Virus record (IMG/VR): IMGVR_UViG_3300045119_000157 | Span: 1-64,000 of that record | DNA from: a virus | Length of the DNA stretch: 64,000 nucleotides | Direction: 5' to 3' (one strand) | Part shown: positions 1-64,000 of the stretch, piece by piece | Position numbering within the stretch: position 1 is the stretch's first letter | Layout of the letters: each line of letters starts with the position of its first letter | Program-made: the position numbers and the translations under genes | Notes under the pieces: generated by a model | What the model was told of the DNA's origin: nothing | Databases searched by the model: none | The model's input: only the letters and a program-made list of their open reading frames with translations

Positions 1-279
1 CGCGAAGCTCAGTTCCCCGACCTCGTCGCTGCCGCGTCCGGCCCGAAACCACCACCTACACCCGTCCCGGCACCGCCGGTCAACCTAGAGGACTACCCCG
101 TGAACTTCATTCTCAGCGACAGCGGTGCCCTGTACCTCGTCGACACGATCTCAGGGTTCTTCGCGCAGAACGTCCCGAACGTCGATGCGCCCGCACCGCA
201 GCTTCCCGTGATCACTCACAACGGCGCAGCCGCGTCCATCGCCGTCGCGTGCGGCCAGGTCCGCGCCCGCACCGCCTAA
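1..279 (+). CDS. C-terminal end of an unknown protein (partial)
   Basis: The reading frame is open from base 1 and ends in TAA at 277, giving the last 92 residues of a gene that begins outside the window. The visible part starts with a Pro-rich linker (KPPPTPVPAPP, about residues 16-26) and then a compact region of mixed hydrophobic and polar character with no motif I recognise. A Pro-rich linker before a C-terminal domain is common in phage lysins and tail proteins, but nothing here identifies either. Three bases separate it from the next small gene. Confidence 0.6.
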   Translation, partial: REAQFPDLVAAASGPKPPPTPVPAPPVNLEDYPVNFILSDSGALYLVDTISGFFAQNVPNVDAPAPQLPVITHNGAAASIAVACGQVRARTA

Positions 280-282
280 CCC

Positions 283-348
283 ATGCTCGGCATCCTCATC
301 CTGATCCTCGTCGTCCTACTCATCATCGCCATCGCCCGAAGGATCTAA
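283..348 (+). CDS. Tiny single-pass membrane peptide (21 aa)
   Basis: ATG at 283 to TAA at 348. The peptide is almost entirely Leu/Ile/Val with a basic end (ARRI), so it is one transmembrane helix with a probable cytoplasmic tail. It resembles the very small hydrophobic phage proteins of the DUF3309/DUF5670 style in layout, but it is too short for a firm family call. It lies 3 bases after the upstream stop and 3 bases before the next start, so it is likely cotranscribed and coupled. Function is unknown. Confidence 0.45.
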   Translation: MLGILILILVVLLIIAIARRI

Positions 349-351
349 CCC

Positions 352-1014
352 ATGCCACGACTCCCCGGCGCAGGCGCACCCCTCGCGCTCAACAAACGCA
401 TCACCATCCCCGACGGCGAAGGCGGCAGCATCCGCACCACCACCAGCCAAGCCATCATCCGCCACATCGAAACCACAGGACTCCGCCCCACCCTCTGCTC
501 CGCCGCAGGCCAAGTCACCCGCGAACAAATCGTCAAATGGATCAACGACGCCAACCGCTACACACAACGAGCAGAACGCGGCCAACACCTAACCGAAAAC
601 GAACGAACCATCCTCAGATTCGCCACCGACTGCCACGCAGCCAAAGAACGCTGGATCACCCGCCAACTCGACACACACCGCTCCATCGCCGCCGGAGGCC
701 TAACCACAGCCGAAGTCGTCGAAACCGTCGACCCCACCCAGCAAGGCCCGGACGGGCGCCCTCTCGTCGTGTCCCGACGGGTGAAGACGACCCGGCTGCT
801 GCCCGACGCGCGAGCGATCGAATGGGAGCTTGCCCGGTTGGCGAAGGACGAAGGGTTCGCTGAGCGGACTGAGGTGACGGGCGCTGACGGCGGTCCTGTG
901 GAGACGGAGTCACGCGAGGATCGCGAGGCCCGGTTGGAGGCGGAACTGACCGCTTTCCAGCAGGGCGTCGCCGCGGCGGAGGCGGAAGCTGCACGGTCGA
1001 ACGGGTCGTCGTAG
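352..1014 (+). CDS. Probable terminase small subunit
   Basis: A 220-residue protein. Residues about 40-100 are helical and resemble the DNA-binding N-terminus of phage small terminases, which recognise packaging sites and load TerL. The central part (KERWITRQLD, then VVSRRVKTTRLLPDARAIEWELARL) matches the TerS oligomerisation region with its typical W-x-LxRL ending. The C-terminus is charged and low-complexity. It lies about 3.9 kb upstream of the large subunit rather than next to it. The first 130 codons use AAA, CAA and GAA almost exclusively, while codons after about base 745 use AAG, CAG and GAG, so the gene looks like a recombinant of two lineages. Family call is from pattern only. Confidence 0.55.
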   Translation: MPRLPGAGAPLALNKRITIPDGEGGSIRTTTSQAIIRHIETTGLRPTLCSAAGQVTREQIVKWINDANRYTQRAERGQHLTENERTILRFATDCHAAKERWITRQLDTHRSIAAGGLTTAEVVETVDPTQQGPDGRPLVVSRRVKTTRLLPDARAIEWELARLAKDEGFAERTEVTGADGGPVETESREDREARLEAELTAFQQGVAAAEAEAARSNGSS

Positions 1015-1016
1015 CT

Positions 1017-1054
1017 GTATACGAAACTCTGCCGGGCCGGGTAACGTATACGTT
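1017..1054 (+). promoter_or_regulatory. Paired GTATAC sites before the ribbon-helix-helix gene
   Basis: Two GTATAC palindromes lie at 1017-1022 and 1046-1051. The second is the core of the perfect 12-bp palindrome AACGTATACGTT (1043-1054), which abuts the ATG at 1055. Ribbon-helix-helix repressors commonly bind tandem short palindromes over their own promoters, so autoregulation is a reasonable inference. No clear -35 is visible. Confidence 0.5.
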
Positions 1055-1333
1055 ATGGGTAGGCCGAAGAAGACGGGCGAGGAACGTCAGGTCGTGTCGG
1101 TCCGGCTGCCGGTACGGGTCGTCGAGGAGATCGACGCTGCGGCGGCTCGGGCGGGGATGACCCGGACCGGGTACGTCGAGTCGAAGCTGTCGTTGGAGCA
1201 CCGTCCGCGTGACCCGCTGCCGCTGATCGAAGTCCTCGCCGACGATCCGGGGACGTGTCCGCATCCGAAGAAGGACCGGAAGGTGTTCGGCTGGGGATCA
1301 AAGTGCGAGGCGTGCGGCGCCGTCGTCCGATAG
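1055..1333 (+). CDS. Ribbon-helix-helix DNA-binding protein with C-terminal zinc knuckle
   Basis: A 92-residue protein. Residues 12-46 fit the CopG/Arc fold: a beta strand (VVSVRLP), a helix beginning VRVVEEIDAAAARAG, and a second helix from about T36 (MTRTGYVESKL). The N-terminal GRPKK is a typical basic arm. The C-terminus has C68-x-H70 and C84-x2-C87, a possible zinc site that is unusual for this fold. The protein is likely a dimeric transcription regulator. Palindromes directly over its start suggest autoregulation. It is one of only two regulator-like proteins in the window and so is a candidate, unproven, for one of the repeated operator families. Confidence 0.75.
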   Translation: MGRPKKTGEERQVVSVRLPVRVVEEIDAAAARAGMTRTGYVESKLSLEHRPRDPLPLIEVLADDPGTCPHPKKDRKVFGWGSKCEACGAVVR

Positions 1334-1337
1334 GTAC

Positions 1338-1366
1338 TGGACAGCCACGTACACCGGGTGTATGTT
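1338..1366 (+). promoter_or_regulatory. Class I promoter-operator, copy 1
   Basis: The -35 TGGACA (1338-1343), a 17-bp spacer and the -10 TATGTT (1361-1366) make a complete sigma-70-type promoter. The palindrome GTACACCGGGTGTAT (1349-1363) fills the spacer and runs into the -10. The predicted transcription start, seven bases past the -10, is the A of the ATG at 1373. Confidence 0.8.
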
Positions 1367-1384
1367 GGCGGTATGGAGAAGCCG

Positions 1385-1651
1385 ATGAGCGCCGAAGCTG
1401 AAACCGAAACCGTGTCCGCCGAGTTCGCTGCCGTATGGCAGGCCGCGCTCGACGATCTCACAGCGACGCTCGACCTGACCGACCCCGACGACCGGGCACT
1501 CCTCCGCTCGTTCGTTGAGCGGATCACGAAGCGAGCGACGCTCGCCGCGATGAACGAGATCGCCGACCTGATCAGCGCGCCGCGGAGCCGGAGCCGCGCT
1601 GACGCGGTCCGCTCGATCTCCGGCCGGATCATCGAACGGAGCACACCGTGA
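1385..1651 (+). CDS. Small protein of class I cassette 1
   Basis: 88 residues from ATG 1385. A second in-frame ATG at 1373 would add the four residues MEKP and is where the predicted transcript begins, so the mRNA could be read leaderless from 1373 or from 1385 using the GGAGAAG between them. The protein is acidic at the N-terminus and helical throughout (AAVWQAALDDLTATLDL, then RALLRSFVERITKRATL), ending basic. I do not recognise a family. Its stop overlaps the GTG of the next gene (GTGA), so the two are coupled. Confidence 0.7.
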   Translation: MSAEAETETVSAEFAAVWQAALDDLTATLDLTDPDDRALLRSFVERITKRATLAAMNEIADLISAPRSRSRADAVRSISGRIIERSTP

Positions 1652-1878
1652 GCCGTGCACCGGAACCGAAGTGGATGACCACGGCCCGCGTCTGGCGTGT
1701 CCCGAACCGCGAGCAGCACGGCTGTGACTGGTGCGGCGAGGACCGGCCGACAGTCTTCTCGTTCTTCGACACACAGGCCGACGCGAGGGACGCCGTGGTC
1801 TACGACCACCTCTTTGCAGCGGAGGCGTTCTGCTCGCTTCACTGCTGGGGCCAGGCGAACGGACGGACAGACCTGTGA
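1648..1878 (+). CDS. Small putative zinc-binding protein
   Basis: 76 residues from GTG 1648. It has CDWC near residue 26 and CSLHC near residue 64, a spacing suited to one zinc ion. The segment between them (VFSFFDTQADARDAVVYDHL) looks like a short folded unit. It is the second gene of the operon driven by class I promoter 1 and overlaps its neighbours on both sides by four bases. No family is recognised, and no function is claimed beyond possible metal binding. Confidence 0.65.
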   Translation: MSRAPEPKWMTTARVWRVPNREQHGCDWCGEDRPTVFSFFDTQADARDAVVYDHLFAAEAFCSLHCWGQANGRTDL

Positions 1879-2090
1879 ACCGGCCGGGCGACTACTCGAA
1901 ACAGCCGCGCCGCGGCGACACGATCGAAACCGGCCGCTACGGCGACGTCATCGTCCTAGCCGTCCACGACCGGGGACAGACACTCGAAGTCCAGTCTGTT
2001 CACGGGTACGTGACGATCACTCGCGCGCCGAACGGCTGCTGGTGGCGCGTCGGCCGTACTCAACAACCCAGCAAGGAGAACCATGACTGA
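1875..2090 (+). CDS. Hypothetical protein, 71 aa
   Basis: GTG 1875 overlaps the upstream stop in the four-base GTGA pattern used throughout this region. The central residues (GDTIETGRYGDVIVLAVHDRG) alternate polar and hydrophobic like a small beta barrel (SH3-like), and it ends in a polar tail. Its last eight bases overlap the ATG of the next gene. No family recognised. Confidence 0.6.
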   Translation: MNRPGDYSKQPRRGDTIETGRYGDVIVLAVHDRGQTLEVQSVHGYVTITRAPNGCWWRVGRTQQPSKENHD

Positions 2091-2586
2091 CGAGTCCTAT
2101 CCCGCGAACCTCGCTGTCCCCGCGAGCCTCGCCGTCGTCGCGCAACGCATGACAGCGGACCCGCTCTACCCCGACATCGTCGTGACACCCGACTTCACGG
2201 TCACGGTACGAGCGAACCTCGACCCGGCAGTCGACGTCATCGCGGAAGGCGCAGCACCCGGCCCCGCCGTCGAAACCGACTACGACCATGTCCGAAACTG
2301 GGTGTACGGCATGATCCAGAACATCGGCGGCGCGCTCCCCGCAGGATGGTACATCGACGTCGAAGCTCTCCGCGAGACACGCGGCCAGACGCTGACACCG
2401 ACAGTGGACCCGTCGCGGCCGGTCCCGAAGCCTGTGCTGGCACCGGACCGGATGGCCGCAGTCGAGCAGGCTGAATGCCAGTCGTGCGGGATGACGTTGC
2501 GGCGCGAGTCGGCGGACGGGATCTGGTATCACGTCCCCGACTGCGCCGACCCTCGCCCACCGAAGACACCGGAGGACGCACCGTGA
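2083..2586 (+). CDS. Hypothetical protein with C-terminal zinc ribbon
   Basis: 167 residues from ATG 2083, preceded by the strong Shine-Dalgarno AAGGAG. The N-terminal 115 residues show alternating strands (PDIVVTPDFTVTVRANL) and a helix (HVRNWVYGMIQNIGG). The last 40 carry CQSC, a His and a Cys (YHVPDC), a likely C2HC zinc site after a Pro-rich hinge. Similar loosely conserved zinc-tail proteins occur in many actinophages, but no function is known to me. Confidence 0.6.
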   Translation: MTDESYPANLAVPASLAVVAQRMTADPLYPDIVVTPDFTVTVRANLDPAVDVIAEGAAPGPAVETDYDHVRNWVYGMIQNIGGALPAGWYIDVEALRETRGQTLTPTVDPSRPVPKPVLAPDRMAAVEQAECQSCGMTLRRESADGIWYHVPDCADPRPPKTPEDAP

Positions 2587-3077
2587 AAGGCACGGTCATC
2601 ACAAAGGTGGCGGGCATGATCGGCGTCAGGCTCACGGAGCCAGCGTCGAGTACGTGGCCCGGCGAATGGCCGGTCGAGGAGGGCGACACTGTCATCTTCG
2701 AAGTCGAGCCGGATGACGTTCGCATACCTCCTGCCGGTCAGGCGCAGACGTTGCCGCTGATTGACGGTGTGGTGTGGAAGCAGGTCCGCGACCTGAAAGA
2801 GGACGACGAGATCCCCAAGGTTGGCGTGATGAGGGCTGTGCGAGCGGGCGTTAGTAAGGGCGGCTGGACCATCATCAATTACGAGGATGCCGGTGGCCGC
2901 TTATGTGACGCCTGGCCTTCGGCCGCGTGGGTTCCTGTGCTGAAGCCTGTCGTGTACGAGCAGACACGACGGACCGCGAACTCGTTCATTGCTCACGATT
3001 GGCGGGAATCGACGCAGGGATGTGTCATTCAAGACGTCGAGTACGGCGAGGTTGTCGAACTGCGAGACGACCAGTGA
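2583..3077 (+). CDS. Hypothetical protein ending in the junction motif VELRDDQ
   Basis: 164 residues from GTG 2583, which overlaps the preceding stop. Strand-rich throughout, with no recognised domain. The middle (VVWKQVRDLKEDDEIP, then GGWTIINYEDAGG) could be a small barrel. The last residues VELRDDQ are shared with the next gene and reappear inside the one after, because the DNA at these junctions is a repeat (see 3053-3750). Confidence 0.6.
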   Translation: MKGTVITKVAGMIGVRLTEPASSTWPGEWPVEEGDTVIFEVEPDDVRIPPAGQAQTLPLIDGVVWKQVRDLKEDDEIPKVGVMRAVRAGVSKGGWTIINYEDAGGRLCDAWPSAAWVPVLKPVVYEQTRRTANSFIAHDWRESTQGCVIQDVEYGEVVELRDDQ

Positions 3078-3079
3078 GC
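3053..3079 (+). repeat. Gene-junction repeat, copy A
   Basis: 27 bp identical to 3247-3273 and sharing 21 bp with 3637-3657. It spans the last codons, the TGA stop and the overlapping GTG start of the next gene, so recombination between copies would swap whole genes without breaking frames. Confidence 0.8.
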
Positions 3080-3271
3080 GCCCGCGTTGCTCGCCTGTGT
3101 CCTCCCGGCAACTGGTATTACATCGCCGTTTGCGAACACTGCCGTTGGTCTGGCTTCTCATGGAAGCACCGAGCGTGGGCTAAAGGGGACGCCGACATGC
3201 ATAACGATCACGGTCATCCCATGACCGAACAGAACGACGGTTCCCCTGTCGAACTGCGAGACGACCAGTGA
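3074..3271 (+). CDS. Small putative zinc-finger protein, 65 aa
   Basis: GTG 3074 lies inside junction repeat A. The protein has CEHC near residue 20 and later His residues (MHNDHGH), so a C2H2-type zinc site is possible. The aromatic stretch WYYIAVCEHCRWSGFSW is typical of small zinc ribbons. It ends in VELRDDQ like the upstream gene. It is a short gene bounded on both sides by copies of the same repeat, which suggests it moves as a cassette. Confidence 0.6.
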   Translation: MSARVARLCPPGNWYYIAVCEHCRWSGFSWKHRAWAKGDADMHNDHGHPMTEQNDGSPVELRDDQ

Positions 3272-3273
3272 GC
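3247..3273 (+). repeat. Gene-junction repeat, copy B
   Basis: Identical over 27 bp to 3053-3079. It again covers a gene end (VELRDDQ stop) and the next GTG start. Confidence 0.8.
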
Positions 3274-3774
3274 CGCCTCATGTCCTGCTCACTTACTGCG
3301 GACGCGGTGATCGAACGTCGCAAGACGGTGACACGTCGTCTCGGCTGGAAGTTCTTGAAGCCGGGAGACACGCTCACGCTCTGCCGCAAAGTGATGGGCC
3401 GCAAGAAAGGCGAACCTCTCGACCGCTTGGCAGAGGTCGAGATCGTGAATGTTCGCAGAGAGAACTTATGGAACATCACCGACGAGGACATCGCCCGCGA
3501 ATGCGTTCCCGTCGAACTGTTCGATGAGCATTACACGGACACCGGACTGCCATCTGTCGGTGCGTGGGTGCGATGGTTCGCGGAGGAAATGGATTGTGCC
3601 GTGGATGATCTTGTGACGCGCATCGAATGGCGCTACGTCGAACTGCGAGACGACCAGGTGAGCGCCCCCACTAACGTCCCGACCGTCAGATGTCTGTCGT
3701 GCGGCGACTGGGCGGAAGTCAGGCCCGATGGGCGACGACCAGTGAGCCGCGGTCCGTTTCTCCGCGGCGAGTAG
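3268..3774 (+). CDS. ASCH-domain protein fused to a small zinc-knuckle-like tail
   Basis: 168 residues from GTG 3268 (ATG at 3280 is an alternative). Residues about 5-120 match the ASCH fold: RKTVTRR, then LKPGDTLTL, then a strand-rich core (AEVEIVNVRRENL) and a helix (ITDEDIARECV). ASCH domains bind RNA or modified nucleosides and are frequent in phages. At residue 130 the junction repeat is read through: one extra G at 3658 relative to copies A and B turns the expected stop into DDQVSAP and adds about 39 residues with CLSC. The fusion therefore looks like a one-base event that joined two genes. Confidence 0.7.
   Translation: MSRLMSCSLTADAVIERRKTVTRRLGWKFLKPGDTLTLCRKVMGRKKGEPLDRLAEVEIVNVRRENLWNITDEDIARECVPVELFDEHYTDTGLPSVGAWVRWFAEEMDCAVDDLVTRIEWRYVELRDDQVSAPTNVPTVRCLSCGDWAEVRPDGRRPVSRGPFLRGE
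3637..3657 (+). repeat. Gene-junction repeat, copy C, with a one-base insertion
   Basis: 21 bp identical to copies A and B. The next bases are GTGAGCGCCC as in copy A but preceded by one extra G (3658), which removes the TGA stop and keeps the ASCH frame open. A shorter 17-bp remnant shared with copy B lies at 3734-3750. Confidence 0.8.
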
Positions 3775-3777
3775 CCT
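3772..3777 (+). promoter_or_regulatory. -10 element before the beta-helix gene
   Basis: TAGCCT ends six bases before the GTG at 3784, the spacing expected for a leaderless transcript. The TAG is also the stop codon of the upstream gene. There is no recognisable -35. Confidence 0.4.
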
Positions 3778-3783
3778 CCGGCC

Positions 3784-4821
3784 GTGCCCGATTATCCGAT
3801 CCCCGCGTCGATCATCGCTGACGGCACCACACCGCAGGGACCACAGATCGCGGACTGGCTCCGCTCGATCCCGCCCGCCACGGCTACCGACCCGGCCGTC
3901 ATCCGGTTCGCACCATACGGCACGTACTGCACCGACCAGACCGTCAACGGTGCACGGGAGCCGTACACGATCGAGGTGAAGGGACTCTCACGGTTCGAGA
4001 TCCACGGGCAGGCATCAAGCCTGAACCGCATCGCTGCGGGCGGCGCACGCGACGACGCTCATCTCCGGTTCATTCACTGCAACTGGTTCTCGGTCCTCCA
4101 CGTCACCGTCAACGGCGCCGCGCCGCGCACAGCCGGGTACATGTCGACGCTGGAAGCGCAGCACGGCCTCGACATCCAGTCGTCGCATCACGGCACGTTC
4201 ACCGCCGTCACCATCGACGACGTATGGGGCGACAAGGCGTACCTCGGGTTCGACCGTCCTGGTGACACGCCGTGCGACACGATCGAGTTCGACTCCTGCG
4301 TCGGCGGCTACTCGCACCGCCATTCCGTCGCAATCACTGCCGCCGAGAACGTCCTGTCGCACGGCTGCGACTGGGGACGCTCCGCACGGTCCGGCGTCGA
4401 CCTCGAACCGAACAGCACCCACGGCACGATCATCAACGTCCAGTTCGTCGGGGACACATGGGGCGCGCATCGTCTCAACTGGCTGGCGTGCGCGCCCGCT
4501 CACGGCAAGATCGACGGTGTCACGTTCACACGCTGCGCGAGCCACGGGTCACCGCTGTCCGTCGCGGTCCTCCAACGCGACGACACGATCCTCGGCGCGT
4601 TCACTGTCGAAGACTGCACGTCGGACACGTCGGGCGGCGGCAACTCGGGTGCGGTCATGAACTTCGGTGGCGTGACCGGCCCGATCCGGGTCGTCGGGAA
4701 CCGTCAGCCGTTACAGACCGGCCGGGTGACGGGTAACCCGTACATGCACTGCGCCCGGTTCACGGGCTGCACCGGCCCGATCGTGTACTCCGGGAACATG
4801 CCACCCGACCAGAACCCATAG
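3784..4821 (+). CDS. Right-handed beta-helix protein (tailspike or polysaccharide lyase-like)
   Basis: 345 residues. The sequence is a regular series of short strands and turns with Asn, Asp and Gly ladders (for example FIHCNWFSVLHVTVNG, TIEFDSCVGGYSHRHSVAIT, GTIINVQFVGDTWG, AFTVEDCTSDTSGGGN), the pattern of a pectate-lyase-like beta helix. The N-terminus (TPQGPQIADWLRSIP, then FAPYGTYCTDQTV) matches the capping segment of such folds in phage tailspikes. Phage proteins of this kind bind or cleave surface polysaccharide. No catalytic residues can be assigned by eye. Its place between terminase genes, far from the tail genes, is unusual for a spike, so a secreted or accessory role is possible. 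Confidence 0.65.
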   Translation: MPDYPIPASIIADGTTPQGPQIADWLRSIPPATATDPAVIRFAPYGTYCTDQTVNGAREPYTIEVKGLSRFEIHGQASSLNRIAAGGARDDAHLRFIHCNWFSVLHVTVNGAAPRTAGYMSTLEAQHGLDIQSSHHGTFTAVTIDDVWGDKAYLGFDRPGDTPCDTIEFDSCVGGYSHRHSVAITAAENVLSHGCDWGRSARSGVDLEPNSTHGTIINVQFVGDTWGAHRLNWLACAPAHGKIDGVTFTRCASHGSPLSVAVLQRDDTILGAFTVEDCTSDTSGGGNSGAVMNFGGVTGPIRVVGNRQPLQTGRVTGNPYMHCARFTGCTGPIVYSGNMPPDQNP

Positions 4822-4890
4822 ACACCCGTCCCGCATACCGCACGGGCCGTACACGGGCACACAGCGACCTCTCCGGGGCGTCTAGCCCAC

Positions 4891-4896
4891 TACCCT
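4891..4896 (+). promoter_or_regulatory. -10 TACCCT before terL
   Basis: TACCCT ends seven bases before the ATG at 4904, so a leaderless transcript is expected. The bases before it (TAGCCCACTACCC) are a degenerate version of the class II palindrome seen at 11269, 21224, 23006 and 63774. Confidence 0.5.
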
Positions 4897-4903
4897 GCCC
4901 GGC

Positions 4904-6559
4904 ATGGCGCTCAGCGAACGGATAGCGGACCTCGACCCCGCGACGCTCCGCCTGTTCTCCTCGACACTCCCACCCGACGACCTCGCGTTCATCGAGGAGA
5001 AACTCTCCGACGTCACCGGGGAAGGCTGGCGTGTCGACCCGTCCCGCATGGCGGAACACTTCCACGGCGAACCGCTCGACACGTCGTGGCGGACACCGCC
5101 GCATGTCCGCTACCTCGCCGCGAAGTTCCGGCAGCTTGTCCTCCCCCGCACTGACCCGGCCGCGTCGAAACGGCAGATCTGGAATGTCCCCGGCCGCGCC
5201 GGGAAGTCGAGGCTCGGGTCGCAGTGGGGTCCGGCGTGGGCGCTCGACCGTTCCGAGGGCCGCGCCCGGATCATCGGCATCTCGTACGGCGACATGCTCG
5301 CCGATGAGAACGCTGACGCGGTCCGCCAGATCCTGCGTGCTCACCCGGACGAGTTGCGCTGCCAGCTACGCCCCGACCGGCAGCGGTTGGACAGGTTCGT
5401 GACGGATGCGGGCGGCGGGATCCTGTACTCGGGGATCAACTCGACCGTCACCGGCTTCGGCGCCGGGAACGGCGGCGGACTCATCATCGACGACCCGTTC
5501 AAGAACTGGCAGGAAGCCCACAGCGAAGCCCGACGCGACCATGTGTTCAACCAGTACCGCGGCACGCTCCGCAACCGTCTCGACGACGAAGAAGCGTTCA
5601 TTCTCATCGTGCATCACCGTGTCCACGAGGACGACCTGACCGCCCGTCTCGTGGAGGAGATGGACCGCGACGACGAGTACGGCGACCGCTGGGACGTCAC
5701 GGTGCTCCCGTCCCTCGCCGCGGAGAACGACGTGCTGGGACGCGCGCCGGGCGAACCGCTCGACCCGGACCAGTTCCCGCTGTCAGCGGTCATGAACCGG
5801 ATCGCGTCGATGGGCACCTACCTCGCGTCGGGGTTGGAGTTGCAGCGGCCGACACCGGAGGAAGGCAACGACATCAAACGGCACTGGTTCACGATCGACG
5901 CGAACGTGCCGTCCCGGTTCGACGACTCACTGTCGTCGTGGGATACGACGATGAAGGACAAGGAGACAGGCGACTTCACCGTCGGACAACTGTGGGCGCG
6001 TGCCGGGTCGACGTTCTGGTGTCTCGCCGAGTTCCGCGGCCACTTCGACCAGCCGACGACACGGGCAGCGATCGCGCTCATGTCGATACGGTTCCCGTGG
6101 AACCTCCGCCACGTCGTCGAGTCCGCAGCGTCCGGCCCGGAAGTCATCGCGAAACTCGCGGCCGGGTCCGGTCCCGGCTACACGGTGTCCGACGTCGTCG
6201 CTGCTGCCCTGTCGATGACGACCGACGAGCGGGCAGCGGTGCAGGACATCCTCCGGACTGGGCTGCCGGGCGTGCAAGGCCAGACCGTCCGCGGCGACAA
6301 GCGTGTCCGGGCGCGTGCGGTCACACCGATCATCGAGACAGGGAACGTGCATCTCCCGGAGCACGCCCCGTTCGCCGCCGGGTTCCTCGACGAGGTGTCA
6401 GCGTTCCCGCGTGGCACGCACGACGACCGTGTCGACGCCATGTCGCAGGCGCTGTCGCGGCTGTGGGGGACGGAAGCGACGATCGTGGAACCGGAGATCC
6501 TGATCTCGACTCGGCTGCCGGGCATGACGTCCCGGTTCGCCAGCCCGGACTACGTCTGA
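4904..6559 (+). CDS. terL: Terminase large subunit
   Basis: 551 residues, usual length for a siphovirus TerL, the ATP-driven motor and nuclease that cuts concatemers and fills the capsid. The ATPase half has Walker A PGRAGKS (96-102) and Walker B LIIDD (193-197). The nuclease half has a first aspartate in SSWDTT (D347), an acidic residue in VVESAASG (E406) and the closing pair in HDDRVDAM (D507-D511), the RNase H-like set. The gene has its own -10 seven bases before the ATG. It is followed immediately by a class I promoter rather than by the portal gene, which is 21 kb downstream. Confidence 0.93.
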   Translation: MALSERIADLDPATLRLFSSTLPPDDLAFIEEKLSDVTGEGWRVDPSRMAEHFHGEPLDTSWRTPPHVRYLAAKFRQLVLPRTDPAASKRQIWNVPGRAGKSRLGSQWGPAWALDRSEGRARIIGISYGDMLADENADAVRQILRAHPDELRCQLRPDRQRLDRFVTDAGGGILYSGINSTVTGFGAGNGGGLIIDDPFKNWQEAHSEARRDHVFNQYRGTLRNRLDDEEAFILIVHHRVHEDDLTARLVEEMDRDDEYGDRWDVTVLPSLAAENDVLGRAPGEPLDPDQFPLSAVMNRIASMGTYLASGLELQRPTPEEGNDIKRHWFTIDANVPSRFDDSLSSWDTTMKDKETGDFTVGQLWARAGSTFWCLAEFRGHFDQPTTRAAIALMSIRFPWNLRHVVESAASGPEVIAKLAAGSGPGYTVSDVVAAALSMTTDERAAVQDILRTGLPGVQGQTVRGDKRVRARAVTPIIETGNVHLPEHAPFAAGFLDEVSAFPRGTHDDRVDAMSQALSRLWGTEATIVEPEILISTRLPGMTSRFASPDYV

Positions 6560-6567
6560 AGAACCCC

Positions 6568-6596
6568 TGGACAGATGTGTGCACCGGGTGTACGGT
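6568..6596 (+). promoter_or_regulatory. Class I promoter-operator, copy 2
   Basis: TGGACA (6568-6573), 17-bp spacer, TACGGT (6591-6596). Operator GTGCACCGGGTGTAC at 6579-6593. Predicted start of transcription is the ATG at 6603. Confidence 0.8.
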
Positions 6597-6614
6597 GACG
6601 GTATGGAAACGCCG

Positions 6615-6899
6615 ATGAGCACCGACATCAGGATCGAAGCGTGGAACCTCGGGCGGACGAACACCGCCGCTGAGTGCTACACGCGGCTAGAGCGAGGTGA
6701 CACGGTCGCTGAGCGAGTGTTCGCAGCGATGCGCCGCAACGAGTGGGGCGTCGAGGCAGCGTGGAAGGACGGCCTACGGGGCGTCAACATCGAGACGACC
6801 GATTCCCGCACGGGCATCACCACAGCCCGCACGGGTCGCCGGGCACCGATGCCGGTCCGCCGCACGGTCAACGTCGCAGCGAACGGCGGGTCGATCTGA
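6615..6899 (+). CDS. Small protein of class I cassette 2
   Basis: 94 residues from ATG 6615, or 98 from the in-frame ATG 6603 (METP start) at the predicted transcript end. It is a basic protein with a helical first half (TAAECYTRLERGDTVAERVFAAM) and an Arg-rich end (TARTGRRAPMPVRRTVNV). No domain recognised. The stop overlaps the ATG of the next gene. Confidence 0.65.
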   Translation: MSTDIRIEAWNLGRTNTAAECYTRLERGDTVAERVFAAMRRNEWGVEAAWKDGLRGVNIETTDSRTGITTARTGRRAPMPVRRTVNVAANGGSI

Positions 6900-7111
6900 T
6901 GAGCATGACCTTCGCTCAGGCCGAGTCCGGCAAGATCACGACGTGGTCGACCGTCGGCCGCACAGGCAAGACCCGCTGGGCGTACAGCCTCGACTTCACT
7001 GGCTGGTGGCCGTACGTGTCCGAGGCCCGCTACGGGTCGCAGCGCACCGCGCAGGCGGCAGCGGAGCGTGACCTGGCCGACACGATCTCGTACTGCCGTG
7101 AGGGCGCCTGA
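6899..7111 (+). CDS. Hypothetical protein, 70 aa
   Basis: ATG 6899 overlaps the upstream stop by one base (TGATG). The first 45 residues are strand-like with several Trp and Tyr (TTWSTVGRTGKTRWAYSL, GWWPYV), and the last 25 form a helix (QRTAQAAAERDLADTISY). Such small Trp-rich strand-helix proteins look like compact binding domains, but I do not recognise a family. Confidence 0.65.
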   Translation: MSMTFAQAESGKITTWSTVGRTGKTRWAYSLDFTGWWPYVSEARYGSQRTAQAAAERDLADTISYCREGA

Positions 7112-7120
7112 AAGAACCCC

Positions 7121-7149
7121 TAGACAGGAACGTACACCGGGTGTATGTT
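7121..7149 (+). promoter_or_regulatory. Class I promoter-operator, copy 3
   Basis: TAGACA (7121-7126, one mismatch to the usual TGGACA), 17-bp spacer, TATGTT (7144-7149), operator GTACACCGGGTGTAT at 7132-7146. The predicted transcript begins at ATG 7156. Confidence 0.8.
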
Positions 7150-7167
7150 GAGTACATGGAGACGCCG

Positions 7168-7425
7168 ATGGCACACCAGCACAACACGGATCCCGCAGCA
7201 GGCCCGGTCTATAGAGGTATGGAAGAGACAGGAACCCCGGAGGCAGAGGCGAGGTACACGCTGGATGCCACGAAGGACGGGCGTTACTTCGAGGATCACG
7301 GGCTCACCGCCGACCAGGTCGACGCAGCCCGGACCAACGCCGACCAGCTCGGGATCACGATCCTGAGCATCACCGAAGAGCGAGAGGTCGACCTGACCGA
7401 TCTCGCACCGTTCAAGGGAGAATGA
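7168..7425 (+). CDS. Small acidic protein of class I cassette 3
   Basis: 85 residues from ATG 7168, or 89 from ATG 7156. The protein is acidic and polar with one helix-turn-like stretch (GLTADQVDAARTNADQL) followed by a strand (GITILSITEEREVDL). No known family. It is followed closely by another short gene. Confidence 0.6.
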   Translation: MAHQHNTDPAAGPVYRGMEETGTPEAEARYTLDATKDGRYFEDHGLTADQVDAARTNADQLGITILSITEEREVDLTDLAPFKGE

Positions 7426-7437
7426 AGATGCTCGCAC

Positions 7438-7680
7438 ATGGTCACCGACGACCAGATGGTCGCCTGGGGGATCGTCACGGAGAAGACCGACAAGGTCGTC
7501 GGCACGAAGATCATCATCCGGCCCGGTATGCACTGGGGCCAAGCGGTCCATGCAGCCTGGTGCGCCGGTCACGTCCGGATCTGCTCGCCTGAGCCTGCTG
7601 TCCGAGCGAACCGTCGGATGAGCGACGCTGCCCGCGCCGAGTCGATCGCATGGGTCGCAGCGCACCGCCGGGCAGCCTGA
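7438..7680 (+). CDS. Hypothetical protein, 80 aa
   Basis: ATG 7438 starts 12 bases after the preceding stop. The first half is strand-like (VAWGIVTEKTDKVVGTKIIIRPG) and the second helical (MSDAARAESIAWVAAHRRAA), with two Cys residues that do not form a clear metal site. The other frame beginning at ATG 7422 gives an unnatural His/Arg-rich peptide and was not chosen. Confidence 0.6.
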   Translation: MVTDDQMVAWGIVTEKTDKVVGTKIIIRPGMHWGQAVHAAWCAGHVRICSPEPAVRANRRMSDAARAESIAWVAAHRRAA

Positions 7681-7688
7681 ACTTCCAC

Positions 7689-7717
7689 TGGACACACCCG
7701 TACACCGGGTGTATGTT
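7689..7717 (+). promoter_or_regulatory. Class I promoter-operator, copy 4
   Basis: TGGACA (7689-7694), 17-bp spacer, TATGTT (7712-7717), operator GTACACCGGGTGTAT at 7700-7714. Transcript predicted to begin at ATG 7724. Confidence 0.8.
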
Positions 7718-7735
7718 GAGTACATGGAGAAGCCG

Positions 7736-8077
7736 ATGAGCACCACCGAGACCAAGACCTGCACCGTCCGTGACAGTGAGTTCCCTGGTGACTGCGGCCA
7801 GCCCGCCGTCGCCAGTGGCACGAGCCGCACCGGGTTCAAGTGGGCCGAGTGCGCTGAGCACGCCGACGATCCCCGTTCTATGACCGCTAGCTCGGCGTCG
7901 TCCGCAGCGGCCTTCATGATCGGTGACACGGTCATCGTCCGACACGCCGGAGTAACCAAGCCTGCGACGGTCACGCATGTCGGCCGGACCCGGATCACGG
8001 TTGAGGTCGCAACGCCGCACTCGCGGAGCGGTCGCCCGACGATGCGGATCACGGTCCCGATGACCGAGGTGAAGTGA
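7736..8077 (+). CDS. Small protein of class I cassette 4, with C-terminal barrel
   Basis: 113 residues from ATG 7736, or 117 from ATG 7724 (MEKP start). The N-terminal 45 residues contain spaced Cys and His (CTV, DCGQPA, CAEHA) that could form a zinc finger. After a Ser/Ala-rich hinge, residues 58-113 (MIGDTVIVRHAGVTKPATVTH, then TRITVEV) look like an SH3 or KOW-type barrel. First of a run of four genes ending at 8690. Confidence 0.65.
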   Translation: MSTTETKTCTVRDSEFPGDCGQPAVASGTSRTGFKWAECAEHADDPRSMTASSASSAAAFMIGDTVIVRHAGVTKPATVTHVGRTRITVEVATPHSRSGRPTMRITVPMTEVK

Positions 8078-8262
8078 TGACCACGGACGAGACGGGCGAG
8101 CAGTTGTACGTCGATGACCCGATCATCGACGTCGCGACCGGCAAGCATGTCCACGTCATCTCGCTCGACGAGGCACGCGGGAAGGTGCTCATGTCGACGG
8201 GTGTGACGACCCGCTGTAACCGTGTCCGCTACAACCCTCTCGGCCGACAGCGGCCGAGCTAA
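8077..8262 (+). CDS. Hypothetical protein, 61 aa
   Basis: ATG 8077 overlaps the upstream stop. The protein is strand-rich (LYVDDPIIDVATGKHVHVISL) with a short basic end. No family recognised. Its end is followed by a clear Shine-Dalgarno for the next gene. Confidence 0.6.
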   Translation: MTTDETGEQLYVDDPIIDVATGKHVHVISLDEARGKVLMSTGVTTRCNRVRYNPLGRQRPS

Positions 8263-8277
8263 CCGAAGGAGAACCCG

Positions 8278-8478
8278 ATGGGAACCACGAAGCACCCCGA
8301 CATCAAGGTCGTGCTGGTAGGCACGGACGGGAACGCGTTCAGCGTTCTCGGGAAGGTCGCGGCGGCGCTCCGACGCGCTGGCCACGGCGACGAGGTCGAA
8401 GCGTTCACGGCCGAGGCCATGAGCGGCGACTACGACCATCTCCTGCGGACAGCGATGCGCTGGGTGACCGTCTCATGA
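8278..8478 (+). CDS. Conserved phage protein of the GTDGNAF type, 66 aa
   Basis: ATG 8278 with Shine-Dalgarno AAGGAG five to six bases upstream. The sequence IKVVLVGTDGNAFSVLGKV, then a helix and EAMSGDYDHLL, matches a small protein I recall from many phages and prophages of unrelated hosts, whose function is not known to me. Broad conservation of the GTDGNAF and GDYDHLL motifs suggests a conserved binding surface. It overlaps the following gene by four bases. Confidence 0.7.
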   Translation: MGTTKHPDIKVVLVGTDGNAFSVLGKVAAALRRAGHGDEVEAFTAEAMSGDYDHLLRTAMRWVTVS

Positions 8479-8690
8479 TGATCAGCCGCTACGAGGCAGA
8501 ACGGTGGCGCCAGCTATCCGACGAACTGCGCGGGCAGCGGGAACGGCTCGCAAGCCTGAACCCGCGGACCCGAGCGGAGTGGCAAGCCATCGACGCGATC
8601 GGCGGGGCGGAGCGTGCGCTGTTCAGCGCGTTCGCGAACGTCGAGCGTGAGTACGTCCCCGAACTCCCACTGGACAGCCACGTACACTAG
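8475..8690 (+). CDS. Helical small protein whose 3' end contains a promoter
   Basis: 71 residues from ATG 8475 (ATG 8478 is equally possible). Mostly helical with heptad-like spacing (EAERWRQLSDELRGQRERLA), so a coiled coil is likely. The last eight codons (LPLDSHVH) are written by the -35 and operator of class I promoter 5, so this end of the protein may simply be what the inserted promoter encodes. Confidence 0.6.
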   Translation: MMISRYEAERWRQLSDELRGQRERLASLNPRTRAEWQAIDAIGGAERALFSAFANVEREYVPELPLDSHVH

Positions 8691-8699
8691 GTGTACGGT
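8671..8699 (+). promoter_or_regulatory. Class I promoter-operator, copy 5
   Basis: TGGACA (8671-8676), 17-bp spacer, TACGGT (8694-8699). The operator is a variant, GTACAC-TAG-GTGTAC (8682-8696), whose outer six bases on each side are a perfect palindrome while the centre differs, which points to the outer bases as the contacted ones. ATG follows at 8707, one base further than usual. Confidence 0.75.
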
Positions 8700-8718
8700 T
8701 GGCGGTATGGAGACACCG

Positions 8719-8874
8719 ATGAGTGACTACGACGAGGACCTGACCGACGAGGAGTGCATGGCCCGCTGGACCGCGGACCGGCGTTGCACGATGAATGGCG
8801 GCTGGGGTCGGCACATCATGGACCCGGCCGTGCGGATCGGACCGTGCCACTGCTTCGATGATGCGGGCGCATGA
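8719..8874 (+). CDS. Small Cys-containing protein of class I cassette 5
   Basis: 51 residues from ATG 8719, or 55 from ATG 8707 (METP start). Acidic N-terminus, then four Cys and two His including the pair CHC, so metal binding is possible. No family. The stop overlaps the ATG of the next gene by four bases. Confidence 0.6.
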   Translation: MSDYDEDLTDEECMARWTADRRCTMNGGWGRHIMDPAVRIGPCHCFDDAGA

Positions 8875-9167
8875 ACACCACCCGTCCTGCACCGAAGAAC
8901 GATGGTCGCTGGCACGGTGTTCAGCCCGTGGAAGCCCGCGAGGCTGGCCTGCGGTGGACGGGACATCTACCGGGCGACTTGAACACGGTGCATGTGTCCC
9001 GGCGCGGCTGGCGCGGAAGGTGGGCGCGATTCAATGCTGACGCCCGCGGCGGACGCGGCGGCTGGGAGTACGAGACCTGCGTGGACTTGCATCGCAAGCG
9101 GAGCGCGGCGATCACCTGCGGTGAGAAGTTGGCGCGCCGCTGGAACGCGAAAGAGTGTCTGAAGTGA
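8871..9167 (+). CDS. Basic hypothetical protein, 98 aa
   Basis: ATG 8871. Strongly basic and rich in Arg, Trp and Gly (SRRGWRGRWARFNADARGG), suggesting nucleic-acid contact, though no motif is diagnostic. Two Cys near the end. It is coupled by GTGA overlap to the larger gene downstream. Confidence 0.6.
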   Translation: MNTTRPAPKNDGRWHGVQPVEAREAGLRWTGHLPGDLNTVHVSRRGWRGRWARFNADARGGRGGWEYETCVDLHRKRSAAITCGEKLARRWNAKECLK

Positions 9168-10078
9168 GCCTCACCGACGAGGCTCTCGACGTGCAGGTCG
9201 AGCTTCTCCGCTGGTTCCACTCGGAACCCGGTGTGCGGTACGCGCAAGCGGAGTGCGACCTCCTGACCGGCGGAACGTTCGAGGCGTACCGCGACGGCCG
9301 AGGTAACCCTGTCGGCGGCGGCGAGTTCTTCCGGGCGATCCTCCGGCAAGGCGCTGCCTACGCGGTGTCCAGCGACGTGGTCGCGGTGATCGACGCGGCC
9401 CGCGAGACGGTCCCGCCGTTCCCGCTGCACGCTACGGACCTCCCGACCGAGGACGGGTTCGTGTGGTTCGAGCAGGCGATCGTGATGTGCGACGACACGC
9501 CGGACGCGAAGCCGATCGTGACGCACGGCTTGTCGTGGTTCACGATCCGGGACATGCACGGCGAGAGCGGACTGGTGATGCTCGGGTGGACGAACCCGAC
9601 CGATCCCCGCGACCACGCCGCGCAGTCATGGACCGGCGACGATGTTCTGACCGCCGCGGGGATCCGGCCTCCCCGCGGGATATGGGCGATGATCATCGGG
9701 ATCTGGCATTTCGATGAGGAGCCGCAGCCGTCGCAGGCGTTCCGGCTGCTGTCCACGTTCCTCCGGTTCATCAACGAACCGTGGCTCTCGGATGAGACAG
9801 AACGCCCGTCCCGTGCGACGGGGCGGAGAGCGGCCAGGGAGCAGCTAGACAGCCCGGTGCGGGTGATCCGCCTGCGGCGTAGCGGGAACCACTCGGAGGG
9901 CGGCACAGGCGATTCCAGCGTGGAATGGTCGCACCGCTGGATGGTGACCGGCCACTGGCGGAACCAGTGGTACGCGACGACCGGGCAGCACCGCCCGAAG
10001 TGGATCCCCGCTCACGTCAAGGGACCGGCAGATAAGCCGCTCGTCGTGAAGGAGACAGTGTTCCGGGTGGACCGTTAG
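9164..10078 (+). CDS. Conserved actinophage protein of unknown function, 304 aa
   Basis: GTG 9164 overlaps the upstream stop; an in-frame GTG at 9155 would add three residues. The C-terminal part (VTGHWRNQWYATTGQHRPKW, then HVKGP and DKPLVVKETVFRV) matches a conserved block I recall at the end of hypothetical proteins in actinobacteria and their phages. The middle is strand and helix mixed with several Trp. No catalytic motif is visible. It is the last plus-strand gene before the convergent minus-strand gene, and the two stop codons overlap by four bases. Confidence 0.65.
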   Translation: MSLTDEALDVQVELLRWFHSEPGVRYAQAECDLLTGGTFEAYRDGRGNPVGGGEFFRAILRQGAAYAVSSDVVAVIDAARETVPPFPLHATDLPTEDGFVWFEQAIVMCDDTPDAKPIVTHGLSWFTIRDMHGESGLVMLGWTNPTDPRDHAAQSWTGDDVLTAAGIRPPRGIWAMIIGIWHFDEEPQPSQAFRLLSTFLRFINEPWLSDETERPSRATGRRAAREQLDSPVRVIRLRRSGNHSEGGTGDSSVEWSHRWMVTGHWRNQWYATTGQHRPKWIPAHVKGPADKPLVVKETVFRVDR

Positions 10079-10797
10079 ATCCTGCGCCGGGAGATCACGT
10101 ACAGGAGCAGCCCGAGCGCGAACACCGCGAGGCCGAGTCCGATCAGCGGCGCGACGTCGAGGCCAGTCCGAGCGAGCGGGACGGTCGTGACAGTCGGGGG
10201 CGTGGTGGGCGGCTGAGTGCCGATCGTGGTCGCCGCGAGCGTGGTGCTCGTGGTCGTGCTGCCCGGCTGCGTGGTCGTCGTCGGCGCGCTGGTCGTCGTG
10301 TCCGGCTGAGTGGTGGTCGTGTCACAGGCGGGCGGCACGCACTGCGGGTTCGTGACCGGCACCGTCGTCGTCCCCTCCGTCGTCGAGGTAGTCGCCTCCG
10401 TGGTCGACGGCGCGGTCGACGTCGTCGCTTCGCTCGTCGTCGTCGGCTGTGTGGTCGACGTGGTCGCCTCGGTCGTGGACGGCGAGGTCGTGGACGGCTG
10501 CGTCGTCTCCGTCGTCGCCTCCGTGGTCGAGGTCACCTCAGACGTCGTACTGGCCTCTGTGGTGCTCGTAGGCGCGCTCGTCGTCGTTGACGGCTGCGTA
10601 GTGCCTGTCGTGCCTGTCGTGGACGTGGACGGCTGTGTCGTGGACGGGTACGTCGTCGTCGAATGGTGATACGTCGTGGTCGTCGTGCCGTACACGCCGC
10701 GGCACCACGCGAACGCAGGCCCGGCACCGCCGATGAGGATCACGGCCGCGACCGCGAACGCTGCGAGTACGAGGAGGCTCCGACGGCGTTCTGTCAT
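10075..10797 (-). CDS. Secreted Thr-rich surface protein with LAxTG sorting signal
   Basis: 240 residues on the minus strand, the only gene so oriented. Residues 1-30 are a signal peptide (RRR, hydrophobic core VLAAFAVAAVILIGGAG, then AFA). Residues about 38-205 are almost entirely Thr, Ser, Pro and Glu, like a mucin. The end has LARTG, then a hydrophobic helix and RRR, the layout of a sortase substrate; LAxTG is the class E motif of high-G+C Gram-positives. The product should be exported and linked to the host wall, and its Thr tract is a plausible O-glycosylation target. A TACCGT -10 six bases before its ATG gives it its own leaderless promoter. Best explained as a gene expressed for the host surface during lysogeny or infection. 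Confidence 0.8.
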   Translation of the reverse strand: MTERRRSLLVLAAFAVAAVILIGGAGPAFAWCRGVYGTTTTTYHHSTTTYPSTTQPSTSTTGTTGTTQPSTTTSAPTSTTEASTTSEVTSTTEATTETTQPSTTSPSTTEATTSTTQPTTTSEATTSTAPSTTEATTSTTEGTTTVPVTNPQCVPPACDTTTTQPDTTTSAPTTTTQPGSTTTSTTLAATTIGTQPPTTPPTVTTVPLARTGLDVAPLIGLGLAVFALGLLLYVISRRRI

Positions 10798-10803
10798 GCC
10801 GCC

Positions 10804-10809
10804 ACGGTA
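10804..10809 (-). promoter_or_regulatory. -10 element of the minus-strand surface gene
   Basis: Read on the minus strand, TACCGT ends six bases before the ATG at 10797. Just upstream, GGGTAG-N4-CTAAAC (10818-10833, plus strand) is a degenerate class II palindrome. Confidence 0.45.
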
Positions 10810-10861
10810 CTCCCGCCGGGTAGCCGCCTAAACTTTCCGCGTAATCCCTGGTCAAAGGGGC

Positions 10862-10890
10862 TGGACAGGATCGTGCACCGGGTGTACGTT
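10862..10890 (+). promoter_or_regulatory. Class I promoter-operator, copy 6, with no coding start
   Basis: TGGACA (10862-10867), 17-bp spacer, TACGTT (10885-10890), operator GTGCACCGGGTGTAC across the spacer. The position where other copies have ATG holds TGT, and the frame beginning at the adjacent TTG closes at once in TAA, so this copy appears to drive a non-coding transcript from about 10897. Confidence 0.75.
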
Positions 10891-10896
10891 GTTGTT

Positions 10897-11245
10897 TGTA
10901 AGCGCATAGCAGCCACCGGGTGCGGGTCGCAGTGACGTCCGCAGCAGCCCCGGAGGCAGCGAACAAGGACTTCGGACCCGTGAGGTGCCCTCGCGAGTAC
11001 GCCAGTGAAACGCCCTACGGCGAGATAGCTCCGGTCAGGAACATCGACCGGATGAGCCTCGACTCATGAAGGTGGTGGAGGCCGAAAGGTAAGGGGAGCG
11101 AAGCGGGAGAACGTCCGAAAGTGTGTACGCGGCGAGAACCGGGGAGTGGCCACGATCCGGGGGAGGAAGCGGAAAGCGAGTACGGCGGCCGGACTAGGCG
11201 ACGGCGCCAGCAGCGGGTAGCTCCCGAGGCTGGCGCCTCGCCGCG
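10897..11245 (+). ncRNA. Candidate structured non-coding RNA
   Basis: About 390 bases without a convincing gene follow a full class I promoter. Paired segments include TGCGGGTC/GAC-CCGCA (10921-10943), TCCGGTC/GACCGGA (11030-11052), ATGAG/CTCAT (11052-11067) and a 14-bp stem at 11197-11242 with one bulge that could be the terminator. Several GAAA or GGAA loops closed by G-C pairs (for example CCGAAAGG near 11081) are typical of folded RNAs. A 44-codon frame from GTG 10932 to 11067 is possible but has no Shine-Dalgarno and overlaps the stems. I cannot match it to a named class. Confidence 0.5.
11197..11242 (+). terminator. Strong hairpin, possible terminator of the non-coding RNA
   Basis: GGCGA-c-GGCGCCAGC pairs with GCTGGCGCC-TCGCC, 14 bp with a single bulged C, and the loop holds an inner CGGG/CCCG pair. 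No U-run follows, which is common for actinobacterial terminators. Confidence 0.5.
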
Positions 11246-11268
11246 TTTACGGGTCATACACACCGTCG

Positions 11269-11285
11269 GGGTAGTGGGCTACCCT
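11269..11285 (+). promoter_or_regulatory. Class II promoter-operator, copy 1
   Basis: Perfect palindrome GGGTAG-N4-CTACCC (11269-11284) overlaps the -10 TACCCT (11280-11285). ATG 11293 follows after seven bases, so the transcript should be leaderless. Confidence 0.65.
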
Positions 11286-11292
11286 GTCGGTC

Positions 11293-11592
11293 ATGCGACA
11301 GATCCTCAGCAAAGGCGTCGTCGACTCTCCCGGCTTTCTCCACTCGAACGTCACCGTCGAAGTCATCAGCGACGACGACGTCAACATGGAAGCCACGGTC
11401 AGGTCGAAGCAGGGCGTCATCCTCGAAATACTGAACGGCCCGTGGACCCGCGAGGGCGACGCGTTCGTGATCCAGACTGACGCCGGGCAGGCTGTGATCA
11501 GCGTGCAGGTCGGCGGCTGCGGCTGCGGCGGGTCACTGTCGACACCGAAAGCGATGGACGGCGCGGCACCCGGCCAGGGCTACCTTCCGTGA
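11293..11592 (+). CDS. Hypothetical protein with CGCGG motif, 99 aa
   Basis: ATG 11293, no Shine-Dalgarno, start set by the class II promoter. The body is strand-rich (VTVEVISDDDVNMEATVRS, then GQAVISVQVGG) and is followed by CGCGGSL and a flexible tail, suggesting a beta sandwich with a metal or disulfide element. No family recognised. It heads a run of coupled genes through 13293. Confidence 0.6.
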   Translation: MRQILSKGVVDSPGFLHSNVTVEVISDDDVNMEATVRSKQGVILEILNGPWTREGDAFVIQTDAGQAVISVQVGGCGCGGSLSTPKAMDGAAPGQGYLP

Positions 11593-11882
11593 CCGACAAC
11601 GGCGACGTCCCCGACCTCGGCGCTATCCGTCGTGCCCGCCAGGACGCCGGACTGTCCGCGGACCCGCCGATGCAGCCGCTGTCCGCGCTCATGGGCGCAG
11701 CGTTCAACCCGGCACCGTTCACGTACCGCGTCGTGAAAGGCGCGACGGCGGTGTCGCCGTGCGTGTACCTGATCGTCGAGACAGCGGTCGGCCGGTTCGC
11801 GGTCGCGATGGACCGCGATGAGGCGGTAAAGATGGGCGGACTGCTGATCGAGGAGGCGTCCGGCCTCGTGGTGCAGCCGTGA
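11589..11882 (+). CDS. Hypothetical protein, 97 aa
   Basis: GTG 11589 overlaps the preceding stop. N-terminal helix (DLGAIRRARQDAGL), then a strand-rich region (FTYRVVKGATAVSPCVYLIV, RFAVAMDRDEAVKMGGLLIEEA). The second half resembles a small alpha-beta domain, possibly a ligand-binding module. No family recognised. Confidence 0.6.
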   Translation: MTDNGDVPDLGAIRRARQDAGLSADPPMQPLSALMGAAFNPAPFTYRVVKGATAVSPCVYLIVETAVGRFAVAMDRDEAVKMGGLLIEEASGLVVQP

Positions 11883-12322
11883 GCACGTACACGGCGGTCA
11901 TGGTGACAACCCCGATGACCGTGGATCCCACAGTGGCCGGGCAGTTGGACACGTTCGATGAGGTGTGGGCGTGCCAGGTGGTGACACCGTCGGGGACGTG
12001 GAAGTTCACGCTCGACGGCGCGGTCATCCCGCCACGCGATGACAGCGACGTCACGGATCTCGTCAACCTGCTCACGCCCGTGACTCCCGCGCCGAGGTAC
12101 GAGTACCAGTGGTGCAACGTCGCGGCGATGAGTCTCATGGAGGAAGGCGCTTCGGGCTGGCGTGTCGTGCCCGGCATCTACCGCAGTGGGGACTACGTCG
12201 ACACGGTCCTGATGGAACGCGTTGTCGCACCGGAGCCGTACGTCGCGCCGGGCGTAGCACCGCCGCTCACGGCCGCTGACCTTCGCGAGGAAGCCGCCCG
12301 AAAGAACAAGTGGCAGCCATGA
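11879..12322 (+). CDS. Hypothetical protein, 147 aa
   Basis: GTG 11879, four-base overlap. The sequence begins with a strand repeat (STYTAVMVTTPMTV), has a central acidic loop and ends with a helix (LTAADLREEAARKNKW). It overlaps the start of the first glycosyltransferase-like gene by four bases, so it may be part of that operon. Function unknown. Confidence 0.6.
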   Translation: MSTYTAVMVTTPMTVDPTVAGQLDTFDEVWACQVVTPSGTWKFTLDGAVIPPRDDSDVTDLVNLLTPVTPAPRYEYQWCNVAAMSLMEEGASGWRVVPGIYRSGDYVDTVLMERVVAPEPYVAPGVAPPLTAADLREEAARKNKWQP

Positions 12323-13293
12323 GCGCCGTGACGTACATCGGGAACTTCAAGCCTCAGCACAGCACCGAGAACGAGATCCTCCGCGCGCTGAACGCTCTCG
12401 GCCATGACGTAACGATCGTGCAGGAGGACGACGAACTCGGCTGGCGGACACTCATCTCCCGAGTCCACAGCACCACGTCCCTGCCGGATGTGGTGCTGTG
12501 GACTCGTACTCGTTCCCTGTCCGACCAGATCGACGAACGGTTGCGCTGGGACACGCTCTACGCGTGCTCTGAACGGGGCATCCCGACGGTCGGCTACCAC
12601 TTGGACCGCTGGTGGGGCTTGGACCGCGAAGCCGAGATCGCGTCGGACCCGTTCTTCCGGGTGTCGCTGCTGTGCACCGCCGACGGCGGACACGACGAGC
12701 AGTGGAAGGACGCGGGGATCACGCACGCATGGTTCCCGCCCGCCATCAGTGAGTTCGAGGTCGGCTGCGGCACGCCGGTCGACGAGTACGCGTGCGACGT
12801 CGCGTTCGTCGGGTCATGGCAGGGCTACGGGCACGCCGAATGGTGGCCGCATCGGGAACGGATGCTCGACGCAGTGTCCGGCTGGTACGGTGACACGTTC
12901 CGCTGCTTCCCTGAGCCGGGCTGCCCGCGTGTCACGGGCATGGACCTCGCGGACCTGTACGCGTCAGCGAAGGTCGTCGTCGGAGATTCGTGTCTCGTGC
13001 CGGGCGTGGACGGCGTGCCGGTCGGGCGGTACTGGTCGGATCGTGTACCGGAGACACTCGGCCGCGGCGGTCTGCTCGTCCACCCGTGGGTCGAGGGGAT
13101 CTCGTCGATCCTGCCGACGTACTTCAACTATCCGCTCAGTGACATGGACGCGCTGCACGAACGGATCGAGATGGTTCTCGGTTGGACGGAGGATCAGCGA
13201 TCAGGCGTGCGGGCTGCGTGCGCGCAGCGGGTAGCGGAGCGGGACACGTACACGGTGAGGATGAAGCAACTGTGGAACCTCCTCGGCCTGTGA
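12319..13293 (+). CDS. CgeB-like GT-B glycosyltransferase
   Basis: 324 residues from ATG 12319. It opens with YIGNFKPQHSTENEILRALN, the typical start of GT-B enzymes of the CgeB/YkvP type in which the N-terminal Rossmann half binds acceptor. Later features are DVVLWTRT, a middle domain hinge around DVAFVGSWQGYGH, and the C-terminal donor site with VPETLGRGGLLVHPWVEGI. These enzymes transfer sugars to proteins or surface glycans. It begins a block holding two GT-B, one GT-A, a two-domain transferase, a glycerophosphotransferase-like gene and two methyltransferases. Confidence 0.8.
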   Translation: MSAVTYIGNFKPQHSTENEILRALNALGHDVTIVQEDDELGWRTLISRVHSTTSLPDVVLWTRTRSLSDQIDERLRWDTLYACSERGIPTVGYHLDRWWGLDREAEIASDPFFRVSLLCTADGGHDEQWKDAGITHAWFPPAISEFEVGCGTPVDEYACDVAFVGSWQGYGHAEWWPHRERMLDAVSGWYGDTFRCFPEPGCPRVTGMDLADLYASAKVVVGDSCLVPGVDGVPVGRYWSDRVPETLGRGGLLVHPWVEGISSILPTYFNYPLSDMDALHERIEMVLGWTEDQRSGVRAACAQRVAERDTYTVRMKQLWNLLGL

Positions 13294-13502
13294 AGCATGA
13301 GCGGCTGACGTGCAGGGACTGTGCGTACTTCTACGACCGGGCTGTCGCCGCCGGGCCGATGACGACAGCGGGTGAGTGCCGCCTGAACCCGCCGATCATC
13401 GACCGTTCGTCGTCGGTGTGGCCGGAAGTCGAGAGCAACGACTGGTGCGGCCAGCTTGTACTCACCCTTCGGAATCGCGAGGCGAGGCCAGGACCGCCGT
13501 GA
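13290..13502 (+). CDS. Small four-cysteine protein
   Basis: 70 residues from GTG 13290. CRDCAYFYD, ECRLNPP and WCGQ supply four Cys in the order CxxC...C...C, with aromatic residues between, which suits a zinc or iron-sulfur site. I recall similar small proteins in phages and in bacterial gene clusters but not a function. It overlaps both neighbours by four bases. Confidence 0.65.
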   Translation: MKHERLTCRDCAYFYDRAVAAGPMTTAGECRLNPPIIDRSSSVWPEVESNDWCGQLVLTLRNREARPGPP

Positions 13503-14170
13503 CTGACCGGCCGATCCGCTACGTCGCGGACGCAGCGTCACCCGCAGCGCAACGCGAACGCGACTGGTGGGACACCCACACGTCCGACGAGTTCGTGTGG
13601 GGCGCAGACGGCGACGGTGTCGCGGCGTGCTGCGCGCTCATCGCCGCCGGGCTACACATCGAACCGGGACACGAAATATTCGACCTCGGCTGCGGACCGG
13701 GACGGCTGCTGGTACCGATGGGCCGCGCGTACCCGGAGGTCGCGTTCACCGGGTTCGACTCGTCGCAGGCGATGATCCACCGCGCATGGTCCGGCTGTTA
13801 CAGCCCGACCCGTAAAGCGGAACTCACCGACGGCCGCTCCATCCCCGCCGGAAACGAATCGTTCGACGGCGGCTGGTGCGTGCTCGTGTTCCAGCACATC
13901 GACACGCTGACGCAGTACGGGTACATCTCCGAGGTCGCGCGGGTGCTGAAGCCGGGCGGCAGGTTCGTAGTGCAGGTCGACGCGTCACCGACGCCGGAGC
14001 ACGGCGACGCGTTCCTGTCGCACACGACCGACGTGGACCGTCTCGCTGACTGGGGTGTCGGCGTCGGGCTGGACACGGTCGACGTGCTGACCGGCGAGAA
14101 AGCGTGGCAGCACGGCCAGCCGGGCGTGTTCGAGCAGTGGGCGTGGATCTACCTTCAGAAGGAGAACTAG
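13499..14170 (+). CDS. SAM-dependent methyltransferase, class I
   Basis: 223 residues from GTG 13499. Motif I is IFDLGCGPGRL (60-70), then an acidic strand end (FTGFDSSQAMI), motif IV-like WCVLVFQHID, and the post-motif VARVLKPGGRFVVQ. This is the Methyltransf_11/25 pattern, usually acting on small molecules or glycans. Placement within the glycosyltransferase block suggests it methylates a sugar or glycosylated protein. The substrate is not knowable from sequence alone. Confidence 0.85.
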   Translation: MTDRPIRYVADAASPAAQRERDWWDTHTSDEFVWGADGDGVAACCALIAAGLHIEPGHEIFDLGCGPGRLLVPMGRAYPEVAFTGFDSSQAMIHRAWSGCYSPTRKAELTDGRSIPAGNESFDGGWCVLVFQHIDTLTQYGYISEVARVLKPGGRFVVQVDASPTPEHGDAFLSHTTDVDRLADWGVGVGLDTVDVLTGEKAWQHGQPGVFEQWAWIYLQKEN

Positions 14171-14172
14171 CG

Positions 14173-14733
14173 ATGACTGATGACCCGATCCCGATCGCAG
14201 AGATCCAGGCGACAGCCGGTCCTGTGCACGGCTGGCCTGCACCGCCGGTCGCGTACACGCCGTACGAGCCGCCGGTAGGCGAGATCCCGCCGATCTCGAA
14301 ACCGCCGAAGCCGAACTGGTCGGTCGTCTCGCTCGTCGTCCTGTCGGTCGCTCTCGTCGCGGCGTTCGCCGTCATAGCCGTCGAGCACGGCAACACGGCA
14401 ACGCAACACGACCACGCCGTCTCGCTCTCATCGTCGCTCTCCGATACACAGTCGAGCCTCTCAGCGACGTCCGATGATCTGACGTCCACGAAGCATGACC
14501 TCACCGGGGCGCTCGCTCAGGCCGACGCCGCGCAGCGGAACTCGACGCAGGCGCACGCAGCGGGACAGCTACTCGACCAGTGCGTGCAGGACGTCGGCGT
14601 GTTCCTTCAGGACATCTCCGTCGAACTGTCGACGTACACGGAGGATCCGGCGGTGACGGCGGAGAGCACGCGTGTCGGGAACGAATGCTCGGAGGCGCGG
14701 CAGGCGTTCGCGTCGCTCGGATACGGCTCGTGA
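14173..14733 (+). CDS. Membrane-anchored coiled-coil protein, 186 aa
   Basis: ATG 14173 with a good Shine-Dalgarno (AAGGAG). A Pro-rich cytoplasmic N-terminus (residues 1-50) precedes one transmembrane helix (WSVVSLVVLSVALVAAFAVI, about 52-71) and an outward Ser/Thr/Asp-rich region with heptad spacing (SSSLSDTQSSLSATSDDL). Cys residues near the end could form a disulfide outside the membrane. Placed within the surface-modification block. No family recognised. Confidence 0.65.
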   Translation: MTDDPIPIAEIQATAGPVHGWPAPPVAYTPYEPPVGEIPPISKPPKPNWSVVSLVVLSVALVAAFAVIAVEHGNTATQHDHAVSLSSSLSDTQSSLSATSDDLTSTKHDLTGALAQADAAQRNSTQAHAAGQLLDQCVQDVGVFLQDISVELSTYTEDPAVTAESTRVGNECSEARQAFASLGYGS

Positions 14734-15281
14734 GCGAACGGATCATCAAGTCGAGCGACGGGACACTGTGCCTACTCCACGACCAGATCATCGGGTTCCG
14801 CCTCGACATGTTGCCCGGCACGTTCCGGATCATGGCGGTCACGAACGGCGGCGCGGACGTGTACGTCGAGCACTTCAACCCGGTGCATGTGACGCCTTAC
14901 GATCCGGCGGGGACGAAGCCGCTGCCGCGTTCGCCCGAGGAAATATGGGCGCAGCGGGAAGCGGAGACGACGCTGGCACGCGAACTCGCCGAAGGGCGGC
15001 TCCGCGAACTGACGGACATGCTCGCTGCTGTGCCGGACCCGGAGCCGATGCTGATCCGTGGTAGCCAGGCCGCGCATCTCGCGTCGAAGGCCGTCGGCTA
15101 CGAGTACCACTTCCGTGATGTCGACTCGATCATCGTGGACGCCGTGTTCGAGTCCGGCTACAAGATGGAAGTCGCGCGCATCGACCACATCCCGCCTGGC
15201 ATGGACGATCCCGCTGCGACCGCTGCTGCTGCTGCTGCCATCTTCGAGGCGGCGTACGTCGAGAGGATCAGAGAGCCGTGA
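14730..15281 (+). CDS. Hypothetical protein, 183 aa
   Basis: GTG 14730 overlaps the previous stop. Strand-rich first half (TLCLLHDQIIGFRLDMLPG, ADVYVEHFNPVHV), a long central helix (AQREAETTLARELAEGRLRE) and an Ala-rich end (ATAAAAAAIFEAAY). No domain recognised. It overlaps the FkbM-type gene downstream, so the pair is probably translated together. Confidence 0.6.
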   Translation: MSERIIKSSDGTLCLLHDQIIGFRLDMLPGTFRIMAVTNGGADVYVEHFNPVHVTPYDPAGTKPLPRSPEEIWAQREAETTLARELAEGRLRELTDMLAAVPDPEPMLIRGSQAAHLASKAVGYEYHFRDVDSIIVDAVFESGYKMEVARIDHIPPGMDDPAATAAAAAAIFEAAYVERIREP

Positions 15282-16114
15282 CTGAGATGCTGCCCACAAC
15301 GATCAACGATCGGTGGACGCTGCTGCTACCAGAGCACCGTCACGCGCGAACCGAATGGCCAGTGTGGGAGAAGGAACGGCTCGCCGCTATGCACGACGTG
15401 ATCGCTCCGCAGACGATGCGTGAGCAGTTGTACAGGTTCTGTTACGACGCTGAAGGGCCGGTCGTGGATCCGCCGGAACTGCCGCGGCATGTCGTGTTCG
15501 ACATCGGTGCCGAGGAGGGCGACTTCCCGGCACTATGGGCGTCATGGGGCGCTGACGTCGTGATGGTCGAACCGAACCCGAAGGTGTGGCCGAACATTCG
15601 TGCCATCTTTGACGCGAACGGTCTACGGGACCGGGTGCGCGGCTGCCATGTCGGGTTCGCTGGCGACGAGTGGCGTGCGGGTAGCTGGAATCCGCAGCCG
15701 GGCGGGAACGACGACCGGCCCGACGACGTGTGCGGTGACTGCGGGTGGCCGCGCTGCGCTCACGGCCCGGTGATCGGCGATCACGGGTTCCTCGTGCTAC
15801 CGGAACGGCCGGAGGTGCCAGTCACCACGATCGACACGCTGGCAGCGGACTACGGCGACCCGACGGTCATCACCATCGACGTCGAGGGCGCCGAACTGAC
15901 GGTCCTCCGCGGCGCGCATGTGACGCTGAAGGAGGCACGGCCAGTCGTGTTCGTGTCCATCCACTTGGATTTGCCGTGGATCGACGAGAAGTACCCCGGC
16001 GACACGGAGGAACGGGTGTACGCGTACATGAACGGTCTCGGGTATGTCGGCACGGAGTTGGCGGTCGACCATGAGAAGCACGTTGAGTTCCGTCACGTCA
16101 CGGTCGGCCAGTGA
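15278..16114 (+). CDS. FkbM-type methyltransferase with a cysteine-rich insert
   Basis: 278 residues from GTG 15278. VFDIGAEEGDF (73-83) is the SAM-binding motif, VVMVEPNP (95-101) the adenosine strand, and TTIDTLAADYGDPTVITIDV with EGAELTVLRGA the diagnostic FkbM C-terminal block. FkbM enzymes O-methylate sugars or polyketides. Between these blocks (about 150-162) lies VCGDCGWPRCAH, three Cys and a His that could hold zinc and that I would not expect in the family. It sits between glycosyltransferases, so methylation of a transferred sugar is likely. Confidence 0.8.
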   Translation: MTEMLPTTINDRWTLLLPEHRHARTEWPVWEKERLAAMHDVIAPQTMREQLYRFCYDAEGPVVDPPELPRHVVFDIGAEEGDFPALWASWGADVVMVEPNPKVWPNIRAIFDANGLRDRVRGCHVGFAGDEWRAGSWNPQPGGNDDRPDDVCGDCGWPRCAHGPVIGDHGFLVLPERPEVPVTTIDTLAADYGDPTVITIDVEGAELTVLRGAHVTLKEARPVVFVSIHLDLPWIDEKYPGDTEERVYAYMNGLGYVGTELAVDHEKHVEFRHVTVGQ

Positions 16115-16197
16115 TCCTGCTGCTGCTGTTCGGGGTCGGCGTGTGGATGATGGTCCACAACGGCCGCAAGATGCGACGGCAGCGCCACAAGCGGTGA
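16111..16197 (+). CDS. Tiny membrane peptide, 28 aa
   Basis: GTG 16111 overlaps the FkbM-type stop. One hydrophobic helix (ILLLLFGVGVWMM) is followed by a strongly basic tail ending MRRQRHKR, so the tail should face the cytoplasm. The same design is seen at 283-348. Role unknown. Confidence 0.5.
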   Translation: MILLLLFGVGVWMMVHNGRKMRRQRHKR

Positions 16198-16233
16198 CCG
16201 CCATCCACGCCTGACCGACGCGGCAATGCCACG

Positions 16234-16440
16234 ATGCGGACCGTGGACGAGGACGAAGCAGCAGCGCGGGACTACTTCGACCGGGACAACGTGTCACCGC
16301 TCAGACCCCGCTCGCTGCACCCGGCAGGCACGGCTCGACGTGAACCGTCACCGTCGCCCGTCTCGTACGCAGTGTTCTTCGCCGGATGCGTCGCGGCGGG
16401 CGTCGTCGGCGCTGTCGTCGTGCACCGGATCATGCGGTGA
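16234..16440 (+). CDS. Small C-terminally anchored membrane protein, 68 aa
   Basis: ATG 16234, with no clear ribosome site. Acidic then basic soluble N-terminus (residues 1-42) followed by one transmembrane helix (SYAVFFAGCVAAGVVGAVVV) and a short basic end. It overlaps the next glycosyltransferase by four bases, so it may help keep an enzyme at the membrane. That role is inference only. Confidence 0.55.
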   Translation: MRTVDEDEAAARDYFDRDNVSPLRPRSLHPAGTARREPSPSPVSYAVFFAGCVAAGVVGAVVVHRIMR

Positions 16441-17108
16441 AGTTCGTCGCGATCCTCCCGTCGATCTACGAGCCGTGGACGGACGTGTGCATCGCGAGCA
16501 TGGGCCGCCCGTTCCGCGACAACCTCGAAGTGTGGGACAACACCGGACACAACCGCGGCGTCGCGGTCGCGTGGAACCACGGTGTGACGATCATGCGGGC
16601 ACGGGAAGCGGACTGGCTGGTGATCGTGTCAGCAGGAATGCGGTTCGGTCTCCCCGGCGGCACGGACTTCCTCGTCCACCTGTCGGAGGCGGGGAAGGGG
16701 ACGTGGGCGGCGGAGGCAGGGTTGCAGCCGCACCGGCCCGGCCACGGCTTCGGGTGGCATCTGATCGGGATCCGGTCCACGACGTTCGACCGGGTCGGCG
16801 TGTTCGACGAGAACTTCTTCGCGTACTACGAGGACAACGACTTCGGGCATCGGGTGCGGTGCGCGACACCGGAGTGGGAGCCTGGCCCGGATCCGTTGTG
16901 GCCGAAGGTCGACCCGGTCGACGCGACGCTGGCGGGGTACGCGCACGGGATCCGGCTCGGCGGCGCAGTGTCGGACCCGAACATCGGCGCCGGTTACTAC
17001 AGGCGAAAGTGGGGTGGACCTCCGTCGTGTGAGGAGTACATGACTCCGTTCGGCGGATCGCACGGGTTGGACTGGTGGCCGGACCCGTACCGGCAGCCCG
17101 CCCGCTAA
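16437..17108 (+). CDS. GT-A (family 2-like) glycosyltransferase
   Basis: 223 residues from GTG 16437. The start KFVAILPSIYEPWTDVCIAS, then the turn LEVWDNTGHNRGVAVAWNHG and the strand DWLVIVSAG, is the nucleotide-sugar binding half of a GT2 fold, with the usual DxD replaced by a less clear acidic site. FDENFFAYYEDNDF about 40 residues before the middle of the C-terminal half matches the GT2 acceptor motif (ED.D). Probably transfers a sugar to a protein or glycan. Last gene of its operon before class I promoter 7. Confidence 0.75.
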   Translation: MKFVAILPSIYEPWTDVCIASMGRPFRDNLEVWDNTGHNRGVAVAWNHGVTIMRAREADWLVIVSAGMRFGLPGGTDFLVHLSEAGKGTWAAEAGLQPHRPGHGFGWHLIGIRSTTFDRVGVFDENFFAYYEDNDFGHRVRCATPEWEPGPDPLWPKVDPVDATLAGYAHGIRLGGAVSDPNIGAGYYRRKWGGPPSCEEYMTPFGGSHGLDWWPDPYRQPAR

Positions 17109-17126
17109 CAAATCCGGGGTTCCCTC

Positions 17127-17155
17127 TGGACAGAGGCGTACACCGGGTGTACGTT
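17127..17155 (+). promoter_or_regulatory. Class I promoter-operator, copy 7
   Basis: TGGACA (17127-17132), 17-bp spacer, TACGTT (17150-17155), perfect operator GTACACCGGGTGTAC (17138-17152). Transcript expected from ATG 17162. Confidence 0.82.
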
Positions 17156-17173
17156 GAGTACATGGAAAAGCCG

Positions 17174-17428
17174 ATGAGCACGCAAGCGATCGACGGGAAG
17201 ACCCTCACGCCGATCACCGCTGACAGCCTCCGCCCGCTGGTGGGCCAGAAGGTCACCCTGCTGATCGACGGTGAGATCACGGTGCGGACGATCACGGTGG
17301 ACTCGACGCCGGACTCGCTCGGCTACCCGATGGAGCAGTTCCTCGGGCTGGCGATCAGCCGGTCACGGCTCCTGGCGACCTCGACGGCGAAGCGGGACTT
17401 CAGCCTCGGCGGAGCGATCGTCGGATGA
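17174..17428 (+). CDS. Small protein of class I cassette 7
   Basis: 84 residues from ATG 17174, or 88 from ATG 17162 (MEKP start). Strand-rich with a central turn (QKVTLLIDGEITVRTITVD), likely a small barrel, and a basic C-terminus. No family recognised. It overlaps the winged-helix-like gene by four bases. Confidence 0.65.
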   Translation: MSTQAIDGKTLTPITADSLRPLVGQKVTLLIDGEITVRTITVDSTPDSLGYPMEQFLGLAISRSRLLATSTAKRDFSLGGAIVG

Positions 17429-17658
17429 GTGCGAACGAGCCGATCGACGCTGTGCTGGACGCCGTCGCTGAGGCGCTGTCCGATCAGCCTGCCAGCCCGT
17501 CACGGATCGCCCGGAAGGCATCCACAGCGGACGCGAAGATCTCGACGACCGACGCTCACGCCGCGCTCCGCTGGCTCGTCGAGCACCAGATGGCCGTCGC
17601 CGTCGGTAACGGCGCGTGGGCCAACTACCGGGAGCGCCGCTTCGGTGAGCGCACCTGA
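17425..17658 (+). CDS. Winged-helix-like protein, 77 aa
   Basis: ATG 17425. Helix (AVLDAVAEALSD), turn and second helix (SPSRIARKAS), then STTDAHAALRWLVEHQMAV with a wing-like strand pair (AVAVGNGAWANYRER). This is the order of a small winged helix-turn-helix, as in MarR-like or phage accessory regulators. It is expressed from a class I promoter, so it could feed back on that system, which is speculation. DNA-binding specificity is not visible. Confidence 0.6.
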   Translation: MSANEPIDAVLDAVAEALSDQPASPSRIARKASTADAKISTTDAHAALRWLVEHQMAVAVGNGAWANYRERRFGERT

Positions 17659-17666
17659 GATTCCCC

Positions 17667-17695
17667 TGGACAGACCCGTACACCGGGTGTATGTT
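17667..17695 (+). promoter_or_regulatory. Class I promoter-operator, copy 8
   Basis: TGGACA (17667-17672), 17-bp spacer, TATGTT (17690-17695), operator GTACACCGGGTGTAT (17678-17692). Transcript expected from ATG 17702. Confidence 0.82.
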
Positions 17696-17713
17696 GTGGA
17701 TATGGAGACACCG

Positions 17714-18463
17714 ATGAGTGATCAGACACCCGCCGAGATCGACGCCGAACTCGCCCGCCTCTGGCAGGACGAGCAGAAGGCCAAGGCGTACGCAGCGTCC
17801 TACCGGGGACATGCCACCAAGCTGAAGGACGCCAAGTACGCGGTCATGGCCGACGAGTACGACGCCAAGGCAGCGGACCTCCGCAGCCAAGCGGCACCGT
17901 TCGAGGCCGAGTTCCGCCGCCGCGGCGGCTGGCTCCGTTACTTCCTCGTGCAGAACGGGAACGGCCACGTCCACCGCGGCATGGACTGCTCGACCTGCTA
18001 CATGAGCACTCAGTTCTCGTGGCTGATCGAACTGGCCGACTGTGACGAGGCCGAGATGATCGTCGAGTTCGGCGAGAAGGCGTGCACGGTCTGCTTCCCC
18101 GACGCTCCGGCGAATCCGGCGTTCCACGCTCCCGGCCGACGCGACGCCGGAGCGATCGCAGCCCGCCAGGCCGAGAAGGCGGAGAAGGCGGCAGCGAAGG
18201 CAGCGAAGGCGCTCCCCGGCGGTCCGGTGGAGGGCAGCTACTCGACGGTGACCACGAAGGTCGCAGCCCGGAACGAACTCAGTAGCGCAGTCCAGTCGTA
18301 CGGTTTCTACGGTGCGTCGAGGGATTACGAGGGGATCGCCCGCCGGATGATCGAGGCGCTCGCCGGGACCGAGATCGACACGGCCACGGTGATCGAGCGG
18401 GCAGCGAAGAAGGCGCTGAAGGACGGCGGGACGCACGACATCCGGAAGGCGCTCGCAGCATGA
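17714..18463 (+). CDS. Class I cassette 8 protein with zinc motif, 249 aa
   Basis: 249 residues from ATG 17714, or 253 from ATG 17702 (METP start). The longest protein under a class I promoter. Residues 1-75 form a long helical region (AELARLWQDEQKAKAYAASY); the middle has HRGMDCSTCYMST and later KACTVC, giving H, CxxC and CxxC for a zinc site; the end is a Lys/Ala-rich helix (EKAEKAAAKAAKAL) and another helical domain. I recall similar long-helix plus zinc proteins in actinophages without known function. It may bind nucleic acid. Confidence 0.65.
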   Translation: MSDQTPAEIDAELARLWQDEQKAKAYAASYRGHATKLKDAKYAVMADEYDAKAADLRSQAAPFEAEFRRRGGWLRYFLVQNGNGHVHRGMDCSTCYMSTQFSWLIELADCDEAEMIVEFGEKACTVCFPDAPANPAFHAPGRRDAGAIAARQAEKAEKAAAKAAKALPGGPVEGSYSTVTTKVAARNELSSAVQSYGFYGASRDYEGIARRMIEALAGTEIDTATVIERAAKKALKDGGTHDIRKALAA

Positions 18464-18639
18464 GCGCCGCTGACCGGCTCTCGGCGCTCCGTGCGGCGAT
18501 CCAGACGGCGGAGGACCGGGCGGAAGCGTGGGAGGCGAAGGGCGGACCGATCCGGCTCCGCAAGGCAGCCGCCGAACGCGAGCACGCCCGCCTGTGGCGG
18601 ATCGAGCTAGCAGCCGCCGAGGGCACGGAAGCCTCGTAG
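18460..18639 (+). CDS. Small coiled-coil protein, 59 aa
   Basis: ATG 18460 overlaps the previous stop. Entirely helical and Ala/Glu/Arg-rich (LSALRAAIQTAEDRAEAW), typical of a short coiled coil. No family recognised. Confidence 0.6.
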   Translation: MSAADRLSALRAAIQTAEDRAEAWEAKGGPIRLRKAAAEREHARLWRIELAAAEGTEAS

Positions 18640-18677
18640 GGGCGCCTAGATCGCCGTGTAACGCCCTGCGGGCTGGC

Positions 18678-18707
18678 GTGCGGGTATCCGTCGGCGGGAA
18701 CCCGCAC
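18678..18707 (+). other. Hairpin before the secreted-protein gene
   Basis: GTGCGGGT (18678-18685) pairs perfectly with ACCCGCAC (18700-18707) across 14 bases. It lies 17 bases before the ATG at 18725 and just upstream of a weak -10 (AAACAT, 18713-18718), so it may be a terminator for the upstream genes or an operator. Confidence 0.45.
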
Positions 18708-18724
18708 CCGGCAAACATGGCGAT

Positions 18725-20767
18725 ATGAGAGTCAGCCGCCGTTCCGCCCTCCTCGCCGCTGTAGCCGTTCTCGCCGCGGCGGTCGCGGTCGGGTCGCTCA
18801 CGGAAGGCACCGCTGGTGCCACGCCCGCCTACGTGCAGGGCACCGCAGTCGAAGCCCGCACAGGGACGACCGCGTCCGTGTCCTTCGGCGCGCCGGTCAC
18901 ACCCGGCGATCTCGTCGTGGTCTACTCGACGTGGGACAACAGCGGCGCAGCGGCAGTGTCCGACTCGCAGCACGACACGTTCCCCGTCGCCGCCGCACAG
19001 CAGCCGTGGGCGCACGGCTCCGGGCAGGTCTGGTACACGATCGCTCACGGCGGCACGACCGCAGTGACGGCCACGTTCGCGACCCCGGTGACGCAGTTCG
19101 GTCTGGTGTACGTGATGGAGTACAGCGGCGTCGACCAGGCGGTCCCGTTCGACACGTCCCGGTCAGCGTCAGGCGGAGGCGCGGCGATGTCGTCCGGTGT
19201 CGCGACGACGACCGGCCCGGACCTCGTCGTCGGCGCTGGCGCATCCGACAACACCGTCACCGCGAAGGCGTCCAGCTACACGTCCCGGTCGCTGGCGTTC
19301 GGGAACATCATCGAGGACACCCGCCTCAACAACGCGGGGACGCCCGTCGCGACCGCGACGCAGAACGGGTCGTCATGGGTCATGCAGCTAGCCGCGTTCC
19401 ATGCCGCACCGGCAGGCACGACCACGAGCACAGCGACGACGCAACCGTCCACGACGTCCACGACGGCCACGACGCTGCCGACGACTACCACCACGCAGCC
19501 GGGCAGCTTCACGCCGGACTCCTGCGCGTTCACGACGTTCTGCGATGCGTTCCAGACACTGAACCCCGGCGGACGGAGCGGCGACCTCGACGAGACGAAG
19601 TGGTCGTTCTCCCGTGTCCAGCAGAACACGAACCCGACGCAGGGACTCGTCAACAACTACGCCCCTGTCAACGCCGACTTCTGCATCACGAAACAGGTCC
19701 GCCTCGCGGACAACGACAGCTTCATCTGCGGCGCCCAGTTCGGTGAATCGAATCACTGGATGGAGGCGATGAACGACAACGAGCAGTACGCCTCGCAGGG
19801 CGCACGGATCCTTCAGCCGTTCGACTTCGCCAACCGCACCGGGACCATCGACTTCAGCGTTGACGCCAAGAGCGAGGGGACGCACTCGTCGTGGCCTGAC
19901 ATCTTCATCGCCGCCGACCCGGTCCAGCAGCCGCACGAAGACTTCCCCGGCACGCACATCTACCCGCGTGAGGGCGTCCAGATCTCGCTCAACGCCGACT
20001 GGTGTCCCGGCCAGTACACCGGCAACAAGGCGACACAGACCTTCACGTCGAACGCCGTCCGAGACATCAACGTGTACGACAACTATCAGGAGAGCCAGTC
20101 GAACGATCACTCGTCGTCGTGCTTCTCGACGGCGCCGGACATGGCGAACCACTTCCAGATCCGCATCTCACAGACACGCGTCGAGGTGTGGGCCTCGAAC
20201 GACGACGGCTCGAACTTCTCGCTCCGGCTCGCCCGCAACGTCAACCTCGGGTTCACCCGCGGCTACGTGTCCTTCGAACACGCGCAGTACAACGCCGACA
20301 AGTTCAACGACATGAACCCGACGACGTACCACTGGCACGCCATCAGCTTCGACGGTCCCGTGCTTCCGCTGGATCGTGACTATCAGGTCCCCGACGCGCT
20401 GGTGCCACGCCCGGACGGGACAGTGAACCTCGGCTACCAGACGCCGACGCAGACGTTCTCGCTGCCGGGCGGTAACCCGTCGGGCGCGTCGAAGGCGTAC
20501 GTCACCGCGAACGTGTACTGGTACTCGTCGCCGCTCGCGCTCACCGTCACCGTGAACGGTCACGCGTACACGGCTCCCGCGCCTGATCCGAACACGAATC
20601 AGGATCCGTTCGGGGTCAGTCACCGTTACCAGTGGAGCTACATCCTGCTGCCCGTGAACCTGGCGGATCTGGCGGCGGGGACGAACACGGTGCAGATCGC
20701 GAACACGGGCTGCTCGGATCAGTGCCCGACGGTCGCGAACGTCGACTTGGAGGTCGTCCCCGGATAA
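18725..20767 (+). CDS. Secreted two-domain protein with Thr-rich linker, 680 aa
   Basis: ATG 18725. Residues 1-35 are a signal peptide (RVSRRSALLAAVAVLAAAVA, then AGATPA). Residues about 36-230 are a beta-sandwich-like domain (SVSFGAPVTPGDLVVVYST), then a Thr/Pro linker (residues 233-262, TTTSTATTQPSTTSTTA and so on) as in the minus-strand surface protein. Residues about 265-680 are strand-rich with Trp, Asn and Gly loops resembling concanavalin-like carbohydrate-binding proteins, with Cys pairs for disulfides outside the cell. Phages seldom encode exported proteins this large. A glycan-binding or hydrolase role is likely but no catalytic pair is certain. Confidence 0.75.
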   Translation: MRVSRRSALLAAVAVLAAAVAVGSLTEGTAGATPAYVQGTAVEARTGTTASVSFGAPVTPGDLVVVYSTWDNSGAAAVSDSQHDTFPVAAAQQPWAHGSGQVWYTIAHGGTTAVTATFATPVTQFGLVYVMEYSGVDQAVPFDTSRSASGGGAAMSSGVATTTGPDLVVGAGASDNTVTAKASSYTSRSLAFGNIIEDTRLNNAGTPVATATQNGSSWVMQLAAFHAAPAGTTTSTATTQPSTTSTTATTLPTTTTTQPGSFTPDSCAFTTFCDAFQTLNPGGRSGDLDETKWSFSRVQQNTNPTQGLVNNYAPVNADFCITKQVRLADNDSFICGAQFGESNHWMEAMNDNEQYASQGARILQPFDFANRTGTIDFSVDAKSEGTHSSWPDIFIAADPVQQPHEDFPGTHIYPREGVQISLNADWCPGQYTGNKATQTFTSNAVRDINVYDNYQESQSNDHSSSCFSTAPDMANHFQIRISQTRVEVWASNDDGSNFSLRLARNVNLGFTRGYVSFEHAQYNADKFNDMNPTTYHWHAISFDGPVLPLDRDYQVPDALVPRPDGTVNLGYQTPTQTFSLPGGNPSGASKAYVTANVYWYSSPLALTVTVNGHAYTAPAPDPNTNQDPFGVSHRYQWSYILLPVNLADLAAGTNTVQIANTGCSDQCPTVANVDLEVVPG

Positions 20768-20772
20768 GGGAC

Positions 20773-20801
20773 TGGACAACGGTGTGCACCGGGTGTACGT
20801 T
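20773..20801 (+). promoter_or_regulatory. Class I promoter-operator, copy 9
   Basis: TGGACA (20773-20778), 17-bp spacer, TACGTT (20796-20801), with GTGCACCGGGTGTAC in the spacer. Transcript expected from ATG 20808. Confidence 0.8.
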
Positions 20802-20807
20802 GTGGGC

Positions 20808-21095
20808 ATGGAGCGCACAGCCAACACCAGCAGCGGGAACTTCCCGCAGAAAGGGGACACCATGTCCTTCTCAGTGCAGGCCGCTTGCCCCATCTGCCGC
20901 GAGGCGGTCGTCGAGACGACCGATCCCGGCTTCCACGCCTGCCAGGTCGAAGTCCCGACCTGTCCCGGCTGCCGGTTCGAGTCCGGCATCACGTCGGCCA
21001 CTGTCCGCCGGACAGCGTTCATGGCGCTGATCGGCATGGCAGCGAAGCCGGAGACGGTGCTCATGCACCGTGACGGTCTGGTGGCGTTCGGATGA
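20808..21095 (+). CDS. Zinc-ribbon protein with two possible starts
   Basis: 95 residues from the leaderless ATG 20808, or 77 from ATG 20862, which has a strong Shine-Dalgarno AAGGGG (20851-20856). The shorter form begins at the recognisable domain: CPIC, then HACQVEVPTCPGCRFESG, four Cys with a CxxC pair on each side. The extra N-terminus is polar. Between the two starts lies the inverted repeat GCGGGAA/TTCCCGC (20833-20847), which in RNA would fold just before the Shine-Dalgarno, so translation of the short form could be controlled. Function of the ribbon is unknown. Confidence 0.65.
   Translation: MERTANTSSGNFPQKGDTMSFSVQAACPICREAVVETTDPGFHACQVEVPTCPGCRFESGITSATVRRTAFMALIGMAAKPETVLMHRDGLVAFG
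20833..20847 (+). promoter_or_regulatory. Inverted repeat before an internal ribosome site
   Basis: GCGGGAA-c-TTCCCGC, seven-base arms. In the mRNA from promoter 9 this would fold (five pairs, five-base loop) immediately before the AAGGGG ribosome site of ATG 20862. Confidence 0.45.
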
Positions 21096-21229
21096 GCGCC
21101 AAGTTCATCGTCGTGTGCGACGACTACCGCATCGAGTGCTCGACGTTGGAGCAGGCGGAACGGCGGCTCGCCGAGATCGAGCGCGCCGGTCACTGCCGCA
21201 ACGAGCATCAGATCAAGCCGGTCGGGTAG
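21092..21229 (+). CDS. Small hypothetical protein, 45 aa
   Basis: ATG 21092 overlaps the previous stop. A strand (AKFIVVCDDYRIECS) and a helix (TLEQAERRLAEIERAG) with Cys and His near the end give a compact alpha-beta unit. Its TAG stop is part of the class II palindrome of the next gene. Confidence 0.6.
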   Translation: MSAKFIVVCDDYRIECSTLEQAERRLAEIERAGHCRNEHQIKPVG

Positions 21230-21240
21230 GCGGCTACCCT
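21224..21240 (+). promoter_or_regulatory. Class II promoter-operator, copy 2
   Basis: Perfect GGGTAG-N4-CTACCC (21224-21239) overlapping TACCCT (21235-21240). GTG 21248 follows after seven bases. Confidence 0.65.
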
Positions 21241-21247
21241 GCCCGGC

Positions 21248-22987
21248 GTGATCCCGGTCCTGTGGACGACGTTCCATCCCGACGCGCCGTGCCGCGGCTA
21301 CTGGGATCAGGGTTGGCTTGAACGTGTCCTATCTGGCCGGGTGCGGCGCACACGCCACGAGTTCGAGTCGGTCGAGGTGCGTTCGCCTGCACACTGGCCG
21401 CATCCAGAGATCGGCGCTGTCGTGGTGCTCCCTGGCAGCTACAACGCTGACCGGATCGCTGAGGTCAACGCGTTCATCGACCGCCTGTCGTGGGCGGTCC
21501 TGTTCATCACTTCTGATGAGGAGTCGCTGTTCCCGGTCGAGCAGCTACGTCACCCGCGGCTCATCGTGTACGTCGAGCCGGACATGGAGCGCCTGTACGA
21601 CGACGGCGTCCGGTTCCTCGGGATGCAGTGCAAGGCCGACACGCATGACCTGCTCGCTGAACGGCAGCCGGAGATGGCGTACCGGAAGGTCGACGTGTTC
21701 TTCGCCGGGCAGGTGACGCACGCACGCCGGGAGCGGTGCGCTGACGCGGTGCTGGACGCACGCCGGTACGGGCTGTCCGTGGATCAGGTGTTCACCGAGT
21801 CGTTCACGGCGGGACTGCCACGCGAGGAGTACCTGACTGCGCTGGCGGGCGCACGGGTCGCGCCGTGCCCGTCCGGTCCCGCGATCGTGGACTCGTTCCG
21901 GCTGTGGGAAGCGTTAGAGGCCGGGTGCGTGCCGGTCGCTGACGCCCGGAGGGAAGGGTCGAAGGAGGGCTACTGGCAGCGTGCGTTCGGTGACCCGGCG
22001 TTCCCGATCCTCGATGACTGGTCAGAGTTCCCGCTGGTGGCGCGCCGGATCGTGGACAACTGGCCGTCGGACGCGAACCGGGTGCAGGCGTGGTGGCAGC
22101 GGTGGCAGCGTGACTTCACCGTCTCGTTGGACGACACGATCGACCGTCTGTCGGGTGTGGGCACGCCGGTCGCGCTGGCTGACCTGTTGACGGTGATGGT
22201 GCCGTCGTCACCGATCGAGTCGCACCCGTCGACTGCGGTGCTGGACGAAACGCTCGACTCAATCGAGGAGCGCCTGCCGGGTGTCGAGGTGATCGTCGGG
22301 TTCGACGGTGTCCGCCCGGAGCAGGCCAAGTTCGTAGGCGTGTACGGCGAGTACGTGAACCGTGCGCTCACCGGGTTCTCGTTCGGCCGCGGGAACGTGA
22401 CGCCGGTCGTGCTGCCGGAGTGGGGTCACCAGGCGAACGTGACGAGGGCGATGCTCGATCTGGTGCGGACGCCCGTGGTGCTGTTCGTAGAGCATGACTG
22501 CCCGTTACAGGGCGACATCCCGTTCGACGCGCTCACGGGCCTTGTGGCGGCCGGAGAAGCGAACGTGGTGCGCCTTCTGCACGAGGCGAACATTCTGGAA
22601 CCGCACCGGCATCTGATGCTCGACGACGAGCCACGCGACGTGGCCGGTGTCCCGCTGGTCGGGACGATCCAGTGGTCACAGCGCCCGCATCTGGCGTCGA
22701 CCGCGTACTACCGGCACATCTTGCACCGCTACTTCGGGCGTGAGAGCCGAACGATGATCGAGGACGTCATGCACGGTGTCGTCCAGCGGGCAGCGGAGGA
22801 CGGCGGCTGGGGAATGGACCGGATCTTCATTTACGCGCCGCCGGGTGACATGAAACGGTCGACGACGTCGGACGGGCGCGGGTCGGAACCGAAGTTCGAC
22901 ATGCTCGTCGCGTACGACGGGGATCAGCCGGAGTGGGCGCCACGGCCGACGGTCGAGACGGACGAGTACCGGCAGCCCGCGTCGTGA
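21248..22987 (+). CDS. Two-domain glycosyltransferase (exostosin-like plus GT-A)
   Basis: 579 residues from GTG 21248. The first 300 resemble exostosin/GT47 enzymes: VDVFFAGQVTHARRERC (148-164), and CPSGPAIVDSFRLWEALEAG with CVPV (208-230), the donor-site signature. The last 270 form a second, GT-A-like domain (LADLLTVMVPSSP, VEVIVGFDGVRP, then VLFVEHDCP in place of DxD). Two transferase domains in one chain suggest it adds two sugars in series or a repeating unit. It carries its own class II operator, separate from the other glycosylation genes. Confidence 0.75.
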   Translation: MIPVLWTTFHPDAPCRGYWDQGWLERVLSGRVRRTRHEFESVEVRSPAHWPHPEIGAVVVLPGSYNADRIAEVNAFIDRLSWAVLFITSDEESLFPVEQLRHPRLIVYVEPDMERLYDDGVRFLGMQCKADTHDLLAERQPEMAYRKVDVFFAGQVTHARRERCADAVLDARRYGLSVDQVFTESFTAGLPREEYLTALAGARVAPCPSGPAIVDSFRLWEALEAGCVPVADARREGSKEGYWQRAFGDPAFPILDDWSEFPLVARRIVDNWPSDANRVQAWWQRWQRDFTVSLDDTIDRLSGVGTPVALADLLTVMVPSSPIESHPSTAVLDETLDSIEERLPGVEVIVGFDGVRPEQAKFVGVYGEYVNRALTGFSFGRGNVTPVVLPEWGHQANVTRAMLDLVRTPVVLFVEHDCPLQGDIPFDALTGLVAAGEANVVRLLHEANILEPHRHLMLDDEPRDVAGVPLVGTIQWSQRPHLASTAYYRHILHRYFGRESRTMIEDVMHGVVQRAAEDGGWGMDRIFIYAPPGDMKRSTTSDGRGSEPKFDMLVAYDGDQPEWAPRPTVETDEYRQPAS

Positions 22988-23005
22988 ACGTCCACCCGGC
23001 CTGAC

Positions 23006-23022
23006 AGGTAGCGGGCTACCCT
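23006..23022 (+). promoter_or_regulatory. Class II promoter-operator, copy 3
   Basis: AGGTAG-N4-CTACCC (five perfect base pairs of the arm) overlapping TACCCT (23017-23022). GTG 23030 follows after seven bases. Confidence 0.6.
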
Positions 23023-23029
23023 CCCGGTC

Positions 23030-23806
23030 GTGAACATCGCGGTCATCAACGAGTCAACCCTGCTCGAAGAAGCATCCGTCCAGTTGATTGTCGACGCGCT
23101 CCGTACGTCGCTGCGGGTGTTCTCGTACGACTGGGATCTGGTCATGCCGAACGTCGAGCACGGCCACCGCGGTCAGGAACAGATCGAACTCGCGGAACGG
23201 CATCCGTGCATCATCGTGCTCCTCGATGACGCTGATCAGGCTGGCGCGCTCGGGTATCACGCGACGACACCGGACGGGAAGCCGTACGCCGCAGTGTTCG
23301 TGCGTGACTCCGTCCATGACCTCGGGAACGTGTCCGCTGTGCCGTCCCCGGTGCCGGTGCAGATGGTCGCTGACTACGTCGTGCAGGTCGTCGACCACGA
23401 GGCGAAGGAAGCACTCCTCGACCCTGACGCGGCGGACTTCGTGGACGCTGGCGACGGTTCGCTGTGGGCGAAGGAGGCGTGCGACGCGGTCGAGTCGGAG
23501 GTGCTGTACGTGACCGCGTCGGCGACGGAGACACGATGCGTCGTGTCGGACTATGTGATGCCGTCGTTCTTCATGGTCGGGTCGCCGGGTCCGTATGACC
23601 GGGCGGGCGTGTTGAAGGCTCCGTTCACGTTGGCGCCGGGCGGGTACACGATCGTCGAGCAGGGCGGCACGGTGTCGCAACGGTTCGGTGACATGGCGGA
23701 CGGGTGGCGGCGCGCGAAGCATGAGGCAGCGTTCACAGCGGACCCGACGGCGACGGCGACGGCGTCTCGTACGGGCTGGCGGGTCGTGCGCGCAGCCATC
23801 CAGTGA
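23030..23806 (+). CDS. Conserved phage protein with HExxE motif, 258 aa
   Basis: GTG 23030. IAVINESTLLEEASVQLIVD, then CIIVLLDDADQAGALGYHAT and VFVRDS match a protein I recall in many actinophages and other phages. Its usual sequence SHExxE appears here as DHEAKE (about residue 125) followed by an Asp-Pro step (LLDPDA), a pattern that fits a zinc peptidase-like fold, though no enzyme activity is established to my knowledge. The C-terminus (YVMPSFF, then LAPGGYTIV) is strand-rich. Its role may be virion-linked or inside the cell. Confidence 0.65.
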   Translation: MNIAVINESTLLEEASVQLIVDALRTSLRVFSYDWDLVMPNVEHGHRGQEQIELAERHPCIIVLLDDADQAGALGYHATTPDGKPYAAVFVRDSVHDLGNVSAVPSPVPVQMVADYVVQVVDHEAKEALLDPDAADFVDAGDGSLWAKEACDAVESEVLYVTASATETRCVVSDYVMPSFFMVGSPGPYDRAGVLKAPFTLAPGGYTIVEQGGTVSQRFGDMADGWRRAKHEAAFTADPTATATASRTGWRVVRAAIQ

Positions 23807-23997
23807 TCCGCTACTACGTCCGCTGCGCTACATGCGCCGTCGAGTACGAGTTGACGCGGGAGATCATCCACGGGCCGTTCCCGCTCGAAGATGGCGGTGT
23901 GTTACGTGAGGCCGTCTGCCCGCGGGACAAGACGATGATGTGGCGGCAGGTCGACTATCCCGACGTGGAACCTGAGATCCATCGGCGGGTCCAGTGA
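23803..23997 (+). CDS. Small zinc-ribbon protein, 64 aa
   Basis: GTG 23803 overlaps the preceding stop. CATCAVEYE and later AVCPRDK give CxxC and a third Cys, with Tyr and Trp between, as in small zinc ribbons. Overlaps the next gene by four bases. Confidence 0.6.
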   Translation: MIRYYVRCATCAVEYELTREIIHGPFPLEDGGVLREAVCPRDKTMMWRQVDYPDVEPEIHRRVQ

Positions 23998-24395
23998 CGG
24001 AGTGCAACGGCTGCGGGTCATGCTGCGACCCGGTCACGATCCCGTATACGAAACTCGACGCTGCGACGGACTACACGCTCGACGACCGGACGCGGCGCTG
24101 GGTGCTCGACGACCTGACACCCATGTCACGCCGTGACGTGCTGGACCGGGAGCCGTGGCTGCTCGACAAGTCGACCCGTCTCTCCGCCGCTGTCGACGGC
24201 GGCGACCTGTTCGTCCCGTACTTCTATTCGTGCCGCTGGTTCGATGAGACGGAGCGGCGGTGCACGAACTGGGATGACCGTCCGGCGCCGTGCCGGATGT
24301 ACCCGTGGCTTGACGAGCCGCAGCCGACGGCTGCGTTGCCGCCGACGTGTTCGTTCCGGGCGGACATCGGGCAGCCCGTCGAGATCCGTGCCTGA
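23994..24395 (+). CDS. YkgJ-type cysteine-cluster protein
   Basis: 133 residues from GTG 23994. CNGCGSCCDPV at the start and YSCRWFDETERRCTNWDDRP with CRMYP near the end are the full YkgJ (CxxCGxCC...RPxxCxxYP) pattern, an eight-Cys cluster thought to bind zinc or iron. The family is widespread in bacteria and phages with no established biochemical role. It is one of several Cys-rich small proteins here. Confidence 0.85.
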   Translation: MTECNGCGSCCDPVTIPYTKLDAATDYTLDDRTRRWVLDDLTPMSRRDVLDREPWLLDKSTRLSAAVDGGDLFVPYFYSCRWFDETERRCTNWDDRPAPCRMYPWLDEPQPTAALPPTCSFRADIGQPVEIRA

Positions 24396-24397
24396 TC

Positions 24398-24517
24398 GTG
24401 ATCGTTCGGGTGTGGTGCCGGGTCCGTGAGCACAAGTGGGGTCCGTGGCAGTTTCTCACCTGCCGAGATCAGTACCGGGACTGTTCGCGTTGCGGGATGC
24501 GCGGATGGAAACGGTGA
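24398..24517 (+). CDS. Very small Cys-rich protein, 39 aa
   Basis: GTG 24398, three bases after the previous stop, to TGA 24517, overlapping the next GTG in the usual GTGA. WCRVREHKWGPW and later TCRDQYRDCSRCGMRG give a CxxC and two further Cys, a complete small zinc site. Size, coupling and Cys spacing support it as a real gene. Confidence 0.6.
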   Translation: MIVRVWCRVREHKWGPWQFLTCRDQYRDCSRCGMRGWKR

Positions 24518-25509
24518 CCCGTCTCGGCGTTATCGCCAGAGCGGACGACGGCGGCCTTGGCCAACAGACTCGTGAGGTCGTAGAGCGGCTTGACGCGGAC
24601 GTGACGCTCGCTGTGCTCCTCGGGCCGAACGCCCGTGGTGTCGAGAACTTCGCCCGGTTCGCCGGACGGGAGACGGTCGTGAACCGTGGGCCACGGTTGG
24701 AGGACGACGTCCTCGACGCGGTCCTGTCGAAGTGCGACGTGCTGTACACGATCGAAGGACCGTACGCGCCGGACCTGTTCGAGCGGTGCTGCGCTGCTGG
24801 TGTGCGGCTCGTGATCCACGCGAACCCGGAACTGTGGCGCGGATGGGACTGCCACAAGCTGATCGTCCCGACCGACTGGCGTGTCCCGCACGACGCTGAA
24901 GTGTTCCCGTTCCCGGTCGACACCGTCCGGCTGCGCCCGTCAGCGCGGGCTGAGATCCCGACGTTCGTGCATGTGACCGGACCGGCGATGCTCGACCGTC
25001 AGGGCACACAGCTAGTCGAGGGAGCGTTCCGCCACATCCGCCACGAGTGCGAAGTCATCCTCCGCTGCGACGGCATCGACGACACGCACGGTGTCGGCAA
25101 CGTCCGGGTCCGCACGATGCCACGGACCCGCGACTACTGGGAAGCGATCCCCGACGGCTGCTGGGCGCTATTGCAGCCACGCCGGTACGGCGGACTTTCG
25201 CTGCCGATACAGGAGGCCGCGGCACGGGGACTGCCGACGATCTGCCTGGACCGGGAGCCGGAGTCGACGTTCTACGGTCTGGTGACGGTCCGCTGCCCGG
25301 TCACGGAGACGCAGCCGCATCACATGGCCGGAGGCACGATCGACGTCGCTGACTGCGACCCGGAGGTGTTGGCTGCGACGGTCGACGAGTTCATCGACCG
25401 GGAACGGGACCGGCCGCTGCTGTCGTACGCGCCGCATGAGCCGCGCTGGTGGGCGGAACGCCACTCATGGGACCGGCTCCTGCCCGTGTACGAGGCGCTC
25501 CTCCGATAG
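24514..25509 (+). CDS. GT-B glycosyltransferase (family 4-like)
   Basis: 331 residues from GTG 24514, the start chosen because TRLGVIARADDGGLGQQTRE is the standard opening of this family (sugar-acceptor Rossmann half). The middle hinge (FPFPVDTVRLRP, then VHVTGPA) and the donor half with YGGLSLPIQEAAARGLPTI, the E-x7-E-like region, follow. Likely adds sugars to virion or surface proteins. In-frame GTG 24436 would prepend 26 residues that do not fit the fold. Confidence 0.85.
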   Translation: MTRLGVIARADDGGLGQQTREVVERLDADVTLAVLLGPNARGVENFARFAGRETVVNRGPRLEDDVLDAVLSKCDVLYTIEGPYAPDLFERCCAAGVRLVIHANPELWRGWDCHKLIVPTDWRVPHDAEVFPFPVDTVRLRPSARAEIPTFVHVTGPAMLDRQGTQLVEGAFRHIRHECEVILRCDGIDDTHGVGNVRVRTMPRTRDYWEAIPDGCWALLQPRRYGGLSLPIQEAAARGLPTICLDREPESTFYGLVTVRCPVTETQPHHMAGGTIDVADCDPEVLAATVDEFIDRERDRPLLSYAPHEPRWWAERHSWDRLLPVYEALLR

Positions 25510-25513
25510 GGGC

Positions 25514-25542
25514 TGGACAGATGCGTACACCGGGTGTACGGT
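25514..25542 (+). promoter_or_regulatory. Class I promoter-operator, copy 10
   Basis: TGGACA (25514-25519), 17-bp spacer, TACGGT (25537-25542), perfect operator GTACACCGGGTGTAC (25525-25539). Transcript expected from ATG 25549, the gene's only start. Confidence 0.82.
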
Positions 25543-25548
25543 GTCTAC

Positions 25549-25764
25549 ATGACCCGGAACCACACCCTCCACTTCGAGATCACGACCACCAGCGGCGAGA
25601 TCTTCACCGAGCAGTCCCGGAACAGCCTCGGCGGTCACTTCAACATGATGCGCCGCATCGCTGCCCGCTTCGGTGTGGACAGGGTGACGCCGGTCGATGA
25701 GTCCGGGCGCAACTGGAACGCCGGGAGCACGACCTTCACGATGGCCGAAGTCAACAAGCTGTAA
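25549..25764 (+). CDS. Leaderless small protein, 71 aa
   Basis: ATG 25549 sits seven bases past the -10, has no Shine-Dalgarno upstream and lacks the ATGGAGAAGCCGATG start seen in the other cassettes. It is therefore the clearest case for leaderless translation. The protein is a strand-helix unit (TLHFEITTTSGEIF, then GGHFNMMRRIAARFGVD). Function unknown. Confidence 0.7.
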   Translation: MTRNHTLHFEITTTSGEIFTEQSRNSLGGHFNMMRRIAARFGVDRVTPVDESGRNWNAGSTTFTMAEVNKL

Positions 25765-25793
25765 TCCACCACCTGAGAGACATGGAGAAGCCG

Positions 25794-26132
25794 ATGAGCA
25801 CCATCTGGACGGCAGGCCCGCAGGAGGCCCGTCGCTGCACAGAGACAGTCCTGATGCAGTTCGGGATCTTCGGGCGCCGACCGCACACTGGCATCGGCGT
25901 CCTCGGCGCTCTCATGGAAAACGGCTGGACGTACCGACCCGTCGAGGTCGACGGCGCTGAGTACCGCGGCACTGTCCGACGGTTCTGCCGGGAGCACCCG
26001 ACCGGCCGCTACTACGTGGCGACATCGGGTCATGCGATGGCGGTCATCGACGGTGTCCTCGTCGACTCCGCAGAGCGCGGCCCGGACGGCCGTCGAGTGA
26101 TCGGCGCGTTCGAGGTTTACCCCGCCGCCTGA
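25794..26132 (+). CDS. Small protein with class I start sequence but no promoter, 112 aa
   Basis: ATG 25794, or ATG 25782 adding MEKP. The ATGGAGAAGCCGATGAGC start is copied exactly, but upstream is only the end of the previous gene with no -35 or operator, so here the start unit works alone, with GGAGAAG as ribosome site or the MEKP codons as coding sequence. The protein is strand-helix mixed (TETVLMQFGIFGRR, then GRYYVATSGHAMAVIDGVLV), perhaps with a papain-like or fold-similar core, but no catalytic set is clear. Confidence 0.6.
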   Translation: MSTIWTAGPQEARRCTETVLMQFGIFGRRPHTGIGVLGALMENGWTYRPVEVDGAEYRGTVRRFCREHPTGRYYVATSGHAMAVIDGVLVDSAERGPDGRRVIGAFEVYPAA

Positions 26133-26172
26133 CCACTCTCAGCGGTCCGCATAGTCGAGGCGCGTTGTCGGG

Positions 26173-26178
26173 TACAGT
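26173..26178 (+). promoter_or_regulatory. -10 TACAGT before gene at 26187
   Basis: TACAGT ends eight bases before ATG 26187 and no ribosome site is visible, so a leaderless transcript is likely. It lacks both operator types. Confidence 0.45.
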
Positions 26179-26186
26179 CCCCGGCG

Positions 26187-26540
26187 ATGCGCGATGAGGA
26201 CATCCACGTCCACGTTCACGTCCACGCGGACGACGAAGTGTTGCGTGTCCTCCGCACCCTCGAACAGCAAGGAACCGTCATCATGGCTGACCTGTCCCAA
26301 CTCACCTCCGACGTCACCGCGAACGGGTCGGTCGTCGACTCCGCCGTCACGCTCCTGAACAGCCTGGCGCAGCAGATCCGTGACCTGTCCACCGATCCCG
26401 CCGCGCTCGCTGACCTCGCCGCGTCGCTCGAAGGCCAGTCCGCTGACCTCGCCGCCGCGGTCCAGGCGAACACGCCCGCCGCGCCCGAGCCTGCCCCGGC
26501 ACCGGAACCCGCACCGGCACCCGAGGCTCCTCCCGCCTGA
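26187..26540 (+). CDS. Helical phage protein with Pro/Ala tail, 117 aa
   Basis: ATG 26187. A His-rich start (IHVHVHVH) precedes a helical core (MADLSQLTSDVTANGSVVDS, AVTLLNSLAQQIRDL) and a Pro-Ala tail. The core from M33 (ATG 26283, weak ribosome site AAGGAA) matches a family I recall from many phages, which usually begins there, so the His-rich extension is an addition. A hairpin that may terminate transcription follows. Confidence 0.65.
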   Translation: MRDEDIHVHVHVHADDEVLRVLRTLEQQGTVIMADLSQLTSDVTANGSVVDSAVTLLNSLAQQIRDLSTDPAALADLAASLEGQSADLAAAVQANTPAAPEPAPAPEPAPAPEAPPA

Positions 26541-26546
26541 ACCCCT

Positions 26547-26588
26547 GTCCGGGTCGCGGCTACTTCCCAGGGCGGTCGCGACCCGGAC
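26547..26588 (+). terminator. Perfect 12-bp hairpin, likely terminator
   Basis: GTCCGGGTCGCG (26547-26558) pairs with CGCGACCCGGAC (26577-26588) across an 18-base loop. It lies between a stop (26540) and class I promoter 11, the right place for a terminator, though no U-run follows. Confidence 0.65.
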
Positions 26589-26601
26589 TACCAACAAACA
26601 C

Positions 26602-26631
26602 TGGACAGCATCGGTGCACCGGGTGTACGTT
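26602..26631 (+). promoter_or_regulatory. Class I promoter-operator, copy 11
   Basis: TGGACA (26602-26607), 18-bp spacer, TACGTT (26626-26631), operator GTGCACCGGGTGTAC (26614-26628). Transcript expected from ATG 26638. Confidence 0.78.
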
Positions 26632-26649
26632 GAGTACATGGAAAAGCCG

Positions 26650-26880
26650 ATGAGCACCTACGTCGAGGAGATCCCCGCCGCCGCCGTATGCGCCGGAGAC
26701 TGGATCAAGACCACGGGGCGCCCGTCACCGATGCTCGTGCTCGGCAACCTCCGCCAGCGGACCGCAGACGGTCGCCGTGGTCGCCGTGCTCGTCCGTGGG
26801 CAGCGACTGTCCAGACCGATGACGGTCCGATGGATCTCTACATCGGTGAGACGGTCATCCTCTGCCGCCCGCCTGCGTGA
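26650..26880 (+). CDS. Small protein of class I cassette 11
   Basis: 76 residues from ATG 26650, or 80 from ATG 26638 (MEKP start). Strand-rich with an Arg-rich loop (RQRTADGRRGRRARPW) and a closing strand (PMDLYIGETVILC), so a small barrel that may contact nucleic acid. No family. Confidence 0.6.
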   Translation: MSTYVEEIPAAAVCAGDWIKTTGRPSPMLVLGNLRQRTADGRRGRRARPWAATVQTDDGPMDLYIGETVILCRPPA

Positions 26881-26894
26881 ACTAGACAGACGTC

Positions 26895-27782
26895 GTGGTC
26901 GACGTCTTCTGCTCAGCGGCTCACTACGCCCGGCAGATACGCCCGATCTACGACCTGCTCCCCGACACGCATCGGGGGACGTGGTACGACGCGCATGAGG
27001 ATCCCGGCGGCGGAGACGTCATCGTCGTCGGCGCATACCGCGACCTCAGATGGGTCCGCGGCCGCTACCGCCGCTGCTGCCTCGTGGAGCACGGCATCGG
27101 CCAGTCCTATGCGACGCAGCCGGATCACCCGGCGTATCCGGGCGGCAACCGCGACGCGTATGATCTACTCCTCGCACCGGGTCCGGCTGTCGTCGATGCG
27201 TCCGCCTGCTCGACGGTGTATGTCGGATCCCCGACGGCACGGCAGGCCGGGTCGGATAGTTCTCCCCGCACCCGGTTCGCCGTGTCGTTTCACTGGGACT
27301 GCGGGATAGCGGTCGAGGCTGGGACCGCGTTTTGGGAGTATCTCCCGCACTTGGCGCGGCAGGCCGAGAAGCTGCCCGGCGGTCTACTGGTGCACGCGCA
27401 CCCGCGGATCGCTGACGAAGTGTTCGGCCAGACGGCACGGGTGGCGGGGTTGGAGCCGTGCCCGTCGTTCGAGCAGGTTGTGGACGAGGCGTGCGTGTAC
27501 GCGGTGGATAACTCATCGACGTTGTACGAGTTCGCTGCGCTTGACCGTCCCGTGGTCGTGTTGAACTCGCAGTTGTGGCGCCGGGACGTGTTTCACGGGA
27601 AACGTTTCTGGCAGTGGGCGGACGTCGGCGAGCAGATCGAGAGCGGCGGACAGTTGGCGGGCGCGATGCTCCGTGCCGTCGAGGTGGACCCGTGGGCTGA
27701 ACGTCGCCGCGTGATCGTCGGTGAGGTGTATGCGGGTGATACGCAGGCTGGCGTCGATGCGCTAGTACGGTTGCCGCCGTGA
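26895..27782 (+). CDS. CDP-glycerol glycerophosphotransferase-like protein
   Basis: 295 residues from GTG 26895. The end half has LLVHAHPRIAD and YAVDNSSTLYEFAALDRPVV with VVLNSQ, the acceptor/donor signature of TagB/TagF-type glycerophosphotransferases and related surface-polymer enzymes. The first half is a Rossmann-like region with VEHGIGQSYATQP, a typical H-G-x-G turn. It is shorter than TagF, so it may transfer a single unit. Together with the glycosyltransferases it points to surface polymer or virion modification. Confidence 0.7.
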   Translation: MVDVFCSAAHYARQIRPIYDLLPDTHRGTWYDAHEDPGGGDVIVVGAYRDLRWVRGRYRRCCLVEHGIGQSYATQPDHPAYPGGNRDAYDLLLAPGPAVVDASACSTVYVGSPTARQAGSDSSPRTRFAVSFHWDCGIAVEAGTAFWEYLPHLARQAEKLPGGLLVHAHPRIADEVFGQTARVAGLEPCPSFEQVVDEACVYAVDNSSTLYEFAALDRPVVVLNSQLWRRDVFHGKRFWQWADVGEQIESGGQLAGAMLRAVEVDPWAERRRVIVGEVYAGDTQAGVDALVRLPP

Positions 27783-28054
27783 TCGAAGCGGTCGAGGACA
27801 TGTTGGCCGTGTTCCGGCTGACTCGTCTGGCGACTGTGGACACGTTCCCGCCCGTGCAGCGGCTCCGATGGAAGATCCTGCAACGCTGGCCGGAGACGGA
27901 CTGGCGGGTCGAACTCCTCACCTGCCCGTGGTGCCTGTCGTTCTGGTTCGCTCTCGCTGCTGTGATCGTCAGAGACCGGCCTGTGTGGCGTCGTGTGCTC
28001 GCCCCGGCGCTCGCGGGTAGCGCTGTGGCCGGGATCCTGAGCGAGCGAACGTGA
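27779..28054 (+). CDS. DUF1360-like membrane protein, 91 aa
   Basis: GTG 27779. VFRLTRLATVDTFPPVQRLRW, then ELLTCPWCLSFWFALAAVIV and a second hydrophobic run (VLAPALAGSAVAGIL), fits the DUF1360 pattern of phages and actinobacteria: a membrane segment preceded by a CxxC. Two helices place it in the membrane with the Cys pair near the first. Function unknown. It directly precedes the portal gene with a four-base overlap. Confidence 0.75.
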   Translation: MIEAVEDMLAVFRLTRLATVDTFPPVQRLRWKILQRWPETDWRVELLTCPWCLSFWFALAAVIVRDRPVWRRVLAPALAGSAVAGILSERT

Positions 28055-30432
28055 CGCTCGTAGAGACGAACGGGCATGGCCCGGTCATGTCGTTCACGTC
28101 GTCGTCGAGTGAGGCGCTCACCGCGTCCGCCCGGAAGATCGACTATGCGTCCACGGAGGAGAAAGCCCGGTACCGGAAACGGCAGAAGGGCTGGCAGGAC
28201 GAGGCGTGGCGGTACTACGACGAATGCCCGGAGATCTGGTACGGCGCGAACTTCGTAGCGAACTGCCTCCGCAAGATCCGTCTCGTACCCGCGACGCAGC
28301 CGGACGTGTCGCAGCCGCCGACACCGATCTACGACCCGGCCGGTGTAGTCAACGAGCAGGGACCGGGCAACGACAGCGACGAGATCACACCGCCGCCGCC
28401 GACCGAGATCGAGATGGAAGCCATCGACCTCGTGAAGCGTCTCGGGCGCGCCGACGGCGGCGTCGGGGGACTCATGGCCGGGTTCGGGTTGAACCTTTCG
28501 ATCCCCGGCGAATGTGTCCTCGTCGCCGCTGACGACGAACTCGGGAACGAACACTGGGCGGTGTACTCGACGGACCAGGTGTTCGTGAACTCGCAGGGTG
28601 TGTGGGCGATCCGCACCGCCGCGGGCGACAAGAAGGGCACGCCGCTCCCCGACAACAGCGTCGCGTATCGTTTCTGGCGTCCGCATCCGCGGTGGTCGGA
28701 GACGGCCGACTCGCCGATGCGTCCCCTGCTGGACGTGGTCGAGGAGTTGATGATCCTGTCCCGCACGATCCGCGCTACGGGCCGGTCGCGGCTAGCGGGC
28801 GCAGGGATGCTCCTGTGGCCCGCCGAAGCGAACCTCGGGTCCGCTACACCGTCGACTGACCCGACGGTGTCCGGGCAGGCTGTCGACCCGGTCCTCGCGG
28901 ACATGATGCAAGCGATGATGACCCCGATCGGTGACGAAGGTGTCGCCGCCGCGGTCGTGCCGCTCCTCATGCGTGTCCCCGACCAGTACATCAAGAGCAT
29001 CCAGCACCTTCACTTCGACCGGCCGATCGACCCGGAGATGGCGAAGCAGCGCGACGAGTTGCGCCGCCGCATCGCGACGGGTCTCGACATTCCCGCTCAG
29101 GTGATCCTCGGTCTCGAAGACCTGAACCACTGGAATGCATGGATGGTCGACGAGCAGACGTTCAAGGCGCACCTCGAACCGCTCGTCGTGCAGATCTGCG
29201 GGAGTCTCACGTCCGCGTATCTGCGGCCGCTGCTCGGCATCAACGACGAACTCGACTCTGACCTGCTCGTCTGGTATGACGCGACGGCGCTGATCGGGCA
29301 CCCGAACCGGGAGCAGTCAGCGAAGGACGCGTTCGACCGTTACCTCATCAGCGAGGACGCGGGACGCCGGTATCTCGGGTTCAGCGACGAGGACGAACCG
29401 TCCGATCAGGAAGTGCAGGAACGCGTCGCCCGGAAGTCGATCGAACGCCTCGGTCCGCTCCGCACTGGCGAGGTGCTCGGCGAGACGACGGAAGTGTCCG
29501 GCGCGGAGACAGTCGAGCCGGGCATCCCCGCTACCGGACCCGACGCAGGCCAGGCGCCGACGCCTGTGACCGCGTCGGCTGGGCGCCGTACGGCACGGTC
29601 CGGGTGGAAACTCGCTCACCGTGACCGGGACATGCGTACACGTCTCACGACCGCCGCTGACGCTGCGGTGTTCCGTGCGTTGGAGCGTGCCGGGGCGACG
29701 CTGCGCCGCCACACGTCGAAGGACGCGACGGTGAAGTCGATCCTCACGGACGTCCCGAACCATCAGGTCGCATCAGTCCTCGGGGCGGAAGCGGTCCTGT
29801 CGTTCGGTGTCGACACGGAGCAGATGCTGGCCGACTCGTTCGATTCGCTGTCGATGCAGTTCGACCGGATCGTGCAACGCGCACAGCAGGACGTGCGGGA
29901 CATGATCGACGAACTCGACGACGACGACGAGATCGACATGGACGCTGTCGCCGCGCAGCAGGGCGAGGACCGCCGCGAAGCCGCCGCGCTGCTCGTCGCT
30001 GCTCTCGCTGCGCTCGCGACGGCCCGGATCTTCGACCCGCACCCGGAGGCCGCACCTCTCGGCGAGCACGACACCGAACTTCTCGTCCCGCCCGGCTACC
30101 TCCGCGAGGCGCTCGCTGTCGCTGGTGGCAGTCCGGCGCCGTCCGCGCTCGACGGGACCGTGGATGCTGCGACGGGCGGCATCTTCACGGGCGACCTGAT
30201 CTCGTCGGTGTGGAACAAGCTCGGTGTCGGTCCCCGCGGGTACGAGTGGTTCGTGGGTGCTCCGGCCCGGCCGTTCGAGCCGCATCAGGATCTCGACGGA
30301 GTCCAGTTCGAGACGTTCTCGGATGACGTGCTGGCCGCTGATGGCGGGGAGTTCCCGTTCGTGGATTTCTACCGGCCCGGCGACCATCTCGGGTGCCAGT
30401 GCGACTTCGCGCCGATCCTGGCGGAGGAATAG
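28051..30432 (+). CDS. Portal protein fused to a MuF-like domain, 793 aa
   Basis: GTG 28051. Residues about 1-480 match siphovirus portals (EIWYGANFVANCLRKIRLV, then PADYSD-like and LDIPAQVILGLEDLNHWNAW), which form the twelve-subunit channel for DNA. After a linker (about 490-525) a C-terminal region ends in FYRPGDHLGCQCDFAPIL, the close of MuF-type minor head proteins. Portal length alone is usually near 500, so the two head functions are joined. The stop is followed directly by class I promoter 12. Confidence 0.85.
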   Translation: MTLVETNGHGPVMSFTSSSSEALTASARKIDYASTEEKARYRKRQKGWQDEAWRYYDECPEIWYGANFVANCLRKIRLVPATQPDVSQPPTPIYDPAGVVNEQGPGNDSDEITPPPPTEIEMEAIDLVKRLGRADGGVGGLMAGFGLNLSIPGECVLVAADDELGNEHWAVYSTDQVFVNSQGVWAIRTAAGDKKGTPLPDNSVAYRFWRPHPRWSETADSPMRPLLDVVEELMILSRTIRATGRSRLAGAGMLLWPAEANLGSATPSTDPTVSGQAVDPVLADMMQAMMTPIGDEGVAAAVVPLLMRVPDQYIKSIQHLHFDRPIDPEMAKQRDELRRRIATGLDIPAQVILGLEDLNHWNAWMVDEQTFKAHLEPLVVQICGSLTSAYLRPLLGINDELDSDLLVWYDATALIGHPNREQSAKDAFDRYLISEDAGRRYLGFSDEDEPSDQEVQERVARKSIERLGPLRTGEVLGETTEVSGAETVEPGIPATGPDAGQAPTPVTASAGRRTARSGWKLAHRDRDMRTRLTTAADAAVFRALERAGATLRRHTSKDATVKSILTDVPNHQVASVLGAEAVLSFGVDTEQMLADSFDSLSMQFDRIVQRAQQDVRDMIDELDDDDEIDMDAVAAQQGEDRREAAALLVAALAALATARIFDPHPEAAPLGEHDTELLVPPGYLREALAVAGGSPAPSALDGTVDAATGGIFTGDLISSVWNKLGVGPRGYEWFVGAPARPFEPHQDLDGVQFETFSDDVLAADGGEFPFVDFYRPGDHLGCQCDFAPILAEE

Positions 30433-30433
30433 C

Positions 30434-30462
30434 TGGACAGTCAGGTACACCGGGTGTACGGT
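30434..30462 (+). promoter_or_regulatory. Class I promoter-operator, copy 12
   Basis: TGGACA (30434-30439), 17-bp spacer, TACGGT (30457-30462), perfect operator GTACACCGGGTGTAC (30445-30459). Transcript expected from ATG 30469. Confidence 0.8.
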
Positions 30463-30480
30463 GCGGGTATGGAAAAGCCG

Positions 30481-30624
30481 ATGGCGCAGAAGTTCACAGT
30501 CGAGATCACCCTGAACGAGACCTCACTGCGGCTGACGGGTGCGGCCACCCAAGACGAGATCGAGGAGGCCATCCGCCGCCACTTCGCGTCGTCGCTCGAA
30601 GACGTCACAGTCTCGGGCGGCTGA
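30481..30624 (+). CDS. Class I cassette 12 protein inserted between head genes, 47 aa
   Basis: ATG 30481, or ATG 30469 adding MEKP. A single strand-helix-strand unit (KFTVEITLNETSLRLTG, then helix EIEEAIRRHFA and a short strand). It separates the portal from the capsid protease, where most phages have nothing, and brings its own operator, so it is probably an autonomous accessory gene. Confidence 0.6.
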   Translation: MAQKFTVEITLNETSLRLTGAATQDEIEEAIRRHFASSLEDVTVSGG

Positions 30625-30635
30625 CGGGTTCCACG

Positions 30636-30673
30636 GGCTAGGACCGTCCGAAGGGTACGCTCCCGACCTAGCC
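30636..30673 (+). terminator. Hairpin after the inserted gene, possible terminator
   Basis: GGCTAGG (30636-30642) pairs with CCTAGCC (30667-30673), with GGG/CCC in the loop. It would separate cassette 12 transcription from the protease gene and could terminate or regulate it. Confidence 0.45.
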
Positions 30674-30692
30674 GTCAGAGGAGTGGACCGTC

Positions 30693-32624
30693 ATGCTCAT
30701 ACCCGTCCGAGGTATCGCCGTCAACGTGGGAGAGCAGACCGGCGACGGCCGGTACATCGTGCCCGGCGCGGTCACGTTCGCTGACCTGCCGTTGCCGATC
30801 GGCTGGCTTGTCGACGGCGACCAGCACGCACAGATGTCGTTCCGTGACCCGCAGATCGGGAACATCACGTCAATGTCGTACGTGCCCGGCGGTGTCGCGT
30901 TCCAGGGTGTCATCGACGACCAGATCCCTGACGGGGCGGAGGCGTTGCGGCGCATGGCGGCAGGGTCCGCGCCGACGGGGATGACGTTCCCGGTGTCGAT
31001 CGACCCGGACGACTGGGCTGTCCAACTCGTCGACCCGTCCGGTGACAGCTTGGGCGGCGGGATGGTGATGCTGGCGTCATCGGGTGTCGTGAAGCCGGGC
31101 GAACGGTTCGATCCGGCGTGGACGGTGAAGTCACTCCGGTTGGCGTTGCAGCGGTCCGGTGTCCTCGTCGCCGCGTCGGGCGCTGGTGACCCGTCGGTGG
31201 ACGGCAGCGTCGTGTTCGAGGATGCGTCGGATTCGCTGGTGGCACGGTTCACCCGTCTCCGTATCCGCGGGTTGACGATGTGCAGCGTCGCCGCGTTCGC
31301 GGGTTCGTACATGGAGCAGGATCCGGGACCCGACCCGATGGACGGCTCTCTCGCTGACGTGGCCTCTGTGGTCGCCGCTGGCGCCAGGATGTCGGGGTCG
31401 TACGCGAACACGGCTCCGTCAACGTGGGGGAGTCTCACGTCACCCGGTCCGGCCACGGACGGCAACGTCGAAGTGGACACGGAGTTCAAGGCGCTCCCGG
31501 TGCATCACACCGCGACCACGGACGTCGCGTGGGACGGCGGCGCCGCGACCGCGGCCGCGAACGGTGCAGCCGAGTTGAAGTACATGAACGCCTGGCAGGA
31601 CTCCTCCGCGGGCGCCGACCCGGATCTGAAGGGGTCCTACAAGTTCCCGCATCACGCTGCGGGCACGGACACGCCAGCGAACCTGAACGGCGTCCGGAAC
31701 GCCCTGTCTCGGCTCCCGCAGTCGAAGATCCCGGATGGTGACGTCGAGGGCGTGAAGGCACATCTTCAGGCGCACCTCGATGACGGTGACAACGGGAAGG
31801 CTGTCGCCGCGTCGTCGTCCCCGGTGCGGGTGAAGGTGAACCTCGCGGAGCCGCCGCTCGCATGGTTCCAGAATCCGGGTCTCGCTCTCGCGTCGCCGCT
31901 GACGATCACGAACGAGGGACGCATCCTCGGCCACATCGCCCTGAAGTATTCGTGCCACACGGGCTACACGGACCGCTGCGTCGTCCCGCCGATGGGCGGC
32001 TCGTACGACCGTTTTCATGTCGGTGAGACAGTCTGCTCGGACGGGTCGACCGTCGCGTCGGGCGTGTTCGCGTGGGGGATCCCGCACGCTGACCTGTCCG
32101 TGTCACTCCTCGAAGCGTGGGCGCACTACGCGGACGCCCGGTACGGGTTCGGCCGTTCCGTCGTCGGCGAGGACGAGTACGGCATCTGGTTCTCGGGTGC
32201 ACTGTTCCCCGACATCGAAGCGAACGACATCTCGGTCCTCCGTGCCCTGTCCATGTCCGGCGACTGGCGCCGCGACGCGCGCAGCGGGAAGCTGTCCCTC
32301 ATCGCTGCGCTGGCGGTGAACTTCCCCGGCTTCCCTATCCCGCGGACCGCGATCACCGCGTCCGGCGGCGAAGTCATCGACGCCGACTCGTGGGAACTCG
32401 ACTCGCCGGAACCGTTCTTCGATGTCGACGACAACGGTGACGTCCGCTCGCTCGTAGCGTGCGGCCGGGTGGCGCCTCGCGCGCTGACCGCCGGGTGCGG
32501 CTGCGACGACGACCTGTCCGGCGAGGTGGCGCTCCTGAAGGCTCAGGTGACGCGCATGGAGCGTCTCCTGTCGCCGCTGTACCCGACGATCGCTGAGCGG
32601 CTCGACGAGCGCACGGCGCGCTGA
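30693..32624 (+). CDS. Capsid maturation protease, long form, 643 aa
   Basis: ATG 30693 with GGAG 9 bases upstream. The N-terminal third has the head-protease look of phage serine proteases (GVIDDQIPDGAEALRRMAAG, then a Thr/Ser core). The middle carries HHTATTDVAWDGGAATAAAN, KFPHHAAG and NLNGVRNALSRLPQ, and the C-terminal third (EPPLAWFQNPGL, LTITNEGRILGH, SGDWRRD, VNFPGFPIPR) is a block I recall from actinophage head proteases. It processes the capsid shell and likely acts in scaffolding. Catalytic residues are not assigned here. Confidence 0.8.
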   Translation: MLIPVRGIAVNVGEQTGDGRYIVPGAVTFADLPLPIGWLVDGDQHAQMSFRDPQIGNITSMSYVPGGVAFQGVIDDQIPDGAEALRRMAAGSAPTGMTFPVSIDPDDWAVQLVDPSGDSLGGGMVMLASSGVVKPGERFDPAWTVKSLRLALQRSGVLVAASGAGDPSVDGSVVFEDASDSLVARFTRLRIRGLTMCSVAAFAGSYMEQDPGPDPMDGSLADVASVVAAGARMSGSYANTAPSTWGSLTSPGPATDGNVEVDTEFKALPVHHTATTDVAWDGGAATAAANGAAELKYMNAWQDSSAGADPDLKGSYKFPHHAAGTDTPANLNGVRNALSRLPQSKIPDGDVEGVKAHLQAHLDDGDNGKAVAASSSPVRVKVNLAEPPLAWFQNPGLALASPLTITNEGRILGHIALKYSCHTGYTDRCVVPPMGGSYDRFHVGETVCSDGSTVASGVFAWGIPHADLSVSLLEAWAHYADARYGFGRSVVGEDEYGIWFSGALFPDIEANDISVLRALSMSGDWRRDARSGKLSLIAALAVNFPGFPIPRTAITASGGEVIDADSWELDSPEPFFDVDDNGDVRSLVACGRVAPRALTAGCGCDDDLSGEVALLKAQVTRMERLLSPLYPTIAERLDERTAR

Positions 32625-32631
32625 TCCACCT

Positions 32632-32646
32632 GCCCGTTCTTCGGGC
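32632..32646 (+). other. Short hairpin in the capsid-gene leader
   Basis: GCCCG-ttctt-CGGGC, five pairs. It lies in the 152-base leader before the capsid gene. Could be a weak terminator or leader structure. No promoter elements are convincing. Confidence 0.35.
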
Positions 32647-32776
32647 GTGCTACACATTCGGATTCAAGAGCGGTCGATCTAGTGAGGTCGGCTGACTACG
32701 AGGTCGTCTGGCAGTCGCCGGGCCATCGGTGCTCGCAAGACGTCAGACACAGCAGGGACCGACCTCGGAGGCTCAG

Positions 32777-34585
32777 ATGGACCGCTTGCTCGAACTGCTC
32801 GCTCGGATCGCCGCGCTCGTCGCGGAGGCCGCTGACTCGGAGCGGCCACTGGCCGAAGTGCCGCAGGAGGAGTTGGAGTCGCTCCTGTCGGACCTTCAGG
32901 AGGCGTACGCCGAAGCCCGTGAAGGGTCGCTCACCACGTCGGTCATCGACGCTCTCGAACAGGGTGCGTCCGCGATCCAGACCGTCGTCGCTGAGGACAA
33001 CACCCGCGTCGAGGAGCATGAGGCTCTCGAAGCTCGGGCTGCTGAACTGGACGCTCTCGCGATCCCGGTCGTCGAGGCGGAAGCCGACGAGGCCGAAGCT
33101 GCCGACGGTGAGACCGACCCCATCGACGCCGCCGAGGCGGTCATCGACGTGGCCAGCGAGGAGGCACCGGAGCCGGAGGCGGCGCCGCAGGCTGATGAGC
33201 GTGTCCTCGTGCCCGCCACGGCCGCACCCGCACCCGCACCCGCTGCCCGTGTCCGTGTCCCGCTCGCTCGTATGCGTGAGCGGCAGCCCGCCAGTGCCCG
33301 TCCGACACCGCCCGAGATCCAGCGCCGCCGTGTCATCGCCGCTGCTGGCCTCCCGAACGTCGCTCCCGGCGGCGAGTTCTCGTCACGTCGGGAACTGTCC
33401 GAGACGTTCATCCGGACGTGGGACGCGAACGTCGGCGCAGCCGGTGACGGCGTGCAGGTCGCGGTCGCTCGCATCGAGACGCCGTACCCGGATGACCATC
33501 GCATCGGCCCGGACGCTTCGCCGTTCATGACGACGTCGATCATGGAGCGCGCGGTCACTGACTTCACCGACTCGATCGTCGCTGCTGGCGGTATCTGCGC
33601 TCCGACCGAGCCGTACTACCCGCAGGCGATGATCTCGACGTCGGCTCGTCCGGTGTTCGACGGCCTCCCTCGGATCCAGGCGACCCGCGGTGGCATCAAC
33701 TGGGTCAGCCCGCCGACGCTGTCGTCGATCCTGACATCGCCGTCCGGTCAGACCGCCGGGACCGCGATCTCGCAGGTCACCGCCGCGCAGGACCTCGCGA
33801 ACGCAACGAAGCCGCATCAGCTTGTGACGTGCGGCGCGACGCAGAACGCGCAGATCTACGCGGTCACGAACATTCTGGAGTTCGGCAACATGCAGGGCCG
33901 GACGTACCCGGAACTCGTCGATGCGTGGTCCGGGTTGGCGGAGGCGGCGTGGGCACGGTTCGCTGAGAACCTGCTCCTGTCCGGCATCGTGTCCGGCTCG
34001 ACCGCTGTCACGTCGGTACAGGTCCTCGGTGTCGCCCGCGACATCCTGAACCAGGCGACCGTCGCGGCGGAGGCGTACCGCAACCGGCATCGCATGGACC
34101 CGATGGCGACCATCGTGTGCATGTTCCCCCGCTGGCTGATCGGCGCGATCCAGTCGGACATCTGGTCGGCGTTCAACACGGGCGACGACGAAGCGAACAC
34201 CGTGTCGCAGGCCAGCATCGAAAGCTGGTTCCGTGTCCGGAACATCCGGGTGATCTGGTTCCAGGACGGTGTCGGTCCAGGCAACCCGGCCGCGCAGATC
34301 TTCCCGGCGCAGGCCGCGGGCGCTCTCCTGTCATGGCCGAAGGTGTGCCAGTGGTACATGTTCCACGAGGGCGCATGGCTGATCCTCGACGGTGGCACCC
34401 TCGACCTCGGCATCGTCCGAGACTCGACGCTGAACGCGGCGAACAAGTACCAGATGTTCTTCGAGTCGTTCGAGAACATCGCGTTCGTCGGGATCGAGTC
34501 GCTGCGTATCCGCTCGACGATCTGTGTGAACGGCGCTACCGCCGGGACCATCGATCCGTCCACGATCTGCGACGGCGGCTCCTGA
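32777..34585 (+). CDS. Major capsid protein with N-terminal scaffold-like domain, 602 aa
   Basis: ATG 32777 with Shine-Dalgarno GGAGG; an in-frame GTG at 32729 would add 16 residues. Residues about 1-135 are Glu/Ala-rich and helical (DRLLELLARIAALVAEA), then an Ala-Pro linker and an Arg-rich patch near residue 170. The HK97-fold capsid proper follows (YYPQAMISTSARPVFDGLPR, then WSGLAEAAWARFAENLLLSG and the C-terminal strand region). The first part resembles the delta or scaffold domain, normally cleaved by the protease just upstream. Capsid proteins are usually 300-400 residues, so the scaffold appears fused. Confidence 0.85.
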   Translation: MDRLLELLARIAALVAEAADSERPLAEVPQEELESLLSDLQEAYAEAREGSLTTSVIDALEQGASAIQTVVAEDNTRVEEHEALEARAAELDALAIPVVEAEADEAEAADGETDPIDAAEAVIDVASEEAPEPEAAPQADERVLVPATAAPAPAPAARVRVPLARMRERQPASARPTPPEIQRRRVIAAAGLPNVAPGGEFSSRRELSETFIRTWDANVGAAGDGVQVAVARIETPYPDDHRIGPDASPFMTTSIMERAVTDFTDSIVAAGGICAPTEPYYPQAMISTSARPVFDGLPRIQATRGGINWVSPPTLSSILTSPSGQTAGTAISQVTAAQDLANATKPHQLVTCGATQNAQIYAVTNILEFGNMQGRTYPELVDAWSGLAEAAWARFAENLLLSGIVSGSTAVTSVQVLGVARDILNQATVAAEAYRNRHRMDPMATIVCMFPRWLIGAIQSDIWSAFNTGDDEANTVSQASIESWFRVRNIRVIWFQDGVGPGNPAAQIFPAQAAGALLSWPKVCQWYMFHEGAWLILDGGTLDLGIVRDSTLNAANKYQMFFESFENIAFVGIESLRIRSTICVNGATAGTIDPSTICDGGS

Positions 34586-34648
34586 GTCTTCGGACCTCTG
34601 GCCGGGTTCGAGGAATAGGGGATGGGATGACGAGGGGAGGTGGACTGA

Positions 34649-35551
34649 ATGGCTGATCTGCTGAGAGTGGTAGACCCGACGCCTTACGGTCCGCCTCGCC
34701 TCGGCCTACTCGCCTCGATCGAAGTGATCGAGGAGGCCGACGAGGATCTCCGCACCGGAATCAAGTTCGTACCTGAGCCGTGCGGCGGCGAGGGCGGCGC
34801 ATACGACATCACCTGCGGCGCGACCGTGGACGTGTCCGGCGACAAGTCGACGGTCCCGCCGTACGAGCAGTTCTCCACGTTCGGCGTGTACGAACCGGAG
34901 TCGTGCTCCACGTTCGGCATGGCCGGTGTCAACACGGACCAGCGCGCTCAGCGAGCGATGCTGCTTGACGAGTCGAAGCAGGTCGAGAAAGAGTTCTGGA
35001 CCGGCACGATCGCTCAGGCCCGCGACGGTGGAGCAGCGAACAGCAACGCGCGATGGCTGGCACGCCAGACGGCAGGTCCGCAGAACGGCGCGACGTTCCC
35101 GCCCGCGGTCACCCAGTTGAACGGCGGCGCCGCGACGATCGCGGTCCGCGCTCTCGCTGATCTAGAGCAGGCGATCGCCGCAGCCCGGTCCGGTGGACGG
35201 GGGATGATCCACTGCACCCGTGTCACCGCGTCGTACTGGATCCGCGAGCAGATGCTCTACCGGAGCGGCAACCTGCTCCTCACTCACTGCTCCGACACGA
35301 TCGTCGTCGCGGGCGAGGGCTACCCCGGTTCTTCACCTGCGGGGTCAGGGATGCCCTCTGACCACAACACCGCATGGGCGTACGCGACCGGGCTGATCCG
35401 GGCGCGACGCACACCCGTCGAGGTTTACACGCCAGCGTCGCCGGAACTCACGACCTCGAACCGTCGCACCTCCATCGCCACCCGCACCTACGCACTGGAA
35501 ATCGACCCGTGCGTATACGTCGGGATCAACGTCACCAACAGCACCTCATGA
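34649..35551 (+). CDS. Conserved virion protein next to the capsid gene, 300 aa
   Basis: ATG 34649. Features include EQFSTFGVYEPESCSTFGMA, KQVEKEFWTG, GMIHCTRVTASYW and LLLTHCSDTIVVAGEGYPG, a pattern I recall in genes directly after actinophage capsid genes. It has a helix-rich core and strand-rich ends. Position and conservation suggest a head or head-decoration protein, though I cannot be specific. Confidence 0.65.
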   Translation: MADLLRVVDPTPYGPPRLGLLASIEVIEEADEDLRTGIKFVPEPCGGEGGAYDITCGATVDVSGDKSTVPPYEQFSTFGVYEPESCSTFGMAGVNTDQRAQRAMLLDESKQVEKEFWTGTIAQARDGGAANSNARWLARQTAGPQNGATFPPAVTQLNGGAATIAVRALADLEQAIAAARSGGRGMIHCTRVTASYWIREQMLYRSGNLLLTHCSDTIVVAGEGYPGSSPAGSGMPSDHNTAWAYATGLIRARRTPVEVYTPASPELTTSNRRTSIATRTYALEIDPCVYVGINVTNSTS

Positions 35552-35564
35552 GGAGATTCACCTA

Positions 35565-36254
35565 ATGGCCGGTACCTGCTTCACGTCTTTGCAGTTGTGC
35601 GCCCTCCGGGTCGCGCAGTTGTCGACCGCCGGGCGCCCACAGGTTCCCGGCACGAACAAGGGTTACGTCACCGACGCGGCGATCAAGCTGCAAGTCGGCG
35701 TGACCCTCACGACCGGCGCGGACTTGGAGCAGCAGAACGGCTGCGGTGCCGTGTGCGCGGCGTTCAAGCAGCCGGACCGCATCAAGCGTGTCGACCTGTC
35801 GATGGACCTCTGCCAGTTCGACGCACAGATCGTGGCGCTTCTCACCGACGGCGGTGTCATCTCGTCCGGCGGTAACGCGGTCGGGTTCCAGTTCCCGTCC
35901 ACGACCGGCGCCGACCCTCGACCCGTGTGCATCGAAGCATGGTCGAAGGCGTGGAACGGATCGCAGCAGGCCAGCCCGACGTTCACCGCACCGAACGCGG
36001 CATACATCCACTGGGTGTTCCCGTTCGTGCAGTTCACGTTCGGCCAGTTCACGATCGACAACACCCTTCAGGTGCTGCCGCTCACCGGGCCGGGCACACC
36101 GAACGCGTTCATCACCGCGAACGGCCCGTTCGACGACTGGCCTGTCAGCGTCGCGAACGCTGGCGGCATCACGCAGGTCGGCGGCTGGTTCCTCGACGGC
36201 AACCTCCCGAACGTGGCCTGCAACTACATCAACACCACCAGCGCAGCGTCATGA
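35565..36254 (+). CDS. Putative major tail tube protein
   Basis: 229 residues from ATG 35565 with Shine-Dalgarno AGGAG. The sequence CFTSLQLCALRVAQLSTAG, TNKGYVTDAAIKLQV and LSMDLCQFDAQIVALLTDGG, and the closing FDDWPVS, matches a tail-tube-like family in actinophages: an N-terminal Cys-rich loop and a long strand-rich core. It lies after the head genes where the tail tube gene is expected. Firm assignment would need comparison. Confidence 0.6.
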   Translation: MAGTCFTSLQLCALRVAQLSTAGRPQVPGTNKGYVTDAAIKLQVGVTLTTGADLEQQNGCGAVCAAFKQPDRIKRVDLSMDLCQFDAQIVALLTDGGVISSGGNAVGFQFPSTTGADPRPVCIEAWSKAWNGSQQASPTFTAPNAAYIHWVFPFVQFTFGQFTIDNTLQVLPLTGPGTPNAFITANGPFDDWPVSVANAGGITQVGGWFLDGNLPNVACNYINTTSAAS

Positions 36255-36267
36255 GGCGGGGCTAGCT

Positions 36268-36291
36268 ATACGGTGAAGGTAGCCGTATCGT
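36268..36291 (+). promoter_or_regulatory. Operator-like repeat and -10 of the HNH gene
   Basis: ATACGG (36268-36273) and CCGTAT (36283-36288) form an inverted repeat that overlaps the -10 TATCGT (36286-36291). ATG 36299 follows after seven bases, so the transcript should be leaderless. Confidence 0.5.
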
Positions 36292-36298
36292 TGGCCCT

Positions 36299-36829
36299 AT
36301 GGCACAGAGAACACGGACTCGACCCGGAGATGAGATCGGACCGTTCACAATCCTCGAAGTCGGAGAGCGTCGAGTGCTCCCCGACAACCGGGGAACCGTC
36401 GTCCTCTGGAGAGTGCGCTGTGGACTATGCGGCAGCGATGACTACCAGGGCACGACGGGTGACCTCCGCCGCAACAAGAGTTGCGGCTGCGTCCCGCAGG
36501 GACGGTGGACTGGTCCTCGATCCGACGAGTTCAAGGCGAAGGTGTCGGCATCGCTCAAAGGCAAGCGGTCCGGCGCTGATAACCCGAACTGGCGAGGCGA
36601 TGAAGCTGGCTATTACGCGCTCCACGCCTATGTCAACCGGCACTTCGAAGCGTGTCCATGTGAGAACTGCGGGCGCACCGATGGCCGGTTGGAGTGGGCG
36701 CAGAAACATGACGCCACGCCGACGCGGGAGCGTTCTGGCTGGCTCCGACTGTGCGTCCGATGCCACCGACTGTACGACGAGAACCCGCTCGCGACGGGCG
36801 CGTACTGGGCAGCGCATCGCACGGAGTAG
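36299..36829 (+). CDS. HNH homing endonuclease, free-standing
   Basis: 176 residues from ATG 36299. An N-terminal zinc region (WRVRCGLCGSDDYQGTT, then LRRNKSCGC) is followed by a NUMOD3-like DNA-binding motif (SDEFKAKVSASLKGKRSG) and the HNH core with CENCGRTDGRLEWAQKHDA and LRLCVRCHRLYD. Free-standing HNH nucleases between late genes spread by cutting phages that lack them. It has its own promoter and operator-like repeat, separate from the structural genes around it. Confidence 0.88.
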   Translation: MAQRTRTRPGDEIGPFTILEVGERRVLPDNRGTVVLWRVRCGLCGSDDYQGTTGDLRRNKSCGCVPQGRWTGPRSDEFKAKVSASLKGKRSGADNPNWRGDEAGYYALHAYVNRHFEACPCENCGRTDGRLEWAQKHDATPTRERSGWLRLCVRCHRLYDENPLATGAYWAAHRTE

Positions 36830-36850
36830 CTGCCGCTGGGAGGCGGTGGC

Positions 36851-39604
36851 ATGACTTATCCGTACGGTTCGATCGACGCCACGAAGGTCGACGCGACCGT
36901 CCTCCTCGGCGACCATGCGCCGCATCACGACACGCTCGCGTCGGCGCTGAATGATCTGCTCGCTGAGTTAGGCGTCGACCCGTCCGGGGCGTTCGCGTCG
37001 CTGACCGCGCGGCTCACGAACAGTGACAGCCTGATCAACCCGTTGGCGTTGTCGCGTGGCGGTACGGGCACCACGGTCGCACCGGACGCGCTCGTCGCTC
37101 TCGCCGCTGAGGTCCTCGGCGCTGCGGGCGCGCACGCTCTACCTCCGGCGGGCGAGTCATCGACGGTGCAACGGTTCCACCGTGACTTCGTGAACCGTTC
37201 CACGACGCCGCTGAAGATCATGTACATCGGGGACAGCGAGTTCGACTTCTCGCAGTGCAACCGTTCCGCGACGTACCAGATGGGCAAGATCTGTAACCCG
37301 CAGAACCGGCAGTTCTCCGGTCCCGGCGCGCTCCTCGCTGCCGGGTCGACGATGCCGGGAGACGTGGCGTTCGGGCTGGGTGCCGTGTCTCCTTCGACGT
37401 GGGTGTCTGTCGGGTCGCCGACGATCACGTCCGCGGCGGTGCAGAACCATCGCGGCATGGCGGGCTGCGCGTTGAAGATGACCGACGGGCAGGCGTGCCA
37501 GTTGATCTCGGCGGTGTGGGATCACGCGAAGTTCTTCTGGCTGACACCGCTCGCGGGGTCGGGCGCGACGTTGGAGTTCTTCGTGGACGGCGTGTCAGTC
37601 CACACGTCCACGTCCACGGCAGCGGGATCGTTCGACTATTCGACGGGGACGGCGCCCGCGGCGCATGTCATCAAGATCGTGTCGCACGGGGAGAACCTGT
37701 TCGACTTCGTGCAGATGTACAGCGGGAACCATGACGCATGGTTGCAGCCGATCAGCGCGGTGCATTCGGGCTACACGACTGGCGACTTCGCGAACTCGTG
37801 CACTGATCTCGCCGGGTACATCGCGTCGTTCGACCCGTCCGTAGTGGTCCTCGAACCGGGCGTGAACGACGCTGACGCGCCGACGTATTACACGGACATG
37901 ACCACGCTGATCGGGACGGTCCGGGCGAACACGACGGCGACGGTCCTGCTGTTCCTCCCGAACGCGGTCCTCGGGCGCACGACGTGGAACGGGTGGCGTC
38001 AGCGGGCGAAGCGGTTAGAGGCCGAGCAGAACGTTCTCCTGTGCGACGTGTCGAACTGGATGCCGGACCTGTCGGTGTCGGATCCGCTGGGGTACACGTC
38101 CGACGGTGTCCACATGCAGCCGACGGGAGCGAACGGCCGTGACATTTGGGCGAACGCGATTGTCGCTTCGCTGTTCACCGGGCGGGTGCGTGACTTCCCG
38201 CTGTGGGAGTCCGGGTCGACGTTCGGCGGGTTCCCCGGACACGTCCGCGTCTACGACAACAATCAGGGCGGCATCGCGCTCGGGTGGTTCCTTCAGCGTG
38301 CCGACACGCAGCCGTACATCCGGATCTCGTCGGAGCCGAACAATGCGCTGAACGGAATGTTCATGGGTCCGGGCGGCACGTCCGGGGCGGACTGCTACAT
38401 CATCCGGTTGCGTCCCGGTGTCATGGGTGTCGAGGACTCGTTCTCGTTGGGTGCGTCGGGGTCCGGCGCGCTGGTCACGGGCGCACGGCTCGCGACGAAC
38501 GCTCCGCTCCCGGCGTGCACTGCTGCCGGGTCGGGTGCAGGCAAGACGCTGACCGGGAACTCGAACGGCGCTCTCGCGGCGATCGACTTCGTGACGCCAG
38601 CGGCGAACAACCGGATCATCGTGAAGGACCAGGCGAACCAGGCGGACAACGGCCTGTACGCGCTCACACAGCTAGGCGACGTCTCGCATCCGTTCATCCT
38701 CACTCGCACGACCGGCTCTGATTCGTCGAACGACTATGCGTCCGGGATCGTGTGCTTCATCGGTGAGGGCTTGAACTACGGCGGCTCGTACGTCCGCTCC
38801 CGGCCGACGACGGTTACCGTCGACACGACCCCGATCATCTGGACGGGACCGGGCCGGTCGAACACGACACCCGCGGACATCCGCTTCGGGTCGAACCGGG
38901 CGCAGCAGCGGTATGACTCCGATTTCGAGGACACTGACGGCACCGTCTCCGGGGCGGGCGGAAGGTGGGCTGTCGGGCAGCCGACGATCATCTTCCTGTC
39001 GGGCACCACGGGCGCGCAGGCAAGCCAGCAGCAGAACGCCGAGGTCCGCTGCGGTGTCATCGGGTTGGAGACGGGAACGAACGTGGCGGGATGGGCGACG
39101 TTCACAGCGTCAGCGAGGCCGTGCACGTTCAACACTGGGCGCCGTCACAGGTACTTCGCGCTTCAGCGGCTCGACACGAACCTGCCCGTCGTGTCACCCG
39201 GCGACGACTACACGGTATGGCAGGGGTTCCTCGACTCGACGGGACTGTCAGCGGTCACGGACCCGACGGCGGGAATGTTCTTCCGCACCGACCGCGCCAC
39301 AGGCAATTGGTTCGCCGTGTGCCGCCACGCCGGGACCGAAACCGCTACCAACTCCGGCGTCCCGTACTCGTCGGCGTACACGAACCTGCGGATCGACTAC
39401 GACGAGACGGCACAGACGGCGTCGTTCTTCATCAACACGACGGCCATCCCGCCCATCTCGACGAACCTGCCGACGTCCGGTGATGTGCTCCACGCCGGAT
39501 GCAAAGTGAAGAAGCTGTCCGGCACAGCGAACCGGATCATTTACACCGACTACTTCGAGGCGGACATGGTGAACAGCCGGTCCCTGAACCAGAGCATCCC
39601 GTGA
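36851..39604 (+). CDS. Tail protein with SGNH/GDSL hydrolase domain, 917 aa
   Basis: ATG 36851 with Shine-Dalgarno GGAGG. Residues 1-100 are a leading region with a GGTGTT turn, as in phage fibres. About residues 122-440 form an SGNH hydrolase: block I GDS (127-129), block III GVND (337-340) and block V DGVH (418-421). The remainder is strand-rich and includes a lectin-like end (FEDTDGTVSGAGGRW, then VPYSSAYTNLRIDYDETAQT). SGNH enzymes remove acyl groups, so the virion probably deacetylates surface glycan while adsorbing. Confidence 0.8.
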   Translation: MTYPYGSIDATKVDATVLLGDHAPHHDTLASALNDLLAELGVDPSGAFASLTARLTNSDSLINPLALSRGGTGTTVAPDALVALAAEVLGAAGAHALPPAGESSTVQRFHRDFVNRSTTPLKIMYIGDSEFDFSQCNRSATYQMGKICNPQNRQFSGPGALLAAGSTMPGDVAFGLGAVSPSTWVSVGSPTITSAAVQNHRGMAGCALKMTDGQACQLISAVWDHAKFFWLTPLAGSGATLEFFVDGVSVHTSTSTAAGSFDYSTGTAPAAHVIKIVSHGENLFDFVQMYSGNHDAWLQPISAVHSGYTTGDFANSCTDLAGYIASFDPSVVVLEPGVNDADAPTYYTDMTTLIGTVRANTTATVLLFLPNAVLGRTTWNGWRQRAKRLEAEQNVLLCDVSNWMPDLSVSDPLGYTSDGVHMQPTGANGRDIWANAIVASLFTGRVRDFPLWESGSTFGGFPGHVRVYDNNQGGIALGWFLQRADTQPYIRISSEPNNALNGMFMGPGGTSGADCYIIRLRPGVMGVEDSFSLGASGSGALVTGARLATNAPLPACTAAGSGAGKTLTGNSNGALAAIDFVTPAANNRIIVKDQANQADNGLYALTQLGDVSHPFILTRTTGSDSSNDYASGIVCFIGEGLNYGGSYVRSRPTTVTVDTTPIIWTGPGRSNTTPADIRFGSNRAQQRYDSDFEDTDGTVSGAGGRWAVGQPTIIFLSGTTGAQASQQQNAEVRCGVIGLETGTNVAGWATFTASARPCTFNTGRRHRYFALQRLDTNLPVVSPGDDYTVWQGFLDSTGLSAVTDPTAGMFFRTDRATGNWFAVCRHAGTETATNSGVPYSSAYTNLRIDYDETAQTASFFINTTAIPPISTNLPTSGDVLHAGCKVKKLSGTANRIIYTDYFEADMVNSRSLNQSIP

Positions 39605-39615
39605 GGGCGTGACCG

Positions 39616-42360
39616 ATGCCTGACGAACCGATCTCATCTCTCGCGGCGCAGACCAGCGGCGCTGTCGCGGCGAACGACCTGTTCGAAACGGTCGACGTCA
39701 GTGACACGTCGCTCGCTCCGACGGGCACGAACAAGAAGCTCGCGTACTCGGATCTTGTCGCGGCGCTCACCACGTCACTCGCGTCGAGCTTCCAGCCGGA
39801 GGACGCGGACCTCACCGCGATCGCTGCGCTCACGACGGCACCGTACGGGCGCAGCCTCCTGACGCTCACCGACCCGACCGGCCTCGCCGGATCACTCAGC
39901 CTCGGCACGCTCGCGTTCCTCGATTCTGTCGACTCCGCGCACATCACCGACGGCACGATCGTCGATGCCGACATCAACGCTGCGGCGGGTATCGCGTACA
40001 CGAAACTCGCGCTCGCTGGGACGATCACGTCCAGTGACATCGTGAACGGCACGATCGTCGATGCGGACATAAACGGTGCCGCCGCCATCGCGCCGTCGAA
40101 GATCAGCGGCACCGCTCTCGTCACGTCCGCTATCGGAACGTCGGTGCAGGGGTTCGACGCGGAACTGTCCGCTCTCGCTGGCCTGGTGTCCGCCGCGAAC
40201 AAGATCCCGTACTTCACCGGGTCGCAGACCGCGGCGCTGCTCACGCTCGACACGGACGGGACACTCGGCGCGAACCTCGACACGAACGTCGCGACGCAGA
40301 AGGCCGTGAAGACCTTCGTGGGCGCTCAGATCACGGCGCTGTCGCTCGGGTCGTTGGCGTTCCTCAGCAGCGTCGACTCCGCGCACATCACGGACGGCAC
40401 CATCGTCAACGGGGACGTGAACGCGGCGGCGGCGGTTGCGTACAGCAAGTTGGCGCTGACCGGGTCGATCGTCAACGCGGACGTGAACGCGGCGGCGGCG
40501 ATCGCGTATTCGAAGCTGAACCTGGCGGGCAGCATCGTGTCAGCGGACATCACGGACGGCACGATCGTGAACGCGGACATCAACGCGTCGGCCGCGATCG
40601 CGCAGTCGAAGATCAGCGGGCTGGGCACGATGGCGTCGCAGAACGCGTCCGCTGTGTCGATCACGGGCGGCTCCATTGCTCTGCCCGCTGGCGGCACGCT
40701 GACCGCTCCGGCGAACGGTGTCGCGATTCAGGATGCCAGCGACGCGACGAGGCAACTGGTGTTCTCGACCAGCCTGATGTCGACGACCGGCGTCACTGTC
40801 ACGGTGCAGGTCCCGAACGTGGGAGTGAGCACCGCTGACGTGCTCGTCCTGAAGGCGCTCTCGGCGGCCCTAACGAACAAGCGGCTCACGACCGCGTCGG
40901 CGTACACGACCGGCGTCACATCGCAGATCGAGGCGCAGGGCAACGCGAACTTCCCGTTCCACGCGACGGGCGGGTTCCTCGGCCTCGACTATGTCGCCAC
41001 CGAGTTCAACGGCGTAGCCGCCTGTGTCGATCTCCGCTCGACCGCCGGGACCGACATGAACAACCTCGCAGCGACGGCGTCGGGGAAAGTCATCGCCGCG
41101 TTCCACGTCGGCGGCTCGCATGACACGACCCGCGGCATGGTCGACTGCGCCGAGATCGACAACGTCGCGTCGGAGGCGTTCTCCTCGACGGACCTGACCG
41201 CGTCCGGGAACCGTTGGACGTTCTGGCAGACACCGAACGGGATGGGCGACACCGCGAAGTATCTGGCGTGGACGCTCGACCATGACGGCCAGATGTATCC
41301 CGGCTCCCCGGATGCCCTTCAGTCCGGTGTCACCGCGACGCGGGAGTACACGACGTCGGGGATGAAGCCGCAGTCCCTGTTCGGGACTAAGAGCGGGCAG
41401 ACGATCAAGGCGTCGTTCTCGACGCCGACGCTGCCGTCAGCGTTCCGCCACTCAGCGACGCAGATCATCAACGCTGCGTTCAGCGGCGCGACGTTCTACC
41501 AGGGCGGCTTCTTCCACAACCCGACGATCACGAACGACCCGACGAATGGGACGGGTGCGTGGGCGAGCGGGCTGACCGTCGGGGCGTACGGGTTCCGTGA
41601 CGCGGTCACACTTCAGGTCGACACGAAGACCGGGATCAGCGTCGGCACGTACCGGGCGTTCTCGTCGCTGACGACGGTCACCGTCGCGAACAGCGGCACC
41701 ATCACGAACGGTCTCATCTACGGGTACGTCGCCGGGTTGACGCTCACGTCCGGCGCGCTGTCCGCGTACTCCGGGTTCGCGACGACGGGTGTCAGTCTCG
41801 CTGCCAGCCAGAGCGTGACCACGATCCGCGGCGTCGACATCGGCCAGATCACACTGAACACGTCCGCTACCGCGACGAGCATCATCGGGTTCAATACGAG
41901 CGGCGTCACCGTCGGCCAGTCCGCGACCGTCACGACGGTCACGGGCTACACGATCGCGGACTCTGCGGTGACGGGATCACCGATCGGTGTGATCACCACG
42001 CAGTACGGCATCGACATTCCGGCTCTGTCCGCGGCGGGCACGAACGTCGGGATCCGGAACAAGTCGACGATGCGTCAGACGGCAGCGGTCACGCTCGGCG
42101 CTGACGCTGCCGCGACGTGGCTGCTCCATATGCAGGGCGGCAACGCGTCGACCGCCGCTATCGGGATGGACACGTCCACGACGGGACCGGCGAACCATCC
42201 GACGTCGAGCGGCGGCGGGTCGATCTCGATCTACCACGGAGCGACGCACTGGTATCTGCTCATCTCGTTCAACAAGGCCGGGACGCAGCAGTACAAGTAT
42301 CTTCTCCTCGACGACAACACGACAGTCGCGTGGGCCACTGGCACCTCACTCCCCGTCTAA
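39616..42360 (+). CDS. Repeat-rich tail fibre or receptor-binding protein, 914 aa
   Basis: ATG 39616. The N-terminus (EPISSLAAQTSGAVAANDLF) is typical of phage fibres. Residues about 105-165 and 253-335 hold tandem units (ITDGTIVDADINAAAGIAY and near copies), which are common trimeric fibre repeats. The C-terminal half is Thr/Ser/Gly-rich strands ending in a globular domain. It follows the SGNH protein, so both may make the adsorption apparatus. Confidence 0.7.
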   Translation: MPDEPISSLAAQTSGAVAANDLFETVDVSDTSLAPTGTNKKLAYSDLVAALTTSLASSFQPEDADLTAIAALTTAPYGRSLLTLTDPTGLAGSLSLGTLAFLDSVDSAHITDGTIVDADINAAAGIAYTKLALAGTITSSDIVNGTIVDADINGAAAIAPSKISGTALVTSAIGTSVQGFDAELSALAGLVSAANKIPYFTGSQTAALLTLDTDGTLGANLDTNVATQKAVKTFVGAQITALSLGSLAFLSSVDSAHITDGTIVNGDVNAAAAVAYSKLALTGSIVNADVNAAAAIAYSKLNLAGSIVSADITDGTIVNADINASAAIAQSKISGLGTMASQNASAVSITGGSIALPAGGTLTAPANGVAIQDASDATRQLVFSTSLMSTTGVTVTVQVPNVGVSTADVLVLKALSAALTNKRLTTASAYTTGVTSQIEAQGNANFPFHATGGFLGLDYVATEFNGVAACVDLRSTAGTDMNNLAATASGKVIAAFHVGGSHDTTRGMVDCAEIDNVASEAFSSTDLTASGNRWTFWQTPNGMGDTAKYLAWTLDHDGQMYPGSPDALQSGVTATREYTTSGMKPQSLFGTKSGQTIKASFSTPTLPSAFRHSATQIINAAFSGATFYQGGFFHNPTITNDPTNGTGAWASGLTVGAYGFRDAVTLQVDTKTGISVGTYRAFSSLTTVTVANSGTITNGLIYGYVAGLTLTSGALSAYSGFATTGVSLAASQSVTTIRGVDIGQITLNTSATATSIIGFNTSGVTVGQSATVTTVTGYTIADSAVTGSPIGVITTQYGIDIPALSAAGTNVGIRNKSTMRQTAAVTLGADAAATWLLHMQGGNASTAAIGMDTSTTGPANHPTSSGGGSISIYHGATHWYLLISFNKAGTQQYKYLLLDDNTTVAWATGTSLPV
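39928..40620 (+). repeat. Fibre repeat region
   Basis: Two blocks beginning GTCGACTCCGCGCACATCAC at 39928 and 40372 encode near-identical 'VDSAHITDGTIV.ADIN' units. The DNA differs between units mainly at third codon positions, so the repeats are kept by protein selection rather than recent duplication. Confidence 0.7.
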
Positions 42361-42377
42361 GGAGAGAACATTCACTC

Positions 42378-42584
42378 ATGACGAATCAGGAAGCGTTGCA
42401 GGTGGTCGTGAACGTGTGCGAGGCGCACCTGTGCAACGGGCAGGACCGGAACATCATCCGCGAGGCGCTGAACACGGTCGCGGCAGCACTCGACGCTCAG
42501 GCTGCTCCGGCACCGGAGCCGGAGGAGGCCGCTGAGACTGCGGCGGCGAACGGACGGAAGCGTGCCTCGGCGTCGACTGCTTGA
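42378..42584 (+). CDS. Small protein after the fibre gene, 68 aa
   Basis: ATG 42378 with Shine-Dalgarno AAGGAG 12-13 bases upstream. A helical region (EALQVVVNVCEAHLCNGQDR, then NIIREALNTVAAALD) and a Pro/Ala/Glu tail. May be a fibre chaperone because of its position, but this is a guess. Confidence 0.55.
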   Translation: MTNQEALQVVVNVCEAHLCNGQDRNIIREALNTVAAALDAQAAPAPEPEEAAETAAANGRKRASASTA

Positions 42585-42711
42585 GGACGGCAGCGTCCGG
42601 CTGTTGGAGGACGGGACGGCCCGGCTGCTGGAAGGCGTCGACATCGGCGTGACCGTGGATGAGGTCCGCCGTCTCGTCGGGTCGCTGGACGGGCCAGTCA
42701 CGAACGGATAG
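42562..42711 (+). CDS. Small overlapping protein with LLEDG repeats, 49 aa
   Basis: GTG 42562, starting inside the end of the previous gene in another frame, to TAG 42711. Encodes two or three copies of LLEDG-x2-RLLE, then DIGVTVDEVRRLVG. Similar short LLEDG repeats occur in small phage proteins. The repeat and helix suggest it is real. Confidence 0.5.
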   Translation: MPRRRLLEDGSVRLLEDGTARLLEGVDIGVTVDEVRRLVGSLDGPVTNG

Positions 42712-42741
42712 CTGATCCCGCTAGGCGCACGCTGCGGGAAG

Positions 42742-42747
42742 TAGCCT
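42742..42747 (+). promoter_or_regulatory. -10 TAGCCT before the adaptor gene
   Basis: TAGCCT ends eight bases before GTG 42756. Leaderless transcription is likely. Confidence 0.4.
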
Positions 42748-42755
42748 CGCCCGTC

Positions 42756-43901
42756 GTGGCGCAGACGTTCTCCATCGGCATCGGTGACACCGGACCGGAC
42801 CTCGTCGAGAACCTGTACGAAGTCCTAGCCGACGGGACCGTCCAGCCCGCGAACCTGACCGGCGTCTCGAACCTCCGGTTCCATCTCCGCGACGCGTCCG
42901 GTACCGAGGTCATCAACGCGGCTGCGACGCTGATCACACCGTTCCCGGCGCAAGTGTCCTACACCTGGTCGCCGGGCGACACGGCTGCCGCTGGGATGTT
43001 CCTGCGCCGCTGGACGTACACCGTCAACGGTGAGGACAAGTCGACCCCGAACGATGTAGACGGCTACCCCGTCGAGATCGTCGACCCGAACGTGACTCCG
43101 GCGACGAACCGGCTGACATGCTCGGCGTGGTGCACGCCCGGCGACGTCGTCGTGTGCGGGCCGTGCAGCGGCACGACGCTGAACCTCGACGCTGTCGACT
43201 TCGCGATTCAGGTGGCGTCGGACCTGCTGTTCTACCTGTCGGGACGCCAGTTCACGGGTGTGTGTCCGGACACGATCCGCCCGATTCGCGATGACGCGAC
43301 GGGGAACTGGTGGCGTGGCATCGGGGAGGTGCAGGTCGACTCGTCGTTCGTGTCGCGCGACTCGAACTACCGCTCCGCTGACTTCGTGAACGACCGGCGG
43401 AACATCTACTCCGAGTTGCGGCTACCGGCCTACCCGATCCGGGCGATCACGCAGGTCCGGATCGACGGGCAGGTCGTCCCGTCGTCGCAGTACCGGATCG
43501 CGGATGACAGGTTCCTGCTCGCGGTGAACGGCCAGTCGTGGCCGTACTGGCAGGACCTCACGAAGGATCCGACGCAGGTCGGGACGTTCGAGGTGCAGTA
43601 CACGTATGGTGTCCCGATCCCGCCGCTCGGTGTCCGCGCCGCCGCGGCGTACGCGTGTCAGGTGGCGTTGGCGTGCGGGACGGGGGCGGGCGATTCGTGT
43701 GCGCTTCCGGTGCGGACGCAGCAGATCGTGCGGCAGGGGTTGACGGTCCGCACGAACACCGCGGACGACTACCTCGACAACGGGAAGACGGGCGTACCGG
43801 AGGCCGACGCGTTCATCCGGGCAGTGAACCCGCACGGGTTGCAGGAACGTGCCGCGGTGATGAGTCCAGATTTCGACTGGCCTGCGTACAGGATCAGGTG
43901 A
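42756..43901 (+). CDS. Head-tail adaptor with BppU-like N-terminal domain, 381 aa
   Basis: GTG 42756. Residues about 1-108 are a BppU-like beta sandwich (FSIGIGDTGPDLVENLYEVL, SNLRFHLRDASGTEV, YTWSPGDTAAAGMF), usually a baseplate or receptor-binding module. The rest (CSAWCTPGDVVVCG, VASDLLFYLSGRQFTGVCP, then YRIADDRFLLAVNG) matches actinophage head-tail adaptors that extend the portal. Fusion of a surface module to a neck protein suggests a decorated neck. Confidence 0.75.
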   Translation: MAQTFSIGIGDTGPDLVENLYEVLADGTVQPANLTGVSNLRFHLRDASGTEVINAAATLITPFPAQVSYTWSPGDTAAAGMFLRRWTYTVNGEDKSTPNDVDGYPVEIVDPNVTPATNRLTCSAWCTPGDVVVCGPCSGTTLNLDAVDFAIQVASDLLFYLSGRQFTGVCPDTIRPIRDDATGNWWRGIGEVQVDSSFVSRDSNYRSADFVNDRRNIYSELRLPAYPIRAITQVRIDGQVVPSSQYRIADDRFLLAVNGQSWPYWQDLTKDPTQVGTFEVQYTYGVPIPPLGVRAAAAYACQVALACGTGAGDSCALPVRTQQIVRQGLTVRTNTADDYLDNGKTGVPEADAFIRAVNPHGLQERAAVMSPDFDWPAYRIR

Positions 43902-43905
43902 CCCG

Positions 43906-44196
43906 ATGACAGTGTCGAAAGCGAAGCTGGCGGACGAGATCCGAGAGTTGGGCGCGGTGCCGCCTGCTGACGCGACAGCGAACGAACTGGAAGTGCTCCT
44001 CCGGCGCATCAAGGCGCTCCGGAGCGGTGCTAACCCGCAGATGCCGGAGCGGCGCCGTACAGCGCCGTTTAGCGGCCAATCCGGGGATCCTGTGGTCACG
44101 CCCGCACCGTCGCCTGCGGCGGCGTTGGCGTCGGCGCGGATGCCGGGTGTCAGCGACCACAAGCGGCGCCCGTACGACCCGCACGCCGGGTGGTGA
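43906..44196 (+). CDS. Hypothetical connector-region protein, 96 aa
   Basis: ATG 43906, four bases after the adaptor stop. The N-terminal 40 residues are a helix-turn-helix like SAP motif (SKAKLADEIRELGAVPPADA, then ELEVLLRRIKAL). The rest is Pro-rich and disordered. It overlaps the next gene. Possibly a small neck component. Confidence 0.55.
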   Translation: MTVSKAKLADEIRELGAVPPADATANELEVLLRRIKALRSGANPQMPERRRTAPFSGQSGDPVVTPAPSPAAALASARMPGVSDHKRRPYDPHAGW

Positions 44197-44636
44197 CCGT
44201 GGCGAACCTCGACGGGCTACGAACCGCGCTCAGCGACAAGGTGTTGGAGATCAGCGCCGCCGCGCTCGCGACGGTCGTGTCCGAGACGCAGGATGCGGCA
44301 CCGGAGAAGACGGGCGCGCTGCGCGCGTCGATTCACGGGTCAGGCCCGGACCTTCAGGGTGACTTCCGGGCGACCGCGACGATCGCTGCCGACGTCGCGT
44401 ACGCGGGCTATACGGACGCGGGGACACCGCCGCACACGATCGAGGGGAAGCCGTGGCTGGCGTTCTTTTGGGATCTGAAGGGCTACTGGGTCATCTCCGC
44501 TGAGCGTGACGGTCACCCACCGATGTACGTGAACCATCCGGGCACGACCGGCACACAATGGTTCAACAGCGGCATCGACGACGGCGAACCGATGGCGTCC
44601 CGATGGGAGTCTGCACTCACCGACGCGGCAGCCTGA
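44193..44636 (+). CDS. HK97 gp10-like neck protein
   Basis: 147 residues from GTG 44193 (GTG 44190 is possible). TQDAAPEKTGALRASIHGSG, DVAYAGYTDAGTPPHTIEG and VNHPGTTGTQWF are the standard gp10-like blocks for head-tail joining proteins. These proteins form a ring below the adaptor. Well placed between adaptor and tail terminator. Confidence 0.85.
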   Translation: MTVANLDGLRTALSDKVLEISAAALATVVSETQDAAPEKTGALRASIHGSGPDLQGDFRATATIAADVAYAGYTDAGTPPHTIEGKPWLAFFWDLKGYWVISAERDGHPPMYVNHPGTTGTQWFNSGIDDGEPMASRWESALTDAAA

Positions 44637-45145
44637 TGCCCGGCCAGCCGCCGGTCCCCGGCACGAACCCGAACTGGCTCGGACAGTTCCTCGAAGCCAT
44701 CCTCGCCGCCGCTGTCACGGTCCTCGGCGCGGACGCACCGCCGCGGCGGTTCGTGTCCGCGGGACGCCCGGTGCCGGACTGCGGCCAGTTGACCGTCAAC
44801 CTCACAGCCATCCGGTCGTCAGGTCAGCCGTTCACCCGCCCCGCGATCCTCCCGCAAGGCAGCCTCGAATACACGCCCGTCGCGACGCTCGACGTGACCC
44901 TGTACGAATGCGTCGCGGTCGCGACGGAGCGGGGCGCACCGACGGTCGCGTCGATGAACGCCGACGGTCTACGGTTCGCTGACCTCGGACAGCGGCTCTG
45001 GTACGGCCTGATCCAGAAGACCGTGGACGGCACCCTGTTCCCGCTTCAACTGAAGCCGTCGATCCTGTGGCGGGACATGACACCGATCGACCCGCAGGCA
45101 GGCTTCGCCGGGTGGCGACTCCCCGGCGAGATCTCGTTGACCTGA
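44636..45145 (+). CDS. Tail terminator-like protein
   Basis: 169 residues from ATG 44636. PNWLGQFLEAILAAAVTVLG and a strand-rich core (VATLDVTLYECVAVATERG) with closing EISLT fit the siphovirus tail terminator that caps the tube. Position after the gp10-like gene and before tail chaperones supports it. Confidence 0.7.
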   Translation: MPGQPPVPGTNPNWLGQFLEAILAAAVTVLGADAPPRRFVSAGRPVPDCGQLTVNLTAIRSSGQPFTRPAILPQGSLEYTPVATLDVTLYECVAVATERGAPTVASMNADGLRFADLGQRLWYGLIQKTVDGTLFPLQLKPSILWRDMTPIDPQAGFAGWRLPGEISLT

Positions 45146-45186
45146 GCCGCATCCATCCCCGAATGAAACCCTTGAAGGAGGGCGCA

Positions 45187-45573
45187 GTGACAGTCACAGA
45201 ACCAGAGGTCACCGTCAGTGAGAACGGCACCACGACACCGGCACCGGAAGTGCAGGACGGCATCGACTACCTCCCATCCGGCAAGGCGGTGTTCACCATC
45301 GACGGGAAGCCGTACACGCTCCGGCTCCCGAAGTTCGGCGAGTTCCGGGCGCTCCACACCGCGTGGACGGAAGGCACCGGCCTCGCACCGAAGGACCAGT
45401 TGGCGCATCAGGTCGACTGGGTGTCGAACCTGTTCTCGATGCTGTCGGATCATCCGCTCCCCGAGGGCGAGGATGCATGGCCCGCGTGGCTCGGTGTCGG
45501 CGCCTACCAGGCGAAGCTCATGATCCATTTCCGTGATGTCCCTTTGGCCCGTGGCGGCGGGGGCGTGGGGTAG
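45187..45573 (+). CDS. Tail assembly chaperone, first frame (gpG-like)
   Basis: 128 residues from GTG 45187 with Shine-Dalgarno AAGGAG; ATG 45163 is less likely. A strand-helix protein (SGKAVFTIDGKPYTLRLPKF, then TAWTEGTG and QVDWVSNLFSML) typical of the phage G protein. It ends in RGGGGVG and TAG. The upstream sequence G-GGG-TAG suits a minus-one ribosomal slip into the next frame, producing the longer chaperone. Confidence 0.8.
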   Translation: MTVTEPEVTVSENGTTTPAPEVQDGIDYLPSGKAVFTIDGKPYTLRLPKFGEFRALHTAWTEGTGLAPKDQLAHQVDWVSNLFSMLSDHPLPEGEDAWPAWLGVGAYQAKLMIHFRDVPLARGGGGVG

Positions 45574-45929
45574 CGGAGGAGCATCCGCTCGATGCCGTCG
45601 ATCTCACGATGTTCGCCAGCGTGTACCGCGCCATGCGCGGCGCGGGTCTACCCGATCCGCGCCGCGTCGACGCGCTGTACCTGTGGGAGATCGCCGTGCT
45701 GATCGGCGCTGACGGATACGACCGTGACCCGGAAACGGGCACACCGCGCGCCCGGAACGACGAGCACTCCCATCTCCGCGCCGACCTCGAATACCGGCGG
45801 CAGATGGCAGCGTTCGCGGCTGGGATGGGTCCGGAACCGGACCGTGCGACGCATTACACATGGGACGACGACGAACCGGACGACGGCGCCTATCTAGCGT
45901 CCGTGCTCGCTGACGGAAGCAGCCTCTAA
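45567..45929 (+). CDS. Tail assembly chaperone, frameshift extension (gpT-like)
   Basis: Minus-one frame relative to the gene before. After the slip the product reads VAEEHPLDAVDLTMFASVYR, then GLPDPRRVDALYLWEIAVL and a charged end, 119-120 residues. There is no Shine-Dalgarno or good start of its own: the first ATG (45609) lies beyond the conserved HPLDAVDLT part, so a fusion is expected. Likely slip site is GGGG before TAG at 45567-45573; the run of five G at 45559-45563 is an alternative. Overlaps the tape measure ATG by one base. Confidence 0.75.
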   Translation, partial: GVAEEHPLDAVDLTMFASVYRAMRGAGLPDPRRVDALYLWEIAVLIGADGYDRDPETGTPRARNDEHSHLRADLEYRRQMAAFAAGMGPEPDRATHYTWDDDEPDDGAYLASVLADGSSL

Positions 45930-48900
45930 TGGCGATCGAACAGGAACTCGTACTCGACGCTTCCAGCGCCGAGGACGTCATCGCTCAGATCGACTCGCAG
46001 CTTTCGCAGGTCAGCGAAACGTTCAAGGTCGGGTTGGCCGACGCGCTCAGCGTGCTCGGCCAGCCGATCGTCGCCCCCGTCACCGCTGACGTCACCGAGG
46101 CGCAGGCGCAGCTAGCGGAGATCCAGACTCCGCCGCCGGTCGACATCCCGGTCGTCACCGACCTCGCGACCGTCGCCACGGAGATAGCGGCACTGGACGA
46201 GCAGCCGCCGATCGACCTGGCTGTCGACGCGGTCACCGCCCCGGCGGAGCAGTCCCTCACGGACCTTCACGACCAGCCGGACGTGTCGATCACCGCGGAC
46301 GCGGACACGGCTACCGCCGCGGCGGACATCGCCGCGCTGAGTGATGTTCAAACGGTCGACGTGCTCGTCGATGCGGACACGTCATCGGCGGTCACCTCGA
46401 TCGCGGAGGTCACGGCGGAGACACCGTCGACTTCGGTCACCGTCACCGCTGACACCGCCGACGCGACTGCCGCGATCGAGACGCTCGGGTCGGAGTCCGT
46501 CACCGCGATGGTCACCGCTGAAGCGGACACGTCGTCGGCGCAGGAGCAGCTATCCCTCCTGGACTCGCAGCCCGAGATCGTCGTTCCCGCTACGGCGGAC
46601 ACGTCCGCGGCGGAGACAGAGATCGCAGCGTTGCAGGCGCAACCGGACGTCACTGTCCCGGTCGACGCGAACACGGACGCGGCCGGGTCAGCCGTCGCAC
46701 AGTTCACGTCGGACGTGCCGACCGCGACGATCACGGTCGACGCGAACACCGACGCCGTGTCCGGCGACGTCGCCGCCGCGATCGGGGACATCCCGCAGGC
46801 GAACATCGACATTTCTGCGACGGTCGATGACTCGCAGGCCGTGTCGACGCTCGACTCGTTGCAGTCTCCGCCGCCGGTCGTGGTGCCAGTCGAGGCGGAT
46901 GACACGGCAGCGCAGGCCGCGATCGAGACGCTTCAGGCTCAACCGTCGGTCACGGTCACAGTCGAAGCCGACACGTCAGCGGCGGTCACCACTGTCAGCG
47001 ACTTCCAGTCGCAGCAGCCCGTCGTCATTCCCGTCGAGGCCGACGATTCGGCGGCGCAGACCACCATCGCGGGTCTAGCGGTCCAGCCGACCGTCACCGT
47101 TCCCGTCGAAGCCGACACTGGCACCGCTGCCGCGCAGATCGCTGACGTCGCTGGGAACACACCGTCGGCGTCCATCACGGTCGACGCGGACGTGTCCGCC
47201 GTGCCAGGCGAGATCGCTGACGCGTTCGGGAACCTCCCCGGCGCCGACGTGGTCATCACCGCCACAGCCGACACCGCCGACGCGACCGCCGAGATCAGCG
47301 CGCTCCAAGCGCAGCCGCCCATCACTGTCCCTGTCGAAGCGGACGTGTCCGGTGCCGTCTCCACCATCGACGAACTTCAGTCGCAGGCCACCATCACTGT
47401 CCCGGTCGAGGCGGACACCGCGAACGCTGCGGCGTCGCTCGACGCGTTGCAGGCGCAGCCGACGGTCACCGTCGAGACGACGGTCGATGACGCTGCCGCC
47501 GCCGCGGTCCTCGACTCACTTCAGACGCAGCCGACTGTCATCATTTCTGTTGAAGCGGATGATACGGCCGCCGCCGCGGTGCTGGAAACGTTGCAGTCCG
47601 AGCCGCCGGTCGTGCTCTCCGTCGAAGCCGACGATGCGGCCGCGGCGGCGGTGCTGGCCGGACTCGAACAGCCGCCGACCGTCACCGTCGAAGTCGACGC
47701 GAACATCGACGCGGCGTCGCAGGTCATCGACGGGCTACAAGCGCAGCAGCCCGTGTCGGTGGTGGTCGACGCGGACGTCACACAGGCGTCGTCCGCGATC
47801 GAGTCGCTTCAGGCGGTCACACCCGTCGATGTGCCCGTCATCGCGGACACCGGAGAAGCGTCAGCGTCGCTGGACACGCTTCAGGCGCAGCCGACGATCG
47901 TGGTCCCAGTCGACGCGGACACCGCGCAGATCACCGGAGCGATCGACGGGCTACAAGCGCAGCCTCCCGTCACGGTCCCTGTGGATGCGGACGTGTCCAG
48001 CGCGGACGCCACGATCGCCGGGTTACAGACGCAGGAAGCGGTCACGGTCCCCGTCGAAGCGGACATTGCCGGTGCCGACGCGACGCTCGCTGACCTTGCT
48101 GCGCCGCCGCCGATCGTCGTCACCGCTGACACTTCAGCCGTCCCCGGCGAAGTCGAGGATGTCGTCGGGAACCTTCCGAGCGGCACTGTCGATGTCACCG
48201 CTGTCATCGACGACGCGGAAGCGTCCGCCGCTCTCGACGCGCTCCACACGCAGCCGCCCGTCGACCTGTCCGCCACAGTCGACGACAGCGAAGCCGTCAC
48301 CGTCCTCGACGCGTTGCAGGCGCAGCCGACAGTGCAGGTGCCTGTCGAAGCGGACACGGTCGACGCGACCGCCGCGCTCGACGCCCTTCAGTCACAGCCG
48401 ACCGTCTCGATCACCGCCGACGCGGATACGGCCAGCGCCGTCGCGTCGCTCCACGAACTTGACGCTCAGCCGCCCGTCACCGTCATCGTGGACGCGGACA
48501 CGTCCACCGCGGCCACGACTATCGCGGCGCTCGAAGCGCAGCCGCCGGTCATCATCCAAGTCGAAGCGGACGACGCCGCAGCCGCCGCTTCCATCGCGGC
48601 GCTCGACGTCCAGTCGCCGATCATCATCCCCGTCGAAGCGGACACCGCTGTCGCCGACAGTGAGATCCAGCAGACGCAGTCCGACGCCGGACAGCAGCTA
48701 ACCATCCCGGTCGACGCGGACACGTCCACGGCTGACACCGAGATCGCAGCCGTCGCGGACACGGTGCCGTCGGCCACGATCCCGGTCGACGCGGACGTCA
48801 CCGCCGCCGAATCAGCGATCACCACGACCGCGGACACGGTGCCGTCAGCGGTCATCCCGGTCGACGCGGACACGTCCGCTGCGCTGTCCAGCCTGGACGA

Positions 48901-51900
48901 GGTCCGGTCCGTGGCGGAGCAGACGCTCACCGCTCCCGTCACGGCGGACACTTCCGAAGCCGAACAGCTAATCCTCGGGCTTGATAACCCGGACCCCATC
49001 GTGGTCCCCGTCACGGCGGACACGACCGAAGCGATCACAGAAATCCAGGCCGCGCAGGACGAAGCACAGCAGCCGGTCGACATCCCGGTCACAGCAGACA
49101 CGTCCGGCGCATCATCCGGTGTCGATGCCCTGAAGGGTTCCGTGACCGGCCTCGGTGCCGCAGTCGGGATCGGTGAAGGCTCGGTCAAGGGACTCATCGG
49201 AGCGTTCGGTGACATGGGACCGGCCGCGGAGGCCACGGCGGGCGGTGTCCTCGCGGTCGGCGCGGCGACGGCCGCGTTCTTCAGCCACGGCCTCGACGCC
49301 GTGTCTGCTGGACAGCATTTCGATCTAATCCTCGGTGACCTCGCGGAGTCGGCGCAGCACGTAAACGTCCTCGGGCTGAACACCTCTCTCGACCAGTTGG
49401 GGATCACGTTCGGGTCGACCGGCTCGCAGATGGAGAACGCCACCTCGAAGCTCGTGCAGTTCGCGGTGAACAGCGGCAAGTCGAAGGATCAGGCGCTTCA
49501 GTTCGCGCAGAACATCACGGCACTGTCAGCGCGTGCGATCTCGCTGAACCCGGCACTCGGTGATCTAGCGGACGTTACCGACAGTCTCGGTCTACGAATC
49601 GGTCGAGGCGGACGGTTCGCTCAACAGTTCGGTCTCGACCTTTCGACAGCGGAAATCCAGACCCGAGCGTTCTCGGACACAGGCAAGTCGTCGGCGTCGG
49701 ATCTGACGTTCATGGAGAAGGCGATCGCGGCCACCGAAGTCGCGGCCGAGAAATACGGCGGCACGCTCGCCGGGACCGTCGCTGCTGGATCCCATAACGC
49801 TGCTATCGAACTCGAATCGCTGAAGGCGTCCTTCACGGAAGCGGCCGAGAAGATCGGTGAACCGCTCGTCGCTCCGGTCATCGCGCTCCTTCAGCAGAGC
49901 ATCCCGATCGCGGAGGAGTTCGGGCAGACCCTCGGGTTAGTCGCTGAGGACGTGCTCCCTATCTTGCAGGCCGCGCTCGACGCGATCGGACCGCCGATCG
50001 GGCTGATCGCTGACGCACTCCAACTCGTGAACCCGGCGCTCGAAGCGTTCGCGAACGTGATCGGGAGCATCCCCGCCCCGATCATCGACGCTGGCGTCGC
50101 TATCGCCGCTCTCGTCGTCGGGTCGGACATTCTCGTCGGTGTCTTCCTCTCGATCCCCGAACTGATCGCAGGAGCGTTCGCCGCGATCGGTGGAGTGATC
50201 GACTCGGCCGTGGTCGCGATCGCTGCGGCTAACCCGGTGATCCTCGGGATCGCTGCGGCCATCGCGGTCGTCGTCTCCGCGATCAGCATCTTCGACGGGT
50301 CACTGTTCGGGGAGACGAAGTTCCACGATGACGTCACCGACGCCATCGACAGGCAGGTCACGTCCCTCAGCGATCTGAGCACCGCGACCCGAGACAGCGT
50401 CGAAGCGACCGTGGACACCGCAGCCAAGACCGGCGACTTCGCCGATCGTCTGAACGCGGCAGGCGTGTCCATCGACGACCTCACGAACGCGCTCATCGAC
50501 GGCGGCGACGCGTTCAAGACCTATGCCGACAAGATCCTGATCGCCGCGATCGCTAACGGGGCGAGCTTCGACACCGTCAAGAACCTCGCCGGTGAACTAC
50601 AGCACCTAAAGCAGGAGACGGAAGACACCGCACAGTCGACCCTCGACCATGCTGTCGCGGCTAAGCAGATCACAGCTGAACAGGAAAAGCAGGAGATCGC
50701 CACGCACGGCGTCGTCGGCGCGCTCGCTGATCTTCAGCCGCAGATCGACGCGGCGACGCAAGGCCAGAAGGACCAGGCCGACGCGGCCGCGGCGAACGTG
50801 CAGCAGCAGAACAAGCTCACCGACGCATACAACGCGCTCGGCACCGCAGCCCCGGCGGTAGCCGCATCCCTCGCCGCGATCGCGTCGAGTTCGGCGGACA
50901 CGAGCAGCGCGCTCGGGTTCTTCGCGATCTCGGTGCAGCAAGCGAACCTTTCCACCGATCAGTTGCAGGCCGTGGCGGACCACCTCGGGGTCAGCGTCGA
51001 CCAGCTAAAGGCGTTCGTGAAGGGAGTGAACGACGAACTCGACAACTTCGTGAAGGGCGCCACCTCGAAGCTGCCGACGATCCAGACAGCCATCGACGAC
51101 GCGCTCGATCCGTCGAAGCGCCCGAAGCCGGTGATCGTCGACCCGAAGGCGCTGGAAGCCCAGTTCCAACAGGTGATCGATGACACCAACGCGTTCAATC
51201 TTCGGATCGCGTTCCTTCAGCAGCAGGGGTTCAACAACCTCGCGGGCGCGGCCGCTACCGCGGGACCGGAGTTCACTAAGGGTCTTGTCGATGCGATCCA
51301 GTCGGGCGGACCGGATGTCGGTGCGGCGATGGATAAGACCGTCGGCGCGGCGAATCAGGTGGTGGCGAATGAGCCGGACAAGCTGCGGACGGCCGGGTTC
51401 CAGATCATCGACGCGACGGGTCAGATCTTCTCGACTGCGGCGGCGACGATCGGTCCGAACTTCACGGTCGCGAAGGGTGTCCAGACCGGACTCGATACGG
51501 CAGCGTCGGTCCTGTTCGGTAACACGTCCGTGTCCGGTGCGGCTCAAACGTCAGCGCAGAACACGGCGGCGGCGTACAGCGCCGGGATGACGCTCGACCA
51601 AGCCGTCCAGAACGGACTCGTTCAAGCCGGGAAAGTCTTCGGGGGACCGGACGCCATCGTCGCTGGACAGTCCGCAGAGAAGGCCGCCGAGGCGATGGCG
51701 CAGAGCTTCGGGCAAGGTCTGACGTTGGAGCAGTCCGTCGAACTGGGACTCACGACAGTCGGGACCGTGTTCGGCGGTCCGAGCGCGAACGTGGCGGGCC
51801 AGTCCGCGCAGACCGCTGCGGCGAACGTCGCGGCTAGCTGGGGTGACGGTCTGACGTTGGAGCAGGCGACGGAACTCGGCATCCAGAACGTGCCCGGTGT

Positions 51901-53380
51901 CATCAAGAAGTCGACGGACTCGTCCGTCGCCCCGGCTGCTCAGGCGGCGGGAACGCAGACGGCGGGGAGTTTCAGTACCGGACTCGCCGGGGCGCCCGGC
52001 CAGGCGCAGCAGGTGTTCACTCAGGTCGGTACGGGCATCGTCGGGTCCGCTGAACCTCTGAGCATCCTGGCTGCGACGGCCGGAGGAATCATCGGGAAGG
52101 AGTTCTCGAAGGGTGTCGGGTCCGGCATCTCTGACGCGGACAGTGTGAACACGTCCGGCACGAACCTGATCGACGCGATGGTCGAGATCTTCACTCCGCA
52201 GGCGACCGCGGCGGGCACGTTCATCGGGGCGGTGTTCGATAACGGCATCGGTGCTGGTATCGGTGATGCGGGCACGATCGGCGCGCAGGGGACGACCCTG
52301 TTCGATGCGATGGCGGAGGTGTTCACGCCGGAGGCGGTAGCGGCGGGCACGACGGTCGGAGCGGCGTTCGTTGGCGGCATGTCCCTCGGGATCGCGACGA
52401 CAGGCGATATCGGTCCGCAGGGCATCGCTGTGATCGACGCGACGTCTCAGGTGCTTTCCGTCACGGCTATGGCCGACGGGCGTCTCGTCGGTTTGGCGTT
52501 CGACGCTGGCATCGGTGCGGGACTGATCGAACGGTCCGGTGCCGTGTCGGCCGTCGCTCAGGCTGAGATCGAGATCGCGGCGACGAGCGCTGGGCACACG
52601 GCAGAGGAGGGCGGCGTCCTCGTCGGGAGGATCTACTCCGAAGCGACGGCTGTGGGCATCGAGTCGCAGGGCAACTTCGTGGAACAGGCCGCGCAGGACA
52701 CGATCGGCGCGGCAGCGATCGACGCCGGGAACTTCGCGGGCGCGGCGGGCATCCTCGTCGGCCGCACGTTCGATGAGGGCGTCACCGTCGGAATGGTGCA
52801 GCAGGTCGGGAACATCGCCGGGATCGCGGATGAGGTGACCGCCGCCGCGGCCGGATCCGCGGCCGGGTTCGCGTTCCAGGCGGGACGGTTCGTCGGCGGC
52901 GAGTTCGACCTCGGCCTGGCCGAGGGCATGATCCAGTTCTCGGGCGGCGTGCAGCAGGCCGCGGCGGCAGCGGTGAACGCAGCCGAAGCAGCAGCGCGGG
53001 CGGCGGCGGGCGCTCATTCCCCGTCGCTGCTGTTCGCTGAACTCGGGAAGGACATCAGCGACGGCATCGCCGCCGGGATCACGTCCCGCCAGTCCGCGGT
53101 GACATCCGCCGTGTCCGGTGTCGTGAAGGCCGCAGCGAACACGCCGGTCACGGCGGTCGCGTCAGTGCCGTTCACCGGGCTTCAGGCGGCGGCGGGATCC
53201 GCGGCGACAGGCGACGCGCCGGTCACGATCGGTCCCTTCACCATTGACGTGCAGGCACCGCCGGGGATGACGACACAGCAGGCAGCCGCACTCGGGCAGA
53301 CCATCGGAGACTCGATCGTGGACCGGATCACACCCGCAGCGGCACGCCGGTTGACGACCGCTACACGGGTCGCGTCCTGA
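45929..53380 (+). CDS. Tape measure protein with a very long repeat array, 2483 aa
   Basis: ATG 45929. Residues 1-49 are a leading helix. About 50-1070 are some 42 units of about 24 residues built as PVEADTSAA, a helix and LQAQP, then VTV (see repeat). From 1071 the usual tape measure regions follow: a Gly-rich hydrophobic part, helices, hydrophobic membrane-like segments around 1350-1460 (IIDAGVAIAALVVGSDILVG, VILGIAAAIAVVVSAI) and a Gly-rich end with GAHSPSLLFAELGKDI. Tape measures set tail length and help DNA entry. This length predicts a long tail if all residues count. Confidence 0.9.
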   Translation: MAIEQELVLDASSAEDVIAQIDSQLSQVSETFKVGLADALSVLGQPIVAPVTADVTEAQAQLAEIQTPPPVDIPVVTDLATVATEIAALDEQPPIDLAVDAVTAPAEQSLTDLHDQPDVSITADADTATAAADIAALSDVQTVDVLVDADTSSAVTSIAEVTAETPSTSVTVTADTADATAAIETLGSESVTAMVTAEADTSSAQEQLSLLDSQPEIVVPATADTSAAETEIAALQAQPDVTVPVDANTDAAGSAVAQFTSDVPTATITVDANTDAVSGDVAAAIGDIPQANIDISATVDDSQAVSTLDSLQSPPPVVVPVEADDTAAQAAIETLQAQPSVTVTVEADTSAAVTTVSDFQSQQPVVIPVEADDSAAQTTIAGLAVQPTVTVPVEADTGTAAAQIADVAGNTPSASITVDADVSAVPGEIADAFGNLPGADVVITATADTADATAEISALQAQPPITVPVEADVSGAVSTIDELQSQATITVPVEADTANAAASLDALQAQPTVTVETTVDDAAAAAVLDSLQTQPTVIISVEADDTAAAAVLETLQSEPPVVLSVEADDAAAAAVLAGLEQPPTVTVEVDANIDAASQVIDGLQAQQPVSVVVDADVTQASSAIESLQAVTPVDVPVIADTGEASASLDTLQAQPTIVVPVDADTAQITGAIDGLQAQPPVTVPVDADVSSADATIAGLQTQEAVTVPVEADIAGADATLADLAAPPPIVVTADTSAVPGEVEDVVGNLPSGTVDVTAVIDDAEASAALDALHTQPPVDLSATVDDSEAVTVLDALQAQPTVQVPVEADTVDATAALDALQSQPTVSITADADTASAVASLHELDAQPPVTVIVDADTSTAATTIAALEAQPPVIIQVEADDAAAAASIAALDVQSPIIIPVEADTAVADSEIQQTQSDAGQQLTIPVDADTSTADTEIAAVADTVPSATIPVDADVTAAESAITTTADTVPSAVIPVDADTSAALSSLDEVRSVAEQTLTAPVTADTSEAEQLILGLDNPDPIVVPVTADTTEAITEIQAAQDEAQQPVDIPVTADTSGASSGVDALKGSVTGLGAAVGIGEGSVKGLIGAFGDMGPAAEATAGGVLAVGAATAAFFSHGLDAVSAGQHFDLILGDLAESAQHVNVLGLNTSLDQLGITFGSTGSQMENATSKLVQFAVNSGKSKDQALQFAQNITALSARAISLNPALGDLADVTDSLGLRIGRGGRFAQQFGLDLSTAEIQTRAFSDTGKSSASDLTFMEKAIAATEVAAEKYGGTLAGTVAAGSHNAAIELESLKASFTEAAEKIGEPLVAPVIALLQQSIPIAEEFGQTLGLVAEDVLPILQAALDAIGPPIGLIADALQLVNPALEAFANVIGSIPAPIIDAGVAIAALVVGSDILVGVFLSIPELIAGAFAAIGGVIDSAVVAIAAANPVILGIAAAIAVVVSAISIFDGSLFGETKFHDDVTDAIDRQVTSLSDLSTATRDSVEATVDTAAKTGDFADRLNAAGVSIDDLTNALIDGGDAFKTYADKILIAAIANGASFDTVKNLAGELQHLKQETEDTAQSTLDHAVAAKQITAEQEKQEIATHGVVGALADLQPQIDAATQGQKDQADAAAANVQQQNKLTDAYNALGTAAPAVAASLAAIASSSADTSSALGFFAISVQQANLSTDQLQAVADHLGVSVDQLKAFVKGVNDELDNFVKGATSKLPTIQTAIDDALDPSKRPKPVIVDPKALEAQFQQVIDDTNAFNLRIAFLQQQGFNNLAGAAATAGPEFTKGLVDAIQSGGPDVGAAMDKTVGAANQVVANEPDKLRTAGFQIIDATGQIFSTAAATIGPNFTVAKGVQTGLDTAASVLFGNTSVSGAAQTSAQNTAAAYSAGMTLDQAVQNGLVQAGKVFGGPDAIVAGQSAEKAAEAMAQSFGQGLTLEQSVELGLTTVGTVFGGPSANVAGQSAQTAAANVAASWGDGLTLEQATELGIQNVPGVIKKSTDSSVAPAAQAAGTQTAGSFSTGLAGAPGQAQQVFTQVGTGIVGSAEPLSILAATAGGIIGKEFSKGVGSGISDADSVNTSGTNLIDAMVEIFTPQATAAGTFIGAVFDNGIGAGIGDAGTIGAQGTTLFDAMAEVFTPEAVAAGTTVGAAFVGGMSLGIATTGDIGPQGIAVIDATSQVLSVTAMADGRLVGLAFDAGIGAGLIERSGAVSAVAQAEIEIAATSAGHTAEEGGVLVGRIYSEATAVGIESQGNFVEQAAQDTIGAAAIDAGNFAGAAGILVGRTFDEGVTVGMVQQVGNIAGIADEVTAAAAGSAAGFAFQAGRFVGGEFDLGLAEGMIQFSGGVQQAAAAAVNAAEAAARAAAGAHSPSLLFAELGKDISDGIAAGITSRQSAVTSAVSGVVKAAANTPVTAVASVPFTGLQAAAGSAATGDAPVTIGPFTIDVQAPPGMTTQQAAALGQTIGDSIVDRITPAAARRLTTATRVAS
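46076..49137 (+). repeat. Tape measure repeat array, about 42 units of 72 bp
   Basis: Each unit encodes the pattern [P/T/S]-V-x-A-D-x-x-x-A, a helix, then L-x-x-Q-P and a strand. Units are not exact copies at DNA level, so the array is old and maintained at protein level. The pattern is clearly coding, not CRISPR. Confidence 0.85.
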
Positions 53381-53381
53381 C

Positions 53382-55730
53382 ATGCCCGGCAACGTTTGGA
53401 ACCCGGCTGCACCTTCGATCCTCGGGTTCGAATGGCTCGTCGACACGTACGGCACGACGGGTGTCCCGTACGCGCAGCGGATCCGGTCGACGGGAGCGGA
53501 GACGATCAACCGTCTCGACTCGCTCGCCGGTCCGACCGTGTCGGACTCGTCGCGGCTTTTCGCCGAGATCATCACGGCGGGAAACGAGGTCCCGTCCGGC
53601 AGCGTGCAGGTCGCGAAGTACGAGCCGAACAGTGACGTCCTCGTCACGAACTGGACGTCCTCGGGGCTGACGACGACGAACCTGTACACGTTCATCGACG
53701 AGGGCGTCGACACGTACAACGTGGCCGACTGGATCACCGCTCCCGGCTCCCTGGCGAACAGCTACAAGATGTCGTTCGGGTCGGCCGGGTTCTCGTCGTC
53801 GGCGCGGGTGCTGAACGTGACGTTCCGGATGCGTGCCGCGGTGCAGTCCGCGGGCGGCGGCATCGTGGAGGTGTCGTTCATGCAGCGCGCCAGCGGGACA
53901 CGCTGGAAGCCGTTCGGGTGGCAGGCGTCATGCTCCGCGATCTACTCCGCGTCGCAGCTATTCGAAATCGACCTCGGGGAAGTGAACCCGGCGACCGGGC
54001 TGCCGTGGACGCCCGTCGACATTCAGGGGTTCGACAACGGCACGTCGGTCAACTGCATGGAGTTGGAGGCGGCGTCGGGGAACCCGGCGAACGTGATCGT
54101 GATCGCGTGCGAGCTTCAGGTCACCTACCAGACGGTCGAGAACCGGGTCGCGTGCGCGGTGCGGAAGAAGTCGGACACGGTGAACAGGTTCCCGGCGTTC
54201 TGTGCGCTCCCGACGGCGGGCGCGACGTGGGCGAAGCCAGCGTCCGGTGACTTCACGGTCATGTACCGGCAGCCGCACGACACGTTCGGTCCCGTGTCAC
54301 CGCAGCAGTTCACGCTTCAATGGTTGGCGTCAGCGACGCAGGATTGTGTCGTGCCCGGTGTCGTGTCCGCGTATCCGTCCGTCGACATGTACGGGCAGAT
54401 AACCGCGGTCGACTTCACCGGGGCGACGAACTCGCGCACGAACGCTGTGCTGCTGTGGAACAGCGGTCCCGCGATCTCGAACGATTCGCTCCCGTACGCG
54501 CTCGCGACTGACACGGCGCACGGCCCGTACATCGACGCGTTCACCACGATCCAGCAGACCTTCACGGGCGGGACGGGCAGCTACTCGTTCATCAAGCTGA
54601 TCCTCGACCCGCAGGCCGCGACGGCGGCGCTGCTAGTGAAGATCAAACGGGTCAGCGACAACGCACAGTTCGGTTCGACGATCACGATCCAGGCGAACGA
54701 CGTGGCGCTCGACACGCCGACAGCGGGGAACTGGCGGGTGTGGACGGACACGTTCCTCACTCCGGCCACGCTCGTCGCGGGGACGCGGTATTACGTCGAG
54801 TTGTCGACGGCGGACATCAGCCCGTTCGGTACCGGGTGGCACACGGTCCTGTCCGGTGACAGCGGCCTCGCGGGCGGACCGGCGACGTTCCAGGGGACCA
54901 CCGATTTCGCGATCGTGGCGGGCGTGTCGAAGACCGATTTCGACATGCCGTTCAAGCTGATCATCCCGCCCGCCGCGCCGACTGGCCTGCTCGCCGCGAT
55001 CACGCAGACCACGAACCACATCAACGCTCCCATGCAGGGCTGCGTCCCCGGCACCATCTCCGCAGCGGTCGTCGGGTGGACTGGCACTGCGCTCGGCGGC
55101 GGGTTCGGCGCATACCGGCTTCAGCGGGGCGTCGCGTCGGAGGGGATATGGGCCGACATTGCGGTCATCAACGAGGAGTCGACGCACACCTTCACCGACT
55201 ACGAACTGGTCCGCACCGTCGAGCAGCAGTACCGGCTCCGTGTCGAACGGAGCGACGGTGTCACGTCCGCCTGGTCCGCTCCGTCGTCGTCAGTGGTGGC
55301 TCCGGTGACGGGCTGCGAAATGCTGTTCGTGTCGAACGTCGACCCGCTCCTCAACTGCGCGTACGACTACGAGCCAGGGTTGGAGTACACGTTCGTCGCT
55401 CCGCAGCGGGATGAGATCGTCGAGATCTACGGGTCGAACTTCGCGGTCGCGTTCATGGAACCCGAGGACGCTGGCATCACCATCGCGGCACGGCTCGTCG
55501 TGAACTTCGGGGTCGTGCCGAACGTGCGGGACGTGTCGATCTTTGACCCGATCCGGGTCATCAGCCGTGCACCGTTGCCGTACGTGTGCGTCATGGACTA
55601 CGTCGGGAACCAGTTCTTCGCTCACGTCCAGCTAATGAAGGGCGAGTGGGACGCCCCGAACGCGCACTCGTACCACGGCGATATTCAGATAACGCAGGTG
55701 TCAGGCATCCCGTCCCCCGCGGTCATCTGA
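53382..55730 (+). CDS. Minor tail protein (distal tail-like), 782 aa
   Basis: ATG 53382, one base after the tape measure stop. The start GNVWNPAAPSILGFEWLVDT and strand-rich core fit minor tail proteins that follow the tape measure. About residues 535-640 (PPAAPTGLLAAITQTT, then YRLQRGVASEG and EQQYRLRVERSDG) are a fibronectin III-like domain. Several Cys and a final strand-rich region. It probably makes the distal tail ring with attached carbohydrate-binding modules. Confidence 0.7.
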   Translation: MPGNVWNPAAPSILGFEWLVDTYGTTGVPYAQRIRSTGAETINRLDSLAGPTVSDSSRLFAEIITAGNEVPSGSVQVAKYEPNSDVLVTNWTSSGLTTTNLYTFIDEGVDTYNVADWITAPGSLANSYKMSFGSAGFSSSARVLNVTFRMRAAVQSAGGGIVEVSFMQRASGTRWKPFGWQASCSAIYSASQLFEIDLGEVNPATGLPWTPVDIQGFDNGTSVNCMELEAASGNPANVIVIACELQVTYQTVENRVACAVRKKSDTVNRFPAFCALPTAGATWAKPASGDFTVMYRQPHDTFGPVSPQQFTLQWLASATQDCVVPGVVSAYPSVDMYGQITAVDFTGATNSRTNAVLLWNSGPAISNDSLPYALATDTAHGPYIDAFTTIQQTFTGGTGSYSFIKLILDPQAATAALLVKIKRVSDNAQFGSTITIQANDVALDTPTAGNWRVWTDTFLTPATLVAGTRYYVELSTADISPFGTGWHTVLSGDSGLAGGPATFQGTTDFAIVAGVSKTDFDMPFKLIIPPAAPTGLLAAITQTTNHINAPMQGCVPGTISAAVVGWTGTALGGGFGAYRLQRGVASEGIWADIAVINEESTHTFTDYELVRTVEQQYRLRVERSDGVTSAWSAPSSSVVAPVTGCEMLFVSNVDPLLNCAYDYEPGLEYTFVAPQRDEIVEIYGSNFAVAFMEPEDAGITIAARLVVNFGVVPNVRDVSIFDPIRVISRAPLPYVCVMDYVGNQFFAHVQLMKGEWDAPNAHSYHGDIQITQVSGIPSPAVI

Positions 55731-55731
55731 C

Positions 55732-56895
55732 GTGTCGACGTACGGTGAGCCGGGATGGACGTACGGCCAATTGCTCGTCAACTACGGCGGGCAGGCGATC
55801 ATCGACATTCTCCCGATCGTCCCCGGCACGCCGTTCGGTGACGACGAACTCCTCGACTTCCTGAACGGTGTCCGCCAGCGGGTCGACACGTTCCGGTTCG
55901 ACCTCGTGGACGGGCAGGGCAACGCGTACGGGCAGCTACACCCGATCCGCAGCAGCCAGGCCGTGTCGATCGACAACGACACGACGCGTGGGATCTTCCG
56001 GACGATGACGAACTTCAACTTGACCGCATCGGAGGAGTCCGCCGTCGACACGGAACGCGACTTCGTGCGGCCGGTGATGGTGCTTCAGAACGGGAAAGAG
56101 TTCCCGCTCGGGACGTTCCTGTTCACGGATGCGTCGCGGCCGCGAATGTCGTGGGGGTTGGAGTTGGCCGGGACGCTCGGGGATCAGGGCACGATCCTCG
56201 ATCAGGAGATCGGGCGCAGCTACTCGATCCCGGTCGGGTCGCCTGTCATCGCGTCAGCGGTGCAGGTCGCGCGTGAAGTGTTGACGTGCCCGATCTTCGC
56301 TCAGGCCGTCGGGACCACGAACGCGCAGCCGATGGCGTGGAAGCTGAACGACACCCGGCTGAAGATCATCACGGACATCTGCACGCTGTGCGGGTTCCTG
56401 CCGCCGTACTTCGACAACACCGGGAGCCTGATTCTGCGGCCGGTGCCGTACCCGCCGGTCACGTCGAACATCCCGGCGTACGAGGCGGACACCCGGATCA
56501 TCAAGGACTCGATCCTTCAGTCGGAGGAGCAGCTACGCGCACCGAACAGGTACATCGCGTACGACTCGGGGACGTCAGCGACGCCGGTCGTGGCGATCTT
56601 CGACATTCCGGCGTCAGCGCCGAACTCGTACGCGAACCGTGGGTTCCGGGTCACGAAGTCGACCGGCATCCAGGGGCTTGCGACACCGGCCGCGGCGCTG
56701 GCGGCGGCAACGTCGGCGGCGTACCGGGATCCGGATCAGCACACGCAGGTCACGTTCGAGTCGACGCTCGACCCGCGGCATGACACGTTCGAGGTGGTCA
56801 CGTTCCTCGGTGACCTGTACCGCGAGTTCTCGTGGTCGATGGACCTGCAAGCGGGCGGGCACATGAAGCATTCGCTGCGGAGGATCTACGGGTGA
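55732..56895 (+). CDS. Baseplate hub-like minor tail protein, 387 aa
   Basis: GTG 55732. VDTFRFDLVDGQGN, LILRPVPYPPV and SILQSEEQLRAPNRY follow the gp27-like hub pattern, with the early core, a middle helix (KLNDTRLKIITDICTLCG) and the DPRHDTFEVVTF end that closes the hub. Positioned as usual after the distal tail protein. Confidence 0.8.
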   Translation: MSTYGEPGWTYGQLLVNYGGQAIIDILPIVPGTPFGDDELLDFLNGVRQRVDTFRFDLVDGQGNAYGQLHPIRSSQAVSIDNDTTRGIFRTMTNFNLTASEESAVDTERDFVRPVMVLQNGKEFPLGTFLFTDASRPRMSWGLELAGTLGDQGTILDQEIGRSYSIPVGSPVIASAVQVAREVLTCPIFAQAVGTTNAQPMAWKLNDTRLKIITDICTLCGFLPPYFDNTGSLILRPVPYPPVTSNIPAYEADTRIIKDSILQSEEQLRAPNRYIAYDSGTSATPVVAIFDIPASAPNSYANRGFRVTKSTGIQGLATPAAALAAATSAAYRDPDQHTQVTFESTLDPRHDTFEVVTFLGDLYREFSWSMDLQAGGHMKHSLRRIYG

Positions 56896-57605
56896 CGCAG
56901 CCAGCCCTCGGGCAGCTTCTCGACCAGTTACGCCCGTACCTGGCGGGCATGATCTCGACGTCGTTCGACGAGTTCAAACGGAAGCTGCCGACGACGACGT
57001 ACGGGCCGGGGACGGTCGTGTCGACCGACGCGAACACCGGGATCTGCCAGGTGATACCGGACGAGTCGACGGCGGGCGAAACGATCCAGGCGCATTCCCT
57101 GACTGGGATCCCGGCGAAGTCGGCGCGGGTGATGCTTCAGTTCTCGCCGCCGAGCGGCGTGTACATCGTCGGGTACCTGTCCTCGATGCGGGGCTGCCAG
57201 CCGATCGGGTTCAGCGTCCGCCTCAACACACCGCAGACGGTCGCGACGGGCGGTTCCGGGGCGACGCTGCTGTGGGACACGACTGTCAGTGACGACTACG
57301 GGTTCCTCTCCGGCGGTGTCGCGACGGTCCCCGCGGCGCTCGGTGGCCGGTACGTGATCTCGCTGACCGGCCAGTACGACACGGCACCGACGGCCGGGCA
57401 GAACGCGTCGCTCGACATTCGTGTCACGACGGGAGCGGCGCTGACCCTGTTCCGTGGCGGCTGCCCGCCTGGCGAGATCGTGTCGTCGCCGTGCGCGGCG
57501 GTGACGTTGTATCCGGGGACGCAGGTCATCCTCGCTGCGTTCCACACGACCGGCGCGCCTCGCACCGTCATCGCGTCAGCCGAGCTATGGCGGCTCGGCG
57601 ACTGA
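56892..57605 (+). CDS. Minor tail protein with OB-like and C1q-like parts, 237 aa
   Basis: GTG 56892 overlaps the hub stop. Residues 1-100 are an OB-like fold (GTVVSTDANTGICQVIPDES, RVMLQFSPPSGVYIVGYLSS), as at the base of phage spikes. Residues about 105-237 match a TNF/C1q-like strand domain (ATLLWDTTVSDDYGFLSGGV, GRYVISLTGQYDTAP, VILAAFHTTGA), typical of trimeric surface tips. The gene completes the tail tip. Confidence 0.7.
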   Translation: MTQPALGQLLDQLRPYLAGMISTSFDEFKRKLPTTTYGPGTVVSTDANTGICQVIPDESTAGETIQAHSLTGIPAKSARVMLQFSPPSGVYIVGYLSSMRGCQPIGFSVRLNTPQTVATGGSGATLLWDTTVSDDYGFLSGGVATVPAALGGRYVISLTGQYDTAPTAGQNASLDIRVTTGAALTLFRGGCPPGEIVSSPCAAVTLYPGTQVILAAFHTTGAPRTVIASAELWRLGD

Positions 57606-57693
57606 TCCCCGACCCGAAAGGGCAGCCTAAGTACCATGCGAACGCATGGGAGCCGATGTCTGTGCGCGGGAACGTCTCCCCGTTTGATGGCCT

Positions 57694-58050
57694 GTGGACC
57701 TCTTTCTCGTATGGGTGCTCGCGCAGTCCGCGCCCGGTCCGCCGGACCTGTCACCGCTCGCGTACTACGGCGTCGCCGGACTGTTCCTCGCGACGCTGCT
57801 GTGGCTGCTCATCTTCCTGCTCATGGCGGAACGACGGGAACACAAGGAGCTTCAGAAGAAGGTGCTCGAAGAGTTCCTCCCCGCGATCATCGCGGCGACA
57901 GCGCAGCAGCGCGAGGCCACGGAGGCGCTCCGGGAGGTAGCGTCGAGACCGACGTTAGAACCTACGGCTATGGCCGAATGGGTGCGGACGATGGACCGAC
58001 TTCAGGATCGTCTCAATGCTGACGAGGTACGACGAAGGCGGGCCGATTGA
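57694..58050 (+). CDS. Membrane protein, possible holin, 118 aa
   Basis: GTG 57694. A hydrophobic helix (YYGVAGLFLATLLWLLIFLL, residues about 23-43) after a short N-terminus is followed by a charged coiled coil (REHKELQKKVLEEF, then EATEALREVASR). One-helix membrane proteins with a cytoplasmic coiled coil occur in phage lysis genes. With the multi-helix protein at 58952 it makes a likely lysis region. Confidence 0.55.
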   Translation: MDLFLVWVLAQSAPGPPDLSPLAYYGVAGLFLATLLWLLIFLLMAERREHKELQKKVLEEFLPAIIAATAQQREATEALREVASRPTLEPTAMAEWVRTMDRLQDRLNADEVRRRRAD

Positions 58051-58051
58051 C

Positions 58052-58243
58052 GTGCCCGTGCCGTTCCCGCGTTTTCTCATCAAGGAGACGGTCCTGATCG
58101 ACCTCCTCGACCAGGCGATTGCTGAGTCGCTGGTCGCGACGGAGCACGCGCGCCGGGTGACGGAACGCGTGAAGGTACGATTGCATTCACAGGTGAGGGC
58201 GGCGGACGAATCGAGTGAAGGTGGCGGGGGACGACACGATTGA
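58052..58243 (+). CDS. Small hypothetical protein, 63 aa
   Basis: GTG 58052; ATG 58016 within the preceding gene is an alternative start. Helical (ETVLIDLLDQAIAESLVATE, then HARRVTERVKVRL). No family. Overlaps the next gene's start. Confidence 0.5.
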   Translation: MPVPFPRFLIKETVLIDLLDQAIAESLVATEHARRVTERVKVRLHSQVRAADESSEGGGGRHD

Positions 58244-58910
58244 CCTCACTGAGCCGGTGTCGAATGAGCGGCTCTATGGGGAGATGGTCACGTTACGTGG
58301 GGCGCTGAACCGTGAACGCTGGCATAAGCGGCTCCTGCTCATCGCCGTCGTCGCGCTGTTCATTCTTGGGTCGGTTGCGGCGTGGAATCGCGCCGAGATC
58401 CAGCGGGAGGTCAACCAGAACGCGACAACGCTGCATCGACTCGATGACACGCAGCGGCTCCTCGATGAGCAGGGTGCCCGGCTGAATGCTCAGAGCGCCA
58501 CGACGAACGTCGCTCTCTGCGGCGCGGTCGAGGGACTCCTGAACGCCGGGATCGACGAGAAGATCCCTCTCACGGTGAAGGACCAGTGGCTGCGGCAGGC
58601 GGAAATCAATCAGCGGCAGGCGGACGTCGAGGCGAATCTCATGTCGATCAACTGCCATCTGAATCTGCATCCGGTTCCGCCGCCGGAGCCGACGGCGAAG
58701 GCGACGCCGGAGCCGAAGACGACGACGCGGTCGCCGACGGCGTTCGTGCCGTCGACCTCGACGCGGTCCGCTCCGGCTGCGACCCCGGAGCCAGCGACCA
58801 CGTTCGCCGTCCCGACCATGACGCTACCGCCGTCCACGGTTCCACCGAGGACCACGACCACGACCACGACCACGACGGCACCGTGTAAACGAAAGAGCGG
58901 GCGCTGCTGA
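58215..58910 (+). CDS. Membrane protein with Pro/Thr-rich outer tail, 231 aa
   Basis: GTG 58215. A short cytoplasmic start, one transmembrane helix (LLLIAVVALFILGSVAAW, about 40-57), a coiled coil (RLDDTQRLLDEQGARL) and a long Pro/Thr/Ser tail with a run of nine Thr. The architecture resembles the minus-strand surface protein but lacks a sorting signal. It may act in lysis as a wall-spanning link or be a glycosylation target. Confidence 0.6.
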   Translation: MKVAGDDTIDLTEPVSNERLYGEMVTLRGALNRERWHKRLLLIAVVALFILGSVAAWNRAEIQREVNQNATTLHRLDDTQRLLDEQGARLNAQSATTNVALCGAVEGLLNAGIDEKIPLTVKDQWLRQAEINQRQADVEANLMSINCHLNLHPVPPPEPTAKATPEPKTTTRSPTAFVPSTSTRSAPAATPEPATTFAVPTMTLPPSTVPPRTTTTTTTTTAPCKRKSGRC

Positions 58911-58937
58911 TCCACGGCAGCCGACCGGGACGCCCGT

Positions 58938-58943
58938 TAGCAT
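58938..58943 (+). promoter_or_regulatory. -10 TAGCAT before the holin-like gene
   Basis: TAGCAT ends eight bases before ATG 58952. Confidence 0.35.
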
Positions 58944-58951
58944 CCGGGGTC

Positions 58952-59296
58952 ATGGAAACAGTCGTGTTCGCGACGCTGGTCTTGCAGGTCACTGACTTCC
59001 TGCGGGAACTGGCGAACTTCAGATCGAACCTGTCGTCCGTGGTGACGCAGGCGACCGCGTGGATCGCGGGGATCATCCTCGTCGTGCTCGGCGCTCACGC
59101 CGCGGTCACGGCGGGACTGGTGCTGCCCGGATCGGGTCAGGCGCTCGGGACACTGGACGGGCCGTCGCAGATCCTTGTCGGGCTGCTCGTCGCGTCGCTC
59201 GGGTCGACGGTCGTGGACGTGAAGCAGGCGCTCGACGGGTCCGACTCGGCCGCGAAGCCGCCGCTGATCGGACCGCCGCCCGCGTCCGGCACCTGA
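58952..59296 (+). CDS. Holin-like membrane protein, 114 aa
   Basis: ATG 58952. METVVFATLVLQVTDFLREL, then WIAGIILVVLGAHAAVTAG and SQILVGLLVASLGSTVVDV give two or three membrane helices and a polar end (SAAKPPLIGPPP), a pattern I recall in actinophage lysis regions. Holins open the membrane for lysin and set lysis time. It is followed by a strong terminator. Confidence 0.65.
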   Translation: METVVFATLVLQVTDFLRELANFRSNLSSVVTQATAWIAGIILVVLGAHAAVTAGLVLPGSGQALGTLDGPSQILVGLLVASLGSTVVDVKQALDGSDSAAKPPLIGPPPASGT

Positions 59297-59305
59297 CCTG
59301 CCCCG

Positions 59306-59353
59306 TCTGGCCTGCGTGCCCGTAACCCCCACCCGTACGGCACGCAGGCCAGA
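59306..59353 (+). terminator. Perfect 15-bp hairpin terminator
   Basis: TCTGGCCTGCGTGCC (59306-59320) pairs perfectly with GGCACGCAGGCCAGA (59339-59353) across an 18-base loop. It closes the late gene region and is followed by class I promoter 13. No U-run is present. Confidence 0.8.
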
Positions 59354-59363
59354 AACCGCCCTC

Positions 59364-59393
59364 TGGACAGGCGTGCTACACTGAGTGTACGGG
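59364..59393 (+). promoter_or_regulatory. Degenerate class I promoter, copy 13
   Basis: TGGACA (59364-59369) is intact, the spacer is 18 bp and the -10 is weak (TACGGG, 59388-59393). The operator reads CTACACTGAGTGTAC, several bases changed. The start (ATG 59430) is 36 bases further and has a Shine-Dalgarno AAGGAG, so this copy is not leaderless. Confidence 0.6.
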
Positions 59394-59429
59394 TCGGTAG
59401 ATGGCCGACTGTGAGTGAAGGAGAACCCG

Positions 59430-60902
59430 ATGGGCAAGACGGATGAGTGGTTCGCGGTGGACCGGAAAGGTCTGGCGCAGATCTTGGAGCGGCGCGGGAA
59501 AGCGTTCGCGGTGCTGGAACTCCTGTCGAATGCGTGGGATCAGAACGTGACGACTGTCGACGTGGCACTGGTCGCGGCGGATAAGCGGGCGACGTACAGG
59601 CTCGTCGTGACCGACGACGACCCGGACGGGTTCGCTGATCTGACGCACGCTTACACGCTGTTCGCGCCGTCGGTGAAGAAGGGTGACGCGGAGAAGCGTG
59701 GCCGGTTCAACCTCGGCGAGAAGCTCGTGTTGGCGCTGTGCGACGAGGCGGTCATCGCCTCCACGAAGGGGACGATCCATTTCTCGGCTGCGGGGCGTAC
59801 CGCTGGGACACGGAGGACGCGTGACGCCGGGTCGGAGTTCCGTGGCGTCGTGCGAATGAACCAGCGGGAGTACACCGAAGTCTGCACCGCGGTCGGGACG
59901 GTCATCCCTCCGGCCGGGATCACCACGACGTTCAATGGGGTCACGATCCCGGTGCGGGTGCCGGTCCACTTCTTCGACGTGTCGCTGCTGACGGAGGTAG
60001 CGGACGACGAGGGGAACCTGCGCCGAGCGACACGGAAGACGCGGGTGACGTTGTACGAGCCGCTCCCCGGTGAGACACCGACGGTGTACGAGATGGGTAT
60101 CCCAGTCGTGGAGCAGGACGACCGCTGGCACATCGACGTCGGCCAGAAGGTCCCGATGAACATGGACCGCGACGGCGTCCCGCCAGCCTGGCTGCGTACC
60201 GTCCGCACCGCCATCCTGAACGAGACGTTCGACCGGCTGTCCGCGGAGGAGGCGAACTCGACGTGGGCGAAGGAAGCAGCGGAGGATCCGAGGGCGTCGA
60301 CCGACGCGGTGTCGGCATGGGTGGAGAAGCGGTTCGGTGACAAGGTCGTCGCCTACGACCCGTCAGACCGGGAGGCGAACAACATCGCCGTCGCTCAGGG
60401 GTACACCGTCGTCCACGGGTCGCAGATGTCGAAGGCCGGATGGCAGAACGTCCGGCGGGCCGAGGCGATCCAGCCTGCGGGGAAGGTGACACCGTCACCG
60501 TCGGCGCTGCTGAACGACCTGTTCGGTCCGAACGGGAAGGACATCACCGTCCCCGACGAGAAGCGCACCGACGGGCAGCACCGGATGATCGCGTACGCCA
60601 GGGACGTATCCCGGCATCTGCTCGGGTTCGAAGTGGCCGTGAACATCGTGTCGGAGATGACCGCCCCGGCGGCAGCGTGGTACGGGAGTCGGACGTTGAC
60701 GTTCAACGTGGGACGCCTCGGGCACGCATGGTTCGACCGGCCGGATCAGGAACGGGTCGACGCCCTGTTGATCCACGAGTTCGCTCACGACCGGGCAGCG
60801 AACCATCTAGACCATTCGTTCCACGACGAGTGCTGCCGGTTGGGTGCCCGGCTGCGGACGTACACGGGGACGGTGCTGTCGATGGCTGTGGACGCGGGGT
60901 AG
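59430..60902 (+). CDS. GHKL ATPase fused to a zinc metallopeptidase-like domain, 490 aa
   Basis: ATG 59430 with AAGGAG. Residues about 15-110 are a GHKL (Hsp90/MutL-type) ATPase: N-box ELLSNAWDQN (30-39), G1-like DDDPDGF (62-68) and lid-side GRFNLGEK (91-98). The middle is strand-rich. Near the end LLIHEFAHDR (HEFAH at 449-453), then HLDHSFHDECC, is an HExxH zinc peptidase motif with downstream His and Asp/Glu. Phages carry GHKL proteins such as rIIA, but the joined peptidase motif is unusual. Possible host-takeover or counter-defence role; this is inference. Confidence 0.75.
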   Translation: MGKTDEWFAVDRKGLAQILERRGKAFAVLELLSNAWDQNVTTVDVALVAADKRATYRLVVTDDDPDGFADLTHAYTLFAPSVKKGDAEKRGRFNLGEKLVLALCDEAVIASTKGTIHFSAAGRTAGTRRTRDAGSEFRGVVRMNQREYTEVCTAVGTVIPPAGITTTFNGVTIPVRVPVHFFDVSLLTEVADDEGNLRRATRKTRVTLYEPLPGETPTVYEMGIPVVEQDDRWHIDVGQKVPMNMDRDGVPPAWLRTVRTAILNETFDRLSAEEANSTWAKEAAEDPRASTDAVSAWVEKRFGDKVVAYDPSDREANNIAVAQGYTVVHGSQMSKAGWQNVRRAEAIQPAGKVTPSPSALLNDLFGPNGKDITVPDEKRTDGQHRMIAYARDVSRHLLGFEVAVNIVSEMTAPAAAWYGSRTLTFNVGRLGHAWFDRPDQERVDALLIHEFAHDRAANHLDHSFHDECCRLGARLRTYTGTVLSMAVDAG

Positions 60903-61032
60903 GGTCGCCGCCGCGGAGACGGCGAAGTGGTGGACGTCGGGTCCCTTGTTCTCCTGGCCCGGCGTCCGCCACTGTCACACCCCCCGCGTACGATGATGGT
61001 GTAGGGTGCTACCCGTCAGGAAGGAGACGCCG

Positions 61033-61653
61033 ATGGCAACAGACGAGCTAGGTGCTGACCTTGCTGCGTTCGCCGCGGAACCATTCGAGAGCACGGACCC
61101 GTCCGTGCCGCTACCACCACCCGAGGACGCTGACGCTGCGAACCGGATCCTCCGGCGGCTGCGGTCCCATCACGCCCGCCGGGAGGAACTACTCGACCGC
61201 TACCAGGCGGAAGCGGACATGCTGACCGCGTGGCGTGATGACCGGCTCGCCGGGATCGACGCGCAGATCGACCGGCTCGCTCTGTCGCTGGAAGGCTGGA
61301 TGCGGTCCCGTTCCGACGAGGCGGGTGTGGCGACGGAGCATCTGCCCGCCGGGGAACTGTGGCTCCGCACCGGACGCTCGTCGGTCATGGTCACCGACGA
61401 GCAGGCCGCGTTCGAATGGGCAGTCGCGCACGACGTGAACGTCCGGGTCCGCAGCGAGGTCGACAAGCGTGCGCTCGCTGACGTGATCCATCCCGGCCCG
61501 CTGCTCGACGCTGCACCGCATGACCCGCCCGGTTACGACTACGCCGTGGCGCTCACCGCTGACGCTGAGGTCGTGCCCGGTGTCGTGCTCCGCCGTCCGT
61601 CCCGTCCCGCTTTCACTGTCCACCCGTACAAGGAGAACCACGATGAGTCTTGA
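61033..61653 (+). CDS. Gam-like host nuclease inhibitor
   Basis: 206 residues from ATG 61033, Shine-Dalgarno AAGGAG (61021-61026). The long helical core (NRILRRLRSHHARREELLDR, then IDAQIDRLALSLEGWM) and the block LPAGELWLRTGRSSVMVTDE with EWAV follow the phage Mu Gam pattern: a DNA-end binding dimer that blocks exonuclease. Its place beside a RecT-like annealase fits a recombination operon. Confidence 0.75.
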   Translation: MATDELGADLAAFAAEPFESTDPSVPLPPPEDADAANRILRRLRSHHARREELLDRYQAEADMLTAWRDDRLAGIDAQIDRLALSLEGWMRSRSDEAGVATEHLPAGELWLRTGRSSVMVTDEQAAFEWAVAHDVNVRVRSEVDKRALADVIHPGPLLDAAPHDPPGYDYAVALTADAEVVPGVVLRRPSRPAFTVHPYKENHDES

Positions 61654-63004
61654 CACCGACCCGGTAGCCGCGGCTGCTGCCCACTACGACGGGGAACCCG
61701 TCGCCTCGTTCCACACTGACGCTTTCGACAACGATGACGACCCGGTCGAGGTCGCTGACCGGCTACCTGTCCGGCATGAGGCGGACACGCTGATCCCGCT
61801 CCGCGAGGAACTCGCAGGCACCGCAGCGATGGCGGTCACGCTCGCCCGTGCTCAGGTCGTCCCGGCGGCGCTGCGGAACCAGCCGCACAACGTGTTCGCC
61901 GTCCTCCTCACCGGCCGCGAACTCGGTGTCGCGCCGATGACCGCTGTCCGGAACTTCCATGTGATCGACGGGCAGGTCACGATCCCGCCGAAGTTCAAGA
62001 TGGGCCAGGTCCGGAAGATGGGACTCGGGACGGTGTACCCGCACTCCGGTCCCCGCCGGATGCCGTGCCCGCGGCTCGCGGACCCTGAGCACGGCGGCGA
62101 CTGTGCGGCGTGCCGCGGTGAGGGGTTCGTGGTGAAGGTCTGCCCGTGCGGCAGCAGCGAACCTGACAACGACGGGGAGCGCGCCGTCTGGCACGCCGAA
62201 CGGAAGGACACGCCGGGGATCATCTTCACGTCCGGGTACTCGATCGAGGAAGCCGACTCGGCCGGGCTGATCAGCAAGTCGAACTGGAAGATGTACCCGG
62301 CCCGGATGCTGTCGCACCGTGCCGCCGGATACCTCCTCGATGACGCGTTCAGCGAGGTCGCGACCGGGCTGTACACGCCCGACGAGTTGGGTGCCGTCAC
62401 TGACGAGGACGGGAACGTGATCGACGTCGACTCGACGGAGTCGCTGATCGCCCCGGCGAAGTCGACGGCGCCGCCCGCTCAGCCGGACGTCCTGGCCGAG
62501 TTCAAACGGCGGATCGCGAAGCTCACGCCCGAAGCGAAGGCCCGGCTCGCGGACGAGTGGAAGGCCCGCCCGGACCTCCCGAAGCTGGATGACTTGCGGT
62601 ACACGCAGCAGACGGTCGTCGCCGCGCTCATCGCTGCCGCCGAGAAGGAATCGAAGCCTGCTCTCGAACCCGCCGCGGACGCAGCGCCGCCCGTGACACC
62701 GGAAGCCCCGGAGACACCCCTAGAAGCCGCTGTAACGCCCGACGAGCCGACGCAGGCCGTACCGCCGGTCCCGCCACCCTTCGACGCTGAGGGGCTGACC
62801 GACGAGGACGACGACATGGCATGGGCGGAACGCGCACCGGACGAGTGGGTGAGCGAAACGATCGAGGAGGTCACTGCGCTCGACGCGAAGGAAATGCGGA
62901 GCCGAGCGAAAGCCCTGTCGCTCCCGCTGACGGGCGGCGAAGCGACGATCCGCGTGGCGCTCACGTCCCGGCTGATCCGCCGCCGCATGGAACACGCCCT
63001 GTGA
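61643..63004 (+). CDS. recT: RecT-like annealase with zinc insert
   Basis: 453 residues from ATG 61643, Shine-Dalgarno AAGGAG. NVFAVLLTGRELGVAPMTAV, FHVIDGQVTI and WKMYPARMLSHRAAGYLL are the RecT-family core for annealing single strands. Between strands, residues about 141-170 have Cys 142, 154, 157, 167 and 169 (CPRLADPEHGGDCAAC, then VCPCG), a zinc-finger insert of DnaJ-like spacing. A Pro/Ala-rich linker and C-terminal helical domain (residues about 375-453) follow. The insert may add contact with DNA or a partner. Confidence 0.82.
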   Translation: MSLDTDPVAAAAAHYDGEPVASFHTDAFDNDDDPVEVADRLPVRHEADTLIPLREELAGTAAMAVTLARAQVVPAALRNQPHNVFAVLLTGRELGVAPMTAVRNFHVIDGQVTIPPKFKMGQVRKMGLGTVYPHSGPRRMPCPRLADPEHGGDCAACRGEGFVVKVCPCGSSEPDNDGERAVWHAERKDTPGIIFTSGYSIEEADSAGLISKSNWKMYPARMLSHRAAGYLLDDAFSEVATGLYTPDELGAVTDEDGNVIDVDSTESLIAPAKSTAPPAQPDVLAEFKRRIAKLTPEAKARLADEWKARPDLPKLDDLRYTQQTVVAALIAAAEKESKPALEPAADAAPPVTPEAPETPLEAAVTPDEPTQAVPPVPPPFDAEGLTDEDDDMAWAERAPDEWVSETIEEVTALDAKEMRSRAKALSLPLTGGEATIRVALTSRLIRRRMEHAL

Positions 63005-63801
63005 GCAGACGCCAGACCGGGACGCTGTTCTGGCTGCCGGTCATCCTCGACTGCGAAGACCTCGACCCGACCGAGACGCTCCTGCTGGTCGCGATGGCCG
63101 ACCACATCGACGCCGACGACCAGTGCTGGCCCGGCATCGACACGCTCGCCGCCGCAGCCCGTGTCTCGTACCCGACCGCAAGCCGCCGCCTGAAGGCGCT
63201 CGTCGACCGAGGGTTCATCACACGGGAACGGCGGCACAGCCAGCACGGCCACCTGAGTTCGTACACGTACACGTTCGTCCGTGAAGCGTTCGGCCTAGTG
63301 ATCAAATCGATCACTGGTCCAGCGCGCAAAACCGACCCGCCTAGCGCGCACCCTGATGGTGACTGGTCCAGTGATCACCCTGGTGCGCGAGGAACCACCC
63401 AGTCTTTAGAACCGCGTAAACAGAACCGCCCAACCCCTGCGAACAATGCTGCGAACAATGATGCTGTTCGCAAGGCGGCACGGCGGGTAGTCGATGACTG
63501 GTGGGAGGCACGGAAGGCCGCGGGCGTGTCCCCGGCGCAGCCGTACATCGCGGTCGTGAAGATCGTGGACACGGCACTGCGGAACGGTGTGAGCGTGAAT
63601 GACCTCACGGCCGCGTTGCGGGACACGCCGACGGTGACGGGCGCGTCGTTGGAGTTCACGCTGTCGAAGCTGCGCGGCCGGGTGGGGCGTGCGGCGCCGA
63701 ACGTGTCGTCGGCTGCGGCGGAGCAGATCGTGGCGGACTACGCGGAAACGAACGGGAGTCCACGCAACCGGCCGGGTAGCCCACTACCCTTGCCGCCGTG
63801 A
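63001..63801 (+). CDS. Replication initiator-like protein with winged helix
   Basis: 266 residues from GTG 63001. Residues about 20-95 are a winged helix (DPTETLLLVAMADHI, then GIDTLAAAARVSYPTASRRL and KALVDRGFITRERR). A flexible linker (about 100-155) is written by a repeat cluster in the DNA. The C-terminal part (ARRVVDDWWEARKAAG, then YIAVVKIVDTALRNG) resembles the helicase-loader contact region of phage initiators. Layout of domain-linker-domain with repeats inside the gene is as in lambda O. Confidence 0.7.
   Translation: MSRRQTGTLFWLPVILDCEDLDPTETLLLVAMADHIDADDQCWPGIDTLAAAARVSYPTASRRLKALVDRGFITRERRHSQHGHLSSYTYTFVREAFGLVIKSITGPARKTDPPSAHPDGDWSSDHPGARGTTQSLEPRKQNRPTPANNAANNDAVRKAARRVVDDWWEARKAAGVSPAQPYIAVVKIVDTALRNGVSVNDLTAALRDTPTVTGASLEFTLSKLRGRVGRAAPNVSSAAAEQIVADYAETNGSPRNRPGSPLPLPP
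63297..63475 (+). repeat. Iteron-like repeats within the initiator gene, possible origin
   Basis: AGTGATC-aaatc-GATCACT (63297-63315), two ACTGGTCCAG copies (63312 and 63362), and TGCGAACA at 63438-63445 and 63450-63457 with an inverted copy TGTTCGCA at 63465-63472. They fall in the flexible linker of the initiator, as in lambda ori. Confidence 0.6.
63774..63790 (+). promoter_or_regulatory. Class II promoter-operator, copy 4
   Basis: Perfect GGGTAG-N4-CTACCC (63774-63789) overlapping TACCCT (63785-63790). GTG 63798 follows after seven bases, so this promoter lies inside the end of the initiator gene. Confidence 0.65.
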
Positions 63802-64000
63802 ACGCGGTCGAGGTCGAAGCTCTGCTGCTGCGGGTCGACGTGACGTACCCGCACGGGCAACTGTCCGAGATCGAAAGGCGGATGCGGATCGAGGAATGGC
63901 TCGACTCGTCCGCCGCGGCGTTCGACTGGCCGGACGTGGGGCGTGCCGCGTGGCGGCGATGGAAGGATCAGCGGGACCGTCCGCCGACTCCTCACCAGTT
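63798..64000 (+). CDS. Start of a small replication-region protein (partial)
   Basis: GTG 63798 to the window end, 67 codons, frame still open. NAVEVEALLLRVDVTYPHGQ, then MRIEEWLDSSAAAFDW and PDVGRAAWRRWKDQ, resemble a family I recall in phage replication regions. Its start is set by class II promoter 4. Confidence 0.55.
   Translation, partial: MNAVEVEALLLRVDVTYPHGQLSEIERRMRIEEWLDSSAAAFDWPDVGRAAWRRWKDQRDRPPTPHQ

Follow-up and report, generated by a model that had tools for sequence, protein, structure and literature searches.

Locus and genome setting

A single gene on the reverse strand, at 10075-10797, encodes a putative Thr-rich surface protein that ends in an LARTG sorting signal. The window analyzed here is the first 64 kb of the 83,578-bp IMG/VR virus record IMGVR_UViG_3300045119_000157 (G000). 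The gene and the features around it are as follows.

9164-10078, plus strand: convergent neighbor phrog_15934 (unknown function), with a 4-base overlap with the end of the surface protein gene
10075-10797, minus strand: coding sequence of the predicted Thr-rich, LARTG-terminated surface protein, 240 amino acids, ATG at 10797
10078-10161, minus strand: hydrophobic helix and RRRI positive tail, residues 213-240 (from the sequence)
10162-10176, minus strand: LARTG sorting pentapeptide (LAxTG, class E type), residues 208-212 (from the sequence and a match to NF058582)
10177-10689, minus strand: Thr/Ser/Pro-rich region, residues 37-207 (from composition and a codon test)
10708-10797, minus strand: predicted signal peptide, residues 1-30 (MTERRRSLLVLAAFAVAAVILIGGAGPAFA), with a basic n-region, hydrophobic core, and A-x-A (from sequence features)
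10862-10888, plus strand: one copy of the phage's repeated promoter/operator element, directed away from the surface protein gene

An earlier, sequence-only reading had placed the gene at 10075-10809. The end at 10075 holds, but the start moves to the ATG at 10797, within an open frame that extends upstream to 10827. The same reading was right about the opposite-strand placement: a simple codon-model gene caller found 119 genes, 116 of them on the plus strand, and the surface protein gene is the sole confident minus-strand call, the other two being very short and low-scoring.

G000 has a GC content of 66.6%, and in the window ARAGORN detected no tRNA. Because its first 126 bases recur near the record end, G000 is probably the nearly complete genome of a phage, assembled as a circle. 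In the last 143 bases, this 126-bp repeat precedes a short stretch of the record start in inverted orientation, which is probably an assembly effect at the circular junction. Matches to the portal protein came from 848 phage records; of those tallied by name, nearly all are actinobacteriophages, which makes an actinobacterium the most likely host. A profile search of genome contigs with the terminase alignment returned three distant, uninformative bacterial matches and assigned no host.

In G000, a glycosyltransferase and methyltransferase cassette, including an FkbM type, lies between terminase and portal (12319-27782) and is partly conserved in relatives. Beyond the window, consecutive genes for QueD-like, QueE-like (radical SAM), and GTP cyclohydrolase I proteins (L003:9100-11109; genome 72.1-74.1 kb) have an arrangement that suits 7-deazaguanine modification of DNA. 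At 58215-58910 (plus strand), on the downstream side of the tail genes, lies a gene for a membrane protein whose C-terminal tail is Thr-rich (TTTTTTTTTAPCKRKSGRC). A second secreted protein, g34 (18725-20767, plus strand; 680 amino acids), has a signal peptide and a Thr-rich linker, a layout that resembles the LysM-like plus Thr-linker protein of the related phage G016 (29507-30793). A structure model of g34 was discarded for its low quality (mean pLDDT, 34).

Protein architecture and sorting signal

The signal peptide, Thr/Ser/Pro tract, and LARTG-helix-RRR end that the sequence-only reading described are all present, so the protein carries the elements of a sortase substrate at both ends: a signal peptide, and a C-terminal pentapeptide followed by a hydrophobic segment and a positive tail. 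By eye, the signal peptide has the n-region TERRR, a hydrophobic core, and AFA/W at residue 30. The pentapeptide LARTG fits the LAXTG motif of class E substrates. Between these signals, residues 31-206 include 80 Thr, 21 Ser, and 19 Pro (120 of the 176 ectodomain residues; the whole protein has 82 Thr), which makes for an extended, mucin-like ectodomain. The tract is broken by a short CVPPAC segment, the Cys residues number three in all (32, 153, and 158), and we found no recognizable domain in the ectodomain, binding domains included.

The Thr tract is a feature of the protein rather than a DNA repeat, because Thr codon usage is like that of the genome (ACG/ACC, 0.61/0.24 in the gene versus 0.56/0.30 in the genome) and identical neighboring Thr codons are not in excess (18 observed, 19.8 expected). 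An artifact of DNA repeat expansion is thereby ruled out, and the codon usage of 10075-10797 fits a real gene.

A six-frame search of the 83.6-kb genome with the NCBIfam LAXTG model NF058582 gave a single match, at 10081-10179 on the minus strand (E = 2.1e-5, 22 bits); across searches, the model scored the sorting signal at 17.8 to 22 bits, below its curated 27-bit cutoff. The LPXTG model TIGR01167 had no match in G000. When a strict sorting-signal filter was applied to 26,631 distinct open reading frames from 279 loci, two passed, against 0.8 expected from shuffled tails; these were the gene at 10075-10797 and one in a related phage. Searches with the surface protein gene found no homolog in any phage searched, at a sensitivity limited by the low-complexity filter.

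Promoter elements

The gene had been thought to have its own promoter. However, a consensus scan of 9000-11600 found no sigma70-like site for it, and the nearby copy of the repeated element, at 10862-10888, faces away. This element consists of TGGACA, 5 nt, a 15-bp palindrome (GTRCACCGGGTGTAC), and then a TACGTT-like -10; at most copies, a gene starts with GGARAARCCGATG a few bases after the -10. Copies occur at 1338, 6568, 7121, 7689, 8671, 10862, 17127, 17667, 20773, 25514, and 30434, with more beyond 64 kb, and there are 10 exact palindromes genome-wide. The layout looks like that of a phage regulon whose operator lies in the spacer. No other viral contig had the exact element, and probing with it yielded no close relatives.

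Recurrence in related phages

Relatives were gathered by means of the neighbor gene, the terminase, the g52 structural protein, and a glycosyltransferase. We scanned 44 records (the whole records of 39 relatives plus G000, G001, G003, G015, and G016) for L(P/A)xT(G/A/S) followed by a hydrophobic segment and a basic tail, counting as Thr-rich those proteins with at least 14 Thr in 40 residues. Eight of the 44 have a Thr-rich open reading frame with L(P/A)xTG, helix, and tail: G000 (LARTG), G016 (LPATG), G028 (LPKTG), G030 (LPTTG), G038 (LPVTG), and G050, G053, and G058 (all LPFTG). In the shuffled control, one tail passed among 21,553 open reading frames. Motif matches in G027, G032, G034, and G059, with at most 7 Thr in 40, were rejected as chance or antisense.

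The G028 and G030 proteins exceed the TIGR01167 cutoff, and the G028 signal peptide is weaker than the others. The ectodomains differ, with a folded-looking segment before the stalk in G016, G030, and G058, while the G038 protein is nearly all Thr-rich, like that of G000. The position of the gene varies as well: it lies between the portal and capsid-region genes in G016, and in G053 and G058 it precedes the portal gene. In all seven relatives, unlike G000, the anchored gene runs in the direction of its neighbors, so the reverse strand is peculiar to G000.

On a tree of homologs of the capsid-region protein g52, the trait needs seven changes for seven tips, at least four of them forced by well-supported branches. 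This scatter indicates that the trait has been repeatedly gained, lost, or exchanged. Many of the relatives' records are fragments, and G029 and G030 have identical g52, so the counts are approximate lower bounds. The gene is absent from most related records, many of them fragmentary, and is thus not essential. Relatives that keep the gene without a signal or sorting motif had been named in the sequence-only reading as evidence against it; such a case appeared only in G001, a distant phage, where a Thr-rich secreted protein lacking the motif (L022:10407-11036, minus strand) is convergent to the same phrog_15934 neighbor.

A phage-encoded sortase

One of the eight phages carries a putative sortase as well.

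G028 (IMGVR_UViG_3300049825_000338) 62530-63018, minus strand: predicted secreted sortase, class E-like, 162 amino acids, with signal peptide and PF04203

The protein matches Sortase PF04203 at E = 1.7e-13, and its best NCBIfam model is the class E sortase (47.8 bits, below that model's cutoff). By eye, the positions expected for the catalytic triad are occupied by His (in LAGHR), Cys (in VLQC), and a downstream Arg. The 106-kb G028 therefore has both a sortase and an LPKTG Thr-rich protein in one genome. Among the other 49 records searched, which include G000, none yielded a sortase; most of these phages would accordingly rely on the sortase of the host.

LAxTG proteins in cultured phages

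Similar C termini occur in cultured phages that are not close relatives of G000, in proteins annotated simply as “membrane” or “hypothetical.” Microbacterium phage Zooman gp245 (“membrane protein”), an 861-amino-acid, multi-domain-looking protein, has a signal peptide and an LAATG-helix-RRKRVTE end. Its relatives have LAQTG in A3Wally, LATTG in Pumpernickel and FuzzBuster, LAATG in Magritte, and LAQTG in Micrococcus phage Kurnik. A signal peptide is usual in this group; the Pumpernickel protein, from its annotated start, has none. Like the G000 gene, these are actinobacteriophage genes for an LAxTG-helix-basic tail, but the proteins are larger (458 to 877 amino acids), have folded-looking segments, and show no detectable sequence similarity to the G000 protein. 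The copy in Microbacterium phage SM23 (L428:960-2897) has lost the tail after LATTG, has no helix, and is apparently frameshifted or degraded. An Xkcd426 match to the LPXTG model (14.7 bits, below the cutoff) had no convincing sorting signal and was dropped.

Proposed mechanism and alternatives

We propose that the protein would be exported by Sec and retained at the membrane through the C-terminal helix and the RRR stop, where a host class E sortase (SrtE) would cut LARTG between Thr and Gly and link the protein to peptidoglycan. Class E sortases recognize LAXTG in soil actinobacteria (PMC5148588). Wall fixation by the host sortase, as the sequence-only reading had suggested, is supported by the complete sorting signal, by its occurrence in seven other related phages, and by the G028 sortase; judged from these sequences, a host class E sortase very likely anchors the protein. 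The roughly 175-residue Thr-rich ectodomain would probably be O-mannosylated by host Pmt, a dense glycosylation that we infer purely by analogy with actinobacterial Pmt biology. Given this probable O-mannosylation and the lack of a recognizable domain, the ectodomain would project as a hydrophilic brush. Pmt and Ppm1 are required for phiC31 infection of Streptomyces (PMC5882110), so mannosylated proteins can matter for adsorption. A brush made during infection would mask receptors on the infected cell, and this masking, the most useful thing it could do during lytic growth, would exclude superinfecting phages and cut the loss of progeny to debris. We put forward the shielding role tentatively, as a possibility somewhat below even. 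The reading as a whole, a phage-made sortase substrate that forms a wall-anchored brush and shields the infected host, may be correct, but we hesitate to call it probable.

The sequence-only reading favored expression in a lysogen, and it is true that the gene is opposite in strand to nearly all others, that prophage-borne LPXTG proteins such as SasX are known, and that G000 has one weak ParB-like match. By such lysogenic conversion, expression from a prophage or plasmid-like prophage would alter the surface of the surviving host. Yet the whole 83.6-kb record has no match to an integrase (PF00589) or serine recombinase (PF00239), the 2 of 50 relatives that have an integrase lack the anchored gene, and the scan described above found no dedicated promoter. 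Expression in a lysogen is further undercut by the co-directional genes of the seven relatives and by the LAxTG proteins of cultured phages. Extrachromosomal lysogeny of G000 is possible; conversion as the explanation of the gene is unlikely. Capture of a host gene of no benefit to the phage would account for the scattered distribution and for the absence of a homolog from all phages searched, but such recent, idle cargo sits poorly with codon usage that matches the phage genome, with signals intact at both ends, with an architecture that recurs in at least eight related phages and in unrelated ones, and with a phage (G028) that brings a sortase too. We consider it quite unlikely.

Two further alternatives concern the role of the ectodomain. 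A wall-anchored stalk could stick infected cells to surfaces or to each other so that progeny reach new hosts. The folded-looking ectodomains of G016, G030, and G058 and the multi-domain look of Zooman gp245 would suit an adhesin or aggregation factor of this kind, whereas the G000 protein has no recognizable binding domain, and brushes rich in Thr tend to be repellent rather than adhesive; for G000 we think this improbable. Alternatively, the Thr-rich protein, if glycosylated, could mimic a host glycoprotein receptor and trap competing phages unproductively, in line with the mannosylated receptor implied by the phiC31 requirement for Pmt and Ppm1 (PMC5882110). However, if the producing cell displayed such a decoy on its wall, progeny would be trapped too, and no receptor homology was shown, so we hold this to be very unlikely.

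Comparison with known systems

The G000 protein is a well-formed predicted sortase substrate and part of a wider actinobacteriophage trait that has apparently been overlooked. A literature search turned up no account of sortases encoded by phages, or of LPXTG proteins in actinobacteriophages, although such accounts may exist nonetheless. Phage-borne, wall-anchored proteins as a kind are already known from prophages, such as the SasX carrier, but these were few and from pathogens. Here, they recur in an actinobacteriophage lineage mostly without integrases, with diverse motifs and ectodomains and with a phage-borne sortase. The recurrence in scattered relatives and in unrelated cultured phages points to re-coating of infected cells by some phages. 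More broadly, actinobacteriophages, some without an integrase, may have repeatedly acquired sortase substrates, in one case with a sortase of their own, to take over the surface during infection by re-coating the infected wall with covalently anchored, mucin-like proteins; we see this as a real possibility, though one still short of probable. Because cultured Microbacterium phages are among the carriers, sortase-mediated wall remodeling during infection is testable in laboratory strains.

SasX and SesI are reportedly LPXTG surface proteins of staphylococcal phiSPbeta-like prophages and thus, like the G000 gene product, phage-borne proteins of the sortase-anchored type. SasX, however, belongs to an integrated prophage and has LPXTG, whereas G000 has LAxTG, a Thr-rich ectodomain, and no integrase found. 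The Sie lipoproteins of lactococcal and streptococcal phages are small, membrane- or lipid-anchored proteins that block DNA entry. They too are phage-encoded, exported, and displayed on the infected cell, but the G000 protein is predicted to be anchored covalently to the wall, and any exclusion by it is hypothetical. In its signals, the G000 protein is comparable to the LAXTG class E substrates of actinobacteria such as the Streptomyces chaplins ChpA-C (PMC5148588), which likewise have a signal peptide, LAxTG, a helix, and a basic tail, and the enzyme would be the same, a host class E sortase. The chaplins are host-encoded and have hydrophobic ectodomains, whereas the G000 protein is phage-encoded and its ectodomain is Thr-rich and hydrophilic.
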